Shown here one piece after another: positions 1 through 64,000 of a stretch of 64,000 nucleotides of DNA. Positions within the stretch are counted from its first letter, which is position 1. Each line of letters starts with the position of its first letter. Below the pieces are notes generated by a model. It was not told the origin of the DNA. It made no database searches and saw only the letters and a list, made by a program, of their open reading frames with translations. The position numbers and the translations under genes were made by a program. This DNA comes from Gluconacetobacter takamatsuzukensis (GTDB taxonomy: Bacteria; Pseudomonadota; Alphaproteobacteria; Acetobacterales; Acetobacteraceae): assembly GCF_014174275.1 (NCBI RefSeq), contig NZ_JABEQK010000001.1:186001-250000 (forward strand). The letters are read 5' to 3'.

Positions 1-186
1 CCTGGAGTGTCGTCTCTGAACCGGTTCGCAACCGTCGATGGTCGATGCGCATGGGGTGGATGGGGTGCACGGTTGGACGGGGGGGCTTCCGGACGGGCGG
101 GCATGAAGCCCGCGACGCTGGATGGTCATCTTCTGGACGCCACCGCCGGAAGCCTATCTTTGATATTCAGTTGGCCGGATTGTTGG

Positions 187-438
187 TCAGGCGAAAAGAT
201 TCAGGGCGCTCGCGGTTGCCGATTCCTTCTTGCTGGTGTTCCCGGTGGGGATGATCTGCCCGGATGCGTCGAACTGCATGGAGGAGGAAGAGCCGTCGAT
301 GCTGTTGGAGACGATGTTGACACCGGCTGCCGCCGCATGGGCCGGCCGGGCATTGTGGTATGCCGTCTGGGACGCGGCCGAGGTCGCCTGGCGGATGCTG
401 GACGCGAGAACCGAGGCGGCCGTGATGATGTCACTCAT
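187..438 (-). CDS. small Ala/Ser-rich protein of unknown function
   Basis: An 83-residue protein that I do not recognise. It starts MSDIITAASVLASSIRQ, is rich in Ala, Ser and Thr, and has no Cys, signal peptide or membrane segment. The first 20 residues look amphipathic, and the low-complexity Ser/Ala composition resembles that of exported axial flagellar proteins, so it could be a small exported component or chaperone partner. That is an inference from composition and from its place at the edge of a flagellar locus. It is transcribed away from the regulator gene at 998. The nearest neighbour on its downstream side lies outside the window. Confidence 0.5.
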   Translation of the reverse strand: MSDIITAASVLASSIRQATSAASQTAYHNARPAHAAAAGVNIVSNSIDGSSSSMQFDASGQIIPTGNTSKKESATASALNLFA

Positions 439-997
439 GTTTGTCGTCTTTCAGATTGAAGGCTGGAAAGCATTGTATCGACAACGTGCCTGCAAGAACA
501 CTGGGTAAAGAAGCAGATATATGCCATGGGGGCTGATTCACCTGTCCCAATTCCTGTCGGCGGATGTGACGGCAAAGACACGGTGAGGTGACGGGTCGGA
601 CTATCGTGACCGGTGCATTGCATTTTCCTTGGCACCATCCGGAAAGACAGTCGCAAATAACGACGCCCGTTCCCGGGGATTTTCCATGTCAACTTGCTTG
701 GGAATGATTGATCTCTTGTGTATAAAGATAAAAATATACCACATCCATTCTAGGAGATGGAAAGGCTTTCGCCAAGGTGCTTTTTTCGCCTCGGGGACTT
801 GTCATTGATCTTTATCGGGGCGGAGGACTGGGCAGTCGTCGCAGTCTGTGGCAAGAACAGAGTGGCGGGGGCGTACGCTCCTCTTTCACGCGCATGGCAC
901 CTGTGCCGTCTTCAAAAGGATATCGGGAAAAAGACGGGACAAGAATAGTCCTGTATCTTTTTCTGCTGGCAGCCATGCGCTTTTGATGGAAGTAAAG
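439..997. other. intergenic region between divergent genes
   Basis: About 560 bases separating the small minus-strand gene from the CtrA-like regulator. Short reading frames are present but none has a convincing start or composition. The segment around 715-745 is AT-rich (tataaagataaaaatatacc), which would fit a promoter for the regulator, but no clear -35/-10 pair or TTAA-N7-TTAA box was found. Confidence 0.4.
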
Positions 998-1801
998 ATG
1001 CGCGTACTTTGCATTGCCGATGGATCGGAACAGCGCAACGGCTTGCCCTATGACGGGCTCTCGAAGGCCGCGCTGGGGGGCTCCGTTTCAATCACGATGT
1101 CCGGCCCGGAAGGGATCGTGGAGACGGTGCGGCGATCGCATTTCGATATCGTGGTCATCCAGCAATCCGTGCCGGACATGAAACTGGTGCGTCATATACG
1201 CAAGAGTCGCGTGCCGACGCCGGTCATGATTCTTGTCCGGCAGTCCACGCCGCACGCGGTGGCGGAGCTTCTGAGTATCGGTGCCGATGATTGCGTGCCG
1301 GCATCGGTTGATCCCATTGAACTCCTGGCCCGCTTGCAGGCCATTGTCAGGCGGGTCAGCGGGCATGACAGCCGAACCCTGCATATCGGCCGCATGACCG
1401 TGGGCGTCGACCGACGCGAGGTGCATATCGATTCCAAGCTGGTTCCGCTGACCCGCAGGGAATATGACCTGCTGGAACTGCTGGCGCTGCGCAAAACGCA
1501 GGTGCTCAGCAAGGAAACGGTGCTGGACAGCCTGTACGCCGGGGAAAGTGAGCCTTACGGCAAGGTCATTGACGTCATGATCTGCAAGATACGCAAGAAG
1601 ATGCGTAATTTCGGCGTTGATGAGCCGTTCACGACGCTATGGGGAATCGGGTATCGCCTGAATGAAAAGGCCTTCGCCCCCCTGGGCGCGCGCAATCATG
1701 CGGCCGAGGCGCTGGGCGACCGCTCGGCGAAGGAATCCTGCCTTCCGGTGATGCCCGGCATCAATATCATGACATCCTCGACGATACTCGACCTGACCTG
1801 A
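998..1801 (+). CDS. CtrA-like response regulator with degenerate receiver domain
   Basis: A 267-residue transcription factor of the OmpR/CtrA class. The receiver spans about residues 1-120 and the winged-helix DNA-binding domain about 130-235. The second domain carries close CtrA signatures: LTRREYDLLELLALRK, then KVIDVMICKIRKKM and WGIGYRL. The receiver aligns with CtrA without ambiguity (FDIVVIQQSVPDM against YDLILLDLNLPDM), which puts Gln55 at the phosphoacceptor Asp. The conserved Lys near the end is replaced (VPAS instead of MTKP, Ala102) and one acidic residue of the N-terminal pair is Gly. It therefore probably acts without phosphorylation, as an inference. A tail of about 35 residues follows the DNA-binding domain. 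The start at 998 gives MRVLCIADG, matching the usual CtrA N-terminus, with GGA about 8 bases upstream; an ATG at 986 is also possible. It faces flgD, so it may regulate flagellar genes. Confidence 0.85.
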   Translation: MRVLCIADGSEQRNGLPYDGLSKAALGGSVSITMSGPEGIVETVRRSHFDIVVIQQSVPDMKLVRHIRKSRVPTPVMILVRQSTPHAVAELLSIGADDCVPASVDPIELLARLQAIVRRVSGHDSRTLHIGRMTVGVDRREVHIDSKLVPLTRREYDLLELLALRKTQVLSKETVLDSLYAGESEPYGKVIDVMICKIRKKMRNFGVDEPFTTLWGIGYRLNEKAFAPLGARNHAAEALGDRSAKESCLPVMPGINIMTSSTILDLT

Positions 1802-1877
1802 TCTTTGCCTCCGTGATGCGTATTCGGGCAGCACGGGACGGCTGAGGACAGCCGTTTCGCATTTGGTATGGCGGGCC

Positions 1878-1907
1878 TGCCCCCGGAGGCGATGATCTCC
1901 GGGGGCA
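1878..1907 (-). terminator. strong hairpin between convergent genes
   Basis: A perfect 11-bp stem (TGCCCCCGGAG / CTCCGGGGGCA) with an 8-base loop lies just downstream of the flgD stop codon and between the convergent regulator and flgD genes. No run of U follows on either strand, so it may be a factor-assisted terminator or an mRNA-stabilising hairpin rather than a classic intrinsic terminator. Confidence 0.45.
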
Positions 1908-1912
1908 GCGAT

Positions 1913-2680
1913 TCACGATCCGGCGTCGCTGGTGCTGCTTCCCGTGGCCGAAGACAGGTTCGTGATGTCGGACAGGGGGATGGTGGCATCCCCCATCTGG
2001 ATATTCATGTCGGATGTGCCTTTCTGTACGCCGGTAATCGTGCCGGTCACGGTGAAAGGGAGTACCGATGTGGTGCCCGTAGAATCGACGGTGTTGACCG
2101 AAACGCTGTAGGCGCCGTCGGACAGTTTGTTGCCGCTATTGTCCGTGCCGTCCCATGTCCAGGTATTGCTGCCGCTGTTGGCGGTTACGATGGCGTCCTT
2201 GACGATGGTGCCGCCCGAATTGGCGATGGCGATGCCCACGGTCTCTCCGGCGGTGCCCGTGTAGGTGAGCGAAGCCGCACCGTTCTGCAGCGGCAGTGTC
2301 GTGGTATTCGCCGTCGCTTGCTGGCCGACCAGGCTGGAATCGCTGGACAGCTGGCTGCCTTCGTTCAGCGAAATCAGCGAAGCCAGTTTCGTATTTGTCT
2401 CGACCTGCTGCTCCACCCCCGCAAACTGCGCCAGTTCCGTCGTGAAGGTGTCGGTATTCATGGGGCTGCTGGGATCCTGATTCTTCAGCTGCGTGGTCAG
2501 CAGGGTCAGGAAGGTGGTGTAATTGTCGGCCAGCGAGGATAGCGCCGAGTTTGCCGTGGAAGTGCTGGCGCTTGAACCGCCGGACGCGGCGGTGCTGGCC
2601 GAACTTTTGGCGGCAGCCTCCGACGCCTGAAGCAGCTTGTATTCGTTGGTGAGGGTGGATGTGGTGGTTGATGTCGTCAT
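1913..2680 (-). CDS. flgD: flagellar hook-capping protein FlgD
   Basis: A 255-residue scaffold protein that caps the growing hook so that FlgE subunits can polymerise outside the cell. The N-terminal part holds the family signature (NYTTFLTLLTTQLKNQDPSSPM, followed by FTTELAQFAGVEQQVETN) at about residues 48-90. Behind it are a Tudor/Ig-like pair of domains with the typical TWTWDGTDNSGNKLSDGAY segment (about 170-190). The first 45 residues are Ser/Thr/Ala-rich and unstructured, as expected for an export signal region. The ATG is preceded by GAGGA. It lies 35 bases downstream of fliK on the same strand, so hook length control and hook capping are probably co-transcribed. Confidence 0.95.
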   Translation of the reverse strand: MTTSTTTSTLTNEYKLLQASEAAAKSSASTAASGGSSASTSTANSALSSLADNYTTFLTLLTTQLKNQDPSSPMNTDTFTTELAQFAGVEQQVETNTKLASLISLNEGSQLSSDSSLVGQQATANTTTLPLQNGAASLTYTGTAGETVGIAIANSGGTIVKDAIVTANSGSNTWTWDGTDNSGNKLSDGAYSVSVNTVDSTGTTSVLPFTVTGTITGVQKGTSDMNIQMGDATIPLSDITNLSSATGSSTSDAGS

Positions 2681-2715
2681 GGTCCTCGGGTTCCCCTATT
2701 CAGGCTGTTATTGGA

Positions 2716-4677
2716 TCAGGCGGTAATATTGACGCCGCTTCCGGTATATGAGCCTGCGGGCTTTACCGAGCTGGGGTCATTCTGCGTTTCGAAGGCGTAG
2801 CCGTCCTGGGTGGAGACATTGGTGCCCGTATTGTTCCAGCCGCTATTGCCGTACGACGCCTGTCCGTTTTGTCCGGGATTGCTGCCGAACATGTTGCCGG
2901 ACAGGTCGCTGCCATAGGCGGTGCTGTTGTTGGAATTCTGATCGTTCATATTGCTGTTGGTCCCGGTGGGTAAGGGACCGATATCGATTTTCAAATGGCT
3001 GGTATCGATGCCCGCCGCATTGAGGGCCGCGACCAGTTCGTGCTTGTTGTCGGCTAAGTGGCGGGCTGTCGCCTGGTCTTCGCTTTGCAGGACGACCGCT
3101 GTTGTCGTGCCGTCCGTGCCTTCGACGCGGACATGGATCGGGGTGGAATCATCGGTGAGGAGCGTCATGGAAAGAGACGCCGAACCGTCGCGGCCCTGGG
3201 TAAAGGTCGAGGGGGAAGCGAAGCCATTCGTCTCCATAGTGCCATCAGGCTGGGTCCGGGACAGATTGGCGGGAGCGTCGCCCGTCTTGCTGTTCAGCAG
3301 GGTCGCGAATGTACTGACCGCCGCCATGCCGACAGGAAGCGTGAGCCCATTGGTGAGCTGAGGAGCCGTCTGGTTGCTTTCGCCGTTGGTACTCCCATCG
3401 GACGAATCCGAATGGCCGTCCATGCTGCCATTGTCGGTCGATTGCGCGATGGCTGCGCTCGTGTTTTCGGCGACATAGGTCGCGTCGGAGGTCGGGGAGG
3501 GCGCGATGTCGATCGTCGTGGGTGATGCTGTCGCAGCTGCGTTGCTGTTTGCGGCGTTCTGAGCGATCGATTTTCCGGGCGATTCCTGAAGGGGCGACGG
3601 ATCGGAGCTGTCTGCCGCCGCGGACGAATCCGATGGCGCGGATAGCGACGCGGTGTCTGGAAGCGTGAGGGAATGCTGCCCTTTTTCCGCACGCGCCGTC
3701 GTGGCCAAGTCGGCCACGGTCAGCGGAATGCCGGTCGAAACAATCTGGTTCTGACCGGTTGTTCCCCCCGAGGCCTGTATGGAGGTGACGAGGATTTGCC
3801 CGGTCGGGGCGGCCTGTGTCGGCGTGGCGCCTGGTGACGGTGCCTGGTTCTGGCCCGGGATGGCGGAGGCGGCGAGCGCGGCGGGGGCCATGGTCGCGGA
3901 TGACGTCTGTGCCGGAAGGGCGGACAGGGCAGCGGTCTGGTTCTGGCCCGGGATGGCGGAGGCGGCGAGCGCGGCGGGGGCCATGGTCGCGGAGGATGTC
4001 TGGGCCGCAAGGGCGGACAGGGAAGACGACCAGCCTTGAGCGGCCATGCCGCCGGTCTGGTCGGCCGGGTTCGCCAGGGCCGCTGTCCCGTTGGCGGACG
4101 ACGCATCGGGGCCGGTCTTGGGCGGGGTGGGGGATGTCAGGGTTTGAAGAGACCCGATCATCTGGGACAGGAGGGCCGCGAGAGGAGCCTGTGAAGTCGG
4201 CGCGGCGTCCGTCTCGTCGCTGGTGGAGGCGGCATCCGAACCGGTCTTTTTCGGTGTGCCAGTGCTGGTGCCGGATGGCGCGACCGCTGCCGCGACGATC
4301 TGCGGGGTGGGGAGAGGCGTGGTGCTGTCGGCAGCCGTCGACGCGGGGCTGCCCTGCCTGGGTGTGCCCTTGCCGGTGGCCTGATGGCCCGATGTCTGGC
4401 TGTCCGTCTGGGTGCCCGCATTGGTCTGTGCGCTGGACGTCGCGGACTCGCTCGTCGCGCGTGTGCTGTCCTGTTTCCCGCTGCCCGTCTCACGGGACGC
4501 GTTCTGGAGATGGGCGTTGAACGAGCCCTGATCCTCGGCGCCACGTTTCCGTGGCCGTACGGCGGAAGAGCCCGTCGATACCGACGGGCCGGGCAGGGTG
4601 GAGAGGGGGGAGCTGGATGACGACGAACCCGGTGCGCCATTCGCCTTCGTCGAGGCTTTCGTCACCACAATACTCAT
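2716..4677 (-). CDS. fliK: flagellar hook-length control protein FliK
   Basis: A 653-residue Ser/Thr/Ala/Pro-rich protein with a compact C-terminal domain at about 480-590 (LSMTLLTDDSTPIHVRVEGT, then AALNAAGIDTSHLKIDIGPL), as in FliK, which measures hook length and switches export specificity through FlhB. The long disordered N-terminal part is normal for the molecular-ruler region. It includes a 31-residue direct repeat encoded by two 93-bp units between about 3845 and 4030. The start at 4677 has GGAG six bases upstream; an ATG at 4689 is less well placed. The gene lies between motA and flgD on the same strand. The assignment rests on composition, the C-terminal domain and context, since FliK sequences are poorly conserved. 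Confidence 0.85.
   Translation of the reverse strand: MSIVVTKASTKANGAPGSSSSSSPLSTLPGPSVSTGSSAVRPRKRGAEDQGSFNAHLQNASRETGSGKQDSTRATSESATSSAQTNAGTQTDSQTSGHQATGKGTPRQGSPASTAADSTTPLPTPQIVAAAVAPSGTSTGTPKKTGSDAASTSDETDAAPTSQAPLAALLSQMIGSLQTLTSPTPPKTGPDASSANGTAALANPADQTGGMAAQGWSSSLSALAAQTSSATMAPAALAASAIPGQNQTAALSALPAQTSSATMAPAALAASAIPGQNQAPSPGATPTQAAPTGQILVTSIQASGGTTGQNQIVSTGIPLTVADLATTARAEKGQHSLTLPDTASLSAPSDSSAAADSSDPSPLQESPGKSIAQNAANSNAAATASPTTIDIAPSPTSDATYVAENTSAAIAQSTDNGSMDGHSDSSDGSTNGESNQTAPQLTNGLTLPVGMAAVSTFATLLNSKTGDAPANLSRTQPDGTMETNGFASPSTFTQGRDGSASLSMTLLTDDSTPIHVRVEGTDGTTTAVVLQSEDQATARHLADNKHELVAALNAAGIDTSHLKIDIGPLPTGTNSNMNDQNSNNSTAYGSDLSGNMFGSNPGQNGQASYGNSGWNNTGTNVSTQDGYAFETQNDPSSVKPAGSYTGSGVNITA
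3845..4030 (-). repeat. 93-bp tandem duplication inside fliK
   Basis: Two in-frame copies of a 93-bp unit encode LSALxAQTSSATMAPAALAA-SAIPGQNQTAA, with only a few differences between them. The copies begin at 3845 and 3938 on the plus strand. The period is a multiple of three, so the duplication changes the length of the FliK ruler region by 31 residues without breaking the frame. Confidence 0.85.
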
Positions 4678-4716
4678 CGGAGGCTCCATATACCTTTCAT
4701 GTGCACCCTGGTCCCG

Positions 4717-5601
4717 TCAGGCTGCCGCCCCCGCCGGAGAGGATTGGGCGAGGGACAAGGCCGTATCGAGTTCGCTGAACGAGGGCATGCAGAAATGCGG
4801 AATGTCCTTTCGTCCGATTTCGGCGCTGACCTGCGGCGGGCTGCCTTGAAGATGCGCAACGAAGACGATCCGGATGATGTCCTGGTAGCGACCATCCTGG
4901 AGTATCACATCTCGCATTCTCGCCGCCAGAGGCGCCACGACGCCGTAGGACAGCAAAACGCCGAGAAAGGTGCCGACCAGCGCGCCGGCGATCATTTCGC
5001 CCAGGATGGCCGGGGGCTTGTTGATGGCCGACATCGTCTTGATGACGCCAAGAACCGCAGCCACGATGCCCAGAGCCGGCAATGCGTCCGCGATACTGGA
5101 AAGACACTCGGAAATGTGGAGCCGTTCTTTCAGGTTCTTCTTCAGTTCGCGCGACATGACCTCGTCGAGCTGGTACGCGTCTTCCATATTGAGGCTGACC
5201 AGACGCAGATAGTCGCAGATCAGGCTGCGTGTTTCCAGATCGTTCAGAACGCGCGGCGCCTGCGCAAAAATGGTGCTCTCGGTGGGGTTTTCGACATGTT
5301 CTTCAAGGGCGATCGCTCCCTTGGAATGGGCCAGGCGCGTGAACCTGAACAGCGTGACGAGAAGATCGAGATAGGCGGCCTTGTCGTAGCTGGGGCCCTT
5401 GAGTGTCAGGATCAGGTCCCGGGGAGCCTGCTTGAGCGCGCTGGCGGGATTCGACATGACGAAGATGCCGGCTGCCGAGCCGAGAATGGTCAGCAATTCG
5501 AATGGCATGGAGGCAAGTAGCGGCGCCAGCGCCCCGCCGGATGCCGCGAAGGAACCGAAGACGCAGACCAGTGCAAAGACGAGGCCGCCAACGAAAAGCA
5601 T
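4717..5601 (-). CDS. motA: flagellar motor stator protein MotA
   Basis: A 294-residue inner-membrane stator subunit that forms the ion channel with MotB and acts on FliG. Four membrane segments are visible at about residues 1-22, 30-50, 170-190 and 200-222. A cytoplasmic loop between segments two and three carries the conserved acidic stretch LEEHVENP (about 99-106). The two family prolines stand in PALGIVAAVLGVIKTM and SYGVVAPLAARM. The ATG has GGAG eight bases upstream. It is 125 bases downstream of motB, the reverse of the usual motA-motB order. Confidence 0.97.
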   Translation of the reverse strand: MLFVGGLVFALVCVFGSFAASGGALAPLLASMPFELLTILGSAAGIFVMSNPASALKQAPRDLILTLKGPSYDKAAYLDLLVTLFRFTRLAHSKGAIALEEHVENPTESTIFAQAPRVLNDLETRSLICDYLRLVSLNMEDAYQLDEVMSRELKKNLKERLHISECLSSIADALPALGIVAAVLGVIKTMSAINKPPAILGEMIAGALVGTFLGVLLSYGVVAPLAARMRDVILQDGRYQDIIRIVFVAHLQGSPPQVSAEIGRKDIPHFCMPSFSELDTALSLAQSSPAGAAA

Positions 5602-5726
5602 GGAGTTTTCTCCGTTTCATCCATCTGTGCCGTCCGACCCCATCGGTTGCGGCTGTTAGCGATCCAGGGACGGCTGGAACCGGACACGCACGGCCCTGGG
5701 TCGTGCCGGTTACCGTCGATGAACAA

Positions 5727-6812
5727 TTATGGCCGTGCGGTCGTATCGGTTGTTCTGTCGGTGTGCTCGCCGCCGGAGGCGGGTTGGGCGTTGGCGCCGC
5801 CGTCTGCCACCGGCAGGATGGGGGCGGGTGCGTTCCTGTAGATTTTATGCATGACGATCACAACCCGCCTGTTCGCCGCCGCGGTCGGGTCGGAGGGAAC
5901 GACCAGGTTTCGGTCGCCGTAGCCCGAGACGTCGAGGATGTTGATGTCCGGATATCCGGACTTCACCAGCACTTCCCTGGCGTGGTCTGCCCGCAGGGCG
6001 GACAGGGTCCAGTTCGACATGGTCCATGTCTTTCCCGCCTGGTAGGGCGACGCGTCGGTATAGCCGACGATCGAGATCCGTTCCGGCATGGGAGACAGAA
6101 ATTTCGCGATTTCGGCCAGCATCTGGCGGCCCAGGGCGTTGGGTTCGGACGAGCCCGAGTCGAACATCGGCATATTGCTTGCGTCGCGCAGTTCGATCCG
6201 GACATCGTCCCGCCCGAACTGGATCGAAACATTCTTCGAGGCGTTCTGCAGCGTGGAGTTCTGCTGGATCGCCTGGTGGATGTCCGACGTCATCTGGGCC
6301 AGATGGGCCTGTTCCGCTATCGCGCCGTTGGCGCCGACGAAGCCGCTCCCCTGCGCCGCGCCGCTGTTGGGGCCGCCGATCGGCAGGACGCTGGGCATGC
6401 GGGGCGTGAATTCGGACCGGATGCCGAATGTGATGTCATCGGGCGATCCGCCCGCGGTCGAGGTGACCTCGGTGCGCTCGGCGCCCGGCTTCTGGGGCCA
6501 CGGAGTCTCGGATGTCGAGCCGTCCTTGATCCGCTTGACCGCACTTCCCGCCGTCAGGGGCGAGGGGGAGGTGTCGAGCATGCCGTCGGTCGGCGGGATG
6601 TGGGTCTGGTTATCGGCCATCGGATTAAAGAACTGCGCGATACCCCGCCGCTGTTCGTCCGTTGTCGCGTTGAGCAGCCACATGACAAGAAAGAACGACA
6701 TCATCGCCGTCATGAAGTCGGCGTAGGCGATCTTCCACGCGCCGCCGTGATGACTGGACGTTTCGGAGTCGTCGCCGCGCTTGATGACGAGAGATGTGTT
6801 GCGTCTTGCCAT
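5727..6812 (-). CDS. motB: flagellar motor stator protein MotB
   Basis: A 361-residue peptidoglycan-anchored stator subunit. One membrane helix follows a basic N-terminus (AYADFMTAMMSFFLVMWLLN), and Asp32 is the expected proton-binding residue. A Pro/Ser-rich linker (about 55-190) leads into an OmpA-like peptidoglycan-binding domain (about 215-340) with ISIVGYTDASPY, LSALRADHAREVL and NRRVVIVM. The length is somewhat above the usual 300 because of the linker. It lies 17 bases downstream of the glycosyltransferase gene and upstream of motA. Confidence 0.97.
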   Translation of the reverse strand: MARRNTSLVIKRGDDSETSSHHGGAWKIAYADFMTAMMSFFLVMWLLNATTDEQRRGIAQFFNPMADNQTHIPPTDGMLDTSPSPLTAGSAVKRIKDGSTSETPWPQKPGAERTEVTSTAGGSPDDITFGIRSEFTPRMPSVLPIGGPNSGAAQGSGFVGANGAIAEQAHLAQMTSDIHQAIQQNSTLQNASKNVSIQFGRDDVRIELRDASNMPMFDSGSSEPNALGRQMLAEIAKFLSPMPERISIVGYTDASPYQAGKTWTMSNWTLSALRADHAREVLVKSGYPDINILDVSGYGDRNLVVPSDPTAAANRRVVIVMHKIYRNAPAPILPVADGGANAQPASGGEHTDRTTDTTARP

Positions 6813-6829
6813 ATGGAGCTACCTTGGCC

Positions 6830-7594
6830 TTATGAGCCCTTGAGATGGACCATGCCGACGCGGCACGACGGATCGCCGCGATAGGCGGCGCGCCCGGCAT
6901 GGGTCAGGGAGAGGGACGTGTCGAGCCAGACTTCGCCGCCGATCTCGCGCCAGCGGCGGCAGAAGGTGAAATCCTCGCTCAGATATGTTCCGGTTTCCGG
7001 ATCGATGCTGGCGTCGAAAAGGGCGTGGCTCAGGCCCTCGTCCCCGCTGCGCGCGGTGTCGATGCGCCGGTAGGCCGTTTCCGGATAATGCTTGATCATG
7101 GTGGCGATTGCTTGCCGGCTGATCATCATGAAGCCGGTTCCGGCGTAATGCGTGCTGAGGAGCGGCCCTTTTTCCCATGTCTCGTGCATGGCTTCCGTCT
7201 CGCCGACATAGCGCAGGGACGCGGATTCCTGGGCTTCGCCACGCAGGATGTTTTCCTGGGTGGCCTTGTCCCAATAGCGTTCCTTGATCGGGTACATGCC
7301 CGCGATCAGGTCCTTGTTCGCCGCCAGGAGACGGGCCGGCGCTTCTGCCGGGAAGCCGATATCGGCGTCGATGAAAAGAATATGGGTGGCGTCGGAGCGT
7401 GTGAAGAATTGATGAACAAGCGTATTTCGGGCCCGGCTGATCATGGCATCGTCGCCCAGCAGGGAAAGGGTCATCGGAATCCGCATGACGCTGGTGCAGG
7501 CGATGATGGATTCCATGTATTCCTGCGTCACCAGACCGCCGAAACAGGGGGTAGCGATAAAGATTTTCGCGGTCGGTTGCTCTGTCTGTTGCAT
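6830..7594 (-). CDS. GT-A type glycosyltransferase in the motility locus
   Basis: A 254-residue predicted cytosolic glycosyltransferase. The N-terminal strand KIFIATPCFGG and the DAD motif in ILFIDADIGFPAE (about 75-87) mark a GT-A nucleotide-sugar fold. Further features are the substrate-pocket segment HYAGTGFMMISR, an acidic YLSEDFTFCRRW, and a final HAGRAAYRGD. I cannot name the sugar or the acceptor. Its place between motB and fliJ, and the glycosyltransferase array 8 kb away, suggest modification of a flagellar protein, as an inference. The start at 7594 is chosen because AGGAAAG precedes this ATG at good spacing; the reading frame stays open to 7687 but without a ribosome site. Confidence 0.8.
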   Translation of the reverse strand: MQQTEQPTAKIFIATPCFGGLVTQEYMESIIACTSVMRIPMTLSLLGDDAMISRARNTLVHQFFTRSDATHILFIDADIGFPAEAPARLLAANKDLIAGMYPIKERYWDKATQENILRGEAQESASLRYVGETEAMHETWEKGPLLSTHYAGTGFMMISRQAIATMIKHYPETAYRRIDTARSGDEGLSHALFDASIDPETGTYLSEDFTFCRRWREIGGEVWLDTSLSLTHAGRAAYRGDPSCRVGMVHLKGS

Positions 7595-7761
7595 GCGCTT
7601 TCCTAGTCGCTCATGGCTGTGGGGACGGCCGGAGTGCGTCCGGTAAGATCGCGTTCCCGCTCCAAGAAACAGCGATAGCCGGGGCATTCCACTTTCTCAA
7701 GGACGAAACATGACAAAAAAGGAATGATTGCTGCGAGGGGGCTGTATACGAGCATTGCAAG

Positions 7762-8187
7762 TCAGTGCGCATTGCGGCGAACGTGGGGTGTCAGGTCGTC
7801 GATTTCGGCCTGTTCTCGGCGGGAGCGGGTTGTTTTTTCTTCTTCCACTCGTTTTTCGAGAATGGATTCTGTCGCTTTCAATGCGGCATTGACCTGCATC
7901 AATGCATCGCGCGCCTGATCGGATACCGCCTTTACGCTGTGCAATGCCTCCGCGGCCCGTGTGACAGCCTGCTGGCCCGTCGGCAGCCAGCGACGGAAAT
8001 CGTCCATCGATGTCTGACCGGCGGATGCCGCGCGCTGTTCGGCGGCGATGGAGGCCTGAAGGCTTTCCAGGTGTTGACGCGCCGCCTCTTCATTGGCCAG
8101 GGCCTGGGCCAGCGTGCTCTTGGCCTCGTCGACTTCTGTCTTGCGCAGGCGGATCAGCGATTGCAGCGTGCGCGTTCGGGAGGCCAT
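7762..8187 (-). CDS. fliJ: flagellar export protein FliJ-like
   Basis: A 141-residue highly charged protein, predicted as one long antiparallel coiled coil from residue 5 to about 130 (LIRLRKTEVDEAKSTLAQAL, then ESILEKRVEEEKTTRSRREQ). FliJ is the central stalk that fits into the FliI ATPase ring and handles export chaperones. The sequence is poorly conserved in the family, so the assignment rests on size, coiled-coil nature and direct coupling to fliI: its ATG shares one base with the fliI stop codon (TGATG). Confidence 0.88.
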   Translation of the reverse strand: MASRTRTLQSLIRLRKTEVDEAKSTLAQALANEEAARQHLESLQASIAAEQRAASAGQTSMDDFRRWLPTGQQAVTRAAEALHSVKAVSDQARDALMQVNAALKATESILEKRVEEEKTTRSRREQAEIDDLTPHVRRNAH

Positions 8188-9641
8188 CAGGCCTGCCCGG
8201 AGGAGGACAGCGCGCCGCGCAGGGCGTCGAAGCTTTCGGCGATCGTGGCCGCTTCGCCGCGGGACTGCTTCATGACGGCTTCGATGGAGGGAATGACGCG
8301 GATGGCCTGGTCGGCCGTGGGGTCGTTCCCCGCGCGATAGGCGCCCAGGCGGACCATGTCCTGAATGTCTTCCCAGATCGACAGGTCGGCCCGTGCTTCC
8401 TGCACCAAGGCGTTTTCCTCGGGGGAATTGCAGCCAGGGACGGTGCGGGAGAGCGAGCGGAGGACATTGACGGCGGGATATCGTCCACTTTCCGCGATCT
8501 TGCGTTCCAGCACCACGTGCCCGTCGAGAATGCCGCGGACCGCGTCGGCGACCGGTTCGTTATGATCGTCGCCTTCGACAAGGACCGAGAACATCGCCGT
8601 GATCTGGCCGGCCTTGCCGTCCGGGTTGACGAGTCCTGGACCTGCGCGCTCCAGAAGGCGCGGCAGTTCGGCGAAAACACTGGGTGGATAGCCCCGGGTG
8701 GCAGGCGGTTCGCCGGAGGACAGGCCGATTTCGCGCAGGGCCTGGCAAAAACGGGTGACGCTGTCCATCAGCATGAGGACCGACTTGCCCTGGTCGCGGA
8801 AATGCTCGGCCACGGCCATGGCCGCATAGGCGGCCTCGCGGCGCATCAGGGGGGAGCTATCGGACGTGGCGACGATCACGACCGATTTGGCCAGACCCTG
8901 GGGGCCCAGATCGTCTTCCACGAATTCCCGGACTTCGCGGCCACGTTCGCCGACCAGCGCGATGACCGCGACGTCGCAATCAGTATTGCGGGCCAGCATG
9001 CCCATCAGCGTGGATTTTCCGATGCCCGAGCCCGCGAACAGGCCCAGCCTCTGGCCTTCCCGGCAGGTGGTGAACAGGTTGAGGACGCGTACCCCCAGAT
9101 CGATGCGCGGGCCCAGGCGGGCCCGGAGGGCGGCCTCCGGCGGGGAGGCATGAAGCCTGCGCGGATCGCCGCCCGGGGGCAGGGGGCCCTTGCCGTCGAT
9201 CGGACGGCCCATCGGATCCAGGACACGCCCCTGCCACGCATTATTGACGATCAGCGTGCCGCCGGCGCGGCGCTTGCGTTGCTCCTGATCGAATAGCCGG
9301 AATGTGGCGCGACAGCCGGAACCTATGCCTTCCAGCCCGCCGAACGGCATGGCGATGGCGGTATCGCCACGAAAAGCGACGATTTCCGCGTCGGTTTCGC
9401 GGCCGTCCAGGCCAAAAATGCTTACCCGGTCGCCGACCCCCGTGAAATCCCGCATGCCGTTCAGGGACACGGAAAGCCCCGTCAGGCCGGTCACGCGCCC
9501 TTCCAGAACACCGACGGGTGTATCGTGGAAGGGGGTGGCGACGACCTTGCGGATCGCGTCCAGGACGCTGGACATTCTGCCGACGACGGTTTCGTCCCGG
9601 GAAAGCCGGATCGTGGCGGCATCGGTTTTTTCGGGCTGCAT
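8187..9641 (-). CDS. fliI: flagellum-specific ATPase FliI
   Basis: A 484-residue ATPase of the type III export apparatus, related to the F1 beta subunit. The Walker A loop is in LGLFAGSGIGKSTLMGMLAR (about 205-225) and the Walker B region in SVLMLMDSVTRFCQALREIGL. The ATPase signature PPSVFAELPRLLERAG and a C-terminal region GAYRAGNDPTADQAI complete the match. It hydrolyses ATP at the cytosolic mouth of the export gate together with FliH and FliJ. It is translationally coupled to fliJ and lies 49 bases downstream of the DUF1217 gene. Confidence 0.98.
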   Translation of the reverse strand: MQPEKTDAATIRLSRDETVVGRMSSVLDAIRKVVATPFHDTPVGVLEGRVTGLTGLSVSLNGMRDFTGVGDRVSIFGLDGRETDAEIVAFRGDTAIAMPFGGLEGIGSGCRATFRLFDQEQRKRRAGGTLIVNNAWQGRVLDPMGRPIDGKGPLPPGGDPRRLHASPPEAALRARLGPRIDLGVRVLNLFTTCREGQRLGLFAGSGIGKSTLMGMLARNTDCDVAVIALVGERGREVREFVEDDLGPQGLAKSVVIVATSDSSPLMRREAAYAAMAVAEHFRDQGKSVLMLMDSVTRFCQALREIGLSSGEPPATRGYPPSVFAELPRLLERAGPGLVNPDGKAGQITAMFSVLVEGDDHNEPVADAVRGILDGHVVLERKIAESGRYPAVNVLRSLSRTVPGCNSPEENALVQEARADLSIWEDIQDMVRLGAYRAGNDPTADQAIRVIPSIEAVMKQSRGEAATIAESFDALRGALSSSGQA

Positions 9642-9690
9642 GCGGCGTTTATTCCATCAGGCGGTGCATGCCCGCGCGAGACTGTAATTG

Positions 9691-12600
9691 TCAGAACATA
9701 CTCGAATACAGGCTGCTCGACGAAGAAGAACTGCCGGCGCCGAACAGGGAGACGATGCCTGAATTGCTGCTGCCGCCGCCGAACAGATCCATCATCGACG
9801 CCGGCTTGTCCGTCGACGGCGGATTGATCTGCAGCATGGCGAGATAGCGTTCGGCATATTGCTGGATCTGCTGCGTGGTCTTCAGTTTGCTGAAATCGAC
9901 CTTGTTCTGCAGCAGCCGGACCTGCTGGTCGTAATCCAGGACCCCGAACTGATCCGGATCGTAGCCGTTGACGACTTCCACGACCTTCAGAAGGGTGCTG
10001 TCGGACATCAGTCCGGCCAGGTCCGTGATCTTGCCGGCGCCCATGGTGCGGGTGAAATAGAGTGCGTCGCCGACACCGCTATCCTGGTTGGCGGTATTGT
10101 TTTCGTATTGCGTCTTTTCGAAATTGGCGAGGGTCTGGCCGACGCTGATGCCGTCCACTGTATTGGAAACGGTGCTGTCGCTCGTCAGCGTCTCGCTCGG
10201 GCTGATGGTCGAGGTCGAAAGGCTGGGGGCCTGGAGATTGACGGTGTAGGTGACGCCTTTGACACTGGCCTGCAGGGAGGGGATCGACTGCGAATAGCTG
10301 CCGTTGACCTGCATGAGGGCGCCGGAGCTGTTGAAGGTCAGATTGACGGCGGAACTCGTAACCGCCGATCCATAAGGATCGATGATATAGGCCTGCCACG
10401 TCGAAGGAGAGGACGTGTTCTGGACCATTTTGACGGACAGGTAGGTTCGGCTGGAGGACGGCACGTTGTTCGCGTCATCCCACGCCTCGTTGGGGTCGAA
10501 CGGCGTCGTGACGTAGCTCTGGCCTGTTCCCGATACGGTTCCCACAGTCGTGGACGGCAGCGTCAGGTTGGTTTTTGAGCCGTCCGACGCGACGACGGGA
10601 GCCATCGTGACGCCAGTCGATCCGCCGGGAGCCCCAATATTGAAGGAGATCGTCTGCGAGCCGCCGGGAAGGTTCAGGCTGAAGGGCAGGTTGAGACTGC
10701 CGGTAGCTGCCGAAATCGATCCGCCGGTTGAATCGGCGGCGGTGTCCAGGGTGCCGTTGGCATTGAACGTGACTTCATAACTGTAGGTGCTGAGGGAATT
10801 TCCGCTTCCGTCCTCGGCAGTGACGGTCCATTGCAGAGGATTGCTGGAATCCTGCGTCCATTTCAGGTCGACCTGCTGCGCCTGCTGGGTGGAATCGTAC
10901 ACCGTGACGGGGGCGGTATAGGTCTGGTTGGTGGTGTTGGCGGCAGGAAGGGTCGACACCAGTGTAACGGCAGTCGTTGTCGCGGTGCTGCTGACCGTGC
11001 CGCTGACATCGGAAGAGGAACTCGTCGTCACGATGACGCCGTCCGCCTGACCGGCCGTGCCCAGCGAAGTCTGGATTGTCTGCGTGTTGCCGGAGGAATC
11101 GGTCAGCGTGACGGGAATGTCGAGCGATCCGGAATTTTCCGTGACCGGCAGGTTTGTCGTGGGATCCGTATACGCGACGGAAGCCGGCGTCCCGTCGGCA
11201 TTGAAGGTGACCTGATAGGATGTCGTGCCGACTGACGCGGTCCCGTCCGTGCCGTTGGCCGTGACGGTCCACAGGAGAGGATTGCTGGAATCCTGCGTCC
11301 ATTTGAACGTGAGCGCGTGGGCGTTGGTTTGCGTGTCGTACACCGTGACCGGCGCGGTCGTGTAGATCTGGCCCGTTCCCTGGGAGGTGGGCAGGGTCGT
11401 GTCCAGCGAGAGGCTGGTGGTCGTCGAACCGGTCTGGCCGACGACGCTTCCGGTGCCGGTGATCATGCTGCCCACCTGACAGGCGGCCGAAGCCATCGTG
11501 ACACCGCCGGCCGTGTCGGCTGCGCCGATGGAGAATGTGACGGTCTGCGACTGATCCGAACTGTTGGTCAGGGTCATGGGCAGGGTAAGCACCCCGTAGG
11601 AATCCGCCGAGACAGAGGCCCCCGTCGTGGCATTGGTCACCGAAGCTGGGGTGCCGTCGCTGTTGAACAGCACCTGATAGGAGGAAGTGGAACTGAGCGT
11701 GCCGTCCGTGCTCTGGGGGCTGACGGTCCACAGGAGAGGATTGCTGGAATCCTGCGTCCATTTCAGGGCGACCGAATGGGATGCCAGGCTGGAATCGTAA
11801 ATCGAGATCGGTGCCGTCGTGTAGGTCTGGCTCAGGTTGCCGGCGGAGGGGAGTGTCGATTCCAGCGAGACGGCTGTCGTCGCGGCCTGGCTGGTCACGG
11901 TGCCGATGACGTCAGAGGATGGGCTGGCTGCCAGCGTGACCCCGCCGGACGTGCCGAACGTGCCGAGATCGAGATTGACCGTCTGCGACTTTTCCGTGGT
12001 GAGATTGGTCAGGCTGATAGGCAGGTTGACATCGCCTGTCGAGGTGACCGCCTCGCCCGTCAGTGTGTTGAGGACGGAAGCCGGGGTGCCGTTGGCGTTG
12101 AAGGTTACCTGGTAGGCATTGGCGCCGACCGTGGCATTGCCCTCCGCATCATAGGCGCTGACGGTCCAGACCAGGGGATTGCTGGAATCCTGGGTCCATT
12201 TCAGGGCGACCTGGTGGGCTTCCGACGAGGCATCGTAGGCGGTGACCGCGGCCGTCGTGTAGCTTTGCCCCGTCGCGTTCGCTGCGGGCAGCGTCGTATC
12301 CATCTTGATGGTCTGGGTCGGCGTGTAGGTCGTGCTCAGGACCTGCGTGGTGTCGCCGCTGGTGAAGGGCGACGTGGTGGATTCCCCGCCATTCTGTCCC
12401 CACACCTTGAAGGCATCGGCGAAGGCCATCCACGTCGCGTTGCCGGACTTCGCGGCCAGGGAAGTGGAGGATGTCGGGTCCTGCGTCAGCAGGTCGCGGA
12501 TGACGGCCGTTTCGCCAGCGATCGAGCTGAGCCCGTATGCGCCGAGGACAACCTGCAGGGCCGAGTAGTTCTTCAGGAGCTGACTGGCCGAGGTAATCGA

Positions 12601-12735
12601 AGGGGCGTCTTTCTGGAATTCGGCAATCTCTCGCTTGGTCGTCGCATCGGTTTGGGCATAGGTGGCCGCTGCCGTATCTTCGTCCTTTACGGCAGTCAGA
12701 TATTGCGTAACCGGAGAAACGGAGGAGATGGCCAT
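9691..12735 (-). CDS. giant DUF1217-type flagellar protein with hook-like repeats
   Basis: A 1014-residue protein that I recognise only in parts. Residues 1-115 (VSPVTQYLTAVKDEDTAAAT, later YSALQVVLGAYGLSSIAG) and about 855-980 (ISVGQTLANFEKTQYEN, VGDALYFTRTMG, LDYDQQVRLLQNKVDFSKL) match the DUF1217 family, short proteins found in alphaproteobacterial flagellar loci. Between them lie four repeats of about 146-153 residues plus one degenerate copy. Each repeat carries YTTAPVTVYD, LKWTQDSSNP (near residues 179, 325, 478 and 625) and YQVTFNADGTPASV, which resembles the FlaE/D2 domain of hook protein FlgE. The Ser/Thr-rich composition and absence of a signal peptide fit export through the flagellar apparatus. 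AAGGAAAC precedes the ATG. It is upstream of fliI on the same strand. Function is unknown; a hook- or filament-associated surface protein is my inference. Confidence 0.8.
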   Translation of the reverse strand: MAISSVSPVTQYLTAVKDEDTAAATYAQTDATTKREIAEFQKDAPSITSASQLLKNYSALQVVLGAYGLSSIAGETAVIRDLLTQDPTSSTSLAAKSGNATWMAFADAFKVWGQNGGESTTSPFTSGDTTQVLSTTYTPTQTIKMDTTLPAANATGQSYTTAAVTAYDASSEAHQVALKWTQDSSNPLVWTVSAYDAEGNATVGANAYQVTFNANGTPASVLNTLTGEAVTSTGDVNLPISLTNLTTEKSQTVNLDLGTFGTSGGVTLAASPSSDVIGTVTSQAATTAVSLESTLPSAGNLSQTYTTAPISIYDSSLASHSVALKWTQDSSNPLLWTVSPQSTDGTLSSTSSYQVLFNSDGTPASVTNATTGASVSADSYGVLTLPMTLTNSSDQSQTVTFSIGAADTAGGVTMASAACQVGSMITGTGSVVGQTGSTTTSLSLDTTLPTSQGTGQIYTTAPVTVYDTQTNAHALTFKWTQDSSNPLLWTVTANGTDGTASVGTTSYQVTFNADGTPASVAYTDPTTNLPVTENSGSLDIPVTLTDSSGNTQTIQTSLGTAGQADGVIVTTSSSSDVSGTVSSTATTTAVTLVSTLPAANTTNQTYTAPVTVYDSTQQAQQVDLKWTQDSSNPLQWTVTAEDGSGNSLSTYSYEVTFNANGTLDTAADSTGGSISAATGSLNLPFSLNLPGGSQTISFNIGAPGGSTGVTMAPVVASDGSKTNLTLPSTTVGTVSGTGQSYVTTPFDPNEAWDDANNVPSSSRTYLSVKMVQNTSSPSTWQAYIIDPYGSAVTSSAVNLTFNSSGALMQVNGSYSQSIPSLQASVKGVTYTVNLQAPSLSTSTISPSETLTSDSTVSNTVDGISVGQTLANFEKTQYENNTANQDSGVGDALYFTRTMGAGKITDLAGLMSDSTLLKVVEVVNGYDPDQFGVLDYDQQVRLLQNKVDFSKLKTTQQIQQYAERYLAMLQINPPSTDKPASMMDLFGGGSSNSGIVSLFGAGSSSSSSSLYSSMF
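10400..12310 (-). repeat. four to five hook-like protein repeats, about 450 bp each
   Basis: The sequence ttgctggaatcctgcgtcca (or one-base variants) recurs at 10841, 11282, 11741 and about 12180, giving periods of 441, 459 and about 439 bp. Each marks the codons of LKWTQDSSNP within a longer diverged unit. A fifth, degenerate unit ends near 10400. The period is always a multiple of three or nearly so, and the repeats are coding. Confidence 0.85.
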
Positions 12736-12918
12736 CAGCCTGTTTCCTTGATTTGCCCTGACGTGACGCGCAGAAGGGCAGCGACGATGCGTGTCGGCTC
12801 GTTATACGGGGTTCCCCATGGTATTGCCATATCGTCTTGCCGATCAATATGAATAAAGAACCATGCAGCTGTGCCTGTATCGTGGTGGTGGCCGGCAAAA
12901 AGCGCCTTTTGCAGGGGA

Positions 12919-15075
12919 TTACGTAATCGTCGCGATGGTCTTGATGCGGGCGCGCGGGTAGATTTCGGCTTGCGAGAGGACCGGGACGCTTGGCCGGACG
13001 CGTTCGACGATCGAGCGCATGGCGTCGCGTACTGGAGAAGAGACGACGATGACCGGCATTTCGCCATTGGTGGAGACGGTATTGAAGGTCTCCCGCAGTT
13101 TTGCGACGAACTGGTTAAGTAATAAGGGCGGCATGGCTAGGCGCCGTTCTTCGCCTTGTCCTGCGATATGGGTCAGGAACTCGCTTTCCCAGTCCGGGGA
13201 CAGGGTGATCATGGGAATATAGCCGTTGGCGCCTTCCAGCCCATGGCAGATCTGCCGGGAAAGGCGGATGCGGACATGGTTGGCCAGGTTCTGCACGCCG
13301 CGCAGCCCCATTCCGTTTCCTTCCTGGATGCTTTCCAGGATGGTCGGGAGGTCGCGGATCGAGACGCGTTCGGCGAGCAGCGATTGCAGGACGCGCTGCA
13401 CCGTGCTCAGCGTAACCTGGGACGGGATCAGGTCGTTGACGAGCTTCTGCTGCTCGCGGGGCAGTTCGTCGAGCAGGGACTGGGTGGCGACATAGGTCAG
13501 GAGGTCCGGAAGATTCTGTCGGACCAGTTCGCTGAGATGCGTGACGATGACGCTGGCCGGATCGACCACGGTGCATTTCAGAACGGTGGCCCGGCCCTTG
13601 ACCGACGGGTCGATCCATACGGCGGGCAGGCCGAACGCGGGCTCGGTCGTCTTGTCGCCGGGCAGCGGCGGGATGCCGCCCGAGGGGCTCATGGCCAGGA
13701 GCTTGCCGGGCTTGGCCTCGCCGGAGCCGATCTCGATTTCCTTCAGCTTGATGATGTATTTCTCCGAGGGCAGGAGAATATTGTCCTGGATCCGGATGGG
13801 GGGCGTCACGAACCCCATTTCGGTGGCGATCGTCCGGCGCAGGGCCTTGATCTGCTCGGTCAGCTGGGAGTTCTCGCCGCTGGTCAGGGGCAGCAGGCCG
13901 AATCCCAGTTCGAGGCGCAGCAGGTCGAGCTTGAGAACTTCGGAAATGGGCGCGGAGGCCGGCTGCTGGGGCGCGGTTTCGGTGATGTCCCCGTCGCTGC
14001 TCTTGATGGGCGTCTTGCGCCGCCACCAGGCGCCCGCGCCGGCCAGGGCGGCGATGGTCAGGAACGGGAAGGCGGGCAGGCCAGGCATCAGGGCGAAGAG
14101 CGTGGCCAGGACGGCGGCCATGGCCATCGGCTTGGGGTTGCCGGCCAGTTGCCGGACCAGCGTGACGTCGGCCGAGCCGTCCGTGCCGCCCTTGGTGACC
14201 ACGATACCGGCGGCGGTCGAGACCAGAAGGGCGGGAATCTGCGACACCAGCCCGTCGCCGACCGTGAGGGTCGTGAAGGTGCTGGCGGCCTCGCTCAGCG
14301 GCATGCCGTGGCGGAGCACGCCGATGGCCAGGCCGCCGATGATGTTGATGACGGTGATGATGATCGCCGCGATCGCGTCGCCGCGCACGAATTTGGCGGC
14401 ACCGTCCATCGCGCCGTAGAAAGTGCTTTCCTCTTCCAGTTCCTTGCGCTTCTGGCGGGCTGCCCGGTCGTTGATCGCGCCCGACGACAGTTCGGCGTCG
14501 ATCGCCATCTGCTTGCCCGGCATGGCATCGAGGAAGAAGCGCGCCGCCACTTCCGCGATGCGGCCCGACCCCTTGGTGATGACCATGAAGTTCACCGCCA
14601 GCAGGATGCAGAACACGATCGCGCCGATGACCACGTCGCCGCCCATCAGGAACCCGCCGAAGGCCGCCACCACGTGGCCGGCGGCATAGGCGCCCTCGCT
14701 GCCATGGCTGAGGATGAGGCGCGTGGTGGCGATTTCGAGCGACAGCCGGAAAAGGGTCGTCAGCAGCAGAAGGGTGGGGAACGAGGTGAATTCCACCGGT
14801 CGTTCCAGGAACAGCGACACCATCAGCACGAGGGCCGACAATGTGATCGACAGGGACAGGCCCATGTCGAGGATGGCCGTCGGCAACGGAATGATCAGGA
14901 GGGACAGCAGCAGCAGCACGCCGACCGCCAGGCCGATATCCGTCCCCGGGATCAGGGAGCGCCAGGAGATCGAGCCCAGGCCGCCCATGCCGCTGGACAG
15001 GAGCGACGAAAATTTCTGCCGCGCGACAGCGGTGCGTTCAGCCAGTTTGCCGTTGCCGGATGGCGCGACGGTCAT
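12919..15075 (-). CDS. flhA: flagellar export gate protein FlhA
   Basis: A 718-residue inner-membrane protein forming the nonameric ring of the export gate. Eight membrane segments lie in the first 330 residues. They contain the FHIPEP-family signature (PTLLLLTTLFRLSLEIATTR, about 100-120) and the charged cytosolic loop with RAARQKRKELEEESTFYGAMDGA (about 205-228). The soluble C-terminal domain (about 380-718) ends with RPSVPVLSQAEIYPRARI. The ATG at 15075 is preferred to a TTG codon at 15093. It is divergent from the glycosyltransferase array and 183 bases upstream of the DUF1217 gene. Confidence 0.98.
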   Translation of the reverse strand: MTVAPSGNGKLAERTAVARQKFSSLLSSGMGGLGSISWRSLIPGTDIGLAVGVLLLLSLLIIPLPTAILDMGLSLSITLSALVLMVSLFLERPVEFTSFPTLLLLTTLFRLSLEIATTRLILSHGSEGAYAAGHVVAAFGGFLMGGDVVIGAIVFCILLAVNFMVITKGSGRIAEVAARFFLDAMPGKQMAIDAELSSGAINDRAARQKRKELEEESTFYGAMDGAAKFVRGDAIAAIIITVINIIGGLAIGVLRHGMPLSEAASTFTTLTVGDGLVSQIPALLVSTAAGIVVTKGGTDGSADVTLVRQLAGNPKPMAMAAVLATLFALMPGLPAFPFLTIAALAGAGAWWRRKTPIKSSDGDITETAPQQPASAPISEVLKLDLLRLELGFGLLPLTSGENSQLTEQIKALRRTIATEMGFVTPPIRIQDNILLPSEKYIIKLKEIEIGSGEAKPGKLLAMSPSGGIPPLPGDKTTEPAFGLPAVWIDPSVKGRATVLKCTVVDPASVIVTHLSELVRQNLPDLLTYVATQSLLDELPREQQKLVNDLIPSQVTLSTVQRVLQSLLAERVSIRDLPTILESIQEGNGMGLRGVQNLANHVRIRLSRQICHGLEGANGYIPMITLSPDWESEFLTHIAGQGEERRLAMPPLLLNQFVAKLRETFNTVSTNGEMPVIVVSSPVRDAMRSIVERVRPSVPVLSQAEIYPRARIKTIATIT

Positions 15076-15285
15076 GCCTTCGGCGGGGTCCAAGGTGCCG
15101 CATTCCCTTTCGTGTGCCCGTGACGCATCCGTTGCGGCATGGCGCCCATGACCGTCGGCCGGTCCGGTTGCCGTCTGGATATATTGCTTGGGCCTGGTTT
15201 GTATTGACGACCAGTACCGTTATAGTCGGGCCAGAGCAAGGCGTGAAAAATGATTCCTGCGGGACGGTTGATGGCGGGAGTTGAC

Positions 15286-16863
15286 ATGGCGGACGGGGCG
15301 CAGGCGAACCCGGTAGACGGTGGGGGCACCACCAGCCTGGACTTTGCGGCCAGCAGGGACGCCCTGCTGCGGTCGCCGACGCCGGACCTGATGTTCCAGA
15401 CCGGGGATGCGTTCTTTGCCGCGCGGCGGGGGGACGAGGCGATCTGCCTGATTCTGGAGGTGGCGTCCCGTCTTCCGGATGAATGGCTGTTGGCGTTGGC
15501 CGGCGTGACGGTGGTCCTGCGCTATACGATCCGGTACGATGTTGCGGACAGTCTGCTGGACATTGCCCTGCGATGCCGGCCGGATGTCGTGGTGGGCCAG
15601 GGGCTGCGGGCGCATGTCCGCATGCTGAAGGGCGATGTCGCGGGGGGATGCGCCCTGTTTTCCGCCCTGCTGCAACGCTATCCGGACCAGCGGGCCGCGA
15701 TCTGCGAGCAGATGTCCATGTCATTTCTCGAAATCGGCTATCCGATGGAGAGCCTGAAGATCCTGCGGTCGCATCTGGAAACCGGCCCCGCGACGGCGGC
15801 GATTCTGGCCAATGTCGGATGTTCCCTCGAACGTCTCAATCGTTCGGCCGAGGCGCTCCCGTGGTTTGAAAAGGCGATCGCGCTGGATTCGACGCAATCC
15901 GAAACGAGGTTCGCCTATGTCTACACCCTGTTGAAGGCCGGCAGGTTGCGCGAGGCATGGCCGCTTTATTTCGAGCGGGCCCTGAGCGTCCTGGACGGGG
16001 CGGCGTGGTACCTGTCGCTGCCGCGCCTGCATCCCGGCGATGAAATAGCGGGGCGCGGCGTCATCCTGTTCTATGAGCAGGCGCTGGGGGATACGCTCCA
16101 GTTTATCCGCTTTGTGCCCGACCTTCTGGCGAAGGGGGCGCGGGTGACGATTCTGGTGCCCCGGCCCCTGGTCCGTCTGCTTGCGCAATCCTATCCCGAG
16201 GCTCAGGTCCGCGAGATCGACGGGTTTGGGTGGGAGGACGGCTATGACTATGCCGCTCCCATTCCGGATCTGCCCTATATCGGGGGAGCGATGTCGCTGC
16301 GGGAGATTCCGGCGCCGATTCCCTATCTGCGGGCCGATCCCGGCGATATCGCGCGCTTTGCTGCCCTGCTGCCGGAGCGTCGGCCGCGGATCGGCCTGGT
16401 CTGGGCCGGCGAGCGACGCGCCAAGTGCGAGCAGATGCAGATGGATCTGCGGCGTTCGACGACGCTGGCGGCGCTGGGGGCGGCGATGACGCCGGTGGAT
16501 GCGACGCTGGTGAGCCTGCAGTTCGGCGGTCCGCGCGGCGAGATTGCGGGTTGGGCCGGGCAGGCACTGTGCGACCCGATGGGTTCGGTGCGGGACATGG
16601 CCGACACGGCGGCGATCATGGCGAATCTGGACCTGGTGATCTCGGTCGATACCTCGCCCGTGCACCTGGCGGGTGCTGTGGGCTGCCCGGTGTGGATGAT
16701 CAGCCGCCAGGATGCCTGCTGGCGGTGGGGAGATGCGGGCGGGCGGTCGCCCTGGTATCCGGAGATGCGCCTGTTCCGGGCGCGGGAGCGCTCGCTGGCT
16801 CCCGTTCTGCAGGAAGTCGGCACGGCGTTGCGGACCTGGGTGGACACCTGGCGTCCGTCCTGA
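15286..16863 (+). CDS. TPR-glycosyltransferase, array member 1
   Basis: A 525-residue cytosolic protein. Residues about 20-250 form helical TPR-like repeats (the clearest is NRSAEALPWFEKAIALD). Residues 255-525 form a GT-B domain of the GT9/heptosyltransferase-like type found in TPR-containing glycosyltransferases: FYEQALGDTLQFIRFVPDLL at about 258, RPRIGLVWAGER at about 365, LDLVISVDTSPVHLAGAV at about 446, and SPWYPEMRLF at about 488. The donor-side loop reads SRQDACWRW. The Caulobacter flagellin glycosyltransferase FlmG has a similar TPR plus GT-B layout, so flagellin or another axial protein is a plausible acceptor, as an inference. The start at 15286 has GGGAG seven bases upstream and fits the other copies; ATG at 15250 is the alternative. 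It is first in an operon of seven. Confidence 0.85.
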   Translation: MADGAQANPVDGGGTTSLDFAASRDALLRSPTPDLMFQTGDAFFAARRGDEAICLILEVASRLPDEWLLALAGVTVVLRYTIRYDVADSLLDIALRCRPDVVVGQGLRAHVRMLKGDVAGGCALFSALLQRYPDQRAAICEQMSMSFLEIGYPMESLKILRSHLETGPATAAILANVGCSLERLNRSAEALPWFEKAIALDSTQSETRFAYVYTLLKAGRLREAWPLYFERALSVLDGAAWYLSLPRLHPGDEIAGRGVILFYEQALGDTLQFIRFVPDLLAKGARVTILVPRPLVRLLAQSYPEAQVREIDGFGWEDGYDYAAPIPDLPYIGGAMSLREIPAPIPYLRADPGDIARFAALLPERRPRIGLVWAGERRAKCEQMQMDLRRSTTLAALGAAMTPVDATLVSLQFGGPRGEIAGWAGQALCDPMGSVRDMADTAAIMANLDLVISVDTSPVHLAGAVGCPVWMISRQDACWRWGDAGGRSPWYPEMRLFRARERSLAPVLQEVGTALRTWVDTWRPS

Positions 16864-18491
16864 TGACAGGCGGAACGGCACGGGTGCGGATGACGGAAAG
16901 CGGGATGACGGCGGAAGGGGCAGCCGACGCTGGAGCGGCGCAACTACTGGATGTCACGGCGTACAGGACGGCCCTGCTGCGGTCGCCGACGCCGGACATG
17001 ATGAGCCGGGTGGGCGACATGCTCTTCGCCGCGCGACAGGAGGTGGAGGCGGTCCGTCTGGTTCTGGAGGTCGCGTCCCGCTATCTGGATGACGGGCGGT
17101 TCAGCCTGGCCGCCGCGATGGCGATCCTGCGCTATACGGTCCGGTACGATATCGCCGAGAGCCTGCTGCGCAATGCCTTGCGGTGCCAGGCGGACAATAT
17201 TCAGGCACAGGCGTTTCTGGCCCATGTCCGCATGGCGCGCGGGGATGTGGCGGACGGGTGCGCCCTGTTCTCCGGGATGATGCGGCGCTATCCGGACGAG
17301 CGGGCCGCGATCTGCGAATACATGTCCACGTCGCTGCTGCAGGTTGGCTATCCGATGGAAAGCCTGAAGATCCTGCAATCCTATCTGGAGACCGGGCAGG
17401 CGACGGCGCTGCTTTTGAAGAATGTCGGTTGCGCGCTGCTGTGCGTCAATCGTTCGGCGGAAGCCATTCCGTGGTACGAGAGGGCGGTCGCCCTGGATGC
17501 GGCGGGAGCAGCGGCGGCCCAGTCCGAATATGCGTGCGCGCTTCTCAAGGCCGGCAGGCTCGGCGAAGGCTGGGCACTCTATGCCCGGCGCGGCCTGTTC
17601 GAGCGCAACCTGATCGCCGGTGACCGGGCAGCGTGGTTTCTGGCCCTGCCGCGCCTGCGGCCTGGCGATGAGGTGGCGGGGCGGCGGATCATCCTGTTCC
17701 AGGAGCAGGGGCTGGGGGATACGCTCCAGTTCATCCGCTTCGTGCCCGACCTTCTGGCGAAGGGGGCGGCGGTGACGATCCTGGTGCCGCGCACCCTGGT
17801 CCGGCTGCTGGCGCAATCCTGTCCGGGGGCATCCGTGCGGGAGGCGAGGTCCTTCGCGCGGGAGGAGGGATATGACTATATCCTTCCCATTCCGGACCTG
17901 CCCCATATTGCCGGCGTGATGTCGGAGCGGGACATTCCGGCGCCCGCTTCATACCTGCGCGCCGATCCCGGCGACGTGGCGCGCTTTGCCGCCCTGCTGC
18001 CGGAGCGGCGGCCGCGGATCGGGGTGGTCTGGGCCGGCGAACGGCGGATGCAATCCGCCCCGGCCCTGCTGGACCAGCGGCGTTCGACGACGCTGGCGGC
18101 CTTGGGGGCGGCGGTGACGCCGGTGGATGCGACGCTGGTGAGCCTGCAGTTCGGCGGCCCCCGCGGGGAGCTCGCGGGCTGGACTGGGCAGGCACTGTGC
18201 GACCCGATGGACGCGGTGCGGGACATGGCCGACACGGCGGCGATCATGGCGAATCTGGACCTGGTCATTTCGGTCGATACCTCGCCGGTGCATCTGGCGG
18301 GTGCTGTGGGCTGCCCGGTATGGATGATCAGCCGCGAGGATGCCTGCTGGCGGTGGGGGGATTCGGGCGAGCGGTCGGCATGGTATCCGGGCATGCGCCT
18401 GTTCCGGGCGCGGGAGCGCTCGCTGGTGCCGGCTTTGCAGGAGGTCGGTGCGGCCTTGCAGATCTGGGTGAAGCAATGGCACCCGTCCTGA
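16863..18491 (+). CDS. TPR-glycosyltransferase, array member 2
   Basis: A 542-residue paralogue of member 1 with the same TPR half (NRSAEAIPWYERAVALD) and GT-B half (FQEQGLGDTLQFIRFVPDLL, RPRIGVVWAGERR, LDLVISVDTSPVHLAGAV). It has distinctive residues in the active-site loop, SREDACWRWGDSGERSAWYP, which it shares only with member 6. A 106-bp block (18321-18426) is identical to 24798-24903 in member 6. The ATG overlaps the stop of member 1 (ATGA), so the two are translationally coupled; an in-frame ATG at 16890 could also serve. Substrates cannot be told from sequence. Confidence 0.85.
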   Translation: MTGGTARVRMTESGMTAEGAADAGAAQLLDVTAYRTALLRSPTPDMMSRVGDMLFAARQEVEAVRLVLEVASRYLDDGRFSLAAAMAILRYTVRYDIAESLLRNALRCQADNIQAQAFLAHVRMARGDVADGCALFSGMMRRYPDERAAICEYMSTSLLQVGYPMESLKILQSYLETGQATALLLKNVGCALLCVNRSAEAIPWYERAVALDAAGAAAAQSEYACALLKAGRLGEGWALYARRGLFERNLIAGDRAAWFLALPRLRPGDEVAGRRIILFQEQGLGDTLQFIRFVPDLLAKGAAVTILVPRTLVRLLAQSCPGASVREARSFAREEGYDYILPIPDLPHIAGVMSERDIPAPASYLRADPGDVARFAALLPERRPRIGVVWAGERRMQSAPALLDQRRSTTLAALGAAVTPVDATLVSLQFGGPRGELAGWTGQALCDPMDAVRDMADTAAIMANLDLVISVDTSPVHLAGAVGCPVWMISREDACWRWGDSGERSAWYPGMRLFRARERSLVPALQEVGAALQIWVKQWHPS

Positions 18492-18505
18492 AGGGACCAC
18501 AATGA

Positions 18506-20113
18506 ATGGTGGAAACGGGTGCGATGGACCATGCAGGGCGTGACGGGATGTCTGCTTCGGGACGCGACGTGCGTGTCCAAGAGGCTCAGGCAGACGCGCC
18601 GCTGCCCCTGACGCCGGAAGAAAGCCTGCGGATCAGTGAAGACCTGATGGCCGCAGGGCTGGTGGATGAGGCGGTCGGCCTGCTGCTGGAGACGGTGGAG
18701 CGTTATCCGGAGGATTGGCAGCATGGTGTTGCCGCTGCGACATTCATTCTACGCCACACCGCCGTCTACGATCTGGCTGAAAAGATCGTAGGCATTGTTT
18801 TGCGCCATGCTCCGGACAGCATTCCGGCGCATGGTCTTCTGCTGCATATCCGTGTCGCGCGCGAGGATATCGCCGGCGGGCGCGCGTTGTTTGCGGAACT
18901 GCTGGACCGTTACCCCGAGGGGACGAGCCTGTTCTTCGAACAGATGTCGACGGCGCTGTTGCAGGTCGGCTGCCCGTTGGAAAGCCTGCAGATTCTGATG
19001 CCGTGTCTTGAAAGCGGCATGGTAACGCCGACGCTGCTGAAAAATGCGGGATGTGCCTTCTATTGTCTCGACCGGTCGAAAGACGCCATTCCCTGGTATG
19101 AAAAGGCCCTTGCTCTCGATTCGACGGATTATGGAATCACGTTCGGCTATGCCTGTACGCTGATCAAGGCTGGGCGGTTGCAGGCAGCCTTGCCGCGCTA
19201 TTTCGAGCGCGATCTGAAGCTTGCGGATCGGGAGGCATGGTACCTGTCCCTGCCGCGCCTGCGTCCGGGGGATGATGTCGCGGGGCGCAGGATCGTTCTT
19301 TACCAGGAGCAGGGGCTGGGGGACACGATCCAGTTCATCCGCTTCGTGCCCTTTCTGCTGGCACGGGGGTGCAGGATCGCGGTCGTTGTGGCCCCTACGC
19401 TGGCGCGCCTGTTTCGGCAATCCTGTCCGCAGGTTTCCGTCCATGAAACAGGGTGTTGGGCGCCGCAGGAGGGATATGATTATGCCACGCCGATCCCGGA
19501 TCTGCCCTATATCGCCGGGGTGATGTCGGTCGTGGATATTCCGGCACCGATTCCTTATCTGCGGGCCGATCCCGACGATGTTGCGCGCTTTGCCGCCATG
19601 CTGCCGGTGCGCCAGCCGCGCATCGGCCTGGTCTGGGCAGGGCAATGGCGGAGCCAGCTCATTCACGCGCTGGTGGATCGGCGGCGGTCGACAACGTTGG
19701 CGGCAATGGGGGCCGCGTTCACGCCGATCGATGCGGCATTGGTCAGCCTGCAACGCGGCGACCCGCGCGGCGAGATCGCGGGGTGGAATGGCCAGGCTTT
19801 GTGCGATCCCATGGAACAGGTTCGCGACATGGCGGATACGGCGGCGATCATGGCAAGCCTGGACCTTGTGATTTCGGTCGATACGGCACCGCTGCATCTG
19901 GCGGGTGCCCTGGGGTGCCCGGTGTGGCTGATCAGCCGCCAGGATGCCTGCTGGCGCTGGGGCGATGCGGGCGACCGGTCGCCCTGGTACCCTACGATGC
20001 GCATCTTCCGCGCGGGGGAACGCGCGCTCGGCCCTGTTCTACAGGAGGTCGGGAAAGCCTTGCGGACCTGGGTGGCGACCTGGAAACCGACGCGGATGGA
20101 TATCTCGGAATGA
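18506..20113 (+). CDS. TPR-glycosyltransferase, array member 3 (most diverged)
   Basis: A 535-residue protein with the same layout but the greatest sequence difference from its neighbours. The N-terminus carries its own version of the helical repeats (LTPEESLRISEDLMAAGLV), the TPR reads DRSKDAIPWYEKALALD, and the GT-B half has VLYQEQGLGDTIQFIRFVPF, RPxIGLVWAGQW and LDLVISVDTAPLHLAGAL. The loop before the last motif is SRQDACWRWGDAGDRSPWYP. AGGGA lies about ten bases before the ATG and 14 bases separate it from member 2. The divergence suggests it is an older copy or has a different acceptor or sugar; this is an inference. Confidence 0.84.
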   Translation: MVETGAMDHAGRDGMSASGRDVRVQEAQADAPLPLTPEESLRISEDLMAAGLVDEAVGLLLETVERYPEDWQHGVAAATFILRHTAVYDLAEKIVGIVLRHAPDSIPAHGLLLHIRVAREDIAGGRALFAELLDRYPEGTSLFFEQMSTALLQVGCPLESLQILMPCLESGMVTPTLLKNAGCAFYCLDRSKDAIPWYEKALALDSTDYGITFGYACTLIKAGRLQAALPRYFERDLKLADREAWYLSLPRLRPGDDVAGRRIVLYQEQGLGDTIQFIRFVPFLLARGCRIAVVVAPTLARLFRQSCPQVSVHETGCWAPQEGYDYATPIPDLPYIAGVMSVVDIPAPIPYLRADPDDVARFAAMLPVRQPRIGLVWAGQWRSQLIHALVDRRRSTTLAAMGAAFTPIDAALVSLQRGDPRGEIAGWNGQALCDPMEQVRDMADTAAIMASLDLVISVDTAPLHLAGALGCPVWLISRQDACWRWGDAGDRSPWYPTMRIFRAGERALGPVLQEVGKALRTWVATWKPTRMDISE

Positions 20114-21708
20114 CAGAACGACATGATGATGCGCCCGGCGGGACCCTGGATCTTCAGGCCTGCAAGGAGGCCCTGGTGCGGTCGGCCTCGGCGGAGGAAA
20201 TCATCCGGACCGGCGACAGGCTTTTCGCCGAGGGGCGCGGTCTCGACGCGGTCCGTCTGGTTCTGGAGGTGACGGCCCATCATATGAATGACTGGCGGGT
20301 CAGCCTTGCCGGGGCGGATGTCATCCTGCGCCATACCGTCAGTTACAATATCGTCGAGACCTTGCTGCGCAATGCGCGCCGATGCCATCCGGATCATATT
20401 CAGACGCAGGCACTTCTGGCGCATGTCCTGATGGCAGGGGGAGATATCGCGGGGGGATGTGCCCTCTTTTCCGAGATGATGCAGCGTTATCCGGACGAAC
20501 GGGGGACGATCTGCGAACATATGTCGATGTCGTTTCTGGACACCGGCTACCCGGCGGAAAGCCTCCAGATCCTGTTGTCGCATCTTGAAACCGCACGGCC
20601 GACAGTGGCGATGCTGAACAATGTGGCATGTTCCCTCCACCGCCTGAACCGTTCGGCCGAGGCAGTCTCGTGGTACGAACAGGCGTTGGCGCTGGACCCC
20701 GCGCGACCGGAAATCCGGTTCGGGCAGGCCTGTTCGCTGTTGAAGGCCGGCAGGCTGCGCGAGGGATGGCCGCTCTTTTTCGATCGGATCCTGAGCGTCA
20801 GGAACGGAGCGGCCTGGTTCTTGTCCCTGCCGCGCCTGCGCCCAGGCGACGAGGTGGCGGGGCGCCGGATCATCCTGTTCTACGAGCAGGGACTGGGCGA
20901 TGCGATCCAGTTCATCCGCTTTGTGCCCGGTCTTGTGGCGAAAGGGGCCGAGGTGACGATTCTCGTGCCGCAACCTCTGGTTCGTCTGCTGGCGCAATCC
21001 TATCCGGCGGCGTCGGTTCGTGAGATCGACGGGTTCGGCCGCGAGGACGGGTATGACTATGCGGTGCCGATTCCGGATCTGCCCTACATTGCCGGTGTGC
21101 TGTCGATGCACGATATCCCGGCGCCGATCCCCTATCTGCGGGCCGATTCTGGCGATGTGGCGCGTTTCGCGGCCCTGCTGCCGGCGCGCCGGCCGCGCAT
21201 TGGCCTGGTCTGGGCGGGAGAAACGCGGACACGATCGGAGCATGTTCTGGCGGATCGGCGGCGTTCGACGACACTCGCCGCGATGGGGGAGGCGCTGACG
21301 CCGGTGGAGGCGACACTGGTCAATCTCCAGTTCGGTGCGCCGCGTGGCGAGATTGCGGGCTGGAGAGGCCAGGCCGTGTGCGACCTGATGGGGGACGTGC
21401 GTGACCTGGCCGACACGGCTGCGATCATGGCGAATCTGGACTTGGTGATCTCGGTCGATACGTCGCCGCTGCATCTGGCGGGTGCCGTGGGGTGCCCTGT
21501 ATGGCTGGTCAGCCGGTGGGATGCCTGCTGGCGCTGGGAAAATTCGGGCGACCGGTCGCCCTGGTATCCGGGAATGCGCATTTTCCGGGCCCAGGAACGC
21601 TCCTTCGTCCCGGTTCTACAGCAGGTGGGGGCGGCCTTGCGGAAATGGGTGGCATGCCGGCAGCCTGGTGACGGTCATGGTGCCGAAAGTGGCGGGTGGC
21701 AGGCATGA
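20110..21708 (+). CDS. TPR-glycosyltransferase, array member 4
   Basis: A 532-residue paralogue. The TPR half contains NRSAEAVSWYEQALALDP and the GT-B half contains FYEQGLGDAIQFIRFVPGLV, RPRIGLVWAGET and LDLVISVDTSPLHLAGAV. The active-site loop reads SRWDACWRWENSGDRSPWYP, where Trp replaces the Gln or Glu of other copies, as in member 7. The ATG overlaps the stop codon of member 3 (ATGA). Starts further upstream in this frame would run through member 3 and are not credible. Confidence 0.85.
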   Translation: MTERHDDAPGGTLDLQACKEALVRSASAEEIIRTGDRLFAEGRGLDAVRLVLEVTAHHMNDWRVSLAGADVILRHTVSYNIVETLLRNARRCHPDHIQTQALLAHVLMAGGDIAGGCALFSEMMQRYPDERGTICEHMSMSFLDTGYPAESLQILLSHLETARPTVAMLNNVACSLHRLNRSAEAVSWYEQALALDPARPEIRFGQACSLLKAGRLREGWPLFFDRILSVRNGAAWFLSLPRLRPGDEVAGRRIILFYEQGLGDAIQFIRFVPGLVAKGAEVTILVPQPLVRLLAQSYPAASVREIDGFGREDGYDYAVPIPDLPYIAGVLSMHDIPAPIPYLRADSGDVARFAALLPARRPRIGLVWAGETRTRSEHVLADRRRSTTLAAMGEALTPVEATLVNLQFGAPRGEIAGWRGQAVCDLMGDVRDLADTAAIMANLDLVISVDTSPLHLAGAVGCPVWLVSRWDACWRWENSGDRSPWYPGMRIFRAQERSFVPVLQQVGAALRKWVACRQPGDGHGAESGGWQA

Positions 21709-23291
21709 CGGATCGGACTCTGGCAGGGGCGGAGATCAGCGAGGAAGCACCGCTGGTCCTGGATGTGCAGATGTGCCGGGAAGCTCTGCTGCGCGCGCCG
21801 GATCCGGAAACGATGATTCGGATGGGCGACGCGTTTTTTGCCGCGGGGCGGGGCCTTGATGCGCTCCGTCTGATTCTGGAAGTGACGTCGCGGCAACTGG
21901 AGGACTGGCGGCTCAGTCTGGCCGGGGCGGATGTCATCCTGCGCCAGACCGCCGCCTACGATATCGTGGAGACCCTGCTGCGCAACGTTCTGCGTCTCCA
22001 GTCGGATAATCTGCTGGTGCAGGCCTATCGGGCGCGCGTGCTCATGGCGGGCGGCGATGTGGCGGGCGGACATGCGCTGTTCGACGACATGCTGCGCCGC
22101 TATCGCTCTGCGGACCAGCAGGTCATGATCTGCGAATTGATGTCGAATTCGTTTCTCGATGTCGGCCATCCGGGGGAGAGCCTGAAGATTCTGCTCTCTC
22201 ACCTTGAAACCGGGCGCGCGACGTCGGCGATCCTCGGCAATGTTGGATGTTCGCTCGGATATCTCAACCGGTCGGCGGAAGCCCTGCCATGGTTCGAGAA
22301 GGCTCTGGCCCTGGATGCGGCGGATGCCGGAATCCGGCTCGGCTATGCCTGCACGCTGATCAAGGCCGGCCGGCTGGATGCGGGATGGCCGCTCTATGCC
22401 GATCGGGTTTTGAGCGTTGAGGACCCGGAACCGTGGTACCTGTCCTTGCCGCGCCTGCGCCCGGGTGACGATGTGGCGGGGCGTGGGATTGTCCTGTTCC
22501 AGGAGCAAGGGCTGGGAGACACGCTCCAGTTCATCCGCTTCGTGCCTGATCTGCTGGCGAAGGGGGCGCGGGTGACGATCCTGGTGCCTCGACCGCTGGT
22601 CCGTCTCATGACGCAGTCTTATCCCACGGTTTCGGTGCGCCAGATCGGATGTTTCGGGCCGGAGGACGGGTATGCGTATGCCCTGCCGATTCCGGATCTA
22701 CCTTATATCGTCGGCATGATGTCGCTGCGGGAGATTCCGGCGCCGATTCCCTATCTGCGGGCCGATCCCGGCAATGCCGCGCGCTTTGCCGCCCTGCTGC
22801 CGGCGCGCCGGCCGCGGATTGGCCTGGTCTGGGCCGGAGATCGGCGAACGCGGTCGGCACATGTGCTGGTTGATCTGCGGCGTTCGACGACGCTGGCGGC
22901 GCTGGGGGCGGCGGTGACGCCGGTGGATGCGACGCTGATGAGCCTGCAGTTCGGCGGCCCGCGTGGAGAGATTGCGGGCTGGACCGGCCAGGCGCTGTGC
23001 GACCCGATGGGCGCGGTGCGGGATATGGCTGATACGGCGGCGATCATCGCGAACCTTGATCTGGTGATCTCGGTCGATACCTCGCCTGTGCATCTGGCTG
23101 GCGCCGTGGGTTGCCCGGTGTGGATGATCAGCCGCCAGGATGCCTGCTGGCGCTGGGGAGATGCGGGCGACCGGTCGCCCTGGTATCCGGACATGCGTGT
23201 GTTCCGGGCACGGGAGCGGTCATGGGGGCCTGTGCTGGCGGAGGTTGGGGCGGCCTTGCGGAACTGGGTGGAGCATTGGCGGCTGCGCTGA
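21705..23291 (+). CDS. TPR-glycosyltransferase, array member 5
   Basis: A 528-residue paralogue with NRSAEALPWFEKALALD in the TPR half, then FQEQGLGDTLQFIRFVPDLL, RPRIGLVWAGDRR and LDLVISVDTSPVHLAGAV. The loop is SRQDACWRWGDAGDRSPWYP, as in members 1 and 3. The ATG overlaps the member 4 stop (ATGA); a GTG at 21696 is less likely. After its stop there is the longest spacer in the array, about 115 bases, which could hold an internal promoter or a degraded remnant. Confidence 0.85.
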   Translation: MTDRTLAGAEISEEAPLVLDVQMCREALLRAPDPETMIRMGDAFFAAGRGLDALRLILEVTSRQLEDWRLSLAGADVILRQTAAYDIVETLLRNVLRLQSDNLLVQAYRARVLMAGGDVAGGHALFDDMLRRYRSADQQVMICELMSNSFLDVGHPGESLKILLSHLETGRATSAILGNVGCSLGYLNRSAEALPWFEKALALDAADAGIRLGYACTLIKAGRLDAGWPLYADRVLSVEDPEPWYLSLPRLRPGDDVAGRGIVLFQEQGLGDTLQFIRFVPDLLAKGARVTILVPRPLVRLMTQSYPTVSVRQIGCFGPEDGYAYALPIPDLPYIVGMMSLREIPAPIPYLRADPGNAARFAALLPARRPRIGLVWAGDRRTRSAHVLVDLRRSTTLAALGAAVTPVDATLMSLQFGGPRGEIAGWTGQALCDPMGAVRDMADTAAIIANLDLVISVDTSPVHLAGAVGCPVWMISRQDACWRWGDAGDRSPWYPDMRVFRARERSWGPVLAEVGAALRNWVEHWRLR

Positions 23292-23405
23292 TGGAGGCGC
23301 GGTTGCGAGGCCGCGACCGGACATTCAGGGAGGGAACGATCACGGGCGTATGGTTGCGCCCGATGGCGCGCTGCATTGGGCGGGAGTGGCATGAGGGGGG
23401 ATGGA

Positions 23406-24968
23406 ATGGCTGATCTTGCGCCTGGTGTGGATGCCGCGGTTCCGGACGTGCGGGCCTGCAGGGAGGCGCTGCTGCGGTCGCCTACGCCGGAGCTGATGCT
23501 GCGGACGGGCGATGTGCTCTTTGCCGCGAAGCAGAGGCTGGAGGCCATTCGGCTGATCCTGGAGGTGACGTCCTGCCATCTGGATGACTGGCGGCTCAGC
23601 CTTGCCGGGGCGATGACGATTCTGACCCATTCATCCCGTTACGATATCGCCGAGACGTTGCTGCGCAACGCGTTGCGCCATCAGCCCGAGCATATTCCAA
23701 TCCAGGCCTATCTGGCGCATGTCCGCATGGCGGGAGGCGATATCGCGGGGGGGAAGGCCCTGTTCTCCGGGATGGTGCGGCGCTATCCGGCCCAGCAGGC
23801 CATGGTCTGCACCTATATGTCGGTCTCGTTGCTGGCATTCGGCTTTCCGATGGAGAGCCTGCAGATCCTGTTGCCGTGCCTTGAGAGCGGGTATGTAGAC
23901 GCTTCGATCCTGAGCAATATCGGATGTTCCCTGGAACATCTCAACCGCTCCGCCGACTCCTTTTCCTGGTACGAACAGGCCCTGGCGCTGGACCCGACGC
24001 GTGCGTTGATACGGTTCGGCTATGCCTGCGCATTGCTGAAGGCGGGCCGGTTGCGCGAGGGATGGCCGCGCTTTTTCGACCGGGAGCTGACTGTCGGTGA
24101 CAGGGGGGCGTGGTACCTGGCGCTGCCGCGCCTGCGGCCTGGCGATGAGGTGGCGGGGCGGCGGATCATCCTGTTTCAGGAACAGGGGCTGGGGGACACG
24201 ATCCAGTTCATCCGCTTCGTGCCCGATCTTCTGGCGAAAGGGGCAGAGGTGACGATTCTGGTTCCCCGGACCCTGGTCCCGCTGCTGGCGCGATCTTATC
24301 CCGGGGCGACGGTCCGGGAGATCGACGGGTTTGGCCGCGAAGACGATTACGCATATGCCGCCGCGATTCCCGATTTGCCCTATATCGCCGGGGTGATGTC
24401 GATGCACGATATTCCGGCGCCGGTTTCCTATCTGCGGGCCGATCCCGGCGACGTGGCGCGCTTTGCTGCCCTGCTGCCGGAGCGGCGGCCGCGGGTCGGG
24501 CTGGTCTGGGCCGGGGAGCAACGGGTGCGGTCGGACGATGCCCTGGTGGACCGGCGGCGTTCGACGACGCTGGCGGCGCTGGGGACGGCGGTGACGCCGG
24601 TGGATGCGACGCTGGTGAGCCTACAGTTCGGCGGTCTGCGCAGCGAGATTGCGGGCTGGACCGGGCAGGCACTGTGTGACCCGATGGGGGCGGTGCGCGA
24701 CATGGCCGACACGGCGGCGATCATGGCGAATCTGGACCTGGTGATTTCGGTCGATACGTCGCCGGTGCATCTGGCGGGTGCCGTGGGCTGCCCGGTGTGG
24801 ATGATCAGCCGCGAGGATGCCTGCTGGCGGTGGGGGGATTCGGGCGAGCGGTCGGCATGGTATCCGGGCATGCGCCTGTTCCGGGCGCGGGAGCGCTCGC
24901 TGGCTCCCGTTCTGCAGGAGGTCGGCGCGGCCTTGCGAATCTGGGTGAAGACCTGGCGCCCATCTTGA
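23406..24968 (+). CDS. TPR-glycosyltransferase, array member 6
   Basis: A 520-residue paralogue with NRSADSFSWYEQALALDP in the TPR half, and FQEQGLGDTIQFIRFVPDLL, RPRVGLVWAGEQR and LDLVISVDTSPVHLAGAV in the GT-B half. Its loop SREDACWRWGDSGERSAWYP matches member 2 base for base over 106 bp. The following bases (gctcccgttctgcagga) match member 1 instead, a mosaic pattern expected from gene conversion. The start at 23406 has a purine-rich AGGGGGGATGG upstream; ATG at 23391 is the alternative. Confidence 0.85.
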   Translation: MADLAPGVDAAVPDVRACREALLRSPTPELMLRTGDVLFAAKQRLEAIRLILEVTSCHLDDWRLSLAGAMTILTHSSRYDIAETLLRNALRHQPEHIPIQAYLAHVRMAGGDIAGGKALFSGMVRRYPAQQAMVCTYMSVSLLAFGFPMESLQILLPCLESGYVDASILSNIGCSLEHLNRSADSFSWYEQALALDPTRALIRFGYACALLKAGRLREGWPRFFDRELTVGDRGAWYLALPRLRPGDEVAGRRIILFQEQGLGDTIQFIRFVPDLLAKGAEVTILVPRTLVPLLARSYPGATVREIDGFGREDDYAYAAAIPDLPYIAGVMSMHDIPAPVSYLRADPGDVARFAALLPERRPRVGLVWAGEQRVRSDDALVDRRRSTTLAALGTAVTPVDATLVSLQFGGLRSEIAGWTGQALCDPMGAVRDMADTAAIMANLDLVISVDTSPVHLAGAVGCPVWMISREDACWRWGDSGERSAWYPGMRLFRARERSLAPVLQEVGAALRIWVKTWRPS

Positions 24969-25011
24969 AGGGGGGCGGCAGTCAGGTTCGGCGTTTGGGG
25001 ACCGGGTGGCG

Positions 25012-26649
25012 ATGAGGGGGAAGAGGATGGAGGGGCTTGTGCCCGAGATGGATGTCTCCGCCCTGGATATGCAGGCCCGCAGGGAGATCCTGCTGCGGTC
25101 GCCGGTGCCGGCAACGATGGTCCGGATGGCCGACGCGCTTTTTGCTGCCGGGAAGGGGCTCGATGCGGTTCGCCTGGTGCTGGAGGTGGCATCCCATCAG
25201 TTGAACGACTGGCGGTTCAGCGTGGCCGCTGCGACGGCGCTGCTGCGCTATACCGTCCGTTACGATATCGTCGAGGCCTTGCTGCGCAATGTCCATCGTC
25301 ATCGGCCGGACGATGTGCTGGCGCAGGTCCTGCATGCGTATGTCCAGCTGATGAAGGGAGATGTCGGAGGGGGATTGGCCCTGTTTTCGGCGCTGATGCG
25401 GCGCTGTTTCGATGAGCGGGCCATGATCTGCGAATATATGTCGATGGCGTTGCTTCGTATCGGTCAGCCGGAACAGACTCTGGCGTGCCTGCAATCGTAT
25501 CTGGAGAGCGGGCCGATGACGGCGGCGATCCTGAACAATCTGGGATGTGCGCTCGAACGCCTCAATCGGTCCGCTGAAGCCATTCCCTGGTATGAAAGGG
25601 CTCTGGCGCTTGAGGCGGGACGGCCGGAAATCAGCTTCGGGTATGCCAATACGCTGTTGAAGGCCGGCAGGCTGCACGAAGCATGGCCGCTTTATTTCGA
25701 GCGGGCCCTGAGTGTCATGGACGGGACGGCTTGGTACCTTTCCCTGCCGCGCCTGCGCCCCGGCAATGATGTGGCGGGGCGACGGATCATCCTGTTCCAG
25801 GAGCAGGGGCTGGGGGACACGATCCAGTTTATCCGTTTCGTGTCCGATCTTCTGGCGAAGGGGGCGGAGGTGACGATCCTCGTACCCCGCCCTCTGGTTC
25901 GCCTGCTGGCGCAATCCTATCCGGGGGTCTCTGTGCATGAAACGGGATGGATTGGGGAGAAAGAGCGGTACGATTACGGAATGCCCATTCCGGACCTGCC
26001 GTATGTGGCGGGCGTGATGTCGATGCAGGAGATTCCCGCGCCGATTCCCTATCTGCGGGCCGATCCCGGCGATGTCGCGCGTTTTGCCGCCATGCTGCCG
26101 GCGCGCCGGCCGCGCATCGGGCTGGTCTGGGCCGGCGAGCGGCGGGAGGGGGCGGCGGATGTTCTGGCGGATCAGCGGCGGTCGACGACGCTGGCGGCGC
26201 TGGGGGCGGCGGTAACGCCGGTGGATGCAGTGCTGGTGAGCCTGCAGTTCGGCGCTCCGCGCGGTGAGATCGCGGGCTGGATGGGTCAGGCCGTTTGCGA
26301 CCCGATGGTGGGAGTTCGCGACATGGCCGACACGGCGGCGATCGTGGCGAACCTCGATCTGGTGATTTCGGTCGATACGTCGCCGCTGCATCTGGCTGGC
26401 GCCATGGGCTGCCCGGTGTGGCTGATCAGCCGGTGGGATGCCTGCTGGCGGTGGGGGGATGCGGGCGATCGGTCGCCCTGGTATCCGGCCATGCGTCTGT
26501 TCCGGGCGCAGGAACGATCGTTCGCGCCGGTTTTGGGCGCGGTCGGCGCGGCAGTGCGGGACTGGTCAGGCCGCTGGCACGCCGCGGAAGCTGACGGAAA
26601 CGATCCTCAGCCGGTCGGTCCGGCCAGGGGGACCGGACTGGCCCGGTAG
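25012..26649 (+). CDS. TPR-glycosyltransferase, array member 7
   Basis: A 545-residue paralogue, the last of the run. The TPR half has NRSAEAIPWYERALALE; the GT-B half has FQEQGLGDTIQFIRFVSDLL, RPRIGLVWAGERR and LDLVISVDTSPLHLAGAM. The loop is SRWDACWRWGDAGDRSPWYP, with Trp as in member 4. It has a C-terminal tail of about 20 residues that the other copies lack. This tail is encoded in a 43-base stretch that overlaps, tail to tail, the lytic transglycosylase gene on the other strand. Starts at 25012 and 25027 are both possible. Confidence 0.84.
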   Translation: MRGKRMEGLVPEMDVSALDMQARREILLRSPVPATMVRMADALFAAGKGLDAVRLVLEVASHQLNDWRFSVAAATALLRYTVRYDIVEALLRNVHRHRPDDVLAQVLHAYVQLMKGDVGGGLALFSALMRRCFDERAMICEYMSMALLRIGQPEQTLACLQSYLESGPMTAAILNNLGCALERLNRSAEAIPWYERALALEAGRPEISFGYANTLLKAGRLHEAWPLYFERALSVMDGTAWYLSLPRLRPGNDVAGRRIILFQEQGLGDTIQFIRFVSDLLAKGAEVTILVPRPLVRLLAQSYPGVSVHETGWIGEKERYDYGMPIPDLPYVAGVMSMQEIPAPIPYLRADPGDVARFAAMLPARRPRIGLVWAGERREGAADVLADQRRSTTLAALGAAVTPVDAVLVSLQFGAPRGEIAGWMGQAVCDPMVGVRDMADTAAIVANLDLVISVDTSPLHLAGAMGCPVWLISRWDACWRWGDAGDRSPWYPAMRLFRAQERSFAPVLGAVGAAVRDWSGRWHAAEADGNDPQPVGPARGTGLAR

Positions 26650-27506
26650 GACGCCAGGGCCCGGCCCCGCATGCCACTGGTTGCTGGTCTGCGCAGAACG
26701 GGCTGGGAGACGTGGCTGAAGCCCTGGAAGGGGTGGAATGGCCGGGCCGGCGCGGGGAGGCTTTCCGCCTCGCCATCCGGCTGGTCGGCATCCGCGATCG
26801 TTTGCGGCTGCACCATTTTCGGCATGACCGGATGCGGGAAGGCCGGCGTGCCGGCGAAGAGCGGATGGGGGGGCTTCTGTGGGTCCTGCCCGTCTTGCGG
26901 AATCGCCCAGGCCTCCAGCACTTTCCATTGATAGGGAGTGCCGATGCCCGGCGTCTGCGAATGGTAGGCGGCGGCGGCGCGGGGCCAACTGCCCGTCTTG
27001 TCGTGCATTTGCAGCAGGAAGCGGCCGGCATATTGGGTGTTGGCCATCGGATCGAACGCCTGGTCGAGAGAGGCGAAGGCATCGGGGTGCTGTTGCAGAT
27101 TGACCTGCATGCATCCGACGTCGATCGACTGGATACCCTGTAGACGCAACGTCGCTACGGCCGCGATGGCGTCGGCGCGCGTCGGATAATAATGGCCGAT
27201 CCCGCCAGCCGTAATGGTCCACGGCCATGGGGCGATCGTGCCGTCGGGGTCCGGGCGGCCGCTTTCTACCCGGCCCATGGCATAGAGAAAACCTTCCGGA
27301 ATATGCATGGCGCGTTCAACCTGCCCGGTCGCCGCCACGCAGAGGGCGGCCTGGGGCGTTCGGGCGGAAGCCGGCCCGGGAGCATGGACCAGCACGGCGG
27401 CAGCTACCGTCGCCCACCATGCGGAACGATACGGGGCCGCTTTTGTGCGGAGCCATGGCCGGGGGCCTGACGTCTCGGGACGTTCGGGATGAGCGTTTCT
27501 GGTCAT
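26607..27506 (-). CDS. lytic transglycosylase (SLT family), probably for flagellar rod passage
   Basis: A 299-residue secreted enzyme that would cleave peptidoglycan glycan strands. After a hydrophobic N-terminal segment (WWATVAAAVLVHAPGPASA, about 30-48) comes the SLT domain (about 55-190). It has the catalytic Glu in LYAMGRVESGRPDP, then GIQSIDVGCMQVNLQQHP, FDPMANTQYAGRFLLQMHD and AAAAYHSQTPGIG. The last 100 residues are Pro-rich and probably disordered. The FlgJ in this locus (29113) lacks a muramidase domain, so this protein may supply that activity, as in other alphaproteobacteria. It overlaps array member 7 by 43 bases. Confidence 0.85.
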   Translation of the reverse strand: MTRNAHPERPETSGPRPWLRTKAAPYRSAWWATVAAAVLVHAPGPASARTPQAALCVAATGQVERAMHIPEGFLYAMGRVESGRPDPDGTIAPWPWTITAGGIGHYYPTRADAIAAVATLRLQGIQSIDVGCMQVNLQQHPDAFASLDQAFDPMANTQYAGRFLLQMHDKTGSWPRAAAAYHSQTPGIGTPYQWKVLEAWAIPQDGQDPQKPPHPLFAGTPAFPHPVMPKMVQPQTIADADQPDGEAESLPAPARPFHPFQGFSHVSQPVLRRPATSGMRGRALASYRASPVPLAGPTG

Positions 27507-27980
27507 GCGATCATGATGTGCGGATGCCTGTCTCTACCGCATTTCCGGGATGTTCCACAACCTTGCCCGGGTGTCTTTCGTATCGGCTACGGATGAATCC
27601 TGCTGAAATACATGCATGATGAAGTGGATTTTCTGGCTGCGCATGGTTTGTCACGCATGAATCCAGCGCCGTTATTGAAGGCGATCCACACCTGAAAAAC
27701 CACCGTAGAACAAATAGGTAATATTGCGCGTGTACTGTATCGGCTGATTCGGACCGTCTGGCCGGCTTCGGCCTCTTTTCGCGGTCGGGGGCATTGAATG
27801 TCGTGGTCCGGCAGCGTATTCTGACGCATCCCTTGGGCATGTTGCAGAACGCCATGGCTCGAAATACATAAGGTGACCAGTGTCCATGAGGAATTGCCTC
27901 AAGGTGGCCAGCAGATATCGCGACCGGCCTGACAGGCATGACGGACCATTCGGTTGCCTTTCCGTTCAGGAGGTGAGGGC
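27507..27980. other. intergenic region between divergent genes
   Basis: About 470 bases between the lytic transglycosylase (minus) and flgI (plus). The GC content is lower than in the flanking genes, especially around 27690-27730, so promoters for both are expected here. No convincing small gene or named binding site was found. Confidence 0.4.
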
Positions 27981-29105
27981 GTGAGGCGTTCGCGGCGGAT
28001 TGTGGCCATGATCGTCACGGCCTTCTTTCTGGCCGGCGTATTTCCGGTCTCGCCGGCCGATGCGGCGATGGTCAGGGTAAAGGATATCGTCGACTATGAA
28101 GGCGTGCGCGACAACCAGCTTGTCGGGTACGGACTTGTCGTCGGGTTGAATGGGACGGGCGATCGTCTGACGAATACGATCTTTACCCGCGAGACGTTGA
28201 TCAGCATGCTGAACCGTCTTGGCGTGAATATCCGTGATCGCGAAGTGCAGCTTCAGACGCATGACGTTGCCGCAGTCATGGTGACGGCAACCCTGCCGCC
28301 TTTCTCGCATGGTGGCGGGCGTATCGATGTGACCGTCTCGGCGGCCGGCGATGCGCGCGACCTGACCGGCGGCACGCTTCTGGTGACCCCGCTTCAGGCT
28401 GCGGATGGCGAGGTTTATGCCGTCGCCCAGGGATCGCTGGTGACCAATGCGGTTTCGGCGGGCGGTGCCGGTGCCTCCCTGACGCAGAATGTGCCGACAT
28501 CCGGCCATATCGCCAATGGTGCGGTCGTCGAGCGCGAGGTGCCTGTGAACCTGGGGGCGACCCGGGTTATCCATCTTTCGCTCCGCAATTCCAACTTCAC
28601 GACGGCGAACAGGATTGCCACCGCGATCAACCGTTCCATCGGTCGCGGGATGGCGCGGGTGGATGATCCGCGCACCATTGCCATCGACCTGTCCGGCCGT
28701 GAGGCGGCGGAGACCCTTTACCGGATCGGGGACCTGACGATCGAGCCGGATACGATGGCCAAGGTCATTGTCGATGAGGCGAGCGGCACGATCGTCATGG
28801 GCGACAATGTCCGCATCAGCACGGTCGCCATCGCCCAGGGCAATCTGACGATCCAGGTTACGGAAGCGCCCGTGGCCTCCCAGCCCGGCCCGTTCTCGAA
28901 CGGTACGACCGCCATTCTGGCGCGTACGCAGATTGCCGCCAGTACCGACAGTTCGCATCGTCTGGGGATCTTGCGCGAGGGGCCGACTCTTTCCACGCTC
29001 GTATCGGGTATGAACGCCCTGGGAATGGGGCCGAGGGATATGATCAGCATCCTTCAGGCCATCAAGGCTGACGGCGCCCTTCAGGCTGATCTCGAAGTAA
29101 GGTAG
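27981..29105 (+). CDS. flgI: flagellar P-ring protein FlgI
   Basis: A 374-residue secreted protein that forms the P ring around the rod in the peptidoglycan layer. A signal peptide (about 1-28, IVAMIVTAFFLAGVFPVSPADA) is followed by the family start VRVKDIVDYEGVRDNQLVGY and GLVVGLNGTGD. Later signatures are MLNRLGVNIRD, AAVMVTATLPPFSHGG and the C-terminal LVSGMNALGMGPRDMISILQ. The GTG start at 27981 is chosen because a very strong AGGAGGTGAG lies just upstream; a TTG at 27954 has nothing comparable. It is the first gene of flgI-flgJ-flgN. Confidence 0.97.
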   Translation: MRRSRRIVAMIVTAFFLAGVFPVSPADAAMVRVKDIVDYEGVRDNQLVGYGLVVGLNGTGDRLTNTIFTRETLISMLNRLGVNIRDREVQLQTHDVAAVMVTATLPPFSHGGGRIDVTVSAAGDARDLTGGTLLVTPLQAADGEVYAVAQGSLVTNAVSAGGAGASLTQNVPTSGHIANGAVVEREVPVNLGATRVIHLSLRNSNFTTANRIATAINRSIGRGMARVDDPRTIAIDLSGREAAETLYRIGDLTIEPDTMAKVIVDEASGTIVMGDNVRISTVAIAQGNLTIQVTEAPVASQPGPFSNGTTAILARTQIAASTDSSHRLGILREGPTLSTLVSGMNALGMGPRDMISILQAIKADGALQADLEVR

Positions 29106-29112
29106 TGAGCGC

Positions 29113-29448
29113 ATGAGTGGAGTAGGAAGCGTCATGTCTGCGCTGTCTTCGATCACCCGGCAGCAGGATGTGGCCGGGTCGTCGCAGCAGGAGAGTGCCC
29201 GGCTGGAACAGGCCCGCAATACGGCCGTCTCCTTCGAAGGCGTGACCATAGGCGAATTATTGCAGCCTATGTTCGATACGATCAACACGGACGACAACAT
29301 GTTCAGCGGCGGCGCGGCCGAAGAGCAGTTCCGGTCGTTGCAGGTGTTGGAGATGGGCAAGCAGATTGCCAATAGTGGTGGCATCGGTATAGCCGATAGC
29401 GTGTATCGCCAGATATTGGCCATGCAGGAACAGGCGCAGTCATCATGA
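29113..29448 (+). CDS. flgJ: short FlgJ, rod-binding domain only
   Basis: A 111-residue protein equal to the N-terminal rod-binding domain of FlgJ (FEGVTIGELLQPMFDTINTD, then AEEQFRSLQVLEMGKQIAN and GIADSVYRQIL). In gamma-proteobacteria this domain is fused to a muramidase; here that domain is absent, the usual state in alphaproteobacteria. It would act as a rod-assembly scaffold in the periplasm. It starts seven bases after flgI and its stop overlaps the next gene. Confidence 0.92.
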   Translation: MSGVGSVMSALSSITRQQDVAGSSQQESARLEQARNTAVSFEGVTIGELLQPMFDTINTDDNMFSGGAAEEQFRSLQVLEMGKQIANSGGIGIADSVYRQILAMQEQAQSS

Positions 29449-29879
29449 TCTTCCAGCCCGATCGGAAAGTCGCTTCCCTCCTGAATGGCTTCCAGAAAGT
29501 CTGTGTTGTTCTGGAGAAAGAAAACGAGCTTCTGAAGACGGGACGGATTCGCGATGTCGTCGATATGCTTCCTCATAAACGGAAGCAAATGGAGGCGCTT
29601 GAGCGGCTTCTCTCATCCGACAGGGCGGATGCGGGTGAGGGGGCCGGAGGGAAACATCCTCTGATGACGCCGGAGACCGAAAAGGCGGCGGCTCGTTTCG
29701 GGACCCTGGCCCGCCTCAATCGCACGTTGCTGGAAAATGCAATCGACGCGCAACACGTCCTGATCCGGCTGATTGTCGTCGATAACGAACCGGACAGCAC
29801 GACGGGCTATGGGGCATCCGGCCAGTATCTTACGAAGAACGGACCGCAGATGGCATTGCAGGTGCGTAGTGACGCCTGA
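29445..29879 (+). CDS. FlgN-like flagellar export chaperone
   Basis: A 144-residue charged, helical protein (CVVLEKENELLKTGRIRDVV, HKRKQMEALERLL, FGTLARLNRTLLENAIDAQH) that resembles FlgN-type chaperones for hook-associated proteins. The pattern of a short helix pair with ENELL near residue 25 and a second helix bundle near 85-110 fits the family. It is coupled to flgJ by an ATGA overlap. Sequence identity in this family is low, so the name rests partly on context. Confidence 0.7.
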   Translation: MIFQPDRKVASLLNGFQKVCVVLEKENELLKTGRIRDVVDMLPHKRKQMEALERLLSSDRADAGEGAGGKHPLMTPETEKAAARFGTLARLNRTLLENAIDAQHVLIRLIVVDNEPDSTTGYGASGQYLTKNGPQMALQVRSDA

Positions 29880-30013
29880 AGGAATTTTCTCTTCGCCAAG
29901 CTCCGCCGTCAGGGCGCATGGGGCAGCGACAGGGAATTTTCGCGGCCATCCATATGACGGGAAAAACGATGCCTGAAAGCGTCCCGTTTCTCGATATCCG
30001 GAACAGGGAAATC

Positions 30014-30514
30014 ATGACATCACGAAATGGCCCTGCGGCCTGTCTGTCTCGTGGCCGATCGCGGGCGGTTGGATTGGGACTGGCCGCATTGTTCAGTGCT
30101 GGGGTGGCGGGATGTTCGCCTGCCAGGCCCTATCTGGAGATGGGACGGCGGTTGTCGGAGGCGGGCTTTGTCGCGCATGTGGCCGATACGACGGCACGCT
30201 ATGCCATGATGAATACGCTTGCACCAGGTGAGCTGACCTATCGTCCGTCATCGGTCGGGCCGGTTTATCTCTATGCCGATCCGATCGGATGCGGATGCGT
30301 GTATATGGGGTCGCCGACGGCGTACAATACGCTGCTCGCGAGTGCTCCCACGACCGCCCGAAAGACGCGGAAACCGATTGAGGGTGTGCCGGAGATTCCC
30401 GCGATGGCCGCGGAGAACAGGCGCGATACGGCTGCATGGGACTGGAGCGCCTGGTCGCCCAATGCCGATCCCGGTCCCAACCAGCCGCGGCACGTCATAG
30501 GCGGATATTGGTGA
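30014..30514 (+). CDS. predicted lipoprotein of unknown function
   Basis: A 166-residue protein with a signal sequence ending in a lipobox (FSAGVAGC at about 27-34) and a mature part containing YLEMGRRLSEAGFVAHVADT, VYLYADPIGCGCVYMGSP and a Trp-rich end (AWDWSAWSPNADPGP). I do not recognise the family. It follows the flgI-flgJ-flgN genes by 134 bases on the same strand and faces the fliM operon. It could be an envelope factor for the basal body. The ATG at 30014 has CAGGGAAA upstream. Confidence 0.7.
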   Translation: MTSRNGPAACLSRGRSRAVGLGLAALFSAGVAGCSPARPYLEMGRRLSEAGFVAHVADTTARYAMMNTLAPGELTYRPSSVGPVYLYADPIGCGCVYMGSPTAYNTLLASAPTTARKTRKPIEGVPEIPAMAAENRRDTAAWDWSAWSPNADPGPNQPRHVIGGYW

Positions 30515-30548
30515 CAACGACCGACTGATTGCGCCGCTTTCGTCTCGC

Positions 30549-31298
30549 CTATCTGCCCAGGAACGTCTTTTCCAACCGTTTCAATCGCCGCGATTTCTGC
30601 CCGTCCGACAGGAGAATCTGATTGCTGCTGTCCTTGGGCTGGTTCTGGCCTGTTGGCGGCGCCTTGGCGTCGGGGGGCTGTCGCTTGCGGGCCGCGGGGG
30701 GTGCGATCGCTTCTTTTTTGTCCGGTGCCCAGGCGAGGGGTTCGCCGCCGGCGGAATGATCGGCCGGCGTCGGTTTCTCTGTTTCCCTGGCATCGGCCAG
30801 GGAGGGGGCGACATCCGGCTGCTGCGGCTCCGTATGCGCGGTGGGATCGATCGGCGGCGTCTCCATCGTCGTCGGCTCGGCAGGCAGCTCAGGCGATGCG
30901 GTGTGAGGGGTGGCTTCGATTCCGACCTCCTCGGCTTCTTCAAGCAGTCGCTGGAGTTTTCTCTCGTGGGGTAATGCCTTCATGGTCAGGGATTCCAGCC
31001 GATGGGCCATGGCATCGGCTTTATCGACCACCGTGTCGAGCTCGGTGCCTGTGATCCTGGCCAGTTCGATGATCCGGCTTAGAGGACGGCCGCTGACTTC
31101 GCCCGCGATGCGCAGCTTTTCCACGCCTTCTTCCGCGCTCTTGACGCTGGCTTCCAGCTTGTCGACCAACCCGATCAGACTGGCACGATCGTGCTTCAGG
31201 TTGGACAGAATCCGGCTAAGGTAAAAACTGTAGACAATTCCCATGAGCAGGAAGAGCGATAGAACGATCTCAATGATCACCTGGATCTGTGTCAGCAT
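30549..31298 (-). CDS. DUF6468/PflI-like membrane protein
   Basis: A 249-residue bitopic protein. One N-terminal membrane helix (VIIEIVLSLFLLMGIVYSFYL, about 8-28) leads into a cytosolic coiled coil (about 35-125, LVDKLEASVKSAEEGVEKLR) and a long Pro/Ala-rich tail ending in a basic cluster (KSRRLKRLEKTFLGR). Proteins of this layout sit beside fliL and fliM in alphaproteobacteria; Caulobacter PflI, which helps position the flagellum, is one with a proline-rich part, and I compare it by layout only. The start at 31298 places the membrane helix at the N-terminus with TGGAGA upstream; the frame is open to 31409, overlapping fliM. Confidence 0.7.
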   Translation of the reverse strand: MLTQIQVIIEIVLSLFLLMGIVYSFYLSRILSNLKHDRASLIGLVDKLEASVKSAEEGVEKLRIAGEVSGRPLSRIIELARITGTELDTVVDKADAMAHRLESLTMKALPHERKLQRLLEEAEEVGIEATPHTASPELPAEPTTMETPPIDPTAHTEPQQPDVAPSLADARETEKPTPADHSAGGEPLAWAPDKKEAIAPPAARKRQPPDAKAPPTGQNQPKDSSNQILLSDGQKSRRLKRLEKTFLGR

Positions 31299-31377
31299 CT
31301 GCCAGATGTCTCCAGTCTGATCCGGTTTGATGGCCGGATCGGTAGAACAATAAAGGGGAAGAAGGAGATCCTGCTCG

Positions 31378-32526
31378 TTATTCGTTTGATACCGGAGCGG
31401 CAGTGGCATGAGCCTGAAGGCTATCTACCGAAACCAGTCTCTTTTCGATTTTTACCGCGGCATTGCCGTGCAACTGGCCGAGGCGGCCTTCGAACAGCGC
31501 TGTCGGTCCGCACTGGAGCTTCACCCGGATCGGCATGTTGTTCTGGTACGGAAGGGCAATCTGCATGCCGGGGCGGAGGTGGAGAAGATCTGAAAGGGGA
31601 ACGGTCCTTTCCTCGAAGACAGCCGCAATCTGCACATCGGTCTCGAGGATCTCGGAAATGAGATGATTTTCCCAGATCGAGTCGCGACCGAACCGTTCCC
31701 CCATGAATTGCTGGGACAGCCGGTCCCGGATGGGCTCGAGCGTCGCATAGGGGATGATCAGGTCCAGATTGCCGCTTCTATCCTCCATGTCGATATGAAG
31801 CTTCGTCATCACCACGGCATTGGATGCGCGCGCGATCGCGGCGAAACGCGAGCTGACTTCGAGCCGTTCGAATGTCAGATCGATCGTGCAGACGGGGCTG
31901 AAGGCAGCCGACAGGTCGTGGAGCGTCAGGACGATCAGTTTCTCGATCAGGGCCCGTTCGATCGCGGTATGGGGGCGGGCTTCAGATCCGGCATGGCCGA
32001 TCCCGCGCGGGCCACCCATCAGAATATCGATGATGGAATAGGACAGCGACGAGTCGACAATGACGAGGCCGTAATTCTCCCACTGAACGGCCTTGAAGAC
32101 CGCAAAGAGCGAGGATGACGGAACCGTATTCATATAGTCGCCAAAGCTCATGGAGCGCGTGCTCTCCATGGTGATTTCGACGTTATCGTTCGTGAAGCTA
32201 CGCAATGTGGACGACAACAGCCGGACAAGCCGGTCCAACACGATTTCCAGCATCGGCAGACGCTCGTACGCTACGAAGCCAGCTTTGAGGACACGTTCCA
32301 TGCCGCTTTCTTCCCTTTCGGGAAGGCCTGCGAATGTGTCGCCCAGAAGGCTATCGATTTCAGATTGATCCAGGACGTGGCCACTGGCCACTCCTCCTTC
32401 GAAGGCTGCGGAGGTCTCTCCCAGAATATCATGGTGCATTGCGTCTCCGTCATGCGAAGAGGTGGGGCGCTGTTCAGCGCCCTCATGCTCTTCAGTACCG
32501 TTCGTGGTCTCTTCTGCATCGTGCAT
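31378..32526 (-). CDS. fliM: flagellar motor switch protein FliM
   Basis: A 382-residue C-ring protein that binds phospho-CheY. The CheY-binding motif LDQSEIDSLLG stands at about residues 52-62, rather than at the very N-terminus, so there is an acidic extension of about 50 residues, or translation starts later (an ATG exists at 32439). The middle domain (SMSFGDYMNTVPSSSLFAVF, SYSIIDILMGGPRG) and the C-terminal SpoA-like domain (TVPLSDLLHLRPGMQIALPY) are typical. It is 62 bases downstream of fliL. Confidence 0.95.
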   Translation of the reverse strand: MHDAEETTNGTEEHEGAEQRPTSSHDGDAMHHDILGETSAAFEGGVASGHVLDQSEIDSLLGDTFAGLPEREESGMERVLKAGFVAYERLPMLEIVLDRLVRLLSSTLRSFTNDNVEITMESTRSMSFGDYMNTVPSSSLFAVFKAVQWENYGLVIVDSSLSYSIIDILMGGPRGIGHAGSEARPHTAIERALIEKLIVLTLHDLSAAFSPVCTIDLTFERLEVSSRFAAIARASNAVVMTKLHIDMEDRSGNLDLIIPYATLEPIRDRLSQQFMGERFGRDSIWENHLISEILETDVQIAAVFEERTVPLSDLLHLRPGMQIALPYQNNMPIRVKLQCGPTALFEGRLGQLHGNAAVKIEKRLVSVDSLQAHATAAPVSNE

Positions 32527-32588
32527 GGCGTCTTCGCTACGACTCTATATCTATTCTGGTCGATTCGATGTTTTCAGAAATCGCCTCA

Positions 32589-33119
32589 CTACTGGATAAG
32601 GAATTCAACCAGATACAGGTTTGTGACTTGCAGGGGCGTCAGCTCCGCCCTCAGGCGGCGCATGATTGCCTCACGCAGACGATAGATCCCGTCGCCCCGG
32701 ATATCCTGCGGCCGTGTCTCATGCAAGTACGTCTGGAATATATCCTGAACCCGCGGGATCAGGGTTATCAGCGACGCTTCGTCCCGTGCACCCGAGATTT
32801 CGACCTTGGCCGTCAGTTTTACATAAACCGGTCGACCATCTCCACTATCAAGATTGGAAATGATCGGCGGGATCGCCAGGACGATCGGGGGATGGAGAGC
32901 ATGATCCGCCCCATTGAACACGTTCTCTTTCATGTTCTGGAAGCGTTTTCCTTTCTCCACGAAGACGGTCGTTCCTCCGCCTATGAGGAGCAGAGCAGCC
33001 AGGCCGCCGACTATGAGCAGTCGCTTCGACTTTCGGCTTTCGGTTCCGGTAGCCATCGACTGCCGTGCTTCCGTCCCCTCGGAAGCCCCCGATTGGCCGC
33101 CGGTTGCAGTCTCACTCAT
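32589..33119 (-). CDS. fliL: flagellar basal-body-associated protein FliL
   Basis: A 176-residue inner-membrane protein that surrounds and supports the stators. A Ser/Thr-rich cytosolic tail (1-31) is followed by one membrane helix (RLLIVGGLAALLLIGGGTTVF, about 33-53) and a periplasmic stomatin-like domain (PPIISNLDSGDGRPVYVKLT, then LREAIMRRLRAELTPLQVTNLYLVEF). It is the first gene of fliL-fliM-DUF6468. Confidence 0.95.
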   Translation of the reverse strand: MSETATGGQSGASEGTEARQSMATGTESRKSKRLLIVGGLAALLLIGGGTTVFVEKGKRFQNMKENVFNGADHALHPPIVLAIPPIISNLDSGDGRPVYVKLTAKVEISGARDEASLITLIPRVQDIFQTYLHETRPQDIRGDGIYRLREAIMRRLRAELTPLQVTNLYLVEFLIQ

Positions 33120-33139
33120 ATATTGGGGCTCCGGGAAAA

Positions 33140-33175
33140 TTAGATAATCGTTAGGGTGCCAGTCTAGCGACTGGC
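33140..33175 (-). promoter_or_regulatory. inverted repeat and TTAG-N7-TTAG upstream of fliL
   Basis: Just upstream of fliL are a direct TTAG-N7-TTAG pair (33140-33154; CTAA-N7-CTAA on the coding strand) and a perfect 7-bp inverted repeat GCCAGTC-TAGC-GACTGGC (33158-33175). The first is one base away per half from the CtrA box TTAA-N7-TTAA. Either may be an operator; function is inferred from symmetry and position only. Confidence 0.3.
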
Positions 33176-33380
33176 GCAGACCAGCTCAATGGGGCGTTCG
33201 TGGAACGCGCCGCACAATAAGAAAAAAGAAATGCCTGTATAGGTCCAGGGTGCCGATGAGGGTAAAGGGATTGGAAAACAGGGCGACGATTATATGATAA
33301 TTTCGGAATAAATCCGGTACGGGCTCTGATTTCAGGAAAATATAATTCCGGGACTTTCTTCCGTGATCTGAAAAAGAAAA

Positions 33381-33409
33381 TGCAGGCTTGTGGATGCCAC
33401 AAGCCTGCA
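33381..33409 (-). terminator. intrinsic terminator after flgE
   Basis: A perfect 13-bp stem (TGCAGGCTTGTGG / CCACAAGCCTGCA) with a three-base loop lies 28 bases beyond the flgE stop. On the coding strand it is followed by TTTTCTTTTT. This is a classic rho-independent terminator and isolates flgE from the fliL operon downstream. Confidence 0.93.
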
Positions 33410-33436
33410 TTCGTATCACATAACAACCGGCGATTG

Positions 33437-34843
33437 TTACTGCTTCATGGCGATTGTCGTCTGGAGCAGCTGATCGGCGGTCGTCACGATCTTGGTGTTG
33501 GCCGAATAGGCTTCCTGCGCCACGATCAGGGCGGACAGGTCGCTCGTCAGGTCGGTGGTGGAGGATTCCACCTTGCCAATCGACAAGGTGCCGGTGGCGT
33601 TGTCGCCGGACACGCCCACTTCTGCCGTGCCGGACAATGACGTGGACGTATATGCCTGGCCATCGACGGCGTTCAGGCCGTTCACATTGGCGAAGTTCGC
33701 CAGTGCCACCTTGCCGACAAGCTGGGTATCGCCATTGTCGAACTGGGCCATGACGGACCCATCGCTTTCGATGGAAATGCCCTCGTAGGTTCCGCTGGTG
33801 ACGCTGTCGCTGGTCGCCGTTGGGGCCACCGCCGAGGTGCTGCTTGAAGTGGCGATGGTCGTGCCGCTGCTGCTCGTGCTGCCGATCGTGCCCAGCCCGA
33901 CATTGATGCTTTGCGTGCTGCCGTCCGGATACGTCACCGAGACCGGAATGGTCGCTGTGGCGCCGCTCAGAGTGGATGTAACATTCTGGCCGGTGCTGTC
34001 TGTGACGGACGTGATAGCGCCGCTGGCGTTGAAGGTCACAGTGTAAGGACCGGTATAGGTGGTGCCACCGCTGGCGGTGGTGGTGTTGCTTACGGAGAAA
34101 TTGCCGGCGCTGCTTGTCCCGGTGGCATTCGTGGGTGAGAAGCTGACCTGGGCCGTATAGCCCGTAATCGCGCCCGTAGCATCTGTATTCGTGGTCGGTG
34201 CGGTCCAATTGATGTTCAGAATACCTGAATTATCGGCAGGCGCATCTTGATTGTACTGCCCATCATAAACCTGCACTTGCGCGGCCGCTGGCGCTGTGCC
34301 GGGGGTCAGTGCGCCGGACGACGTGACGGTGGTGGTCTGGGTGGGACGGAAGGCGACGTTGGCGACGTTCAACTGGGTCAGCGTGGTGCCCAGCGCCCCG
34401 GTCTTGGAATCCACCGCATAGCCGTCGAGGTAATAGCCGCTGGTGTTGACCAGGTAGCCGGCCTTGTTCTCGTACACCTCGCCGTTGCGGGTGTAATAGT
34501 CCTGGCTGGCGAACTGCGTGGTGCCGGCGGTGGCGGCGCCGGTCGATTTGGAGACGACGAACATGCCGTCGCCGGAAACCGCCATTGCCAGGGCATCGGT
34601 GCTGGTGGACGTCGTTCCGGCATTGTCCAGATGCTGGACAGTGACGGCGGAGACGGAATCCGAAATGTCTCCGGAAGAACCGCCACCCGTCAGCGAGCCG
34701 GCCACGAAATCCTGAAAGGACGTCGTATCGGCCTTGTAGCCGATGGTCTGGCTATTGGCGATATTATTACTGAGGTTCGTGAACGCGGTTGACTGCGCGT
34801 TGATTCCGCTGACAGCCGTGGAAAGGGCATTGAAAACTGACAT
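33437..34843 (-). CDS. flgE: flagellar hook protein FlgE
   Basis: A 468-residue axial protein that builds the hook. The N-terminal D0 motif is present (FNALSTAVSGINAQSTAFTN, then LSNNIANSQTIGYKADTTSF), and the C-terminal D0 motif ends LIVAQEAYSANTKIVTTADQ and LLQTTIAMKQ. The middle is Ser/Thr/Gly-rich with a FlaE-type D2 domain (YTVTFNASGAITSVTDSTGQ). It is exported without a cleaved signal. It is bounded by a strong terminator and has a 300-base upstream region, so it is probably its own transcription unit. Confidence 0.96.
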   Translation of the reverse strand: MSVFNALSTAVSGINAQSTAFTNLSNNIANSQTIGYKADTTSFQDFVAGSLTGGGSSGDISDSVSAVTVQHLDNAGTTSTSTDALAMAVSGDGMFVVSKSTGAATAGTTQFASQDYYTRNGEVYENKAGYLVNTSGYYLDGYAVDSKTGALGTTLTQLNVANVAFRPTQTTTVTSSGALTPGTAPAAAQVQVYDGQYNQDAPADNSGILNINWTAPTTNTDATGAITGYTAQVSFSPTNATGTSSAGNFSVSNTTTASGGTTYTGPYTVTFNASGAITSVTDSTGQNVTSTLSGATATIPVSVTYPDGSTQSINVGLGTIGSTSSSGTTIATSSSTSAVAPTATSDSVTSGTYEGISIESDGSVMAQFDNGDTQLVGKVALANFANVNGLNAVDGQAYTSTSLSGTAEVGVSGDNATGTLSIGKVESSTTDLTSDLSALIVAQEAYSANTKIVTTADQLLQTTIAMKQ

Positions 34844-35146
34844 GTGCCGTCCCTGCCTTGTGCGCGCCGCTGTTTGTTCCGCCCTGCTGTGGCAAGTAGA
34901 AAAACCATGATCTGACTATGTAACATGCCTGATACATCAAGATACTTTTGATGGGACAGAATGTTGGTCAGTGATTTTACGGATATGGAATGGCGGCCGA
35001 AACATTCCCCGCGCGACACCTGTGCCTAACTGCGGTTCTGAGTAGCATGGATGACGTGAAATGCAAGGCCTTCATGCGCCTGCCGGGCCCTGCGCCCGGG
35101 AAAAAATCGTCGGTTTGCCTTGTCCGGCGCCCGCTGTCGGGGATGG
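34844..35146. other. intergenic region upstream of flgE
   Basis: About 300 bases between flhB and flgE on the same strand, lower in GC at 34890-34980. This should contain the flgE promoter and the end of the fliE-fliQ-fliR-flhB unit. I looked for sigma-54, sigma-28 and CtrA-type sites and saw none that is convincing. Confidence 0.4.
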
Positions 35147-36223
35147 TCAGCGACCGGCTCGGGAACCCGGTGTTTTGAGTTTGATGACATAGGCGATGAT
35201 GGCGGCGACGGGTTGAAAATATTCCGGCGGGATTTCTGAATCGAGCGGCAATGTATAGAGGCCGCGCGCGAGAGGGGCATTCGATACGATCGGCACTTTC
35301 GCCTTTTCGGCTTCCTCGCGAATGCGCGCCGCCAGTTCGTCCACACCCTTGGCGACGATGGTCGGAGCTTTGTCGGCACTGCTTTCGTAGACCAGTGCCA
35401 CCGCATAGTGGGTCGGGTTGGTGATAATGACCGTCGATTGCCTGACGGCGTGCATCATGCGCTGGCGCGCGCGCTGCATGCGGATCTGTCTCTGCTTGGC
35501 CTTGACCTTGGGATCACCGTCGTCCTGCTTGGCCTCGTCCTTGATGTCCTGATGACTCATGCGCAGCTTCTGCACCCGGTGGAAGCGTGTCCACAATTCG
35601 TCGAGCGTTGCGATCACGAGCTGTACGGCCAGGATCGTCAGCGTCGCATAGATGAACCATGAGATGAGTTCCGATGTCAGGCGGGGAACAGTCCAGCGTT
35701 CGGCTTCCGGCGCCACCCGCAGCGTTCCCTTGGCGACGCCATAGAGTATGGATCCGAAGACGATGAATTTGGTCAGGCTTTTGAGCAGTTCGATCAGATT
35801 GGTGACGCCGAACAGACGTCTGATACCGGAAAGGGGGGACAGGCGCGTGATATCTGGCACGAGGGCCTGGGGACGAAACAGGAAGCTGGTTTGCAGCATG
35901 CTGAAGACAATGACGACCGCGCCGCCGACGGTGATCAGGGGGAGCATCAGCATGATGCCTTCGCGCATGGCCTGGCGAAGCATCTGTCCGAGAAGGGCGC
36001 CGTCTGGCGGAATACTGTCGAAATGCTCCATCAGGCCGCGCATATGATGGAGAAAGGAGCTTCCGGACGTGGCGCTGGTCGTGGAAAAGACAAGAATGAA
36101 CACGCTCAGGACCGCAAGCATCTGCGATTCCCGGGATTGGGCGACATTGCCTTCCTCTCGCGCTTTCTGCAGCCTCTTCCCGGTGGGGGCTTGCGACCGG
36201 TCGTCGCTTCCTTCATCGGCCAT
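35147..36223 (-). CDS. flhB: flagellar export gate switch protein FlhB
   Basis: A 358-residue inner-membrane protein that sets export substrate specificity. The N-terminus (APTGKRLQKAREEGNVAQSR) is the family signature. Four membrane segments follow to about residue 215. The cytosolic part holds the self-cleavage site NPTH at residues 269-272 (in VIITNPTHYAVALVYES), and the end has VPIVSNAPLARGLYTLPLDS. It is the last gene of fliE-fliQ-fliR-flhB. Confidence 0.97.
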   Translation of the reverse strand: MADEGSDDRSQAPTGKRLQKAREEGNVAQSRESQMLAVLSVFILVFSTTSATSGSSFLHHMRGLMEHFDSIPPDGALLGQMLRQAMREGIMLMLPLITVGGAVVIVFSMLQTSFLFRPQALVPDITRLSPLSGIRRLFGVTNLIELLKSLTKFIVFGSILYGVAKGTLRVAPEAERWTVPRLTSELISWFIYATLTILAVQLVIATLDELWTRFHRVQKLRMSHQDIKDEAKQDDGDPKVKAKQRQIRMQRARQRMMHAVRQSTVIITNPTHYAVALVYESSADKAPTIVAKGVDELAARIREEAEKAKVPIVSNAPLARGLYTLPLDSEIPPEYFQPVAAIIAYVIKLKTPGSRAGR

Positions 36224-36309
36224 ATCGGGTTCATTCCTGGAGCTTCATCCGAGCGGACGCGTTATCCGATTGGATGCGTATTCTTTCAACTGCTGCCCTG
36301 GCGGAGCCC

Positions 36310-37122
36310 TTAGTGCGGGCGTGCCGCCATGTTGGTTCCTGGCAGGGCGACCAGCAGGTCGTTCATTCTTTCCTGCCAGACGCCGGTCAGGACCTGAAGC
36401 AGCATGGCCAGGAGAAGAATACCGCCTAGAAGCTGGGCGGGCATGGCGATGCCATAGACCTGGATGGAGGGCATCAGCCGGTTCAGAACACCCAGCATGG
36501 CAGGCCACAAGGTGCCGATCAGGATAAAGGGTGCTGCCAGCTGAAGCGCCAGAGCGAATGTCTGCCCCGTTGTCGTCATGACGCTTCTGGCCATGTCGCC
36601 GATCATGGGCATGTGGCCCGGCGGGAACAAAGCGTAAGATCCGATCAGGGCGGTCAGGGGCAGGACATAGAGTCCAGTAGACAGAAAAATGACCGGAATC
36701 AGGGATGACGCCATGTGGCTGAGGGCCGTGCTGGACGATCCCAGTTCCGGATCCGGCTGCAGGACGCTCGCCATGCCTGTGAAAACAGCAATGATTTCCA
36801 TCGCGATTGCCATGGCCAGGGTCATGAGGCGGGCCAGATAGCCGATGAAGGCGCCACATAGCAGTTCGCTGGCGATGATGGCCAGCATGATGAAGGGATG
36901 ATGGATCGCGGGGCCCGAGACGGATGCCAGGCGCTCCTGGACCAACGGCAGGACCGTGAATGTGGTCACCATGGCAATTCCGGCCCGAACGGTCATGGGG
37001 GAGGTGGTTTCGCCAAGGCCAGGCGCCGTCATGACCATGGCACTGACCCGGCAGAGGGTGACAAGGAACATGGCGGCCAGCACGGGAATGGAGCCGCCGG
37101 GGAAGGACGGATCTCCGTTCAT
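36310..37122 (-). CDS. fliR: flagellar export gate protein FliR
   Basis: A 270-residue membrane protein of the FliPQR export gate core. It has about six hydrophobic segments, with the family patterns LCRVSAMVMTAPGLGETTSP near residue 25, ELLCGAFIGYLARLMTLAMA near 85 and QLAAPFILIGTLWPAMLGVL near 195. It lies 34 bases after fliQ and 86 bases before flhB. Confidence 0.95.
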   Translation of the reverse strand: MNGDPSFPGGSIPVLAAMFLVTLCRVSAMVMTAPGLGETTSPMTVRAGIAMVTTFTVLPLVQERLASVSGPAIHHPFIMLAIIASELLCGAFIGYLARLMTLAMAIAMEIIAVFTGMASVLQPDPELGSSSTALSHMASSLIPVIFLSTGLYVLPLTALIGSYALFPPGHMPMIGDMARSVMTTTGQTFALALQLAAPFILIGTLWPAMLGVLNRLMPSIQVYGIAMPAQLLGGILLLAMLLQVLTGVWQERMNDLLVALPGTNMAARPH

Positions 37123-37156
37123 CCCGGCAGGGCGGCCGCCCGCGTGAAAGGCGCCC

Positions 37157-37432
37157 TCATGAACCGCCGACCATGATGATCTGATCGAAAATGGTCTGGG
37201 CGTAAGTGTGCAGGGTCGAATACATGAACGAGCCGGTCAGCATCAGCGCAGCCGCAGCGGCCATGAATTTCGGCACGAAGGACAATGTCGCTTCGTTCAC
37301 CTGGGTCACGGCCTGGAACAGGGAAACCAGAATACCGGCGCACAAGGATGCAAGAAGGGAGGGAGCCCCCATCTTGACGGCCACGATCATGGTCTGGCGC
37401 AGGATTTCGTGGATATCGACCGTATGCTGCAC
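37157..37432 (-). CDS. fliQ: flagellar export gate protein FliQ
   Basis: A 91-residue protein with two membrane helices (MGAPSLLASLCAGILVSLFQ and FMAAAAALMLTGSFMYSTL) joined by the conserved AVTQVNEATLSFVPKF. It is part of the FliPQR gate. The start codon is GTG (GTG CAG CAT). It lies ten bases downstream of fliE. Confidence 0.95.
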   Translation of the reverse strand: MQHTVDIHEILRQTMIVAVKMGAPSLLASLCAGILVSLFQAVTQVNEATLSFVPKFMAAAAALMLTGSFMYSTLHTYAQTIFDQIIMVGGS

Positions 37433-37442
37433 GCCTTCGGGC

Positions 37443-37784
37443 CTAGATCGACATCTTCATGACGTCCTGATAGGCCTGCACGAGGCGGTCCCGGACCGTT
37501 GTGACGGATTGCAGCGTCAGCTTCGCTTCTTCCACCGATGTTGCGATGTCCGTCAGGCTGCCTTTGCCAGACAGGCCCTCGGCGGTCTGGGCTTCGGCCG
37601 TCTTGCCCGACTTGATCGCGTTCTTGAGCGCGCTGTCCAGCACATCGCTGAAGCTGGAGACGGCGTCGGAGGTCGGTGATGTCTCGTTGTCGCCCTGGAG
37701 ATCGGCTCCGGCCTGTAGGGTCTTCTGCGTTTGCGCGTAGGCATTGACTGCATCGAGACTGCGTGTGGTGATGTCGCTGATCAT
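37443..37784 (-). CDS. fliE: flagellar hook-basal body protein FliE
   Basis: A 113-residue rod-base protein linking the MS ring to the rod. The C-terminal pattern LTDIATSVEEAKLTLQSVTT and VRDRLVQAYQDVMKMSI is the family signature; a middle segment (FSDVLDSALKNAIKSG) also fits. The start at 37784 gives the usual FliE length; an ATG at 37868 would add 28 residues and neither has a strong ribosome site. Usually fliE follows flgB and flgC, which are not seen here. Confidence 0.88.
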   Translation of the reverse strand: MISDITTRSLDAVNAYAQTQKTLQAGADLQGDNETSPTSDAVSSFSDVLDSALKNAIKSGKTAEAQTAEGLSGKGSLTDIATSVEEAKLTLQSVTTVRDRLVQAYQDVMKMSI

Positions 37785-38145
37785 CTGTTCGTGCCGCGCC
37801 CTTGTTGATCCCGTGCCCGATGGCTCCGGCGGCCATAGTCTGTCGAGTGCGTAGTCTAGTCTCGTCATGACGACAAGCCCAGTGGCTTTCGCTTCGGGTG
37901 GAATATTATGATTCTGTTAAAAGAGCACGGCTCTCCTTATATATGTGGGCATGCGTGGCGGAGCGCGACAGCCTTTCGGGCTGGAATCCGTGTCCCGGCG
38001 CTGTGCGTCTGGCATGGATCATGGTAGAGGGTGTTCGTACGCTCCAGTAATCATGGTCGCGTCAGGCCGGTCGCTCCTCGGCGAGAGGGTATGGCCGCAT
38101 AGCGAATACACGGAGTATGGCGTGGATGATCACTATAGAATCGAT

Positions 38146-38775
38146 ATGCGGCGCGTATTGAACGCGGCGGCCCGGCGGAAGCTGGCCTATGGAACGATGA
38201 TGGTCGCCGCATTGAGCGCGCATGACTGTCGGGGTGCCGCAGCGAGGAACAATGCTGCGACCGCGCATATGGGAGAAGACGGGCTGCGCTGTCCGTCGGG
38301 GGCTGTGCATATCGCGGAGATCCAGGCGATCATGCGGCAGAACGGTGTCGCGGATCCTAATCTGCCGGTCGGAGAGGCTTCGGTGGAGGTCTGCGCCACG
38401 GATGCGACCAAATTCGCCGATGTCGTGACGCGCGGCGCGCCGGATGATGTCGACCCTGCCGGTACCGGTGCGGGCGGCGGTCCTGTCGGGCAAAAGAATG
38501 GGGTGGATGGTACGATCCAGATTCGCGGGCGCACTGCGCAGATGGATGCGAATATCTATCTTCCCCTGACCGACGCGGATAACACGCAATGTGCATCCCG
38601 TTCGGACGACGGGCAGCAGGGCGGCGGCCCCTGCAAGCCGCATGGATTCGTGACGAGCTTCGCCGGCACCTGGGTCTTTACGCCGGGGACATGGGCGACC
38701 TTTCAGGCTGGAACCGGTCCTTCCGGCAATCCGATTGTTCTGGCCGTCAGGATCCAGAACGGCCCAGTGCAGTAA
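38146..38775 (+). CDS. predicted secreted protein of unknown function
   Basis: A 209-residue protein with a probable signal peptide (RRVLNAAARRKLAYGTMMVA, processing near residue 30) and a mature part with four Cys and a Gly-rich middle (GTGAGGGPVGQKNGVDG). The end (FAGTWVFTPGTWATFQAG, IVLAVRIQNGPVQ) looks like beta structure. I do not recognise the family. It points toward flagellin and stands alone between fliE and flagellin. The start at 38146 is chosen because the signal peptide begins there. Confidence 0.6.
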   Translation: MRRVLNAAARRKLAYGTMMVAALSAHDCRGAAARNNAATAHMGEDGLRCPSGAVHIAEIQAIMRQNGVADPNLPVGEASVEVCATDATKFADVVTRGAPDDVDPAGTGAGGGPVGQKNGVDGTIQIRGRTAQMDANIYLPLTDADNTQCASRSDDGQQGGGPCKPHGFVTSFAGTWVFTPGTWATFQAGTGPSGNPIVLAVRIQNGPVQ

Positions 38776-39086
38776 GGGGCCGTTTGCGAAGTTCTCGCGC
38801 CGGCGTGTCCTCAGCATGTTTCCCGCGCTTCGTGGCGGGCGGCCGACAAGGCTGATCCGCTCCGAGGGTCCAAATACCGGCTGGGCGTGATGCTGCGCGG
38901 TGTCTGCGTGCGACGGGCCGACTCTATCAAACCGTCTCCAGGATTTTCCGGCGGCGCGGCCTGAAGGGTTGCGGTGCGTTCCTCGCGCCGTACTTGGTAA
39001 GTCGTTCGATTCTGTTGGCCATAAAAAATGCCCCCCGGCCCAAGCCGGGGGGCATTCCTCGCATTACGCCGCGGGCGTAAGAGCGA
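38776..39086. other. intergenic region between convergent genes
   Basis: About 310 bases between the secreted protein and flagellin. It contains the flagellin terminator at 39028-39055 and no supported gene. Confidence 0.5.
39028..39055 (-). terminator. intrinsic terminator after flagellin
   Basis: A perfect 12-bp GC-rich stem (ATGCCCCCCGGC / GCCGGGGGGCAT) with a four-base loop, followed on the flagellin strand by TTTTTTAT. It lies 31 bases beyond the flagellin stop and is a strong rho-independent terminator, as expected for a highly expressed gene. Confidence 0.95.
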
Positions 39087-40085
39087 TTACTGGAACAGCG
39101 ACAGGATCTGCTGCGACTGCGCGTTGGCGATCGACAGCGCCTTGATGCCCAGCTGCTGCTTGGTCTGCAGCGAGGTCAGACGCGCGCTGGCGGCCGACAT
39201 GTCGGCGTCGGTCAGGGCGCCGATACCGTTGGTCAGGTTGTCCGAAATGGTCGAACCGTAGCTGATGGCGGTGCTGATGACGTTGGTGTTCGCGCCGAGG
39301 GTCGAGGTGACGACCGTCATCGCCTTGATCGCGGCCTGAACCTGCTGGATCATCATCGCGTACTGGGTGCTGCCCATGCTGGCGAAAGCCGAACCAATTA
39401 CGCCGCCCGAGCTTTCGAACACGTTGCTGGTCACGGTGCTGCCGGCCGAATAGCCGGTCGTCAGGCCCAGGGCGTCCGTCAGGACGCTGCCGGAAGCGCC
39501 AGAGATGGTGGCGCTGACGCCGCTGCCGTCGGTCACCGTCAGGTTGGCGGCAATGGAGCCCGAACCCGAGGAGGCATTGAAGCCGCTGATCGTCGTCTGG
39601 GCGCCCTGCAGGCTGGTCAGGTAGGACAGGCTGTTGGAGCTGATTTCCAGCCCATCCGTCGTGCCGCTGGCCAGCAGGTTGATGCCGTTGAACGTGGCGC
39701 CCTGGGCGATGGTGTTGATTTCGGCCAGGTAGGCGGTGATCTCCGTGCCGATCTGGTCCTGGGCGGCCTGGCTGCCCTGGTTCTGGCCCAGGCGGGTCAC
39801 GGCGGTCTGAACGTCGTTCAGCACGCTCAGGATGCTGTTGGCGGCCGTGGTCGTCGAGCTGACGATCTGGGAAACGAAGCTCAGGCCGTCGTTCACGGCG
39901 CTCTGGCCGGCAACGTTGCCCTGCATCTGCTGCGCGATACCGAAGGCGGCGGCGTCGTCGGCGGCAGTGGAAACCTTCAGGCCGGTGGAGACCTGGTTCT
40001 GCGTCGTGTTCAGCTGGGTCTGGGTTGCGTTCAGCGTCTCGATCGCGATTTTCGCGGCGCTGTTGGTATTGATGGAAAGGCTCAC
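39087..40085 (-). CDS. flagellin
   Basis: A 332-residue filament subunit. The N-terminal D0/D1 region starts SLSINTNSAAKIAIETLNAT and includes TQNQVSTGLKVSTAADDAAA. The C-terminal D1/D0 region ends LTSLQTKQQLGIKALSIANA and QSQQILSLFQ. The central part is short and Ser/Thr/Gly-rich, which offers many hydroxyl groups for O-glycosylation. The start is a GTG at 40085 with GGAGA nine bases upstream; the frame is open further but lacks homology. It has its own terminator. It is the only flagellin in the window. Confidence 0.95.
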   Translation of the reverse strand: MSLSINTNSAAKIAIETLNATQTQLNTTQNQVSTGLKVSTAADDAAAFGIAQQMQGNVAGQSAVNDGLSFVSQIVSSTTTAANSILSVLNDVQTAVTRLGQNQGSQAAQDQIGTEITAYLAEINTIAQGATFNGINLLASGTTDGLEISSNSLSYLTSLQGAQTTISGFNASSGSGSIAANLTVTDGSGVSATISGASGSVLTDALGLTTGYSAGSTVTSNVFESSGGVIGSAFASMGSTQYAMMIQQVQAAIKAMTVVTSTLGANTNVISTAISYGSTISDNLTNGIGALTDADMSAASARLTSLQTKQQLGIKALSIANAQSQQILSLFQ

Positions 40086-40386
40086 GATAAATTCTCCGTC
40101 CTGGCTATCCTGGGCGTGCTCCAGGTGAAGGCCAGAAGACCGGGAAATGGCTAAGAGAAAGTTACCAGCTTCACATGACGGGCGATTTTCGCGCGCTGTC
40201 CGGTAGGGAGAGAGACGAAGACCGGAAGGCGGTACCCGCCCGCGAAACGGTTCGCCAAATTCCGCGATTGCCATGCGGGGTTTGGATTTGCCGTCCCTGA
40301 TTTCCTGTCCTGGACGGGGATGGTCTTGGGGCGTGGCTTGAGGTACATTGCGTGGCGTCAAACGTGACGAATAGTGGACGGTGTTG
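40086..40386. other. divergent promoter region, flagellin and flaF
   Basis: About 300 bases between the flagellin (minus) and flaF (plus) genes. Promoters for both should lie here. No clear sigma-54, sigma-28 or CtrA-box sequence was recognised by eye. Confidence 0.4.
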
Positions 40387-40749
40387 ATGATGTTTCACCC
40401 GGCAATCAGGGCTTACCAGAGCGTGACGGCAACCTCCATGTCGGACCGGGAAACGGAGGCTGTCTGCTTCCGCATGCTCGTCGAGGAACTGGAGGCGGCG
40501 TCCGTTGATGCCGATAGCGCCGCGCGCGAGCGGGTGTTGGCGAAGCATCAACGTTTCTGGTCGATGATCATGAAGGCGAATACGCTGGATAATGGTCACG
40601 CGACCGAGGATGAGCGGAAGCTCTTCATCCGGCTGGCCGACCAGGCACAGAGATATGGTATCCAGGCCATTCTGGACCCCAAACTGACGCTGATGCCCTT
40701 GATCGAGATCGCGGAAAATGTCCTGGCCGGGCTGGAAACCGTTCCCTGA
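40387..40749 (+). CDS. flaF: flagellar biosynthesis regulator FlaF
   Basis: A 120-residue helical protein with the FlaF pattern: an AYQSV start (IRAYQSVTATSMSDRETEAV), a middle KHQRFWSMIMKAN and the C-terminal LTLMPLIEIAENVLAGL. In alphaproteobacteria FlaF binds flagellin and is needed for its production or export, usually with FlbT as antagonist. No flbT is adjacent here. ATGs at 40387 and 40390 are both possible. Confidence 0.85.
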   Translation: MMFHPAIRAYQSVTATSMSDRETEAVCFRMLVEELEAASVDADSAARERVLAKHQRFWSMIMKANTLDNGHATEDERKLFIRLADQAQRYGIQAILDPKLTLMPLIEIAENVLAGLETVP

Positions 40750-41057
40750 GGCAACTGACAGACTGCCTTCCAGTCTTTGTCGGCCTTGACCCACCAGATC
40801 TGCGGAGCGGAATGACAGGAGAGAAGGGCAGGCCGCCGGTCATGTACGGTAGAGCTGGGGCCGGCTTCTTCCGTTTTTTTATTGAACATGCGATTCGGAT
40901 CGATTTGGACCGATGAAGAAACGCGATTATTGAAGGCCGTGAATTGCGGTGCGGAGTGTGCGCAACGCAGGACGTCCGTTCATCAATGGTGGGACGAGCA
41001 ATTCACCAACCGGTGGGACCGGAGCAGCGTCAGAACATCCGGGCATCCGATTCGTCG
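40750..41057. other. intergenic region between convergent genes
   Basis: About 310 bases between flaF (plus) and the cheT-like gene (minus). Short open frames on both strands have no credible start or composition, and no clear terminator hairpin was found. Confidence 0.4.
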
Positions 41058-41444
41058 TCAGAACAGATCGATTTCTCCAGCAGCCACGGAAACGTCTGGT
41101 GCATGTTCGCCCTTTAGAACCTGCACGACTTCTCCCAATGTGACGCCGTCATACACATGCGTCAGGCTGACGCTGTCCGATACGCCGGTCGGAGAAAGAG
41201 ACATCAGGTTTCTGAGCACCCTGGCCACGGACGCAACCGTCTGCGTCGCCACATCCAGCTTCTGGAGGCGACGCATCTCGGCATCGGTCAGCGGAAAGTC
41301 CCGGACACATTCTTCGACAGCCTGCTGGGCGATCATCAATTCATCGCCTGCCATGTCCAGAATCTCTGTCGCTTTCACGATGGTGTCCTGTACCGTGATT
41401 GCCGGAGACGGCGATCCTTGCGTGGTGGCGGAATGCATGTCCAT
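41058..41444 (-). CDS. CheT-like chemotaxis protein with DxxxQ motif
   Basis: A 128-residue helical protein at the end of the che operon, 28 bases after cheD. The helix LQKLDVATQTVASVARVL (about 60-77) carries Asp64 and Gln68, the same i, i+4 pair that CheZ uses to dephosphorylate CheY. The rhizobial protein CheT, encoded after cheD in the same operon order, is described as having a DxxxQ motif as well (from memory). A role in CheY dephosphorylation is therefore likely but inferred. The C-terminus GEIDLF is acidic and hydrophobic. The ATG at 41444 has GGAGAAAG upstream; the frame is open to 41576 inside cheD. Confidence 0.65.
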   Translation of the reverse strand: MDMHSATTQGSPSPAITVQDTIVKATEILDMAGDELMIAQQAVEECVRDFPLTDAEMRRLQKLDVATQTVASVARVLRNLMSLSPTGVSDSVSLTHVYDGVTLGEVVQVLKGEHAPDVSVAAGEIDLF

Positions 41445-41472
41445 CGCTCTGTCTTTCTCCACGCCCTGACGA

Positions 41473-42033
41473 TCAGAATAGTTCGACGCTGGAACTGGCC
41501 TCTCGGGCCCATGCCCGTTCGGCTTCGGCCTCGCGCCGGCTGTAGGCTTCTTCCTGACGACCGATGGACTGGCCATCCTGTATCAGGTTCTGTTGTGCCT
41601 TTCCGGTCGCCGGCCAGAATCTTACCCGTCTGGCCTGCGTGCCGCCAAGACTTTGCGCAATGCAGGGGATGCTTTCATCCGCAAGATATTGCATAACAAA
41701 AAGACTGTTTTCTTGTCCAATACGTCCTAAAGTCGGAACGATCGCAGCACCGCCGAACGCCTTGCAGCGCAGACGGTCGCGTTTTCCTCCGGCTTTCAGA
41801 ATGCCGTTGATAAGCTTTTCCATGGCATTGACGCCGAAACGCATAGCAGTGCTGTCATGGCTCTCGCCACCGCCAGGCAGCAGGAAATGATTCATGCCGC
41901 CCACCTGGCCCACGGGATCGAACATGCATACCGAGATGCATGAGCCCAGAAGGGTGACAAGAAAAGTAGATGGGTCGTCGGAAACGACGACTTCTCCTTG
42001 TACAACTGTCGTGGCTGCCTGCAGGTGTGTCAC
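41473..42033 (-). CDS. cheD: chemoreceptor glutamine deamidase CheD
   Basis: A 186-residue enzyme that deamidates glutamines in chemoreceptors. The catalytic Cys32 and His49 stand in TLLGSCISVCMFDPVGQVGG and MNHFLLPGG, with the usual 17-residue spacing. Further family segments are MRFGVNAMEKLINGILKAGG and LRCKAFGGAA. A charged C-terminal tail of about 35 residues ends SSSVELF. The start overlaps the cheY stop by four bases (ATGA). Confidence 0.95.
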   Translation of the reverse strand: MTHLQAATTVVQGEVVVSDDPSTFLVTLLGSCISVCMFDPVGQVGGMNHFLLPGGGESHDSTAMRFGVNAMEKLINGILKAGGKRDRLRCKAFGGAAIVPTLGRIGQENSLFVMQYLADESIPCIAQSLGGTQARRVRFWPATGKAQQNLIQDGQSIGRQEEAYSRREAEAERAWAREASSSVELF

Positions 42034-42419
42034 GTTATAGGCCCAAACACCTTTTCGAGAACTTCCCGAAGTTTTGCGACGGTGTAGGGCTTGGCAAGGA
42101 AATTGTTGACTCCCGCCTTGATCGCTTCCTGAACGAGATCCCGGCTGGCTTCGCTGGTCAGGATAATGAAGGCGACCTTCTGGGTTTTCGGATTGCTGCG
42201 CACGGCGCGCAGCAGAGCCAGTCCATCCATTACCGGCATATTGAAGTCGGAAATGACGAGATGTGTCGGGTTTAGCGCAAGATATTCGACGGCTTCCTTG
42301 CCGTCTTTTCTCTGCGCGACATTCGTGAAACCAAGTTGCGCCATATTATTGGCCAGAATCTGCCGAATGGAAGACTGGTCATCAACAATAAGGGCCCTGA
42401 TCTGTGAAGCCGCGGGCAT
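42030..42419 (-). CDS. cheY: response regulator CheY (second copy, CheY2 position)
   Basis: A 129-residue single-domain receiver. Asp13 and Asp14 (LIVDDQSS), phosphoacceptor Asp58 (HLVISDFNMPVMDG), Thr in IILTSEAS and Lys in FLAKPYTV are all present. In rhizobial operons of this order the CheY after cheB is the one that acts on the motor, so this copy is the more likely FliM ligand, by synteny. Confidence 0.95.
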   Translation of the reverse strand: MPAASQIRALIVDDQSSIRQILANNMAQLGFTNVAQRKDGKEAVEYLALNPTHLVISDFNMPVMDGLALLRAVRSNPKTQKVAFIILTSEASRDLVQEAIKAGVNNFLAKPYTVAKLREVLEKVFGPIT

Positions 42420-42496
42420 TGTTTTCTCCTCTTTCAGGTCCGTCTTGACGTCTCAGTAGCAGTCACTAGGGGGGCGTATGTCGATATATCGGGTCG

Positions 42497-43540
42497 TCAG
42501 CGTATTTGGGCGTTCATGGCGGCAGTACTGATCTGATTAAGAGGGACGATTTGAGAGGTCGCCCCGATCTCGGCGGCAACACGGGGCATTCCATAGACGA
42601 CGGAAGAGGCCTTGTCTTGCGCAATTGTCCAGGCTCCGGCCCGGTGCATTGCAAGAAGCCCTTCCGCGCCGTCCTGTCCCATTCCGGTCAGGATAATACC
42701 CAAGGCATTTTTGCCGACTTCCTCGGCAACTGAATCGAACAGGACGTCGACCGACGGACAGTGGCCATTGACCGGACTGGCTTTCATGAGCCGGGTCGAA
42801 TACTGGCCGTCACGCCGTTCGATAACCAGGTGTCGGTCCCCGCCGGGCGCGATTCTGACATCTCCGGGCTGCAGAGCTTCGCCGTTGCGGGCTTCGCTGA
42901 TGGAAAGCGCGGTAATCTTCTGATCGAGCCTGTTGGCGAAACTCGCGGTGAACAGGGCCGGCATATGCTGGCAAATGACGATCGGAGGACTGTGCGGCGG
43001 AAAACCGGCCAGCACCTGTTCCAAGGCTTCTACCCCGCCGGTCGACGAGCCGATGGCGACCAGCTTGAAATCATGCGCCCAATGTTTCTGAGGCTGGGCC
43101 GCGCAGGCGTTGCGCTCGGCAGGTTGGAGCTTTGCCACGGGATCGGAATGGGCTGCCTGTCGCACAAGATTGACCAGCCCGGCGAACGCGTCGGTGCCGG
43201 CGATGACGGAGGTCGGCTTCGGAAAGCAATCGAACGCACCCATCTGCAGGGCGGTGATCGCGATATCGGCCCCGCGCGCCGTCAGGCTGGATACCATGAT
43301 GACGGGTATCGGACGCAGCCGCATGATCTTGTCGAGAAACTGCAGGCCGTTCATGTTCGGCATTTCGACATCAAGCGTAATGACGTCCGGCTGATCCTTG
43401 ATGATCAGGTCGCGGGCTTCGATCGGATTTGCCGCTTCACCACAGATGACGATATCGGAATGCTGCGCAAAAGACCGACGAATGAGCGCCCTTACCGTTC
43501 GTGAATCGTCAACTACGAGAACCTTAACTGGCTTTCCCAC
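42497..43540 (-). CDS. cheB: chemoreceptor methylesterase CheB
   Basis: A 347-residue receiver plus methylesterase that removes methyl groups from receptors. The receiver has DD at 11-12 and Asp57 (VITLDVEMPNMNG). The esterase domain shows the Ser (AIGSSTGGVEAL), His (IVICQHMPALFT) and Asp (IILTGMGQDGAEGL) of the catalytic triad. It starts three bases after the cheR stop. Confidence 0.97.
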   Translation of the reverse strand: MGKPVKVLVVDDSRTVRALIRRSFAQHSDIVICGEAANPIEARDLIIKDQPDVITLDVEMPNMNGLQFLDKIMRLRPIPVIMVSSLTARGADIAITALQMGAFDCFPKPTSVIAGTDAFAGLVNLVRQAAHSDPVAKLQPAERNACAAQPQKHWAHDFKLVAIGSSTGGVEALEQVLAGFPPHSPPIVICQHMPALFTASFANRLDQKITALSISEARNGEALQPGDVRIAPGGDRHLVIERRDGQYSTRLMKASPVNGHCPSVDVLFDSVAEEVGKNALGIILTGMGQDGAEGLLAMHRAGAWTIAQDKASSVVYGMPRVAAEIGATSQIVPLNQISTAAMNAQIR

Positions 43541-43543
43541 GCG

Positions 43544-44386
43544 TCAAAGACCTTTTCTGTAAATCGTCGGGGCAACCTGTATCAGACCGCACTGGTTTGC
43601 GCACGACACGCGCTCGGAATGACCGACATAGAGAAAACCATCAGGTTCGAGCTTTTCCGCGAGGCGCTGCCACAGCCGCTCGCGCGTGTCGTCATCGAAA
43701 TAGATGACGACGTTCCGGCAGAAGATAGCCGTGAACGATCCCCGGATCGGCCATGATGCGTTGAGATTGAGGGCCCGGAAGGCGGGCAGTCGGCGGATGG
43801 GACCGTTAAAACGGTAATCGCCGTCCCCCGAAGGCTCCATGAACTGCGATTTCTTGCCGCTGGGAATGCCTTCGGTTTCTTCGGCAGAATAGACGCCTTC
43901 GGCTGCCTGTGCCACGACGTCGGTATTGATATCGGTCGCAAGAATACGCAGATCGTGCGACGTCGCATCGGGAAACGCCGTCATGACCGACATGGCGATG
44001 CTCCAGGGTTCTTGGCCCGTGGAACAGGCTGCCGACCACAATCGGCCTCGCTTTCCGGTCCGGACCTTTGCAGCAAGCTGGGGCATCACGACCGTTTCGA
44101 GATGTTCGAAATGGTTCTTTTCCCGGAAGAAGCTTGTGACGTTCGTGGTCAGGGCGCAGATTAGCTTCTGCATTTCACTCTGGCCGGCCGGAGTCGTCAC
44201 GAAGTCCAGATAGGCGTGGAACGAGGCGTGATTCAGTTCGCGCAGCCGGCGCGAAACGCGCGAATAGACCAGTGCTTTCTTCGTTATCGGAAGATGGATT
44301 CCGGCCTGCTCGCGCGCGATCTGCTGCACTCTCTGGAAATCGGCATCCGTGTAATCGGCTTCACCGACCGGCATCAGGTCGTTCAT
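43544..44386 (-). CDS. cheR: chemoreceptor methyltransferase CheR
   Basis: A 280-residue SAM-dependent enzyme that methylates receptor glutamates. An N-terminal helical domain (SRRLRELNHASFHAYLDFVT) precedes the SAM-binding domain with LWSAACSTGQEPWSIAMSVM, LRILATDINTDVVAQA, FCRNVVIYFDDDTRERLWQR and LYVGHSERV. Its start overlaps cheW by four bases. Confidence 0.97.
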   Translation of the reverse strand: MNDLMPVGEADYTDADFQRVQQIAREQAGIHLPITKKALVYSRVSRRLRELNHASFHAYLDFVTTPAGQSEMQKLICALTTNVTSFFREKNHFEHLETVVMPQLAAKVRTGKRGRLWSAACSTGQEPWSIAMSVMTAFPDATSHDLRILATDINTDVVAQAAEGVYSAEETEGIPSGKKSQFMEPSGDGDYRFNGPIRRLPAFRALNLNASWPIRGSFTAIFCRNVVIYFDDDTRERLWQRLAEKLEPDGFLYVGHSERVSCANQCGLIQVAPTIYRKGL

Positions 44387-44853
44387 TCGGAAACCGTGTC
44401 CCCCACCAACTGACCTACGACGGTTTCCAGGCGCAGGATGCCGATCATCCGGTCACCGACCAGGACCAGGCCGCCAAGACAACTGCCCTCTTCGGAAACG
44501 GCCTGCACGTCATTCATGTTGATGTCGGCCATGTCGATGACGCGATCGACCAGAAGGCCGCACACGACACCTTCCTTGGATTCGACAATCACCACGACGC
44601 GGCGCGGGTTGTCGGTCTGCGGCGGTACGTTCAGATAGATCGCCAGATCGATCACCGTCAGAATGATGCCGCGCAGATTGATGGCGCCACAGACATAGGG
44701 GGGCGCGAAGGGCAGCGTCGTCGTCTTCTCGAAGCCCCGAATTTCGCGAACGCTCAGGATAGGAATGCAGTATTCCTGCACGCCTATCGCGAACACGATC
44801 ATCTTGACGATCATGTCGTCGGCGACTTCTGCAACCGCGGTTTGTTCCGTCAT
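44383..44853 (-). CDS. cheW: chemotaxis coupling protein CheW
   Basis: A 156-residue adaptor joining CheA and receptors. The family elements are IVFAIGVQEYCIPILSVREI, INLRGIILTVIDLAIYL and VVIVESKEGVVCGLLVDRV. It lies 42 bases after cheA and overlaps cheR. Confidence 0.96.
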   Translation of the reverse strand: MTEQTAVAEVADDMIVKMIVFAIGVQEYCIPILSVREIRGFEKTTTLPFAPPYVCGAINLRGIILTVIDLAIYLNVPPQTDNPRRVVVIVESKEGVVCGLLVDRVIDMADINMNDVQAVSEEGSCLGGLVLVGDRMIGILRLETVVGQLVGDTVSE

Positions 44854-44895
44854 ATCCGTTTCCCTGCTTAAATACCGATGATCCGTATGGTCTGC

Positions 44896-47157
44896 CTATG
44901 CTGCCAGTCCGGCGCGGATATTGGCTGATTTGGTGTCGATCTGGCCGATGGCGGACGCGACCAGTGCCGAGACGTCAAGGATCAGGGAAACACTGCCGTC
45001 ACCAAGGATGGTCGCCGCGGAGACGCCGAAGATCGGTCGGTAGTTACTCTCCATGCTTTTGATGACGACCTGTGTCTGGTCGCGGATCTCGTCAACCACC
45101 AGGGCGGCCCGGGCGCCGGCTTCGTTTTCGACGACCAGAATGACCGCGTTGTGGAACGATTCCGGCGACGAGGCACTGGAGAGCTTCAGTGCCGTTGCCA
45201 GGGGGATCAGCGGCATGCAGTCGCCGCGGATGGACACCACGTTGCTGCCGTCGGGCAGGGCATAGATATCCCTCTGATTGACGATCATGGTTTCGATAAC
45301 CGCCGAGATCGGCAGAACCATGGTGGAGCCAGCAGCAGCGATCAGCATGCCGTCCAGAATGGCGAGCGTCAGAGGCAGGCTGAAACCGAATGTCGTGCCT
45401 TTGCCTGGTACGCTGCTGATGGTAATGCGGCCGCCGAGACTCTGAATGGCCTGCTTGACCACATCCATGCCGACGCCGCGCCCGGACAGGTTGGACACCG
45501 TCGCCGCTGTCGAGAACCCGGGCATGAAGATCAGATTATAGACCTCCTCGTCGGTCAGGGAGGCATCCGGCGGTATGATCCCCCGTTTGACCGCCGTATC
45601 AAAGACGCGCTGGCGATTGATACCCGCGCCGTCATCCTTGATGGTGATCAGAATGCGCCCCGACCGGTGTTCGGCGGACAGAACGATATGCCCCTCCGCC
45701 GGCTTGCCGGCGGCGATACGCGCTTCTTCGCTCTCGATTCCATGATCGACAGCGTTGCGCAGCATGTGGGTCAGCGGATCGGTCAATTTCTCGACCAGCG
45801 TCCGATCGACCTCGGTGTCTTCGCCTTCCAGCAGGAGGACGATGTTCTTGTTGGTCATGGAGGATGCTTCGCGCACCACGCGCTGCATGCGCTGGAACAC
45901 ACTGCGCACCGGTTGCGCGCGCACCGCCATGACGGCGTCCTGAATGTCGCGCGTCAGGGACTGCATGCTGCTGATGCTCTGGACCAGCTCATGCTGACCG
46001 GATGCATCGGTCCGCCGGGACAGGGATTCGATCGCTGCCTGGGCGATCACCAGTTCGCCGACCAGATCCATCAGATTGTCGATGCGATGCAGATCGACGC
46101 GAATCGATGCCTGTTCGGGTTTGCGGGCTGCTGCATGGACCCCTCCCGCTGCGGGTTGGGCTGCCGCCGCGATCGACGGCACGAGGGGGGTAGCGGAGGC
46201 CAGCGGCGCGACGGCATCGTCGTGGAGATGAGGCTCCGCCAGATCCATTTCCGTGAGCGAATCTGTCGTTTCCGGCTCGGCCTGGTCGAGCGGGTGCTCA
46301 AGGGCCGAATCGGCAGGCGTCGTGTCGTCCGCCTCGTCACGCGTGAGCGTGAAATCGCAGGTATCGCTGACCCAGTCGAAGACGGCGTTGGCGCTGTCTT
46401 CCGAGGCGTCGGCAGGCAGGACCACGCGCCAGGACAGATAGGATTTGCCGGGAATCAGATCGGCGAGGGGAGGCAGGGCCGAGCGATCGCAGGTGACCTC
46501 GATCTGGCCGCCGGCTTCCGTCGCGATATCCGTGAGACCGATCAGGATATTCCGGGCATCGTCGCCGCGTTCGTACAAAGCATCATGCGGACGGAACGTG
46601 ACGATGAGGGCGGCCGGAGCAAGTGCGGCAAGCTCCCCGAAGTCCAGATCGACCGGGACAGGCTCGAAATCCGCGGAAATCGGCTCGAAATCCATCGGGA
46701 TCGGGGTGAAATCCTGCGGAATGGCGGCTTCGGTTGCGGCCAACGCCGAAGAGGCGGCGCTCTGGTCTCCGCTGTCGCTGATGGCAGCCAGTTCGGCCTG
46801 GCTTTCCGCGACGCGGGCCGGATCTACCGTGTTGCCGCCACGGGCTTCGCTGACGAGGTCACTCAGGACATCCATCGCCTTGAGGAATGTCTTGACGACT
46901 TCAGGCGTTGGCGCAAAGCGTTCCGAACGCAGGCCGTCCAGCGAGTTTTCGAACACGTGGGAGAAGCGAACAAGGTTCTCGAGCCCGAACGATGCGGCTC
47001 CACCCTTGATCGAATGCACGGCGCGAAAGACGGCATTTACGGTTTCATGTTCGGATTCGCCATCCGACAGAGCTGAAAGTCCGCGTTCCAGTTCCTGCAG
47101 TTGCTCGTCACATTCCTGGAAGAAGATCTGCAGGATGTCGTCCATATCGGAACTCAT
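44896..47157 (-). CDS. cheA: chemotaxis histidine kinase CheA
   Basis: A 753-residue kinase. The HPt domain has His48 in VFRAVHSIKGGAASFGLENL. A P2-like domain (about 185-285) follows. P3 starts at RVDLHRIDNLMDLVGELVIA. The ATP-binding domain has the N box (LTHMLRNAVDHGIESEEARI), GAGINRQRVFDTAVKRG and LSGRGVGMDVVKQAIQSLGG. The CheW-like P5 domain is at the end (LPISAVIETMIVNQRDIYAL). It phosphorylates both CheYs and CheB in the operon. Confidence 0.97.
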   Translation of the reverse strand: MSSDMDDILQIFFQECDEQLQELERGLSALSDGESEHETVNAVFRAVHSIKGGAASFGLENLVRFSHVFENSLDGLRSERFAPTPEVVKTFLKAMDVLSDLVSEARGGNTVDPARVAESQAELAAISDSGDQSAASSALAATEAAIPQDFTPIPMDFEPISADFEPVPVDLDFGELAALAPAALIVTFRPHDALYERGDDARNILIGLTDIATEAGGQIEVTCDRSALPPLADLIPGKSYLSWRVVLPADASEDSANAVFDWVSDTCDFTLTRDEADDTTPADSALEHPLDQAEPETTDSLTEMDLAEPHLHDDAVAPLASATPLVPSIAAAAQPAAGGVHAAARKPEQASIRVDLHRIDNLMDLVGELVIAQAAIESLSRRTDASGQHELVQSISSMQSLTRDIQDAVMAVRAQPVRSVFQRMQRVVREASSMTNKNIVLLLEGEDTEVDRTLVEKLTDPLTHMLRNAVDHGIESEEARIAAGKPAEGHIVLSAEHRSGRILITIKDDGAGINRQRVFDTAVKRGIIPPDASLTDEEVYNLIFMPGFSTAATVSNLSGRGVGMDVVKQAIQSLGGRITISSVPGKGTTFGFSLPLTLAILDGMLIAAAGSTMVLPISAVIETMIVNQRDIYALPDGSNVVSIRGDCMPLIPLATALKLSSASSPESFHNAVILVVENEAGARAALVVDEIRDQTQVVIKSMESNYRPIFGVSAATILGDGSVSLILDVSALVASAIGQIDTKSANIRAGLAA

Positions 47158-47172
47158 GCCGTCCCCGCTTTT

Positions 47173-47556
47173 TCAGGCTGTTACTCGGCGGATTGCCGCA
47201 ATCAGGCTGTCGGAGCTGAATGGCTTGATGATCCATCCTGTCGCGCCGGCGGCCCGGGCCTTGGCCTTTTTCTCGGGATCGCTTTCCGTCGTCAGCACAA
47301 TGACCGGCAGATGTTTGAACTGGCTCATTTTGCGGACGGTTTCGATCACACCAAAACCATCCATGCGCGGCATGTTGATGTCGGTGATGATGACTTTAGG
47401 CGGAGGATCGGCACTTTCGAGGACTTCGATCCCCTCGACGCCGTCGGCCCCCTGGATGACGTCATACCCTGCTTCTTCCAACGCCTTACGCAGCATTCCT
47501 TGCATGGTTCGGGAGTCGTCAATGGTCAAGACACGCAAATTTTGTTTTTCCGTCAT
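47173..47556 (-). CDS. cheY: response regulator CheY (first copy, CheY1 position)
   Basis: A 127-residue receiver with DD at 13-14 (LTIDDSRTMQGML), Asp59 (VIITDINMPRMDGFG), Thr in IVLTTESD and Lys in WIIKPFSS. In rhizobial operons with this order the CheY upstream of cheA acts as a phosphate sink rather than on the motor; that role is inferred by synteny. It overlaps the STAS gene by four bases. Confidence 0.95.
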   Translation of the reverse strand: MTEKQNLRVLTIDDSRTMQGMLRKALEEAGYDVIQGADGVEGIEVLESADPPPKVIITDINMPRMDGFGVIETVRKMSQFKHLPVIVLTTESDPEKKAKARAAGATGWIIKPFSSDSLIAAIRRVTA

Positions 47557-47849
47557 GCTGAGAGCTCGCTGGAGGAAGGGGTGGGTTCCGACAGGAATTC
47601 ACTGACCCCGAAGAGGGCGAACGCTTCCCTGACTTTCTCTGACGGCGCGGTCAAGGGGCGACCGTTGGCCAGAAGAACCTGAAGGCACAGGCCGCCGACA
47701 TAAGTGACCTCGGAAGCGTCAAGATCGGCGTTCTGGGCTTCAGCCTGTTCGATCAGGCCCTTGAGCACATCGACCGCCGCTGAATCCAGACGGTCGGGCA
47801 ATGTCACACGGGCAGCTGGGGCGGGAGCCGTCTCGGTGTCAGTGGACAT
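47553..47849 (-). CDS. STAS-domain protein, CheS-like
   Basis: A 98-residue STAS domain protein (VTLPDRLDSAAVDVLKGLIE, then LDASEVTYVGGLCLQVLLAN). The phosphorylatable Ser of anti-sigma antagonists is replaced by Gly in YVGGLCLQ. It holds the place of cheS (orf2) in the Sinorhizobium che operon, where CheS works with CheA and CheY1. The ATG at 47849 shares one base with the stop of the receptor gene (TGATG). Confidence 0.8.
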   Translation of the reverse strand: MSTDTETAPAPAARVTLPDRLDSAAVDVLKGLIEQAEAQNADLDASEVTYVGGLCLQVLLANGRPLTAPSEKVREAFALFGVSEFLSEPTPSSSELSA

Positions 47850-49348
47850 CAGAAATCTTCCCATCCCTGATCGGACGACGTCGTCAGCAACGGCGTGGAA
47901 GCCGTGCGGGCCTTCGGTGTCTGAGGCGTCTTTACGACAGGCCGTTCAGCGGGGAGCGTAATCATGCTTTCGTCAAATGTATGGTTTCCGCGATCTTCAT
48001 TGATTTTGAAGCGGCTCAGGGTCTGGGTCAACGTTCTGGTCTCGGCCGTCAGATTATGGCTGGCGGCCGTCGTTTCTTCGACCATCGCCGCGTTTTGCTG
48101 CGTGACCTGATCCATGTCGCCGATGCTGCTCGTCACTTCAGACAGGCGCTGAGCCTGTTCGCGCGTGGACACCGAGATTTCCTCGACGCGAGTCGCGATA
48201 TTTTTCGTGCTGCCGGCGAATTCGCCCAGATAGCGTCCGGTCTGCTGCACGAGATCGACCCCCTTGTCGACCTGTTCCGCCGAGACTGAAATCAGACGCT
48301 TGATTTCATTGGCCGATTTCGCGGATTTTTCTGCGAGGGAGCGGACTTCCTGCGCCACGACAGCGAAGCCGCGGCCCGCGTCGCCGGCACGCGCTGCCTC
48401 GACGCCGGCATTCAGTGCCAGGACGTTGGTCTGGAAAGCGATGCCGTCGATGACCGATATGATCTCGCCGATCGCGTCCGACGATTTCTTGATGCCGTCC
48501 ATTGCCTGCGTCGTCTGGGTCATGACGTCGGTGGCCGACTTGACCTTGTCGAGGGACTGCTTGGCGTCCGAACTGGCCTCCGAGCAGGCCTTGGCCGTGC
48601 GCTGGACACCGTCGGTAATGGTGCGTACGGACGCGGCCGCCTGGCCGAGATTGGCTGCCTGCTTTTCCGTCCGCTTCGCCAGATCGTCGGATGCGGTCGA
48701 AATTTCGGTGGCACCTGTCGCGATCAGTTCCGAATTGCTGGCCAGGGCACGCATGGCATCGTTCAGGCGGGCTGCCGAGTTGTTGAAGGCGTCGCGAAGG
48801 GGGGAAAACTCGCCGTTGAAAATATCGCTCGTGATTCTGGTCCGCAGATCGCCGTGCGCCATATCCGCCAGGGCCGCACCCAGTTCGTCGATGGCGGCAT
48901 GGGTCTGCTGGTCGCGTGTCTGGCTGCGCTGGAGGGATTGCTGGATTTCTCCCGCCATGGAGGTCAGGCGGCTCTGCGCCTCTTTCTGTTCCTCGACCCG
49001 GCGTGCGAATTGGACCATCACGCGGGCCATGCGGCCGACGCAATCCTCGTTTTCAAGAAAGGGCACATTGCTGGGAAGTTCGCCCTTGCTCAGTTTCTCA
49101 CCCAGTTCGGTCAGCGTCTCGAGCGGCATTGTGACCACGCGCGACAGCATGAACCAGATCATCTGAACAACGAATGCGCCAAAGCCAAGAGCGCACATAT
49201 TCAGGATGAACATGTGCTGGATCGGCTCATGTATGAAGTAGCCGGCAGTCTCAATAATGATCTGGAGCAGAAGATATGCTTCCAGAGCCAACATTACCGT
49301 TCTGATCTTGCTTCGGAACGGTGCGTCCCGATACAGCCAATTCAACAT
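47849..49348 (-). CDS. chemoreceptor (MCP) without a large periplasmic domain
   Basis: A 499-residue receptor. Two hydrophobic segments ([20 protein letters not shown] and [20 protein letters not shown]) are separated by only about 10 residues, so there is no periplasmic sensor domain. A HAMP domain (about 68-120) and a second HAMP-like segment (about 150-205) lead to the signalling domain with the hairpin tip [20 protein letters not shown] and [20 protein letters not shown]. The last residues, QGWEDF, match the pentapeptide that tethers CheR and CheB. It is the first gene of the che operon and may sense membrane or energy state; that is inferred. Confidence 0.93.
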
Positions 49349-49827
49349 GCTGACCTAACTTTCCTTACACACTTGGCGGAGTACCGTCACGATCGGAGTT
49401 GCGCGTGCATACGGCCCGGCTTCGAATGGCGCACCGGATACCAATGGCTCTTTCACAGCGTACCCCTAGCATATGCCAAGGATAATGGGCTGACGCCTGT
49501 TCTCCAAGACCCCTTAGGTACCTTGTAAAGAGATGTTTTTATTTGAGTGGTGATTTCGCGGGCGCGCAAGAGGAATGTTGGGGCGCCGGCCTGCGCATCG
49601 CCGTGTGGTGTCTGCGCCCTTCGAAAATTCATATTACTTTCCAGCTGTTGACGCTGCGCTTCCTGCCTCGTGGAAGCGGGTACGCTCCGGTCGTGAAAAG
49701 AAAGCGGAAGGTATTATTTCCTCGCGGCCAAAGGGCTATGGGACAAATTTATTAATGAGTCGTTAAATTTTAGCTTAATGACGAAGTAAAATCCGTATTC
49801 ATTTTATTCTGATACCCTGCGGCCTGG
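49349..49827. other. intergenic region upstream of the che operon
   Basis: About 480 bases between the receptor gene and fliP, both on the minus strand. The half near fliP (49735-49810) is strongly AT-rich and holds a CtrA-type box. No gene is supported. Confidence 0.5.
49752..49766 (-). promoter_or_regulatory. CtrA-type box TTAA-N7-TTAA
   Basis: The sequence TTAATGAGTCGTTAA is a perfect TTAA-N7-TTAA, and on the minus strand it reads TTAACGACTCATTAA. This is the consensus for CtrA-family binding. It lies in an AT-rich stretch about 400 bases upstream of the che operon and downstream of fliP. A further TTAA follows at 49776-49779. Binding is inferred. Confidence 0.5.
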
Positions 49828-50679
49828 TCAGCCGCCAAAGCTTCGGACCAGGCCGCCCGAAACCATCTGCCAGCCATCGACCATGACGAAGAAGATCAGC
49901 TTGAACGGCAGGGAAATCGTAGCCGGCGGCAACATCATCATGCCCAGGCTCATCAGCACGCTGGATGTAACGATATCGATGACCAGGAATGGCAAATACA
50001 GGAGGAACCCCATCTCGAACCCGCGACTGAGCTCCCCGATCATGAAGGCTGGCATCAGTACGCGCCATGGGGTTTCGGAGGGGGTTTTCGGCGGCGGGAG
50101 GTTCGCCAGATGCAGGAATGTCGTGACGTCGGCTGGGCGCGCATTGGCCAGCATGAAGGTGCGGAAGGGTTCGGCCGCCGCTTTCAGGCCGTCCATCTCG
50201 CTGACATTGCCCTCCATCATCGGAACGATTCCGTGATTCCACGATTGCTCGAGAACCGGCTGCATGACGAAGAAGGTCAGGAATAGCGCCAGGCCGATGA
50301 TGACCGTATTGGGTGGCGTGCCCTGCGCGCCGATCGCGCCGCGCAGAAGGGATAGAACGATGATGATGCGGGTGAACGCGGTGACCATCACCAGCAGGCT
50401 GGGAGCCAGGGACAGGAGCGTGATGAGGGCCGTCAACTGCACGAGTCGACTGGTCGTTCCCGTATCGCCGAATCCCTTGCCGAGATCGAGCGTCAGGGAT
50501 TGAGCCAGCGCGGGATCGGGCATGACAGCCAGCACCGTGAAGGCCAGAATGGCTGTGACCAGGGCCCCTGAACCGAGGATGCGGTTCGCGAGCAATCGGG
50601 CTGTCAAGGCGTCACGCTCCCTTTGTTCGTCTCGATCGAATCTTTGCACGGCATTCCGGTTCTGCTCGGTGCGGTGCAT
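49828..50679 (-). CDS. fliP: flagellar export gate protein FliP
   Basis: A 283-residue membrane protein of the export gate. A cleavable N-terminal segment (ILAFTVLAVMPDPALAQSLT, about 42-61) is followed by four membrane helices and the signatures SLAPSLLVMVTAFTRIIIVL, PPNTVIIGLALFLTFFVMQP and GFLLYLPFLVIDIVTSSVLM, ending LPFKLIFFVMVDGWQMVSGG. The start is uncertain: 50679 is used because it avoids most of fliO, but it has no clear ribosome site. Confidence 0.93.
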   Translation of the reverse strand: MHRTEQNRNAVQRFDRDEQRERDALTARLLANRILGSGALVTAILAFTVLAVMPDPALAQSLTLDLGKGFGDTGTTSRLVQLTALITLLSLAPSLLVMVTAFTRIIIVLSLLRGAIGAQGTPPNTVIIGLALFLTFFVMQPVLEQSWNHGIVPMMEGNVSEMDGLKAAAEPFRTFMLANARPADVTTFLHLANLPPPKTPSETPWRVLMPAFMIGELSRGFEMGFLLYLPFLVIDIVTSSVLMSLGMMMLPPATISLPFKLIFFVMVDGWQMVSGGLVRSFGG

Positions 50680-50749
50680 GCGACGGGACAATCCTGTTGT
50701 TTTTGCCCGATTGTCGAAACGCTCGCGCGGCTGCTGACATGACACATGA

Positions 50750-51112
50750 TCAGTCGGTCTGCAGTTTCCCGGAGGACGGAGATGACGGAAAACCGTCTTC
50801 CGCGTCCGTCCACCCCAGAAACACATCCGTGCTTCCACCGGTCAGGATCAAGCCTGTTTTCCTACCATATCGTATGACGCTGAGGCGTCGGCGCTGGTCG
50901 ATGGACAGACTCTCGACAAGGACCAGGTCACGGGTTCGGCGCCCTTTCATCAGATAGGGCTCGAGGAATTTCAGGCCGTGGCGGCTGAGCAGAATCAAGG
51001 CGACCACCACCACGAGAGACGCGGCGACGGTCAGCCATGTCGTCAGGAACATTCCCGTGCCAAGTCCCAGTGATCCCGGTTGGGACGCGGTCGGAAAGCT
51101 TGGCCCTGACAT
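50750..51112 (-). CDS. fliO: flagellar biosynthesis protein FliO-like
   Basis: A 120-residue protein with one membrane helix (WLTVAASLVVVVALILLSRH, about 26-45) and a small cytosolic domain (RDLVLVESLSIDQRRRLSVI, then VFLGW). FliO assists FliP assembly. Its position between fliN and fliP is the standard one. Confidence 0.85.
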   Translation of the reverse strand: MSGPSFPTASQPGSLGLGTGMFLTTWLTVAASLVVVVALILLSRHGLKFLEPYLMKGRRTRDLVLVESLSIDQRRRLSVIRYGRKTGLILTGGSTDVFLGWTDAEDGFPSSPSSGKLQTD

Positions 51113-51122
51113 TTCGTCTTCT

Positions 51123-51497
51123 TCAGCTGGACGAGCCGGGCGAGGACGAAAGGATTTCCGTCATCGTGACGCCGATATGGTTGTCATCGACGACGACGAC
51201 TTCTCCGCGGGCGATCAGGCGATTGTTCGCATAAATATCGACAGCTTCGCCGAGCTTCTTGTTCAGCTCGACAACCGCGCCGCGCCCCAGTCGGAGCAAC
51301 TGGCTGACCGGCATCGTCGCCGTGCCGATCACGGCCGTGATCTTGACCGGAATGTCATAGACCGCTTCCATCTGATTGGTGCCGATACTGGCCTGACCCT
51401 TGTCGGCCTGTTCCGGCGTGTCGGATGGGGCGGAGGCGGCGGGCGCCGAGGTCGTCGCGAAATCCTCCAGCCCGATAGGTCCATTGTCCGAGTTCAT
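51123..51497 (-). CDS. fliN: flagellar motor switch protein FliN
   Basis: A 124-residue C-ring protein. After an Ala/Ser/Pro-rich N-terminus (about 1-45) comes the SpoA domain: VYDIPVKITAVIGTATMPVS, QLLRLGRGAVVELNKKLGE and IYANNRLIARGEVVVVDDN. It lies ten bases upstream of fliO and 17 after fliH. Confidence 0.96.
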   Translation of the reverse strand: MNSDNGPIGLEDFATTSAPAASAPSDTPEQADKGQASIGTNQMEAVYDIPVKITAVIGTATMPVSQLLRLGRGAVVELNKKLGEAVDIYANNRLIARGEVVVVDDNHIGVTMTEILSSSPGSSS

Positions 51498-51514
51498 GAT
51501 TCTCTCTGCCTAGT

Positions 51515-52288
51515 CTATGTTCTTTGCTGGCACTCATTCGCGCGCTGTTCGGCCAAAGCCGTGACGGCGGCGACGATCTTTTCGACGATTGATTTTCGCC
51601 ATTGTTCCGGGGAGATGACAATGGCATTCGTCTCCGAAAGGACGCTGATAATGGCGGGCTCCGTGTCCGGTATGGTTTCCAGTTGGACGCGGCTGTCTTC
51701 GCTGACCATGGCGCGCAGGGAATGCGCGTCGGACTCCCGGCAACGGACGGTCACTTCGCCTTCGCATTCAGTGACGAATTGTCTGGCGTCCGCCACGAGG
51801 TTGTGCTCCAGACCCGCCAAGATCGTATCGTCCAAGGCGGTCAGGTGGTGGATGACCTCTACAACGCTCTTTGTAAAGCTATCGGCGGCATCCTTCACGA
51901 GTTGAGACCGCTTGGCATTTTCGGCCTCGAAGGCTGCTGATAGAGCGGAAAACTGGGAGGCGAACAAGGCCTGCAACGCCTCCTCCTTTTCCTTGGCTCC
52001 TTTTTCCTGGCCTTCGTGAAAGGCGGTCTCGCGCATGGCGGCGATCTCGTCGCGATGGATCGTGACGAGATCGGGATCGGGTTCGGGCTCGGCGGAACGG
52101 GACGCGTCTGGACCGTTCTTCGCGCCCGCTTTCCCTGCGATTTCGGCGGAAATGCCGAAATCCTCCAATTCGACCAGTTTGCAAAGGCTTCTGGGGTTCG
52201 TCGGACGGACGTCGACGATGCCCGCACGACGAGGAAATATCGTCGCGGCCCCAATGCTGGACGAAGAGGGAGGAGTGGGGTTGGTCAC
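51515..52288 (-). CDS. fliH: flagellar export protein FliH-like
   Basis: A 257-residue protein that would bind FliI and the C ring. The N-terminal part is disordered; about 80-150 is a charged helix (FHEGQEKGAKEKEEALQALF), and the C-terminal domain resembles the V/F-type ATPase stator (VTVRCRESDAHSLRAMVSED). The start overlaps fliG (ATGA). The family is weakly conserved, so context matters in the naming. Confidence 0.87.
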   Translation of the reverse strand: MTNPTPPSSSSIGAATIFPRRAGIVDVRPTNPRSLCKLVELEDFGISAEIAGKAGAKNGPDASRSAEPEPDPDLVTIHRDEIAAMRETAFHEGQEKGAKEKEEALQALFASQFSALSAAFEAENAKRSQLVKDAADSFTKSVVEVIHHLTALDDTILAGLEHNLVADARQFVTECEGEVTVRCRESDAHSLRAMVSEDSRVQLETIPDTEPAIISVLSETNAIVISPEQWRKSIVEKIVAAVTALAEQRANECQQRT

Positions 52289-53346
52289 GGGATGATTTCG
52301 TCGCCGCCGGCGCTGTCGGTCAGGTCAATCTCGCCGGCATTTGCCATGTTCTTGATGGTCGCGACGATTTCGGCCTGTGCCGTTTCCACGTCCTTGACGC
52401 GGACCGGCCCCAACGACGAGATTTCTTCCAGGAGGATGCTGCCGGCACGCTTCGTCATGCATTGCAGGAAGAGCTTGCGTTCGGTATCGGACGCGCCTTT
52501 GAGGGCCAACGGCAGCTTTTCGCGGTCGATCTGATTGACGATTCGCATAAGCGATTCGCGGGGAAGGCGCTTGATGTCTTCGAAGGTGAACATCAGCGAC
52601 TTCACCTTCTCCATATCGTCGTGGTTGCGCTTGTCCATCGACTCCATCAAGCGGCTTTCCGTCTTGCGGTCGAAATTATTGAACACTTCCGCCAGCAATT
52701 CGTAGCTGTCCCGTCTGGCCGATCGGCCGAGGGTGGAGATGAATTCCGAACGCAAGGTCGCTTCGACGCTGTCGAGCACGTCGCGCTGCACCGTTTCCAT
52801 GTGCAGGATGCGCATCATGACGTCGGTCGCATAGTCCTCCGGCAACAATGCCAGCACCCGCGCGGCGTGGGCCGGTTGGAGGCGGCTGAGAATGACGGCG
52901 GCAGTCTGCGGATATTCGCTGCGCAGGTAATTGGCCAAGATGGTTTCCTGAACGTTCCCCAGCTTGTCCCACATCGTCCGTCCGGCCGGGCCACGGATTT
53001 CGTCCATGATCTTCTCGACCTGATCCGGGGGCAGCGCGCGGCGCAGAAATTCCTCGGTGGTCTCGTATGTTCCGACCAGGCCTTCCGGAGATTCGAAATT
53101 TCTCGAAAATTCCTCGCAGACGCTCTCGACGGCCTCGGCTCTCACGAGACCGAGTGTGGACATGGAGATCGAAATGTCACGAATTTCGTCCTCATGCAGC
53201 AGGCGCAGGATCTTCGCCGCCTTGTCACGGCCGAGTGCCAGCATGAGCACCGCGGCTTTCTGCTTGCCGGTCAGGGCGACGGCAGGGGCGCCGAACGGAT
53301 CGTCACTCTTTGCGGAGGTTTCCATTGCGAAATCAGGCACGTTCAT
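52285..53346 (-). CDS. fliG: flagellar motor switch protein FliG
   Basis: A 353-residue C-ring protein that touches MotA. It shows the armadillo-type regions LTGKQKAAVLMLALGRDKAA, LRSEYPQTAAVILSRLQPAH and ARVLALLPEDYATDVMMRIL, and the C-terminal torque domain (FTFEDIKRLPRESLMRIVNQ and ILLEEISSLGPVRVKDVETA). It overlaps the end of fliF by 14 bases. Confidence 0.97.
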   Translation of the reverse strand: MNVPDFAMETSAKSDDPFGAPAVALTGKQKAAVLMLALGRDKAAKILRLLHEDEIRDISISMSTLGLVRAEAVESVCEEFSRNFESPEGLVGTYETTEEFLRRALPPDQVEKIMDEIRGPAGRTMWDKLGNVQETILANYLRSEYPQTAAVILSRLQPAHAARVLALLPEDYATDVMMRILHMETVQRDVLDSVEATLRSEFISTLGRSARRDSYELLAEVFNNFDRKTESRLMESMDKRNHDDMEKVKSLMFTFEDIKRLPRESLMRIVNQIDREKLPLALKGASDTERKLFLQCMTKRAGSILLEEISSLGPVRVKDVETAQAEIVATIKNMANAGEIDLTDSAGGDEIIP

Positions 53347-54961
53347 GCCCTTTCTTCAGGTCTGGAGAGGCCAGCCAGTTGCGGATGACGTAGATCGTTT
53401 CGCGCGGACTCTCGTCTACACGGGTGAGCACCCTGGAAATGGCAGATGCTCGCGGCTTGCCGATAACACCTTCAATGGTGACGGTCTCTTCTTCCTCGAC
53501 CTCGTTGGCGTTTGGAAGCGCGGGCCTGCTCGGAGTGGCTCCGCGCTTGGCCTGAAGCGGCGTCGCGGCAGCCGTCGCCAATGCGCCCAATTTGCCCCGT
53601 TGCAGCATGGGGCGAACCGCCAGGAAGATAGCGCCCAGCGCCAGCAGGATGGGAATGACCCATTCGGCGATGTAAATCAAGTTGTCCCGGCTGAAGAGAG
53701 GGCCATTCTCTGCCGATAGCCCGGTTCCCGCATCGGGGGCAAAGCGCATGGAGACGACGTCGACCGCGTCGCCCCGTCCCTTGTCGAAACCGACGGCCGT
53801 CTTCACGAGGGCCGAGATTCTTTCGAGTTCGCTGGCATCCAGCGGCTTCCAGACTTCGTTGCCATTCTTGTCTTTGACGTATGTGCCATCGACCATCACG
53901 GCAAGGCTGATTCTGGAGACGCGGGGGCGCGTCTGGCTGACAACGCGGACTCTTTTTCCGATCTCGTAATTGTCGGTCTCTTCCTGGCGGTCGTCGTTGG
54001 ACCCACTGCGGGTGGACTGGTTCGCGTTGGCGTTCGGCAGGTTGTTCGCGACTGAAGTGTTCGGACTGGCTTCGGTATTGACGCTCTTGTCCGAGGTGGT
54101 CTGCTGTGACCTCAGGACCTGCTGGTTGGGATCGTAGGTTTCTTCGGTCTCGCGGATCTCGTCCGTATTCATGGTGACGGCCGCCCGAGCACGGACGTGG
54201 CCGACGCCCAAAGTGGGGGCTAGCATGTCTTCTGCGGCCTGGGCCAGGCGCTGTTCTTCCGAATGGCGGAATTTTTCGAGCGTCGTTTCCTGCCCGTCCA
54301 TGCTGTCCGGATCACCCGGCTTGGCCAGGACGTCGCCGCGGGTATCCACGATGGAAATGCTTTGAGGACGCAGGCCGGGAACGGCTGCCGCGACCAGATT
54401 CTGAATGGCCTGGATGCCGTCCGGCGCCATGTGGCCGGAATTACCGATATCCAGAACGACGCTGGCCTGCGACGGGTTGGTCTGGGTCGAGAACAGATCG
54501 CGGTGCGGCAGGACGAGGTGGACACGGACGTTGCGTACGCCGTGAAGGAGGCGGATGGAGCGTTCCAGTTCGCCTTCCAAGGCCCTGGTCTCGTTGATCG
54601 TCTGCTCGAACTGCGTGCTGGTCAGCGTCGCGGTCTTGTCGAACAATTCGTATCCGACGCTGCCGCCGCTGGGCAGGCCATCCTTGGCCAGCAGCAGGCG
54701 CGCATTGGCGACCTGATCCTTCGGCACGTAGATATTGGTGCCATCCTGGCTGGTCGTCGAGGAGATATGCGCCTTGCTCAGGTCTTCGACCATGCGGGCG
54801 GATTCGTTGAGGTCGAGGCCGCCATAAAGGAGAGCCATGGCCTGGCCGCCGCCGCGAAACGCGAACAGACCGATCGCCCCGAGCAAGAGCGCAGCCGCCG
54901 CTCCCAGCACGATCAGTCGCGTGCGTCCCAGATTTTTGAGGCCGGCCAATAAATTCTGCAT
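53333..54961 (-). CDS. fliF: flagellar MS-ring protein FliF
   Basis: A 542-residue membrane ring protein. The first helix (TRLIVLGAAAALLLGAIGLF, about 14-33) is followed by ring-building motifs (MALLYGGLDLNESARMVEDL, NVRVHLVLPHRDLF, ASVVLDIG) and the collar. The second helix lies near 430-450 (LIYIAEWVIPILLALGAIFL). The C-terminal tail, which binds FliG, ends RNWLASPDLKKGHERA. Confidence 0.97.
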   Translation of the reverse strand: MQNLLAGLKNLGRTRLIVLGAAAALLLGAIGLFAFRGGGQAMALLYGGLDLNESARMVEDLSKAHISSTTSQDGTNIYVPKDQVANARLLLAKDGLPSGGSVGYELFDKTATLTSTQFEQTINETRALEGELERSIRLLHGVRNVRVHLVLPHRDLFSTQTNPSQASVVLDIGNSGHMAPDGIQAIQNLVAAAVPGLRPQSISIVDTRGDVLAKPGDPDSMDGQETTLEKFRHSEEQRLAQAAEDMLAPTLGVGHVRARAAVTMNTDEIRETEETYDPNQQVLRSQQTTSDKSVNTEASPNTSVANNLPNANANQSTRSGSNDDRQEETDNYEIGKRVRVVSQTRPRVSRISLAVMVDGTYVKDKNGNEVWKPLDASELERISALVKTAVGFDKGRGDAVDVVSMRFAPDAGTGLSAENGPLFSRDNLIYIAEWVIPILLALGAIFLAVRPMLQRGKLGALATAAATPLQAKRGATPSRPALPNANEVEEEETVTIEGVIGKPRASAISRVLTRVDESPRETIYVIRNWLASPDLKKGHERA

Positions 54962-55243
54962 AAGAAAACCGCTACTTTGCTACAGCGCTGTACCAGAAAG
55001 TCATGAAAACTGCCGGTGAATTTTGCATGGAATCGTCTTTGCTGTTCGCGCTGTCATACCACGCCAATGTCGTCCGGGAGCGCTGGACAGCCATAATAGC
55101 GTGGCCGGGATTCTCCGGAAGGGCAAAAAAATCGATCCGCAGGAAAATCCCGGAAGCCGAAGTCTCGCGATCGCGACGTCTGACTTGTAACTGAACGTAT
55201 CTTTATCAATCGGGGCCGCGGGGCGAGATGATTTCCTCTGCCA

Positions 55244-55579
55244 TCAAGGAATATAGCTGTTTGTCGGCGGGGCCTCTTTAACCGACATGTTCAGCCTGTT
55301 CGCATTTTGGTCCTGGGTCAGGCCGGTCGGTCCTTCGCCGACGGCGCGAGCGACGTTCGGCATCTGGTCGGGGCGGCTCCAGCAATCCACGCCATTCCAG
55401 CTTTGTGTGCAGTAGGGCTGTGGGACGGGAGGCCTTTCCGGCGGGGCACACCAGTCTTCACCTTCCTGGATGTAGCCGGCGTTGCATTCACGCCCCGCGA
55501 GATGTCGGGCCACAGTATCTGCCGAGCAACTGGAAAGCAGCGCCAGCATCAGTGTCAGGGCGCCGCGCTTGATAGTCAT
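55244..55579 (-). CDS. small Cys-containing predicted lipoprotein
   Basis: A 111-residue protein with a short signal sequence and lipobox (LMLALLSSC, Cys about 18) and a mature part with four more Cys (RECNAGYIQEGEDWCAPPER, then PYCTQSWNGVDCWSRPDQMP). The end is Asn/Pro-rich. I do not recognise the family. It lies between fliF and motE on the same strand, so an envelope role near the motor is possible. No characteristic fold is visible. Confidence 0.65.
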   Translation of the reverse strand: MTIKRGALTLMLALLSSCSADTVARHLAGRECNAGYIQEGEDWCAPPERPPVPQPYCTQSWNGVDCWSRPDQMPNVARAVGEGPTGLTQDQNANRLNMSVKEAPPTNSYIP

Positions 55580-56025
55580 GACTGCCAGTTCCTGCCCCTT
55601 AAGACGCTGCCCAGCATTCGGCTGACTCAGGCGATGCGGATGAATCGTGTCGAATATGCCTGCGCGCGAGGTGTTTCACAACAGCTGTCACGTCTTTCGT
55701 GCCCTTTCTCATCCATGCAGGCGGTACGTCGCAAGGGTTTTCTAAAAAGGAGGAAAATAGGTAGGGGGTCATAAATATTACAATTCCGTAATTTCTTCAG
55801 GGCGGGAGTGTTGTATTTGATATCGAGGTGTTTTTTTTGTTGGGGAATTTTTTGTTTTTATCGTTTGTGTACAATAAATTTTTATTATAATCATTTTACG
55901 GAAGAAGAGATCAATCGATTTTTCTACTGAAGGTCTGTATTTTATATCATAAGAGATTTGCGGGGCGGCCTTCGTATCAGGCTTGCCGTGCGTATGATGG
56001 TACGAAAGGGCGAAATTCTGTCACG
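55580..56025. other. AT-rich intergenic region
   Basis: About 450 bases between motE and the small lipoprotein gene. The part 55765-55960 is unusually AT-rich, with long T runs (gtgttttttttgttggg, tttttattataatc), unlike the rest of the window. It may contain the lipoprotein promoter. No gene is supported. Confidence 0.5.
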
Positions 56026-56919
56026 TTATTGACGTGACAGTTTCAACGACTCTTCTTCGACTTGCCTGGGTGCGGTTCTGCTCTTTGACCACCATGGGGC
56101 AGCTCCACTATCCGGGGTCTGCCCTGACATGCCGTCCGAAGGCGGGTGAGAGGGGCGGAATGTCCGCACGCCGGCCATGTATTGCGATACGATATTCACG
56201 CGTTCCGGCATCATGTATCCCATGACGCTGGATATCTTGCGGGGGGCCATTTTGTTGGCAATGGAAACCAGAACATGAATATCCATGATGTTGAAGATTG
56301 CCGCCGCTTCCCGGGGCGGCATTTCTTCGTAGATCTTCACCAGCCTGTCCGTCTCGGCGGACATTGTTTCCTGCTGGGCGGCCTGCTTCTCGGCCACGCT
56401 CGCCATCGAGTTGTCCAGAACGCGCATCTTTTCGTTAAGCGCCTGGTTGGCAGCGTCTATGACGCGCTTCTGGTCTTCCAGGTTTTTTTTCTGCTGATCG
56501 ATGTCTGGCTGTCGGGTCAGAATGTCTTTCACCAAGCCTGCTTCGGCCGTATCGACGACCGGATCGATCTCGTGAATATGGGGTGACGCCCCCATCTGAC
56601 CGACCTGTGCGGCTTTCTGCACAGGGGCGGCATTGCTCGGAGCGGGAGGATTCTGGCGGGTGTCGGACGACAGAACTGACGTCCAGCCCTCGATGGTGTT
56701 CTGCACTTCCGCTGGCCGATGAGTTTCGGGAACCGTTGGGTTTTCCGTGGGGGGCGGCTGGGCTGCGGAAATCGCTGGTTGTGGTGTGGGATCGCCGGAT
56801 TCGATATCGTCTTCCTTCAGGTGTCCGGCCAGCGCATGCATGTTCATTGCCAGCAGCAGAGTCATCAGGATGGATGAGACATGCACGAGTTTCCCGAACG
56901 ACAGGCGGGGCATCAGCAT
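56026..56919 (-). CDS. motE: MotE-like flagellar motility protein
   Basis: A 297-residue protein with one N-terminal hydrophobic segment (LVHVSSILMTLLLAMNMHAL), a Pro-rich stretch (to about 125), a coiled coil (about 150-195, QQKKNLEDQKRVIDAANQAL) and the MgtE-N/MotE-like domain (LVKIYEEMPPREAAAIFNIM, then VLVSIANKMAPRKISSVMGY). In Sinorhizobium MotE is a periplasmic chaperone for a stator partner. The start is uncertain: ATG at 56919 is used; the frame extends to a TTG at 57000. Confidence 0.82.
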   Translation of the reverse strand: MLMPRLSFGKLVHVSSILMTLLLAMNMHALAGHLKEDDIESGDPTPQPAISAAQPPPTENPTVPETHRPAEVQNTIEGWTSVLSSDTRQNPPAPSNAAPVQKAAQVGQMGASPHIHEIDPVVDTAEAGLVKDILTRQPDIDQQKKNLEDQKRVIDAANQALNEKMRVLDNSMASVAEKQAAQQETMSAETDRLVKIYEEMPPREAAAIFNIMDIHVLVSIANKMAPRKISSVMGYMMPERVNIVSQYMAGVRTFRPSHPPSDGMSGQTPDSGAAPWWSKSRTAPRQVEEESLKLSRQ

Positions 56920-57434
56920 CTTGATCTGACCGGCTTTCGGGTTTCTGACGACGACACGCGACTTTCCTAGCTTGATCTCGGAGTTTGAATAATAGAACAA
57001 GCTGGAATTGGCAATTTAGCCTTCCCATAAAAATTTTTGCGGTAAATATCCAAAATGATTTACTTTAATTGCGTCGGCTTTTTTCTTGTGCGTTTGTTTG
57101 GCGGATAGAAAAATTCCGACACTGCGCATGATTCACAGTAAAAATGAAGGCAATGGAGGTTGCTGTCAAGCTGCGTCATTAACCTTTCGCGACCAGCGTT
57201 CTCCCTGACTGGACCTTGTGGGCAGTCTGTGGAAGGGGCTGGTGTCGATGTCAATATGAATTTCGGTTTGTCAGAATTGCAAATGGCCGAAGGAGAGTCT
57301 CGGCAAGGGGGGGGCGGGGTTTTGTTGAAATTCCGGCGGGGTCATCCGGGTGGACAGAATGGCATCGAAGCGCCAAGTCTGCGTGACGTTCTTCGCCGCA
57401 GTTCTGACCAAACATTCTGCTTTGCCGGAAATTA
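56920..57434. other. intergenic region between motE and tRNA-Tyr
   Basis: About 500 bases that include the upstream end of the motE frame (to 57000). The part 57015-57085 is AT-rich and would suit a motE promoter. No other gene is supported. Confidence 0.4.
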
Positions 57435-57520
57435 TGGTGGAAGGGGTTGGATTCGAACCAACGTAGGCGTACGCCAGCGGATTTACAGTCCGCCCCCTTT
57501 AGCCACTCGGGCACCCTTCC
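57435..57520 (-). tRNA. tRNA-Tyr (anticodon GTA)
   Basis: The minus strand reads as a class II tRNA: acceptor GGAAGGG pairing with CCCTTCC, D arm GCCCGAGTGGCTAAAGGGGG, anticodon arm CGGACT-GTA-AATCCG, a long variable arm and the T arm GTTGG-TTCGAAT-CCAAC. The CCA end is encoded at 57435-57437. The GTA anticodon and long variable arm identify tyrosine. Confidence 0.97.
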
Positions 57521-58159
57521 GTCTTGGGAAGGGTGGTTAAGGCCAGTGGACGAGTCTGTCAATGGTCTTGTTGCGATATCTGGCGCAGTGCTGGGACAGC
57601 CCAAGGCCTCCCTCCCAAATCAAAGGATATGCGCCCGTTGCCGCTGTCGCGATTCGTGCCTTGTCTGCCATATCTGGCGGAGCTCGCGCGCCCTTATAAG
57701 GGGGCGCCCGGCCGGCCTGAGGCTGGCCAATCCCGAATGGCGCATCCGGCCCATTGTGACCGTCTGAGGGAACGCATTGCTTTCGCTGTGTCGATCTGCC
57801 TGCCAGGGCGTGCCGGTCCTGCCTTGGGTGCTGGAGCGGCAGATGTTAAGGAACGCCGCTTCGATCCTCAGGTGTTGTGCATCGGCACGTCTTGATCGTG
57901 TCTGAGGTCGGATAGATGGCTGGGCGGCAAGAGCAATGGTCGCCTTGCGTCGTTTTGGCGAGCATCTTCCCAATATAATTTAACGTGTCGCGTCCCCATG
58001 AAACATCTTGCCATGGGCGCGACATGGTCGTAGCTGTGTCAGCGGCAATGCATAGCGTGGATACGATCCGACGGACTATGGCATGCAGGAATACAATAGA
58101 CCTACATCTGTTGCAGTGGATGGCCGAACAGCGCCGCACATCCGGAGGACAGTCATCCC
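57521..58159. other. intergenic region between tRNA-Tyr and flgG
   Basis: About 640 bases between divergent genes. Several open frames exist but none has a good start or composition. CCGGAGGACAG just before flgG is its ribosome site. Promoters for the tRNA and for flgG-flgA-flgH must lie here. Confidence 0.4.
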
Positions 58160-58948
58160 ATGATGCGTTCCCTTGACATCGCCAATACAGGCATGCAGGC
58201 GCAGACCACGAACGTCGAGACCATTTCCAACAATATCGCCAATATGACCACGACGGGGTACAAGCGTCGTCGTGCTGAATTTCAGGATCTGATTTATCAG
58301 GACCTTCGCCGTGCCGGCACCATGAGCTCCGACAACGGCAACCTCGTACCGGCGGGTGCGCAGGTCGGGCTTGGTGTCCGTACGGCCGGTATCTATCGCA
58401 TCAACGAACAGGGTACGCTGGAGCAGACCGGCAATTCCCTCGACATGGCCATCGAAGGGCGCGGCTATTTCCGGGTCACGCTGCCGTCGGGCGAATATGC
58501 CTATACGCGTGACGGGACGTTCTCTTTGTCTCAGGATGGCACCATCGTGACGGCGGATGGCTATCCGCTCGCCCCCAATATTTCGCTGCCGAACAACGCC
58601 GAAAACATCACGATCGACCAGACCGGTCAGGTTCAGTATACTCTTACGGGCCAGACCAATGCACAGGTCGCCGGCCAGGTCCAGCTTGCGACCTTCCAGA
58701 ACGAAAACGGTCTGGCAGCGATGGGGCAGAACCTGTTTACCGAGACGACCTCATCGGGAACAGCCAATCTCGCGACTCCTCAAAGCGTGGGCTATGGCTC
58801 GATTCGCCAGGGCTTTATCGAAGAATCGTCGGTCAACGTTGTGACGGAAATCACGGACCTGATCACTGCGCAGCGTGCCTATGAGATGAACAGCAAGGTC
58901 ATCACGGCTTCCGACGAGATGCTGCAAACGCTGACCAATCTGAAGTAA
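58160..58948 (+). CDS. flgG: flagellar distal rod protein FlgG
   Basis: A 262-residue axial rod protein. The N-terminal motif (LDIANTGMQAQTTNVETISN, then NIANMTTTGYKRRRAEFQDL) and the C-terminal motif (NVVTEITDLITAQRAYEMNS, KVITASDEMLQTLTNLK) are canonical, with YAYTRDGTFSLSQDG in the middle. A strong CCGGAGGACAG precedes the paired ATG codons. Confidence 0.98.
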   Translation: MMRSLDIANTGMQAQTTNVETISNNIANMTTTGYKRRRAEFQDLIYQDLRRAGTMSSDNGNLVPAGAQVGLGVRTAGIYRINEQGTLEQTGNSLDMAIEGRGYFRVTLPSGEYAYTRDGTFSLSQDGTIVTADGYPLAPNISLPNNAENITIDQTGQVQYTLTGQTNAQVAGQVQLATFQNENGLAAMGQNLFTETTSSGTANLATPQSVGYGSIRQGFIEESSVNVVTEITDLITAQRAYEMNSKVITASDEMLQTLTNLK

Positions 58949-58949
58949 C

Positions 58950-59972
58950 ATGCGGGCACGTGGAGTATTCGCGGGCGTCGTTATGGCTGCCTGCATGGTG
59001 GTGCAGACCGCCACGCCTCAGGCGGCAACGCTGCGAAGCGCCACGGTCATTACCTCGGAGACGGTAAGGCTGTCCGATCTTTTTGCCGACTTGGAGCCGG
59101 GGCAGGATCGCCCGCTGGGACCTGGCCCCGCGCCGGGTGCCAGTATTCAGGTCGGAGGGGGGCAATTACTGGCCATTGCCGACGAATATGGCGTTGATTG
59201 GCTGGACCAGTCTCCTTCGGCCATGGCGACCATCACGCGTGCCGGGCGCATGCTGGACCAGACATTCTTCGCCGAACTCGTGCGCCAGAACCTGCCCGAA
59301 ATCGGTAATGGACCCGTTGCAATCGAATTGCAGGATTTCCACCCGTTCGTGGTCGCCACTGACGATCCGAAACCCGTGGTACTGTCTGATGTCAAATGGG
59401 ATCAGCATAGCGGGTGGTTTACTGCGACCGCCTATCGCGGCCGGCCGGTGGGGGATATCACGCAGGATTCCTTTATGTTGACCGGTGTTATTCATGCGAC
59501 GCATCGGGTTATTGTCTATGCGCGCTCCCTTCCCAGTGGAACGGTGCTCTCGGCGTCCGATGTCCGGATGAACGATGCCTACGCCGAGCATCTTGCCTCC
59601 AAGACGTTCACGAATGCGGCCGAAGTGGAAGGACTGACCCTGACCCATGGCGTGGTCGCGGGTGAAGCGGTTTCCGACCAGGACGTGCAAAGAACCATTC
59701 TGCTTCATAGGGGCGATCCGGTTCTGATTGCCTTTACCGCCCCCGGGCTGCATCTGACGGCGACAGGACGCGCGTTGGAGGACGGAGGGGCGAGCCAATA
59801 TGCGCGCGTCCTCAATCTGATGAGCCACATGATCATAACAGGACGGGTTGTAAGCGCATCGGAAGTCGAGGTTGAACCGGGAAGCGGGGGAGTGCCATCC
59901 GATTCCGCCGGCATGCGGAGTCTGGCAGCGGCTGCGCTCGCTCCTCCGAGAGCAGATCTGTCCCTTCGGTAG
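58950..59972 (+). CDS. flgA: flagellar P-ring assembly chaperone FlgA
   Basis: A 340-residue periplasmic protein that helps FlgI form the P ring. A signal peptide (about 1-26) is followed by an N-terminal domain specific to longer FlgA proteins and the SAF domain (about 195-320: VYARSLPSGTVLSASDVRMN, GLTLTHGVVAGEAVSDQDVQ, GDPVLIAFTAPGLHLTATGR). It begins one base after the flgG stop. Confidence 0.93.
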   Translation: MRARGVFAGVVMAACMVVQTATPQAATLRSATVITSETVRLSDLFADLEPGQDRPLGPGPAPGASIQVGGGQLLAIADEYGVDWLDQSPSAMATITRAGRMLDQTFFAELVRQNLPEIGNGPVAIELQDFHPFVVATDDPKPVVLSDVKWDQHSGWFTATAYRGRPVGDITQDSFMLTGVIHATHRVIVYARSLPSGTVLSASDVRMNDAYAEHLASKTFTNAAEVEGLTLTHGVVAGEAVSDQDVQRTILLHRGDPVLIAFTAPGLHLTATGRALEDGGASQYARVLNLMSHMIITGRVVSASEVEVEPGSGGVPSDSAGMRSLAAAALAPPRADLSLR

Positions 59973-59987
59973 CGTTGGAGCCCGCCT

Positions 59988-60713
59988 GTGAAGAAGTCCC
60001 CCCTGTCCACCGCGATCCTATCCGGGCTGTTATGCCTGTCGGGGTGTACGGGCTTGGCCGACCTGAGCGAATTAGGTCATCCGCCGCGCATGACGAAGAC
60101 GTCGGATCCGACCCAGGCTCCCGATTACCGCCCCATCACGATGCCGATGCCACCGCTGCAGCCACCTCCCACCGAAGTCGGTAGCCTGTGGCGGCCGGGA
60201 AGCCGGGCTTTCTTCAAGGACCAGCGGGCTTCTCAGGTCGGGGATCTGATTACGATCGACGTCAATATTGCTGACAATGCGGCCGTAGTGAACAATACTT
60301 CAGCCGCTGGCAGCGGTTCCCAGACGTTCGGCATTCCCAGCCTTTTTGGCGCCCAGGGCAAGACGCTGTCCAGTTCGACGGCGCTTGATACCAGCAGTGC
60401 CAGCGCCAATACGGCGGCCGGTACGATCACACGAAACGAAACGGTCACGCTCGCTCTGGCGGGGACCATTACCCAGGTTCTGCCGAATGGCAATTTCGTC
60501 GTCATGGCCCGGCAGGAAGTCCGGGTGAACGGCGAATTGCGCCAGTTGATGGTCAGCGGAGTCGTGCGACCGCAGGATATCACGGAAGATAATACTGTGA
60601 CCCATGACAGGATCGCCGAGGCACGGATTTCTTATGGTGGCCGTGGCCAGTTGAGCAAGATACAGACACCGCGCTACGGACAGCAGGTCCTGGATAGCGT
60701 TCTGCCTTTCTGA
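59988..60713 (+). CDS. flgH: flagellar L-ring lipoprotein FlgH
   Basis: A 241-residue outer-membrane ring protein. The lipobox is LLCLSGC (Cys20). Signatures are SLWRPGSRAFFKDQRASQVG, DLITIDVNIADNA, NGNFVVMARQEVRVNGELRQ and VSGVVRPQDITEDNTV. The start is GTG with TTGGAG upstream. It completes the flgG-flgA-flgH unit. Confidence 0.97.
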   Translation: MKKSPLSTAILSGLLCLSGCTGLADLSELGHPPRMTKTSDPTQAPDYRPITMPMPPLQPPPTEVGSLWRPGSRAFFKDQRASQVGDLITIDVNIADNAAVVNNTSAAGSGSQTFGIPSLFGAQGKTLSSSTALDTSSASANTAAGTITRNETVTLALAGTITQVLPNGNFVVMARQEVRVNGELRQLMVSGVVRPQDITEDNTVTHDRIAEARISYGGRGQLSKIQTPRYGQQVLDSVLPF

Positions 60714-61050
60714 TCCTGATTGCTGCCTTCTGTATAGGCAAGTAGGTAAAGCCTAATTGCGTTTGCTCCTGGGCTGGTCGACGCCGAAACAAGGTGTTTT
60801 ACCTGCTCGAGAACAGGCAGGGGTGCAAATCGGATCCCGTGCAGGGCGCAGGGAGTGTGCGTGCGGGCGTGTTTGTCCTTGCCGCTCCCCATGGAGTGAC
60901 GGCGGTCCTCGATCCGTATCGTCGAGCGTTTACGAATTCGGATGCAGATGCCGTGGGCCGTCGTGACGCTCGACGTGAGAGCAGCAGGACGGTGTGCATT
61001 CTCTTGCGGCATGTCGTGACGGACGAGGCGGTTCGTCCTATATCGAGGGG
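60714..61050. other. intergenic region between flgH and rlmB
   Basis: About 340 bases. It marks the end of the flagellar genes. A weak 5-bp hairpin (taggc...gcctA) lies near 60736; no strong terminator, promoter or gene was identified. Confidence 0.35.
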
Positions 61051-61884
61051 ATGCGCACCCGTCTCCCGCGTCGTCCGGACGCCAGAACCGCTTCCCATTC
61101 GACCGACCATCGGGCGGAGACCGTCGCCCGGGAACCTTCCCGGCCATCCCGGCGGAGCGGCGGGACCACGCCGCGTGGTACCTACTGGCTGTATGGACTG
61201 CATCCGGCGTTGGCCGCCCTTGCGAACCCGGAACGGCGAGTCCGTCAGATCCTGACGACTGAAGAGGGTGAAGCCGCCCTGCGTCAGCGGCTGGACGTGC
61301 CCCTGCCGATGCAGCCTCAACGCGCCGACCGGGCGCGGTTGGAGGCGCTGTGTGGCCGCGACGCCGTGCATCAGGGCGTTGCGATCCTGACTGATATCCT
61401 GCCGTCCTTGGCGATCGAGGATGCTGTGGAGCGCCCTGGTCCATTGCTGTTGCTGGACCAGGTGACCGATCCGCGCAATGTGGGGGCGATCCTGCGGTCT
61501 GCTGCCGCATTTGGTGCCGCCGCCGTCGTGGTGATGGATCGCAACGCGCCGGATGAGACGGGGGCCTTGGCAAAGGCTGCCTCCGGCGCGCTGGATGTCG
61601 TGCCGCTGGTCCGCGTGGTGAATCTGGCCCGTACCCTGGATCTGCTGAAGGAGCGGAATTTCTGGGTCGTGGGGCTGGATGCCGGTGGAGGGGTGCTGGA
61701 TGGCGGCACGTTCGGGCAGCGACGCGTCGCCCTGGTCCTAGGGGCCGAGGGAGATGGGTTGCGGCGGCTGACCCGCGAGCATTGCGATGAGATTGCGGGG
61801 CTGGCGATGCCGGGCGACATGGAAAGCCTGAACGTTTCGAATGCCGCGGCGGTCGCGCTGTATGAGGTGACGCGCCGACGCTGA
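61051..61884 (+). CDS. rlmB: 23S rRNA (guanosine 2'-O) methyltransferase RlmB-like
   Basis: A 277-residue TrmH/SpoU-family enzyme that methylates RNA ribose using SAM. A basic N-terminus precedes the substrate-binding domain (YWLYGLHPALAALANPERRV) and the knotted SPOUT domain: LLLLDQVTDPRNVGAILRSA, RVALVLGAEGDGLRRLTREH and MPGDMESLNVSNAAAVALYE. The start at 61051 gives the usual length; a GTG at 60994 is an alternative. Confidence 0.92.
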   Translation: MRTRLPRRPDARTASHSTDHRAETVAREPSRPSRRSGGTTPRGTYWLYGLHPALAALANPERRVRQILTTEEGEAALRQRLDVPLPMQPQRADRARLEALCGRDAVHQGVAILTDILPSLAIEDAVERPGPLLLLDQVTDPRNVGAILRSAAAFGAAAVVVMDRNAPDETGALAKAASGALDVVPLVRVVNLARTLDLLKERNFWVVGLDAGGGVLDGGTFGQRRVALVLGAEGDGLRRLTREHCDEIAGLAMPGDMESLNVSNAAAVALYEVTRRR

Positions 61885-61994
61885 GGGAGGCCGATTCTAA
61901 AATCGTCCTCATGATCCGTGACAGGGGGCCATGTCCCGCTGACGGGACGGGCGGGATCTGGCATCCTGAAACGGCCCAGCGGAGAGTGTTCCCG

Positions 61995-62447
61995 ATGAGA
62001 GCCGTCATCCCTCTTCTGTTTGTTGCGTCCCTCATGCTCGCCGGCTGTGTCCAACGGCGGCCTGGCGGGATCATCGCCAGTTCCGATGTCTCGGTGAGTG
62101 CGGCAACCAATGACCATTTTGTCCGGGACTTCGCGGTAGCGGCCGGCCAGCCGGGCATCGTGAATACATGGTTTGTGCTGAATCCGGATTGCTCGGCCTC
62201 AGGTCAGGTCACGGTACGAGTGCAGGATACGCCCGCGCATGGCACGGTGACGATCGAACCGGGTGCGTACTATCCCCACTATGGGGCCGGCAATCAACGG
62301 CGGGCCTGCAATCTGCAGCCTCGGCAGGGTGTGCGGGCCATCTATCACCCGGTACCGGGCGCGCTGGGGACAGATCGCTTCTCCATGCTGATCGTAACGC
62401 CGCTTGGACGGTCCTGGACATCTGACATCCATGTCAGCATCCGCTAG
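61995..62447 (+). CDS. predicted lipoprotein of unknown function
   Basis: A 150-residue protein with a signal sequence and lipobox (LFVASLMLAGC, Cys about 18). The mature part has a repeated beta pattern (VRVQDTPAHGTVTIEPGAYY, then ACNLQPRQGVRAIYHPVPGA) that resembles small Ig-like or cadherin-like domains. I cannot name the family. GGAGAG precedes the ATG. It is outside the flagellar genes. Confidence 0.75.
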   Translation: MRAVIPLLFVASLMLAGCVQRRPGGIIASSDVSVSAATNDHFVRDFAVAAGQPGIVNTWFVLNPDCSASGQVTVRVQDTPAHGTVTIEPGAYYPHYGAGNQRRACNLQPRQGVRAIYHPVPGALGTDRFSMLIVTPLGRSWTSDIHVSIR

Positions 62448-62460
62448 CAGGAGCACGGAT

Positions 62461-62862
62461 GTGCCGCGCCCGTTGACCGGTAGTTGCTTGTGCGGCGCGA
62501 TTATCTATCGTCTCGATGGCGCGCCGCTGGATTTCGTGCTGTGTCATTGCGGGCGTTGCCGAAAGACGACGGGATCGGCCTTTGCCGCCAACCTGATCGC
62601 CCGTCCCGAGGATGTGGTCTGGCTTTCCGGCGATCCGGATATGGTCATGCGCTGGGACCTGCCGACGGCGAGCAGCTTTGCCACCGCGATCTGCCGCAAC
62701 TGTGGCACGCCCATTCCCCACACCACTCGAAACGGGCGGTTGACGATCATTCCGGCAGGTACGCTGGATGACGACCCCGGCATCCGGCCGCGCCGGCAGA
62801 TCTTCACCGCCTCGCAGGCAGGCTGGTGTGTCGATCTTGAGGATGTGCCGATCGAGACCTGA
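62461..62862 (+). CDS. GFA/CENP-V family zinc protein
   Basis: A 133-residue protein of the glutathione-dependent formaldehyde-activating family. Zinc-binding Cys are in TGSCLCGAIIYRLDGAP, VLCHCGRCRKTTGSAFAANL and AICRNCGTPIPH, the characteristic layout. The enzyme activity of small family members is unsettled. The GTG at 62461 is preferred because AGGAG lies seven bases upstream; an ATG at 62431 would overlap the previous gene. Confidence 0.88.
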   Translation: MPRPLTGSCLCGAIIYRLDGAPLDFVLCHCGRCRKTTGSAFAANLIARPEDVVWLSGDPDMVMRWDLPTASSFATAICRNCGTPIPHTTRNGRLTIIPAGTLDDDPGIRPRRQIFTASQAGWCVDLEDVPIET

Positions 62863-62885
62863 CCCCTGTCGCCGGAGCCTGATCA

Positions 62886-63272
62886 ATGTTCAGCCATGTG
62901 ACCATCGATGTCGACGATGTCGCTCGCGCGATTCCGTTTTACGACGCATTCCTGGGCCCGTTGGGCATTACCCGGATCTGGACTGACGAGGGTGGCGGCT
63001 TCGCGGGCTGGCGCAAGGGCGAGGCAGGGCCGATGCTTTACCTCACGCGCCCCTTCGACGGACGGCCGGCGGCCGTTGGCAATGGCTGGATGTGCGCGCT
63101 GGCGGCGGACAACCACGATTCGGTGCGGGCGGCATGGGAAGCTGCCATGGCCCATGGTGGCAGCGACGAGGGCGCACCGGGGCCGCGCCCCCATTACGGC
63201 CCGGATTATTTCGGCGCCTACCTTCGTGATCCGGACGGGAACAAGCTGCACGTCGTCTGTCGCGGCTCCTGA
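62886..63272 (+). CDS. VOC (glyoxalase/dioxygenase superfamily) protein
   Basis: A 128-residue single-domain protein with the VOC pattern: FSHVTIDVDDVARAIPFYDA near the start and YFGAYLRDPDGNKLHVVCRG at the end, with likely metal ligands His4 and the Asp/Glu region near the C-terminus. Substrate unknown. It follows the GFA gene by 23 bases, so the two may be co-transcribed and handle aldehydes, as an inference. Confidence 0.88.
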   Translation: MFSHVTIDVDDVARAIPFYDAFLGPLGITRIWTDEGGGFAGWRKGEAGPMLYLTRPFDGRPAAVGNGWMCALAADNHDSVRAAWEAAMAHGGSDEGAPGPRPHYGPDYFGAYLRDPDGNKLHVVCRGS

Positions 63273-63421
63273 CGGCGGCAAGCCGTCGCGGGGATCGGTG
63301 CGATTGTCGTGATGTCGCGAACATGCAAGTGGCGTGTCATTTTTGTAAAAGATTTTGCCGGGGGCGGCTTCCATCATCGCATCGATCGCGCGTGTCGGCG
63401 CGGAGGTGAAGTCAGATCGCC

Positions 63422-64000
63422 ATGCAGAAATTTTCCGCGTTTTCTCTGGCTCGTCAGGCAATGGGGCGTCATCTGGGGTGGCGACCCCAATGGCGTTCGG
63501 TGGTGCCGAAGCCGAGCTATGACATCATCATCGTCGGCGGCGGCGGCCATGGGCTGGGTGCGGCGTACTACCTGGCCAAGCAGCATGGCCTGTGCAACAT
63601 CGCGGTAGTCGAACGCGGATGGCTGGCGGGAGGCAATACTGCGCGCAATACCACGATCATCCGGTCGAACTACCTGTTCGAGCAAAGTTCGTCCTATTAC
63701 GAACATGCGCTGAAATTATGGGAAGGCCTGTCGGAGGAACTGAACTACAACGTCATGTTCAGCCAGCGCGGCTGCCTGATGGTCGCGCATACGGTTCATG
63801 ACGTGCAGGTCTTCAAGCGGCATGTCTATGCCAACCGGCTGAACGGCATCGATAATGAATGGCTGACGCCCGAAGAGACCAAGGCGTTCTGCCCTCCGCT
63901 GAACATCTCGCCCAATATCCGCTATCCCGTCCTGGGGGCTGCGCTGCAGCGCCGCGCCGGCACCGCCCGGCATGATGCGGTGGCCTGGGGCTTCGCGCGC
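63422..64000 (+). CDS. soxB: sarcosine oxidase beta subunit-like FAD oxidoreductase, 5' part
   Basis: The first 193 residues of a gene cut by the window edge. The dinucleotide-binding motif [20 protein letters not shown] (about 33-52) and the following [40 protein letters not shown] and [11 protein letters not shown] match the beta subunit of heterotetrameric sarcosine oxidase. AGGTGAAG precedes the ATG. The gene continues beyond the window, where soxD, soxA and soxG would be expected. Confidence 0.9.

Follow-up and report, generated by a model that had tools for sequence, protein, structure and literature searches.

FlmG of Caulobacter crescentus is described as a 596-residue TPR/GT-B protein that is required for flagellin modification, its TPR half binds flagellins, and acceptor choice by cytoplasmic O-glycosylation systems is called poorly understood (PMC7591256). 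FlmG uses pseudaminic acid made by NeuB, and this one enzyme serves six flagellins. TibC, a protein O-heptosyltransferase of the BAHT type and thus a GT9-like enzyme that modifies protein, has a beta-barrel N-domain, an iron finger of Cys 339, 342, 358 and 370, and a dodecameric assembly (PMC4358343). TPR followed by GT-B is also the layout of the GT41 enzymes OGT and SPINDLY. The GT9 LPS heptosyltransferases WaaC and WaaF, which have no TPR, act on a lipid acceptor.

A 64,000-nt stretch of the Gluconacetobacter takamatsuzukensis genome (the window) carries seven consecutive plus-strand paralogues of 525–545 aa, every ORF intact, as was confirmed from the ORFs and the pairwise identities; such a row of seven paralogues is no chance pattern. 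They are the TPR-GT9-like paralogue g1 (15250..16863, 537 aa from 15250 or 525 aa from the ATG at 15286), g2 (16863..18491, 542 aa), the most diverged copy g3 (18524..20113, 529 aa, alternative start 18506), g4 (20110..21708, 532 aa), g5 (21705..23291, 528 aa), g6 (23391..24968, 525 aa, alternative start 23376), and g7 (25012..26649, 545 aa, alternative start 25006), all on the plus strand. ATGA overlaps occur at three of the six junctions (g1/g2, g3/g4, and g4/g5), while the remaining three spacers measure 14 or 32, 84 or 99, and 37 or 43 nt according to which start codon is used, so that the tight spacing noted in the initial annotation is confirmed. The initial annotation also placed the array between flhA and flgI, and this holds for the overall placement, but flgI is not a direct neighbour. 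On one side lies the divergent flhA (12919..15093, minus strand; PF00771, E 2.2e-246), which marks a site conserved by adjacency in relatives; on the other, a convergent lytic-transglycosylase gene (26607-27506, minus strand; from the ORF list and Pfam) overlaps the g7 3′ end by 43 nt and separates the array from flgI. A sigma-54 box scan gave four matches at one mismatch vs. 5.4 expected, none of them upstream of g1, and the sigma-70 and terminator scans remained at or under the chance level.

The predicted division into a TPR N-terminal half and a GT-B C-terminal half was borne out by Pfam TPR matches in all seven proteins and by the AlphaFold model of g1, in which TPR helices occupy residues 32–241 and a GT-B domain residues 269–537 (pLDDT 92.7, pTM 0.90). 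Pfam also returned a GT9 match spanning 31–33 residues in 7/7 proteins, with PF01075 scores of 19.6–21.6 bits, just below the 22-bit cut-off; when the whole genome was searched, three copies reached 22.4–22.8 bits. In the structure search with the GT half, GT9-type entries were at the top (3tov, Z 18.3; WaaF, 17.5; TibC, 16.3; WaaC, 16.2; rmsd 2.9–3.1), followed by chloroplast NDH-complex chains (Z 14.8–15.8) and TPR proteins (≤13.2). Consistently, hhalign matched the GT profile to the ordinary GT9 enzymes of the genus over 201 columns (94.7%, E 6e-8); in this alignment Asp281 falls on the GD motif of GT9, and the DTxPxHLA block corresponds to NDTGxMHLA. Among 63 aligned relatives, G280, D281, D461, H472, and W491-R492-W493 are invariant. 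As to the two blocks previously described as invariant in the array, LDLVISVDTxPxHLAGA is present in 7/7 copies, while RPxxGxVWAG is kept in 6/7, g3 having QP. When the GT half by itself was searched against PDB sequences, no GT9 chain was found. None of the seven proteins matched GT41 (PF13844) at E 0.1, which sets them apart from OGT and SPINDLY. These two GT41 chains were ranked first by Foldseek with the whole model, at a TM by query length of about 0.2–0.35 and an rmsd of 11–25 Å, and GT41 chains were missing from the best 50 VIA-align entries except for the OGT TPR domain, an absence that is compatible with a GT41 relationship. The structure prediction and the GT9/GT41 profile comparison suggested with the initial annotation therefore indicated that the GT half is GT9-like, as judged from its modelled fold and its sequence-profile match to the GT9 superfamily, with no GT41 profile match.

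The array proteins thus share with TibC a GT-B fold class (Z 16.3; 246 residues superposed at rmsd 3.0), but have a TPR solenoid where TibC has a beta-barrel. With regard to the four-Cys iron finger of TibC/BAHT, no Cys was found in the columns conserved in 90% of the 63 relatives; Cys 191, 441, 479, and 490 are common to the seven copies, with no CxxC spacing. The likeness to WaaC and WaaF extends from the fold (Z 16–17.5) to the GD and DTxxxHLA motifs, which align with the GT9 enzymes of the genus, while the TPR half is the difference.

FlmG is likened to the array proteins by the N-terminal TPR, the C-terminal GT-B, and a size of about 530–600 residues. These shared features and the flagellar locus would favour FlmG-type flagellin transferases using pseudaminic or a similar nonulosonic acid, a reading that we nevertheless consider barely credible. 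NeuB (PF03102) was matched in 0/14 Gluconacetobacter genomes, one of them 87% complete, while the Caulobacter control was positive; because of this, pseudaminic acid, or any NeuB-made nonulosonic acid, is very unlikely as the donor, in contrast to FlmG. The GT9-like GT half may be a second difference. Further, in an alphaproteobacterium with pseudaminic-acid-like genes, a GT41-like TPR-GT lies beside flbT, 4 kb from flagellin, and this ORF (L272:11172-13106) matches PF13844 but is unmatched by the GT profile of the array family, its kinship with FlmG being assigned by synteny only. Finally, FlmG is one enzyme for six flagellins, whereas the window has seven enzymes and one flagellin. The analogy with FlmG drawn in the initial annotation is thus retained for the TPR plus GT-B layout and the flagellar locus, and finds no support for the donor chemistry.

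As to other donors, HldE was over the cut-off in 13/14 genus genomes, G. takamatsuzukensis included, where a GmhB-like gene, below its own cut-offs, lies beside HldE. GmhA (TIGR00441) and SIS_2 were over the cut-off in 1/14 and 6/14 genus genomes, respectively, in neither case in G. takamatsuzukensis. ADP-heptose, the family-typical donor, would be a guess by analogy.

The flagellar association proposed from the locus was substantiated in relatives. A close form of the gene (E cut-off of 1e-120, picked after the gap to 4e-85 was seen) is present in 30/297 Acetobacteraceae genomes, all 30 of which have FlhA; the 61 genomes of this set that are FlhA-negative all lack it (Fisher p 0.0007). Within the six genera holding the close form, 30/30 FlhA-positive genomes are carriers vs. 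0/11 FlhA-negative ones among those identifiable, and the gene lies <1 kb from flhA in 25 of the 27 genomes with both places listed. It is absent from 206/236 FlhA-positive genomes and therefore dispensable for flagella in general. These results indicated that the gene is flagellum-linked across a group of acetic acid bacteria.

The proteins might instead be glycosyltransferases for polysaccharide or lipid whose genes sit in the flagellar cluster by chance, as GT9 enzymes commonly act on the LPS core and members of the family are also found away from flagellar genes. This explanation is highly unlikely, however, given that within the six genera the gene occurs only alongside FlhA and adjoins flhA, and that enzymes of the LPS core do not usually have a large TPR domain. 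In stretches around relatives from beyond the acetic acid bacteria, flagellin was detected by profile in 5/85, and therefore the wider family is not solely flagellar. GT-domain relatives lie directly upstream of flagellin in Ignavibacteriales and in Oryzomonas, where flbT and flaF follow. In Oryzomonas japonica, several TPR-GT units of the same family stand in a row at this position, but there the ORFs, of 849 and 1469 residues, are fusions of such units and adjoin flagellin, in contrast to the seven separate genes beside flhA described here; similar TPR-GT arrays exist elsewhere, some adjoining flagellin. An order-level search of six genomes drew on the same taxonomic family and added little.

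The copy-number survey proposed with the initial annotation showed that 12/13 genus-mates carry one or two copies vs. seven in G. takamatsuzukensis; in the family survey, ≤4 candidates per genome were scored, and copy counts reach four at most. Three genus-mates, G. dulcium, G. liquefaciens, and G. johannae, have an extra copy without flagellar neighbours. A tree was built from the seven copies, 47 ORFs (400–700 aa, bit score ≥330) and six outgroups, with the exclusion of ORFs that were split, too long, or fusions (L046, L055, one of L047). The seven copies and two unlinked g3-like copies formed one clade (support 100/98), in which g3 groups with the unlinked copies from G. dulcium and G. liquefaciens. 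The tree therefore suggests that the array is mostly a single-clade, lineage-specific tandem expansion.

The seven paralogues are 57–74% identical (21 pairs), with 69–86% identity in the GT halves and 42–62% in the TPR halves, and g2 and g6 share a 106-nt identical run that appears to be a trace of gene conversion. The identical run and the alike GT halves, together with the one or two copies that suffice in relatives and the one flagellin in the window, are what would be expected if the seven copies served dosage or redundancy, acting with the same sugar on the same sites of the same acceptor, e.g., flagellin, for more enzyme or for recombination among copies. We regard this as possible though unlikely, as the TPR halves are just 42–62% identical and the A-helix differences described below exceed those of orthologues. 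The mean dN/dS was 0.47 for the TPR and 0.28 for the GT halves, and mean dS was 0.57–0.73, so the copies are not recent. Mostly neutral tandem expansion under relaxed constraint, with most copies dispensable, is suggested by paralogue dN/dS values about 1.6-fold those of orthologues in both halves, a rough comparison as the orthologue pairs have higher dS. It has only a very slight chance of being right against seven intact genes of this age, with mean dN/dS of 0.28–0.47 and invariant catalytic blocks.

Faster divergence of the TPR half was considered as a sign of new acceptors and was rejected. The N/C dN ratio was 2.27 in the array paralogues (21 pairs) vs. 2.06 in single-copy orthologues from Gluconacetobacter and genus g55 (66 pairs), and it fell to 1.23 in the Bombella-like set (36 pairs); the TPR/GT contrast is thus mostly baseline and therefore uninformative alone about new acceptors. 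TPR A helices are the face that usually lines the ligand. The A/B helix variability was 1.32 in the paralogues (p = 0.004), while the four sets of orthologues, three with 12, 7, and 4 sequences and one with nine Bombella-like sequences, gave values of 0.97, 1.02, 0.75, and 0.88; this is a post hoc, site-level test with non-independent sites, made after the helix pattern was noticed, and swapping the A/B labels per repeat gave p = 0.09. These values give a post hoc hint that paralogue differences may concentrate on the TPR ligand-binding face, and such A-helix weighting fits several acceptors or sites.

Taken together, the array probably encodes flagellar protein O-glycosyltransferases that share one donor chemistry and serve several acceptors or sites in the cytoplasm, before export. 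The enzymes would be soluble and cytoplasmic; the TPR solenoid would dock a flagellar export substrate, and the GT9-like GT-B domain would glycosylate Ser/Thr with a sugar drawn from one nucleotide-sugar donor common to the copies, so that modification in the cytoplasm precedes export. The analysis shows the genes, their predicted fold and family, the link to flagella, the intact ORFs, and how the copies diverge; we infer that the proteins are active enzymes, that they work in the cytoplasm, that their acceptors are proteins, which sugar they use, and how they share the work. The copies would keep a single catalytic chemistry while their docking face has diverged, and therefore they probably split several acceptors or sites (flagellin, FlgE, the DUF1217 protein, others), not sugars. 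Of the multi-acceptor or multi-sugar system first envisaged, several acceptors or sites thus find a post hoc hint in the TPR face, while several sugars are not borne out, the GT half being the conserved half.

The flagellar genes named in the initial annotation were confirmed by Pfam for flhA, FlgE, FlgD, flagellin, DUF1217, and FlgI, but not for FliK, which matched with 23 bits where the cut-off is 29.8. Three of the products are candidate acceptors, a role that we infer: the flagellin (39087..40217, minus strand; PF00669/PF00700, 26% Ser+Thr), the hook protein FlgE (33437..34843, minus strand; 31% Ser+Thr), and the DUF1217 protein (9691..12735, minus strand; 31% Ser+Thr), which has four FlgE-D2-like repeats. 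By Pfam, the earlier statement of one flagellin holds within the window. Immediately upstream of it, a flgL-like gene gave a bare Flagellin_C match.

The D2-like repeats were found by Pfam in three and by NCBIfam in four stretches, which is independent evidence, while the scores of the four repeats with a D2 profile built from these same repeats are high by construction. The other genomes read have 0, 1, or 1 plus a weak D2-like repeat with one or two GT copies, and show no trend of GT copy number with repeat number; four repeats and seven copies together, in the sole such genome among those read, are a single coincidence. A flagellar glycosylation "code", in which each of the seven GT9-like enzymes, protein O-glycosyltransferases and perhaps O-heptosyltransferases, has a docking face of its own for a different axial protein or repeat, and in which the set arose alongside the fourfold expansion of the FlgE-D2-like repeat in the DUF1217 protein, is doubtful and quite unlikely.

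With its conserved catalytic half and its differences weighted towards the putative docking helices, this modular enzyme, present in a single genome as seven natural variants, provides a ready set for swapping and binding tests. Among the literature matches listed (open-licence papers; titles and abstract openings), none concerned such an array or flagellar glycosylation in acetic acid bacteria. The array points to NeuB-independent flagellar glycosylation in these bacteria, together with a GT-A-like glycosyltransferase gene in the cluster, a candidate partner between motB and fliJ (6830..7606, minus strand). This GT-A-like protein had no Pfam match at 0.01 and no meaningful PDB sequence match; GT-A glycosyltransferases top its structure list, with a poor model (pLDDT 59.8), and weak Anp1/GT62 matches occur in 16/18 sequences (best E 0.0084). 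It is conserved at 58–91% identity across other acetic acid bacteria, with motB and fliJ as flanks by Pfam, and has an invariant DxD, D77-A78-D79 in the alignment numbering.

The seven tandem TPR and GT-B paralogue genes on the + strand (g1–g7 in array order) are all intact, and their products are 525–545 aa long and 57–74% identical in pairs, confirming seven consecutive paralogues; the three ATGA overlaps reported among the six junctions were likewise found. Of the two motif blocks described as invariant in the initial annotation, LDLVISVDTxPxHLAGA was present in 7/7 products, whereas RPxxGxVWAG was retained in only 6/7, with QP in g3. The placement between flhA and flgI held on the upstream side, where flhA (12919–15093, −) is divergent from g1, but flgI (27954–29105, +) does not directly follow g7, as a lytic-transglycosylase gene (26607–27506, −), convergent with g7, intervenes. 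This gene overlaps the g7 3′ end by 43 nt, and its place is kept in relatives. The source genome (3.78 Mb) is split into 35 contigs, and the window spans positions 186001–250000 of contig 1.

Across 33 loci of acetic acid bacteria in a flagellar context (32 distinct, L043 and L124 being from one genome), near relatives of g1–g7 occurred in one or two copies, beside flhA in 31 of these loci and beside the transglycosylase–flgI pair in L123 and L128; L048 and L051 stop short of flgI. Two copies were found in seven Acetobacter loci, among them that of A. syzygii, where both tandem copies form a single fused 1186-aa ORF (L046:9665–13225, +), and one in A. pomorum (L053). Three genus-mates have one more copy, with no flagellar genes around it (L127/L041, L131/L042 and L129/L044). 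When 297 Acetobacteraceae genomes were surveyed with up to four candidates scored per genome, 30 had a match better than 1e-120 (hereafter the close form), and the next match was 4e-85. FlhA was present in 236 genomes, including all 30 close-form genomes (Fisher p 0.0007). Within the six genera carrying it, the close form was present in 30/30 FlhA-positive genomes and absent from the 11 identified FlhA-negative ones (G011, G043, G102, G230 and seven of the genus labelled g55), and it lay ≤1 kb from flhA in 25 of the 27 genomes, among these 30, with both positions listed. It was not found in the other 206 FlhA-positive Acetobacteraceae genomes, and is therefore an accessory of some genera. We conclude that the array is a sevenfold expansion, in one lineage, of a flagellar-cluster gene conserved in some acetic acid bacteria and predicted to encode a glycosyltransferase.

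The copy-number survey of related genomes proposed earlier was run across 14 genus genomes, giving seven close-form copies in the source genome vs. 0–2 in its 13 genus-mates (one or two in twelve, and none in G011, where FlhA also had no match). In the tree, g1–g7 all fell in one clade (support 100/98), together with two unlinked G. dulcium and G. liquefaciens copies adjoining g3 (100/100). Therefore, either the expansion predates this species with partial loss elsewhere, or a g3-type gene moved. Mean dS among g1–g7 was 0.57–0.73, so they are not recent copies. An identical run of 106 nt common to g2 and g6 is a trace of gene conversion.

The proposed TPR plus GT-B layout was borne out by an AlphaFold2 model of g1 made with 62 aligned relatives (pLDDT 92.7, pTM 0.90), in which residues 32–241 are helical, read as six TPRs, and 269–537 form the GT-B domain, residues 1–26 being of low confidence. 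GT9, one of the families suggested for comparison, was nearest to the GT half by structure (Z 18.3–16.2) and matched by profile (E 6e-8); GT41 had no Pfam match in g1–g7. In detail, VIA-align placed 3tov closest to the GT half (Z 18.3, 252 residues, 2.9 Å), and the GT9-type matches included WaaF (1psw, Z 17.5), TibC (4rap, 16.3) and WaaC (2h1f, 16.2); chloroplast NDH-complex chains (Z 14.8–15.8) and TPR proteins (≤13.2) ranked below. Pfam GT9 scores of g1–g7 were 19.6–21.6 bits vs. a cut-off of 22, and a sequence profile of the family's GT half (the GT profile) matched that of 13 ordinary GT9 enzymes of the genus (94.7%, E 6e-8, 201 columns), pairing Asp281 with the GT9 Gly-Asp motif and DTxPxHLAGA with NDTGxMHLAAA. 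With the whole g1 model, SPINDLY and OGT (GT41) headed the Foldseek list at a TM by query length of ~0.2–0.35 and rmsd of 11–25 Å, a rank that we read as probably reflecting the common TPR + GT-B layout. Residues G280, D281, R287, L310, G382, W385, G387, D461, H472, W491-R492-W493, W502 and Y503 were invariant in a 63-sequence alignment. For TibC, PMC4358343 gives Asp-110 as candidate catalytic base from superposition with WaaC and MurG; we infer that Asp281 serves as the catalytic base in the g1–g7 family.

The Caulobacter enzyme FlmG is also a TPR + GT-B protein; according to PMC7591256, its TPR half binds flagellins and flagellin modification requires pseudaminic acid. Compared with FlmG as there described, a different donor is indicated, since NeuB (PF03102) had no match in 14/14 genus genomes, while the Caulobacter control matched once. 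ADP-heptose is a possible donor. HldE was above cut-off in the source genome, beside a GmhB-like gene that fell below its own thresholds, and GT9 genes lie nearby, but GmhA was not found above cut-off.

The array had been taken to suggest a multi-acceptor or multi-sugar system. Mean dN/dS among g1–g7 was 0.47 for the TPR half and 0.28 for the GT half, and 0.29 and 0.17 among orthologues; with the TPR half evolving faster than the GT half in paralogues and orthologues alike, this contrast is the baseline. A helices of TPR domains line the groove. Those of g1–g7 (45–57, 79–92, 114–126, 145–161, 183–195 and 217–229) had a paralogue mean mismatch of 0.507 vs. 0.383 for B helices (ratio 1.32, p = 0.004, in a test set up after the helix pattern was seen and with non-independent sites), or p = 0.09 with label swapping per repeat. 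The excess was mainly in repeats 3–6, and the A/B ratios of orthologue sets were 0.97 (n = 12), 1.02 (n = 7), 0.75 (n = 4) and 0.88 (nine Bombella-like). The pattern is thus suggestive of different acceptors or sites rather than of several sugars.

More widely, the GT profile matched 154/389 alphaproteobacterial genomes at 1e-25, with up to six candidates scored per genome, and tandem or fused TPR-GT arrays were frequent among the loci examined. Beyond the close acetic-acid-bacteria loci, a flagellin profile seeded from acetic acid bacteria matched in 5/85 stretches (46 loci and 39 further genome stretches), namely L078, L106, L109, L268 and L272. In L078 (Oryzomonas japonica; 5671–14302), fused TPR-GT ORFs lie immediately 5′ of flagellin, flbT and flaF, in that order. 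L113, a metagenomic contig, has ten consecutive TPR-GT ORFs in a stretch without flagellin match. In L272, from an alphaproteobacterium, TPR-GT41-like and TPR-GT9-like proteins (8954–13959, −) are encoded near flbT, flagellin and genes of Pfam families that we take to be PseB-, PseC- and PseF-like, of pseudaminic-acid type. The first of these, a TPR protein of 644 aa that matches GT41 at 34 bits, adjoins flbT, ~4 kb from flagellin, and had no match to the GT profile, while the separate 417-aa TPR-GT9 protein close by did match; TPR-GT41 and TPR-GT9 proteins can therefore share one flagellar cluster.

Upstream of the window, the same flagellar cluster holds a more distant relative, GT8 (L136:9764–11200, −; 478 aa, ~33% identity, TPR + 21-bit GT9 match), directly after a flgL-like gene and also preceded by flgK. 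A GT8-type gene also follows a flgL-like gene in the genome G009; in G013 it is flanked by fliF and flgH. Between motB and fliJ, a GT-A-like gene (6830–7606, −) is kept across acetic acid bacteria; DxD is invariant in it and its relatives, weak Anp1 matches were found in 16/18 such sequences, and GT-A glycosyltransferases head the structure list for its poor model. The DUF1217 protein (9691–12735, −; 1014 aa) has four tandem FlgE-D2-like repeats that are 45–52% identical to each other. Among its orthologues, those of Asaia and of six further Gluconacetobacter have one strong repeat, at times joined by a weak one, and those of the remaining six Gluconacetobacter examined have none. One or two repeats of this type are present in the FlgE proteins of relatives, while FlgE of the window showed none by the FlgE-D2-like profile and weak BLAST similarity only.
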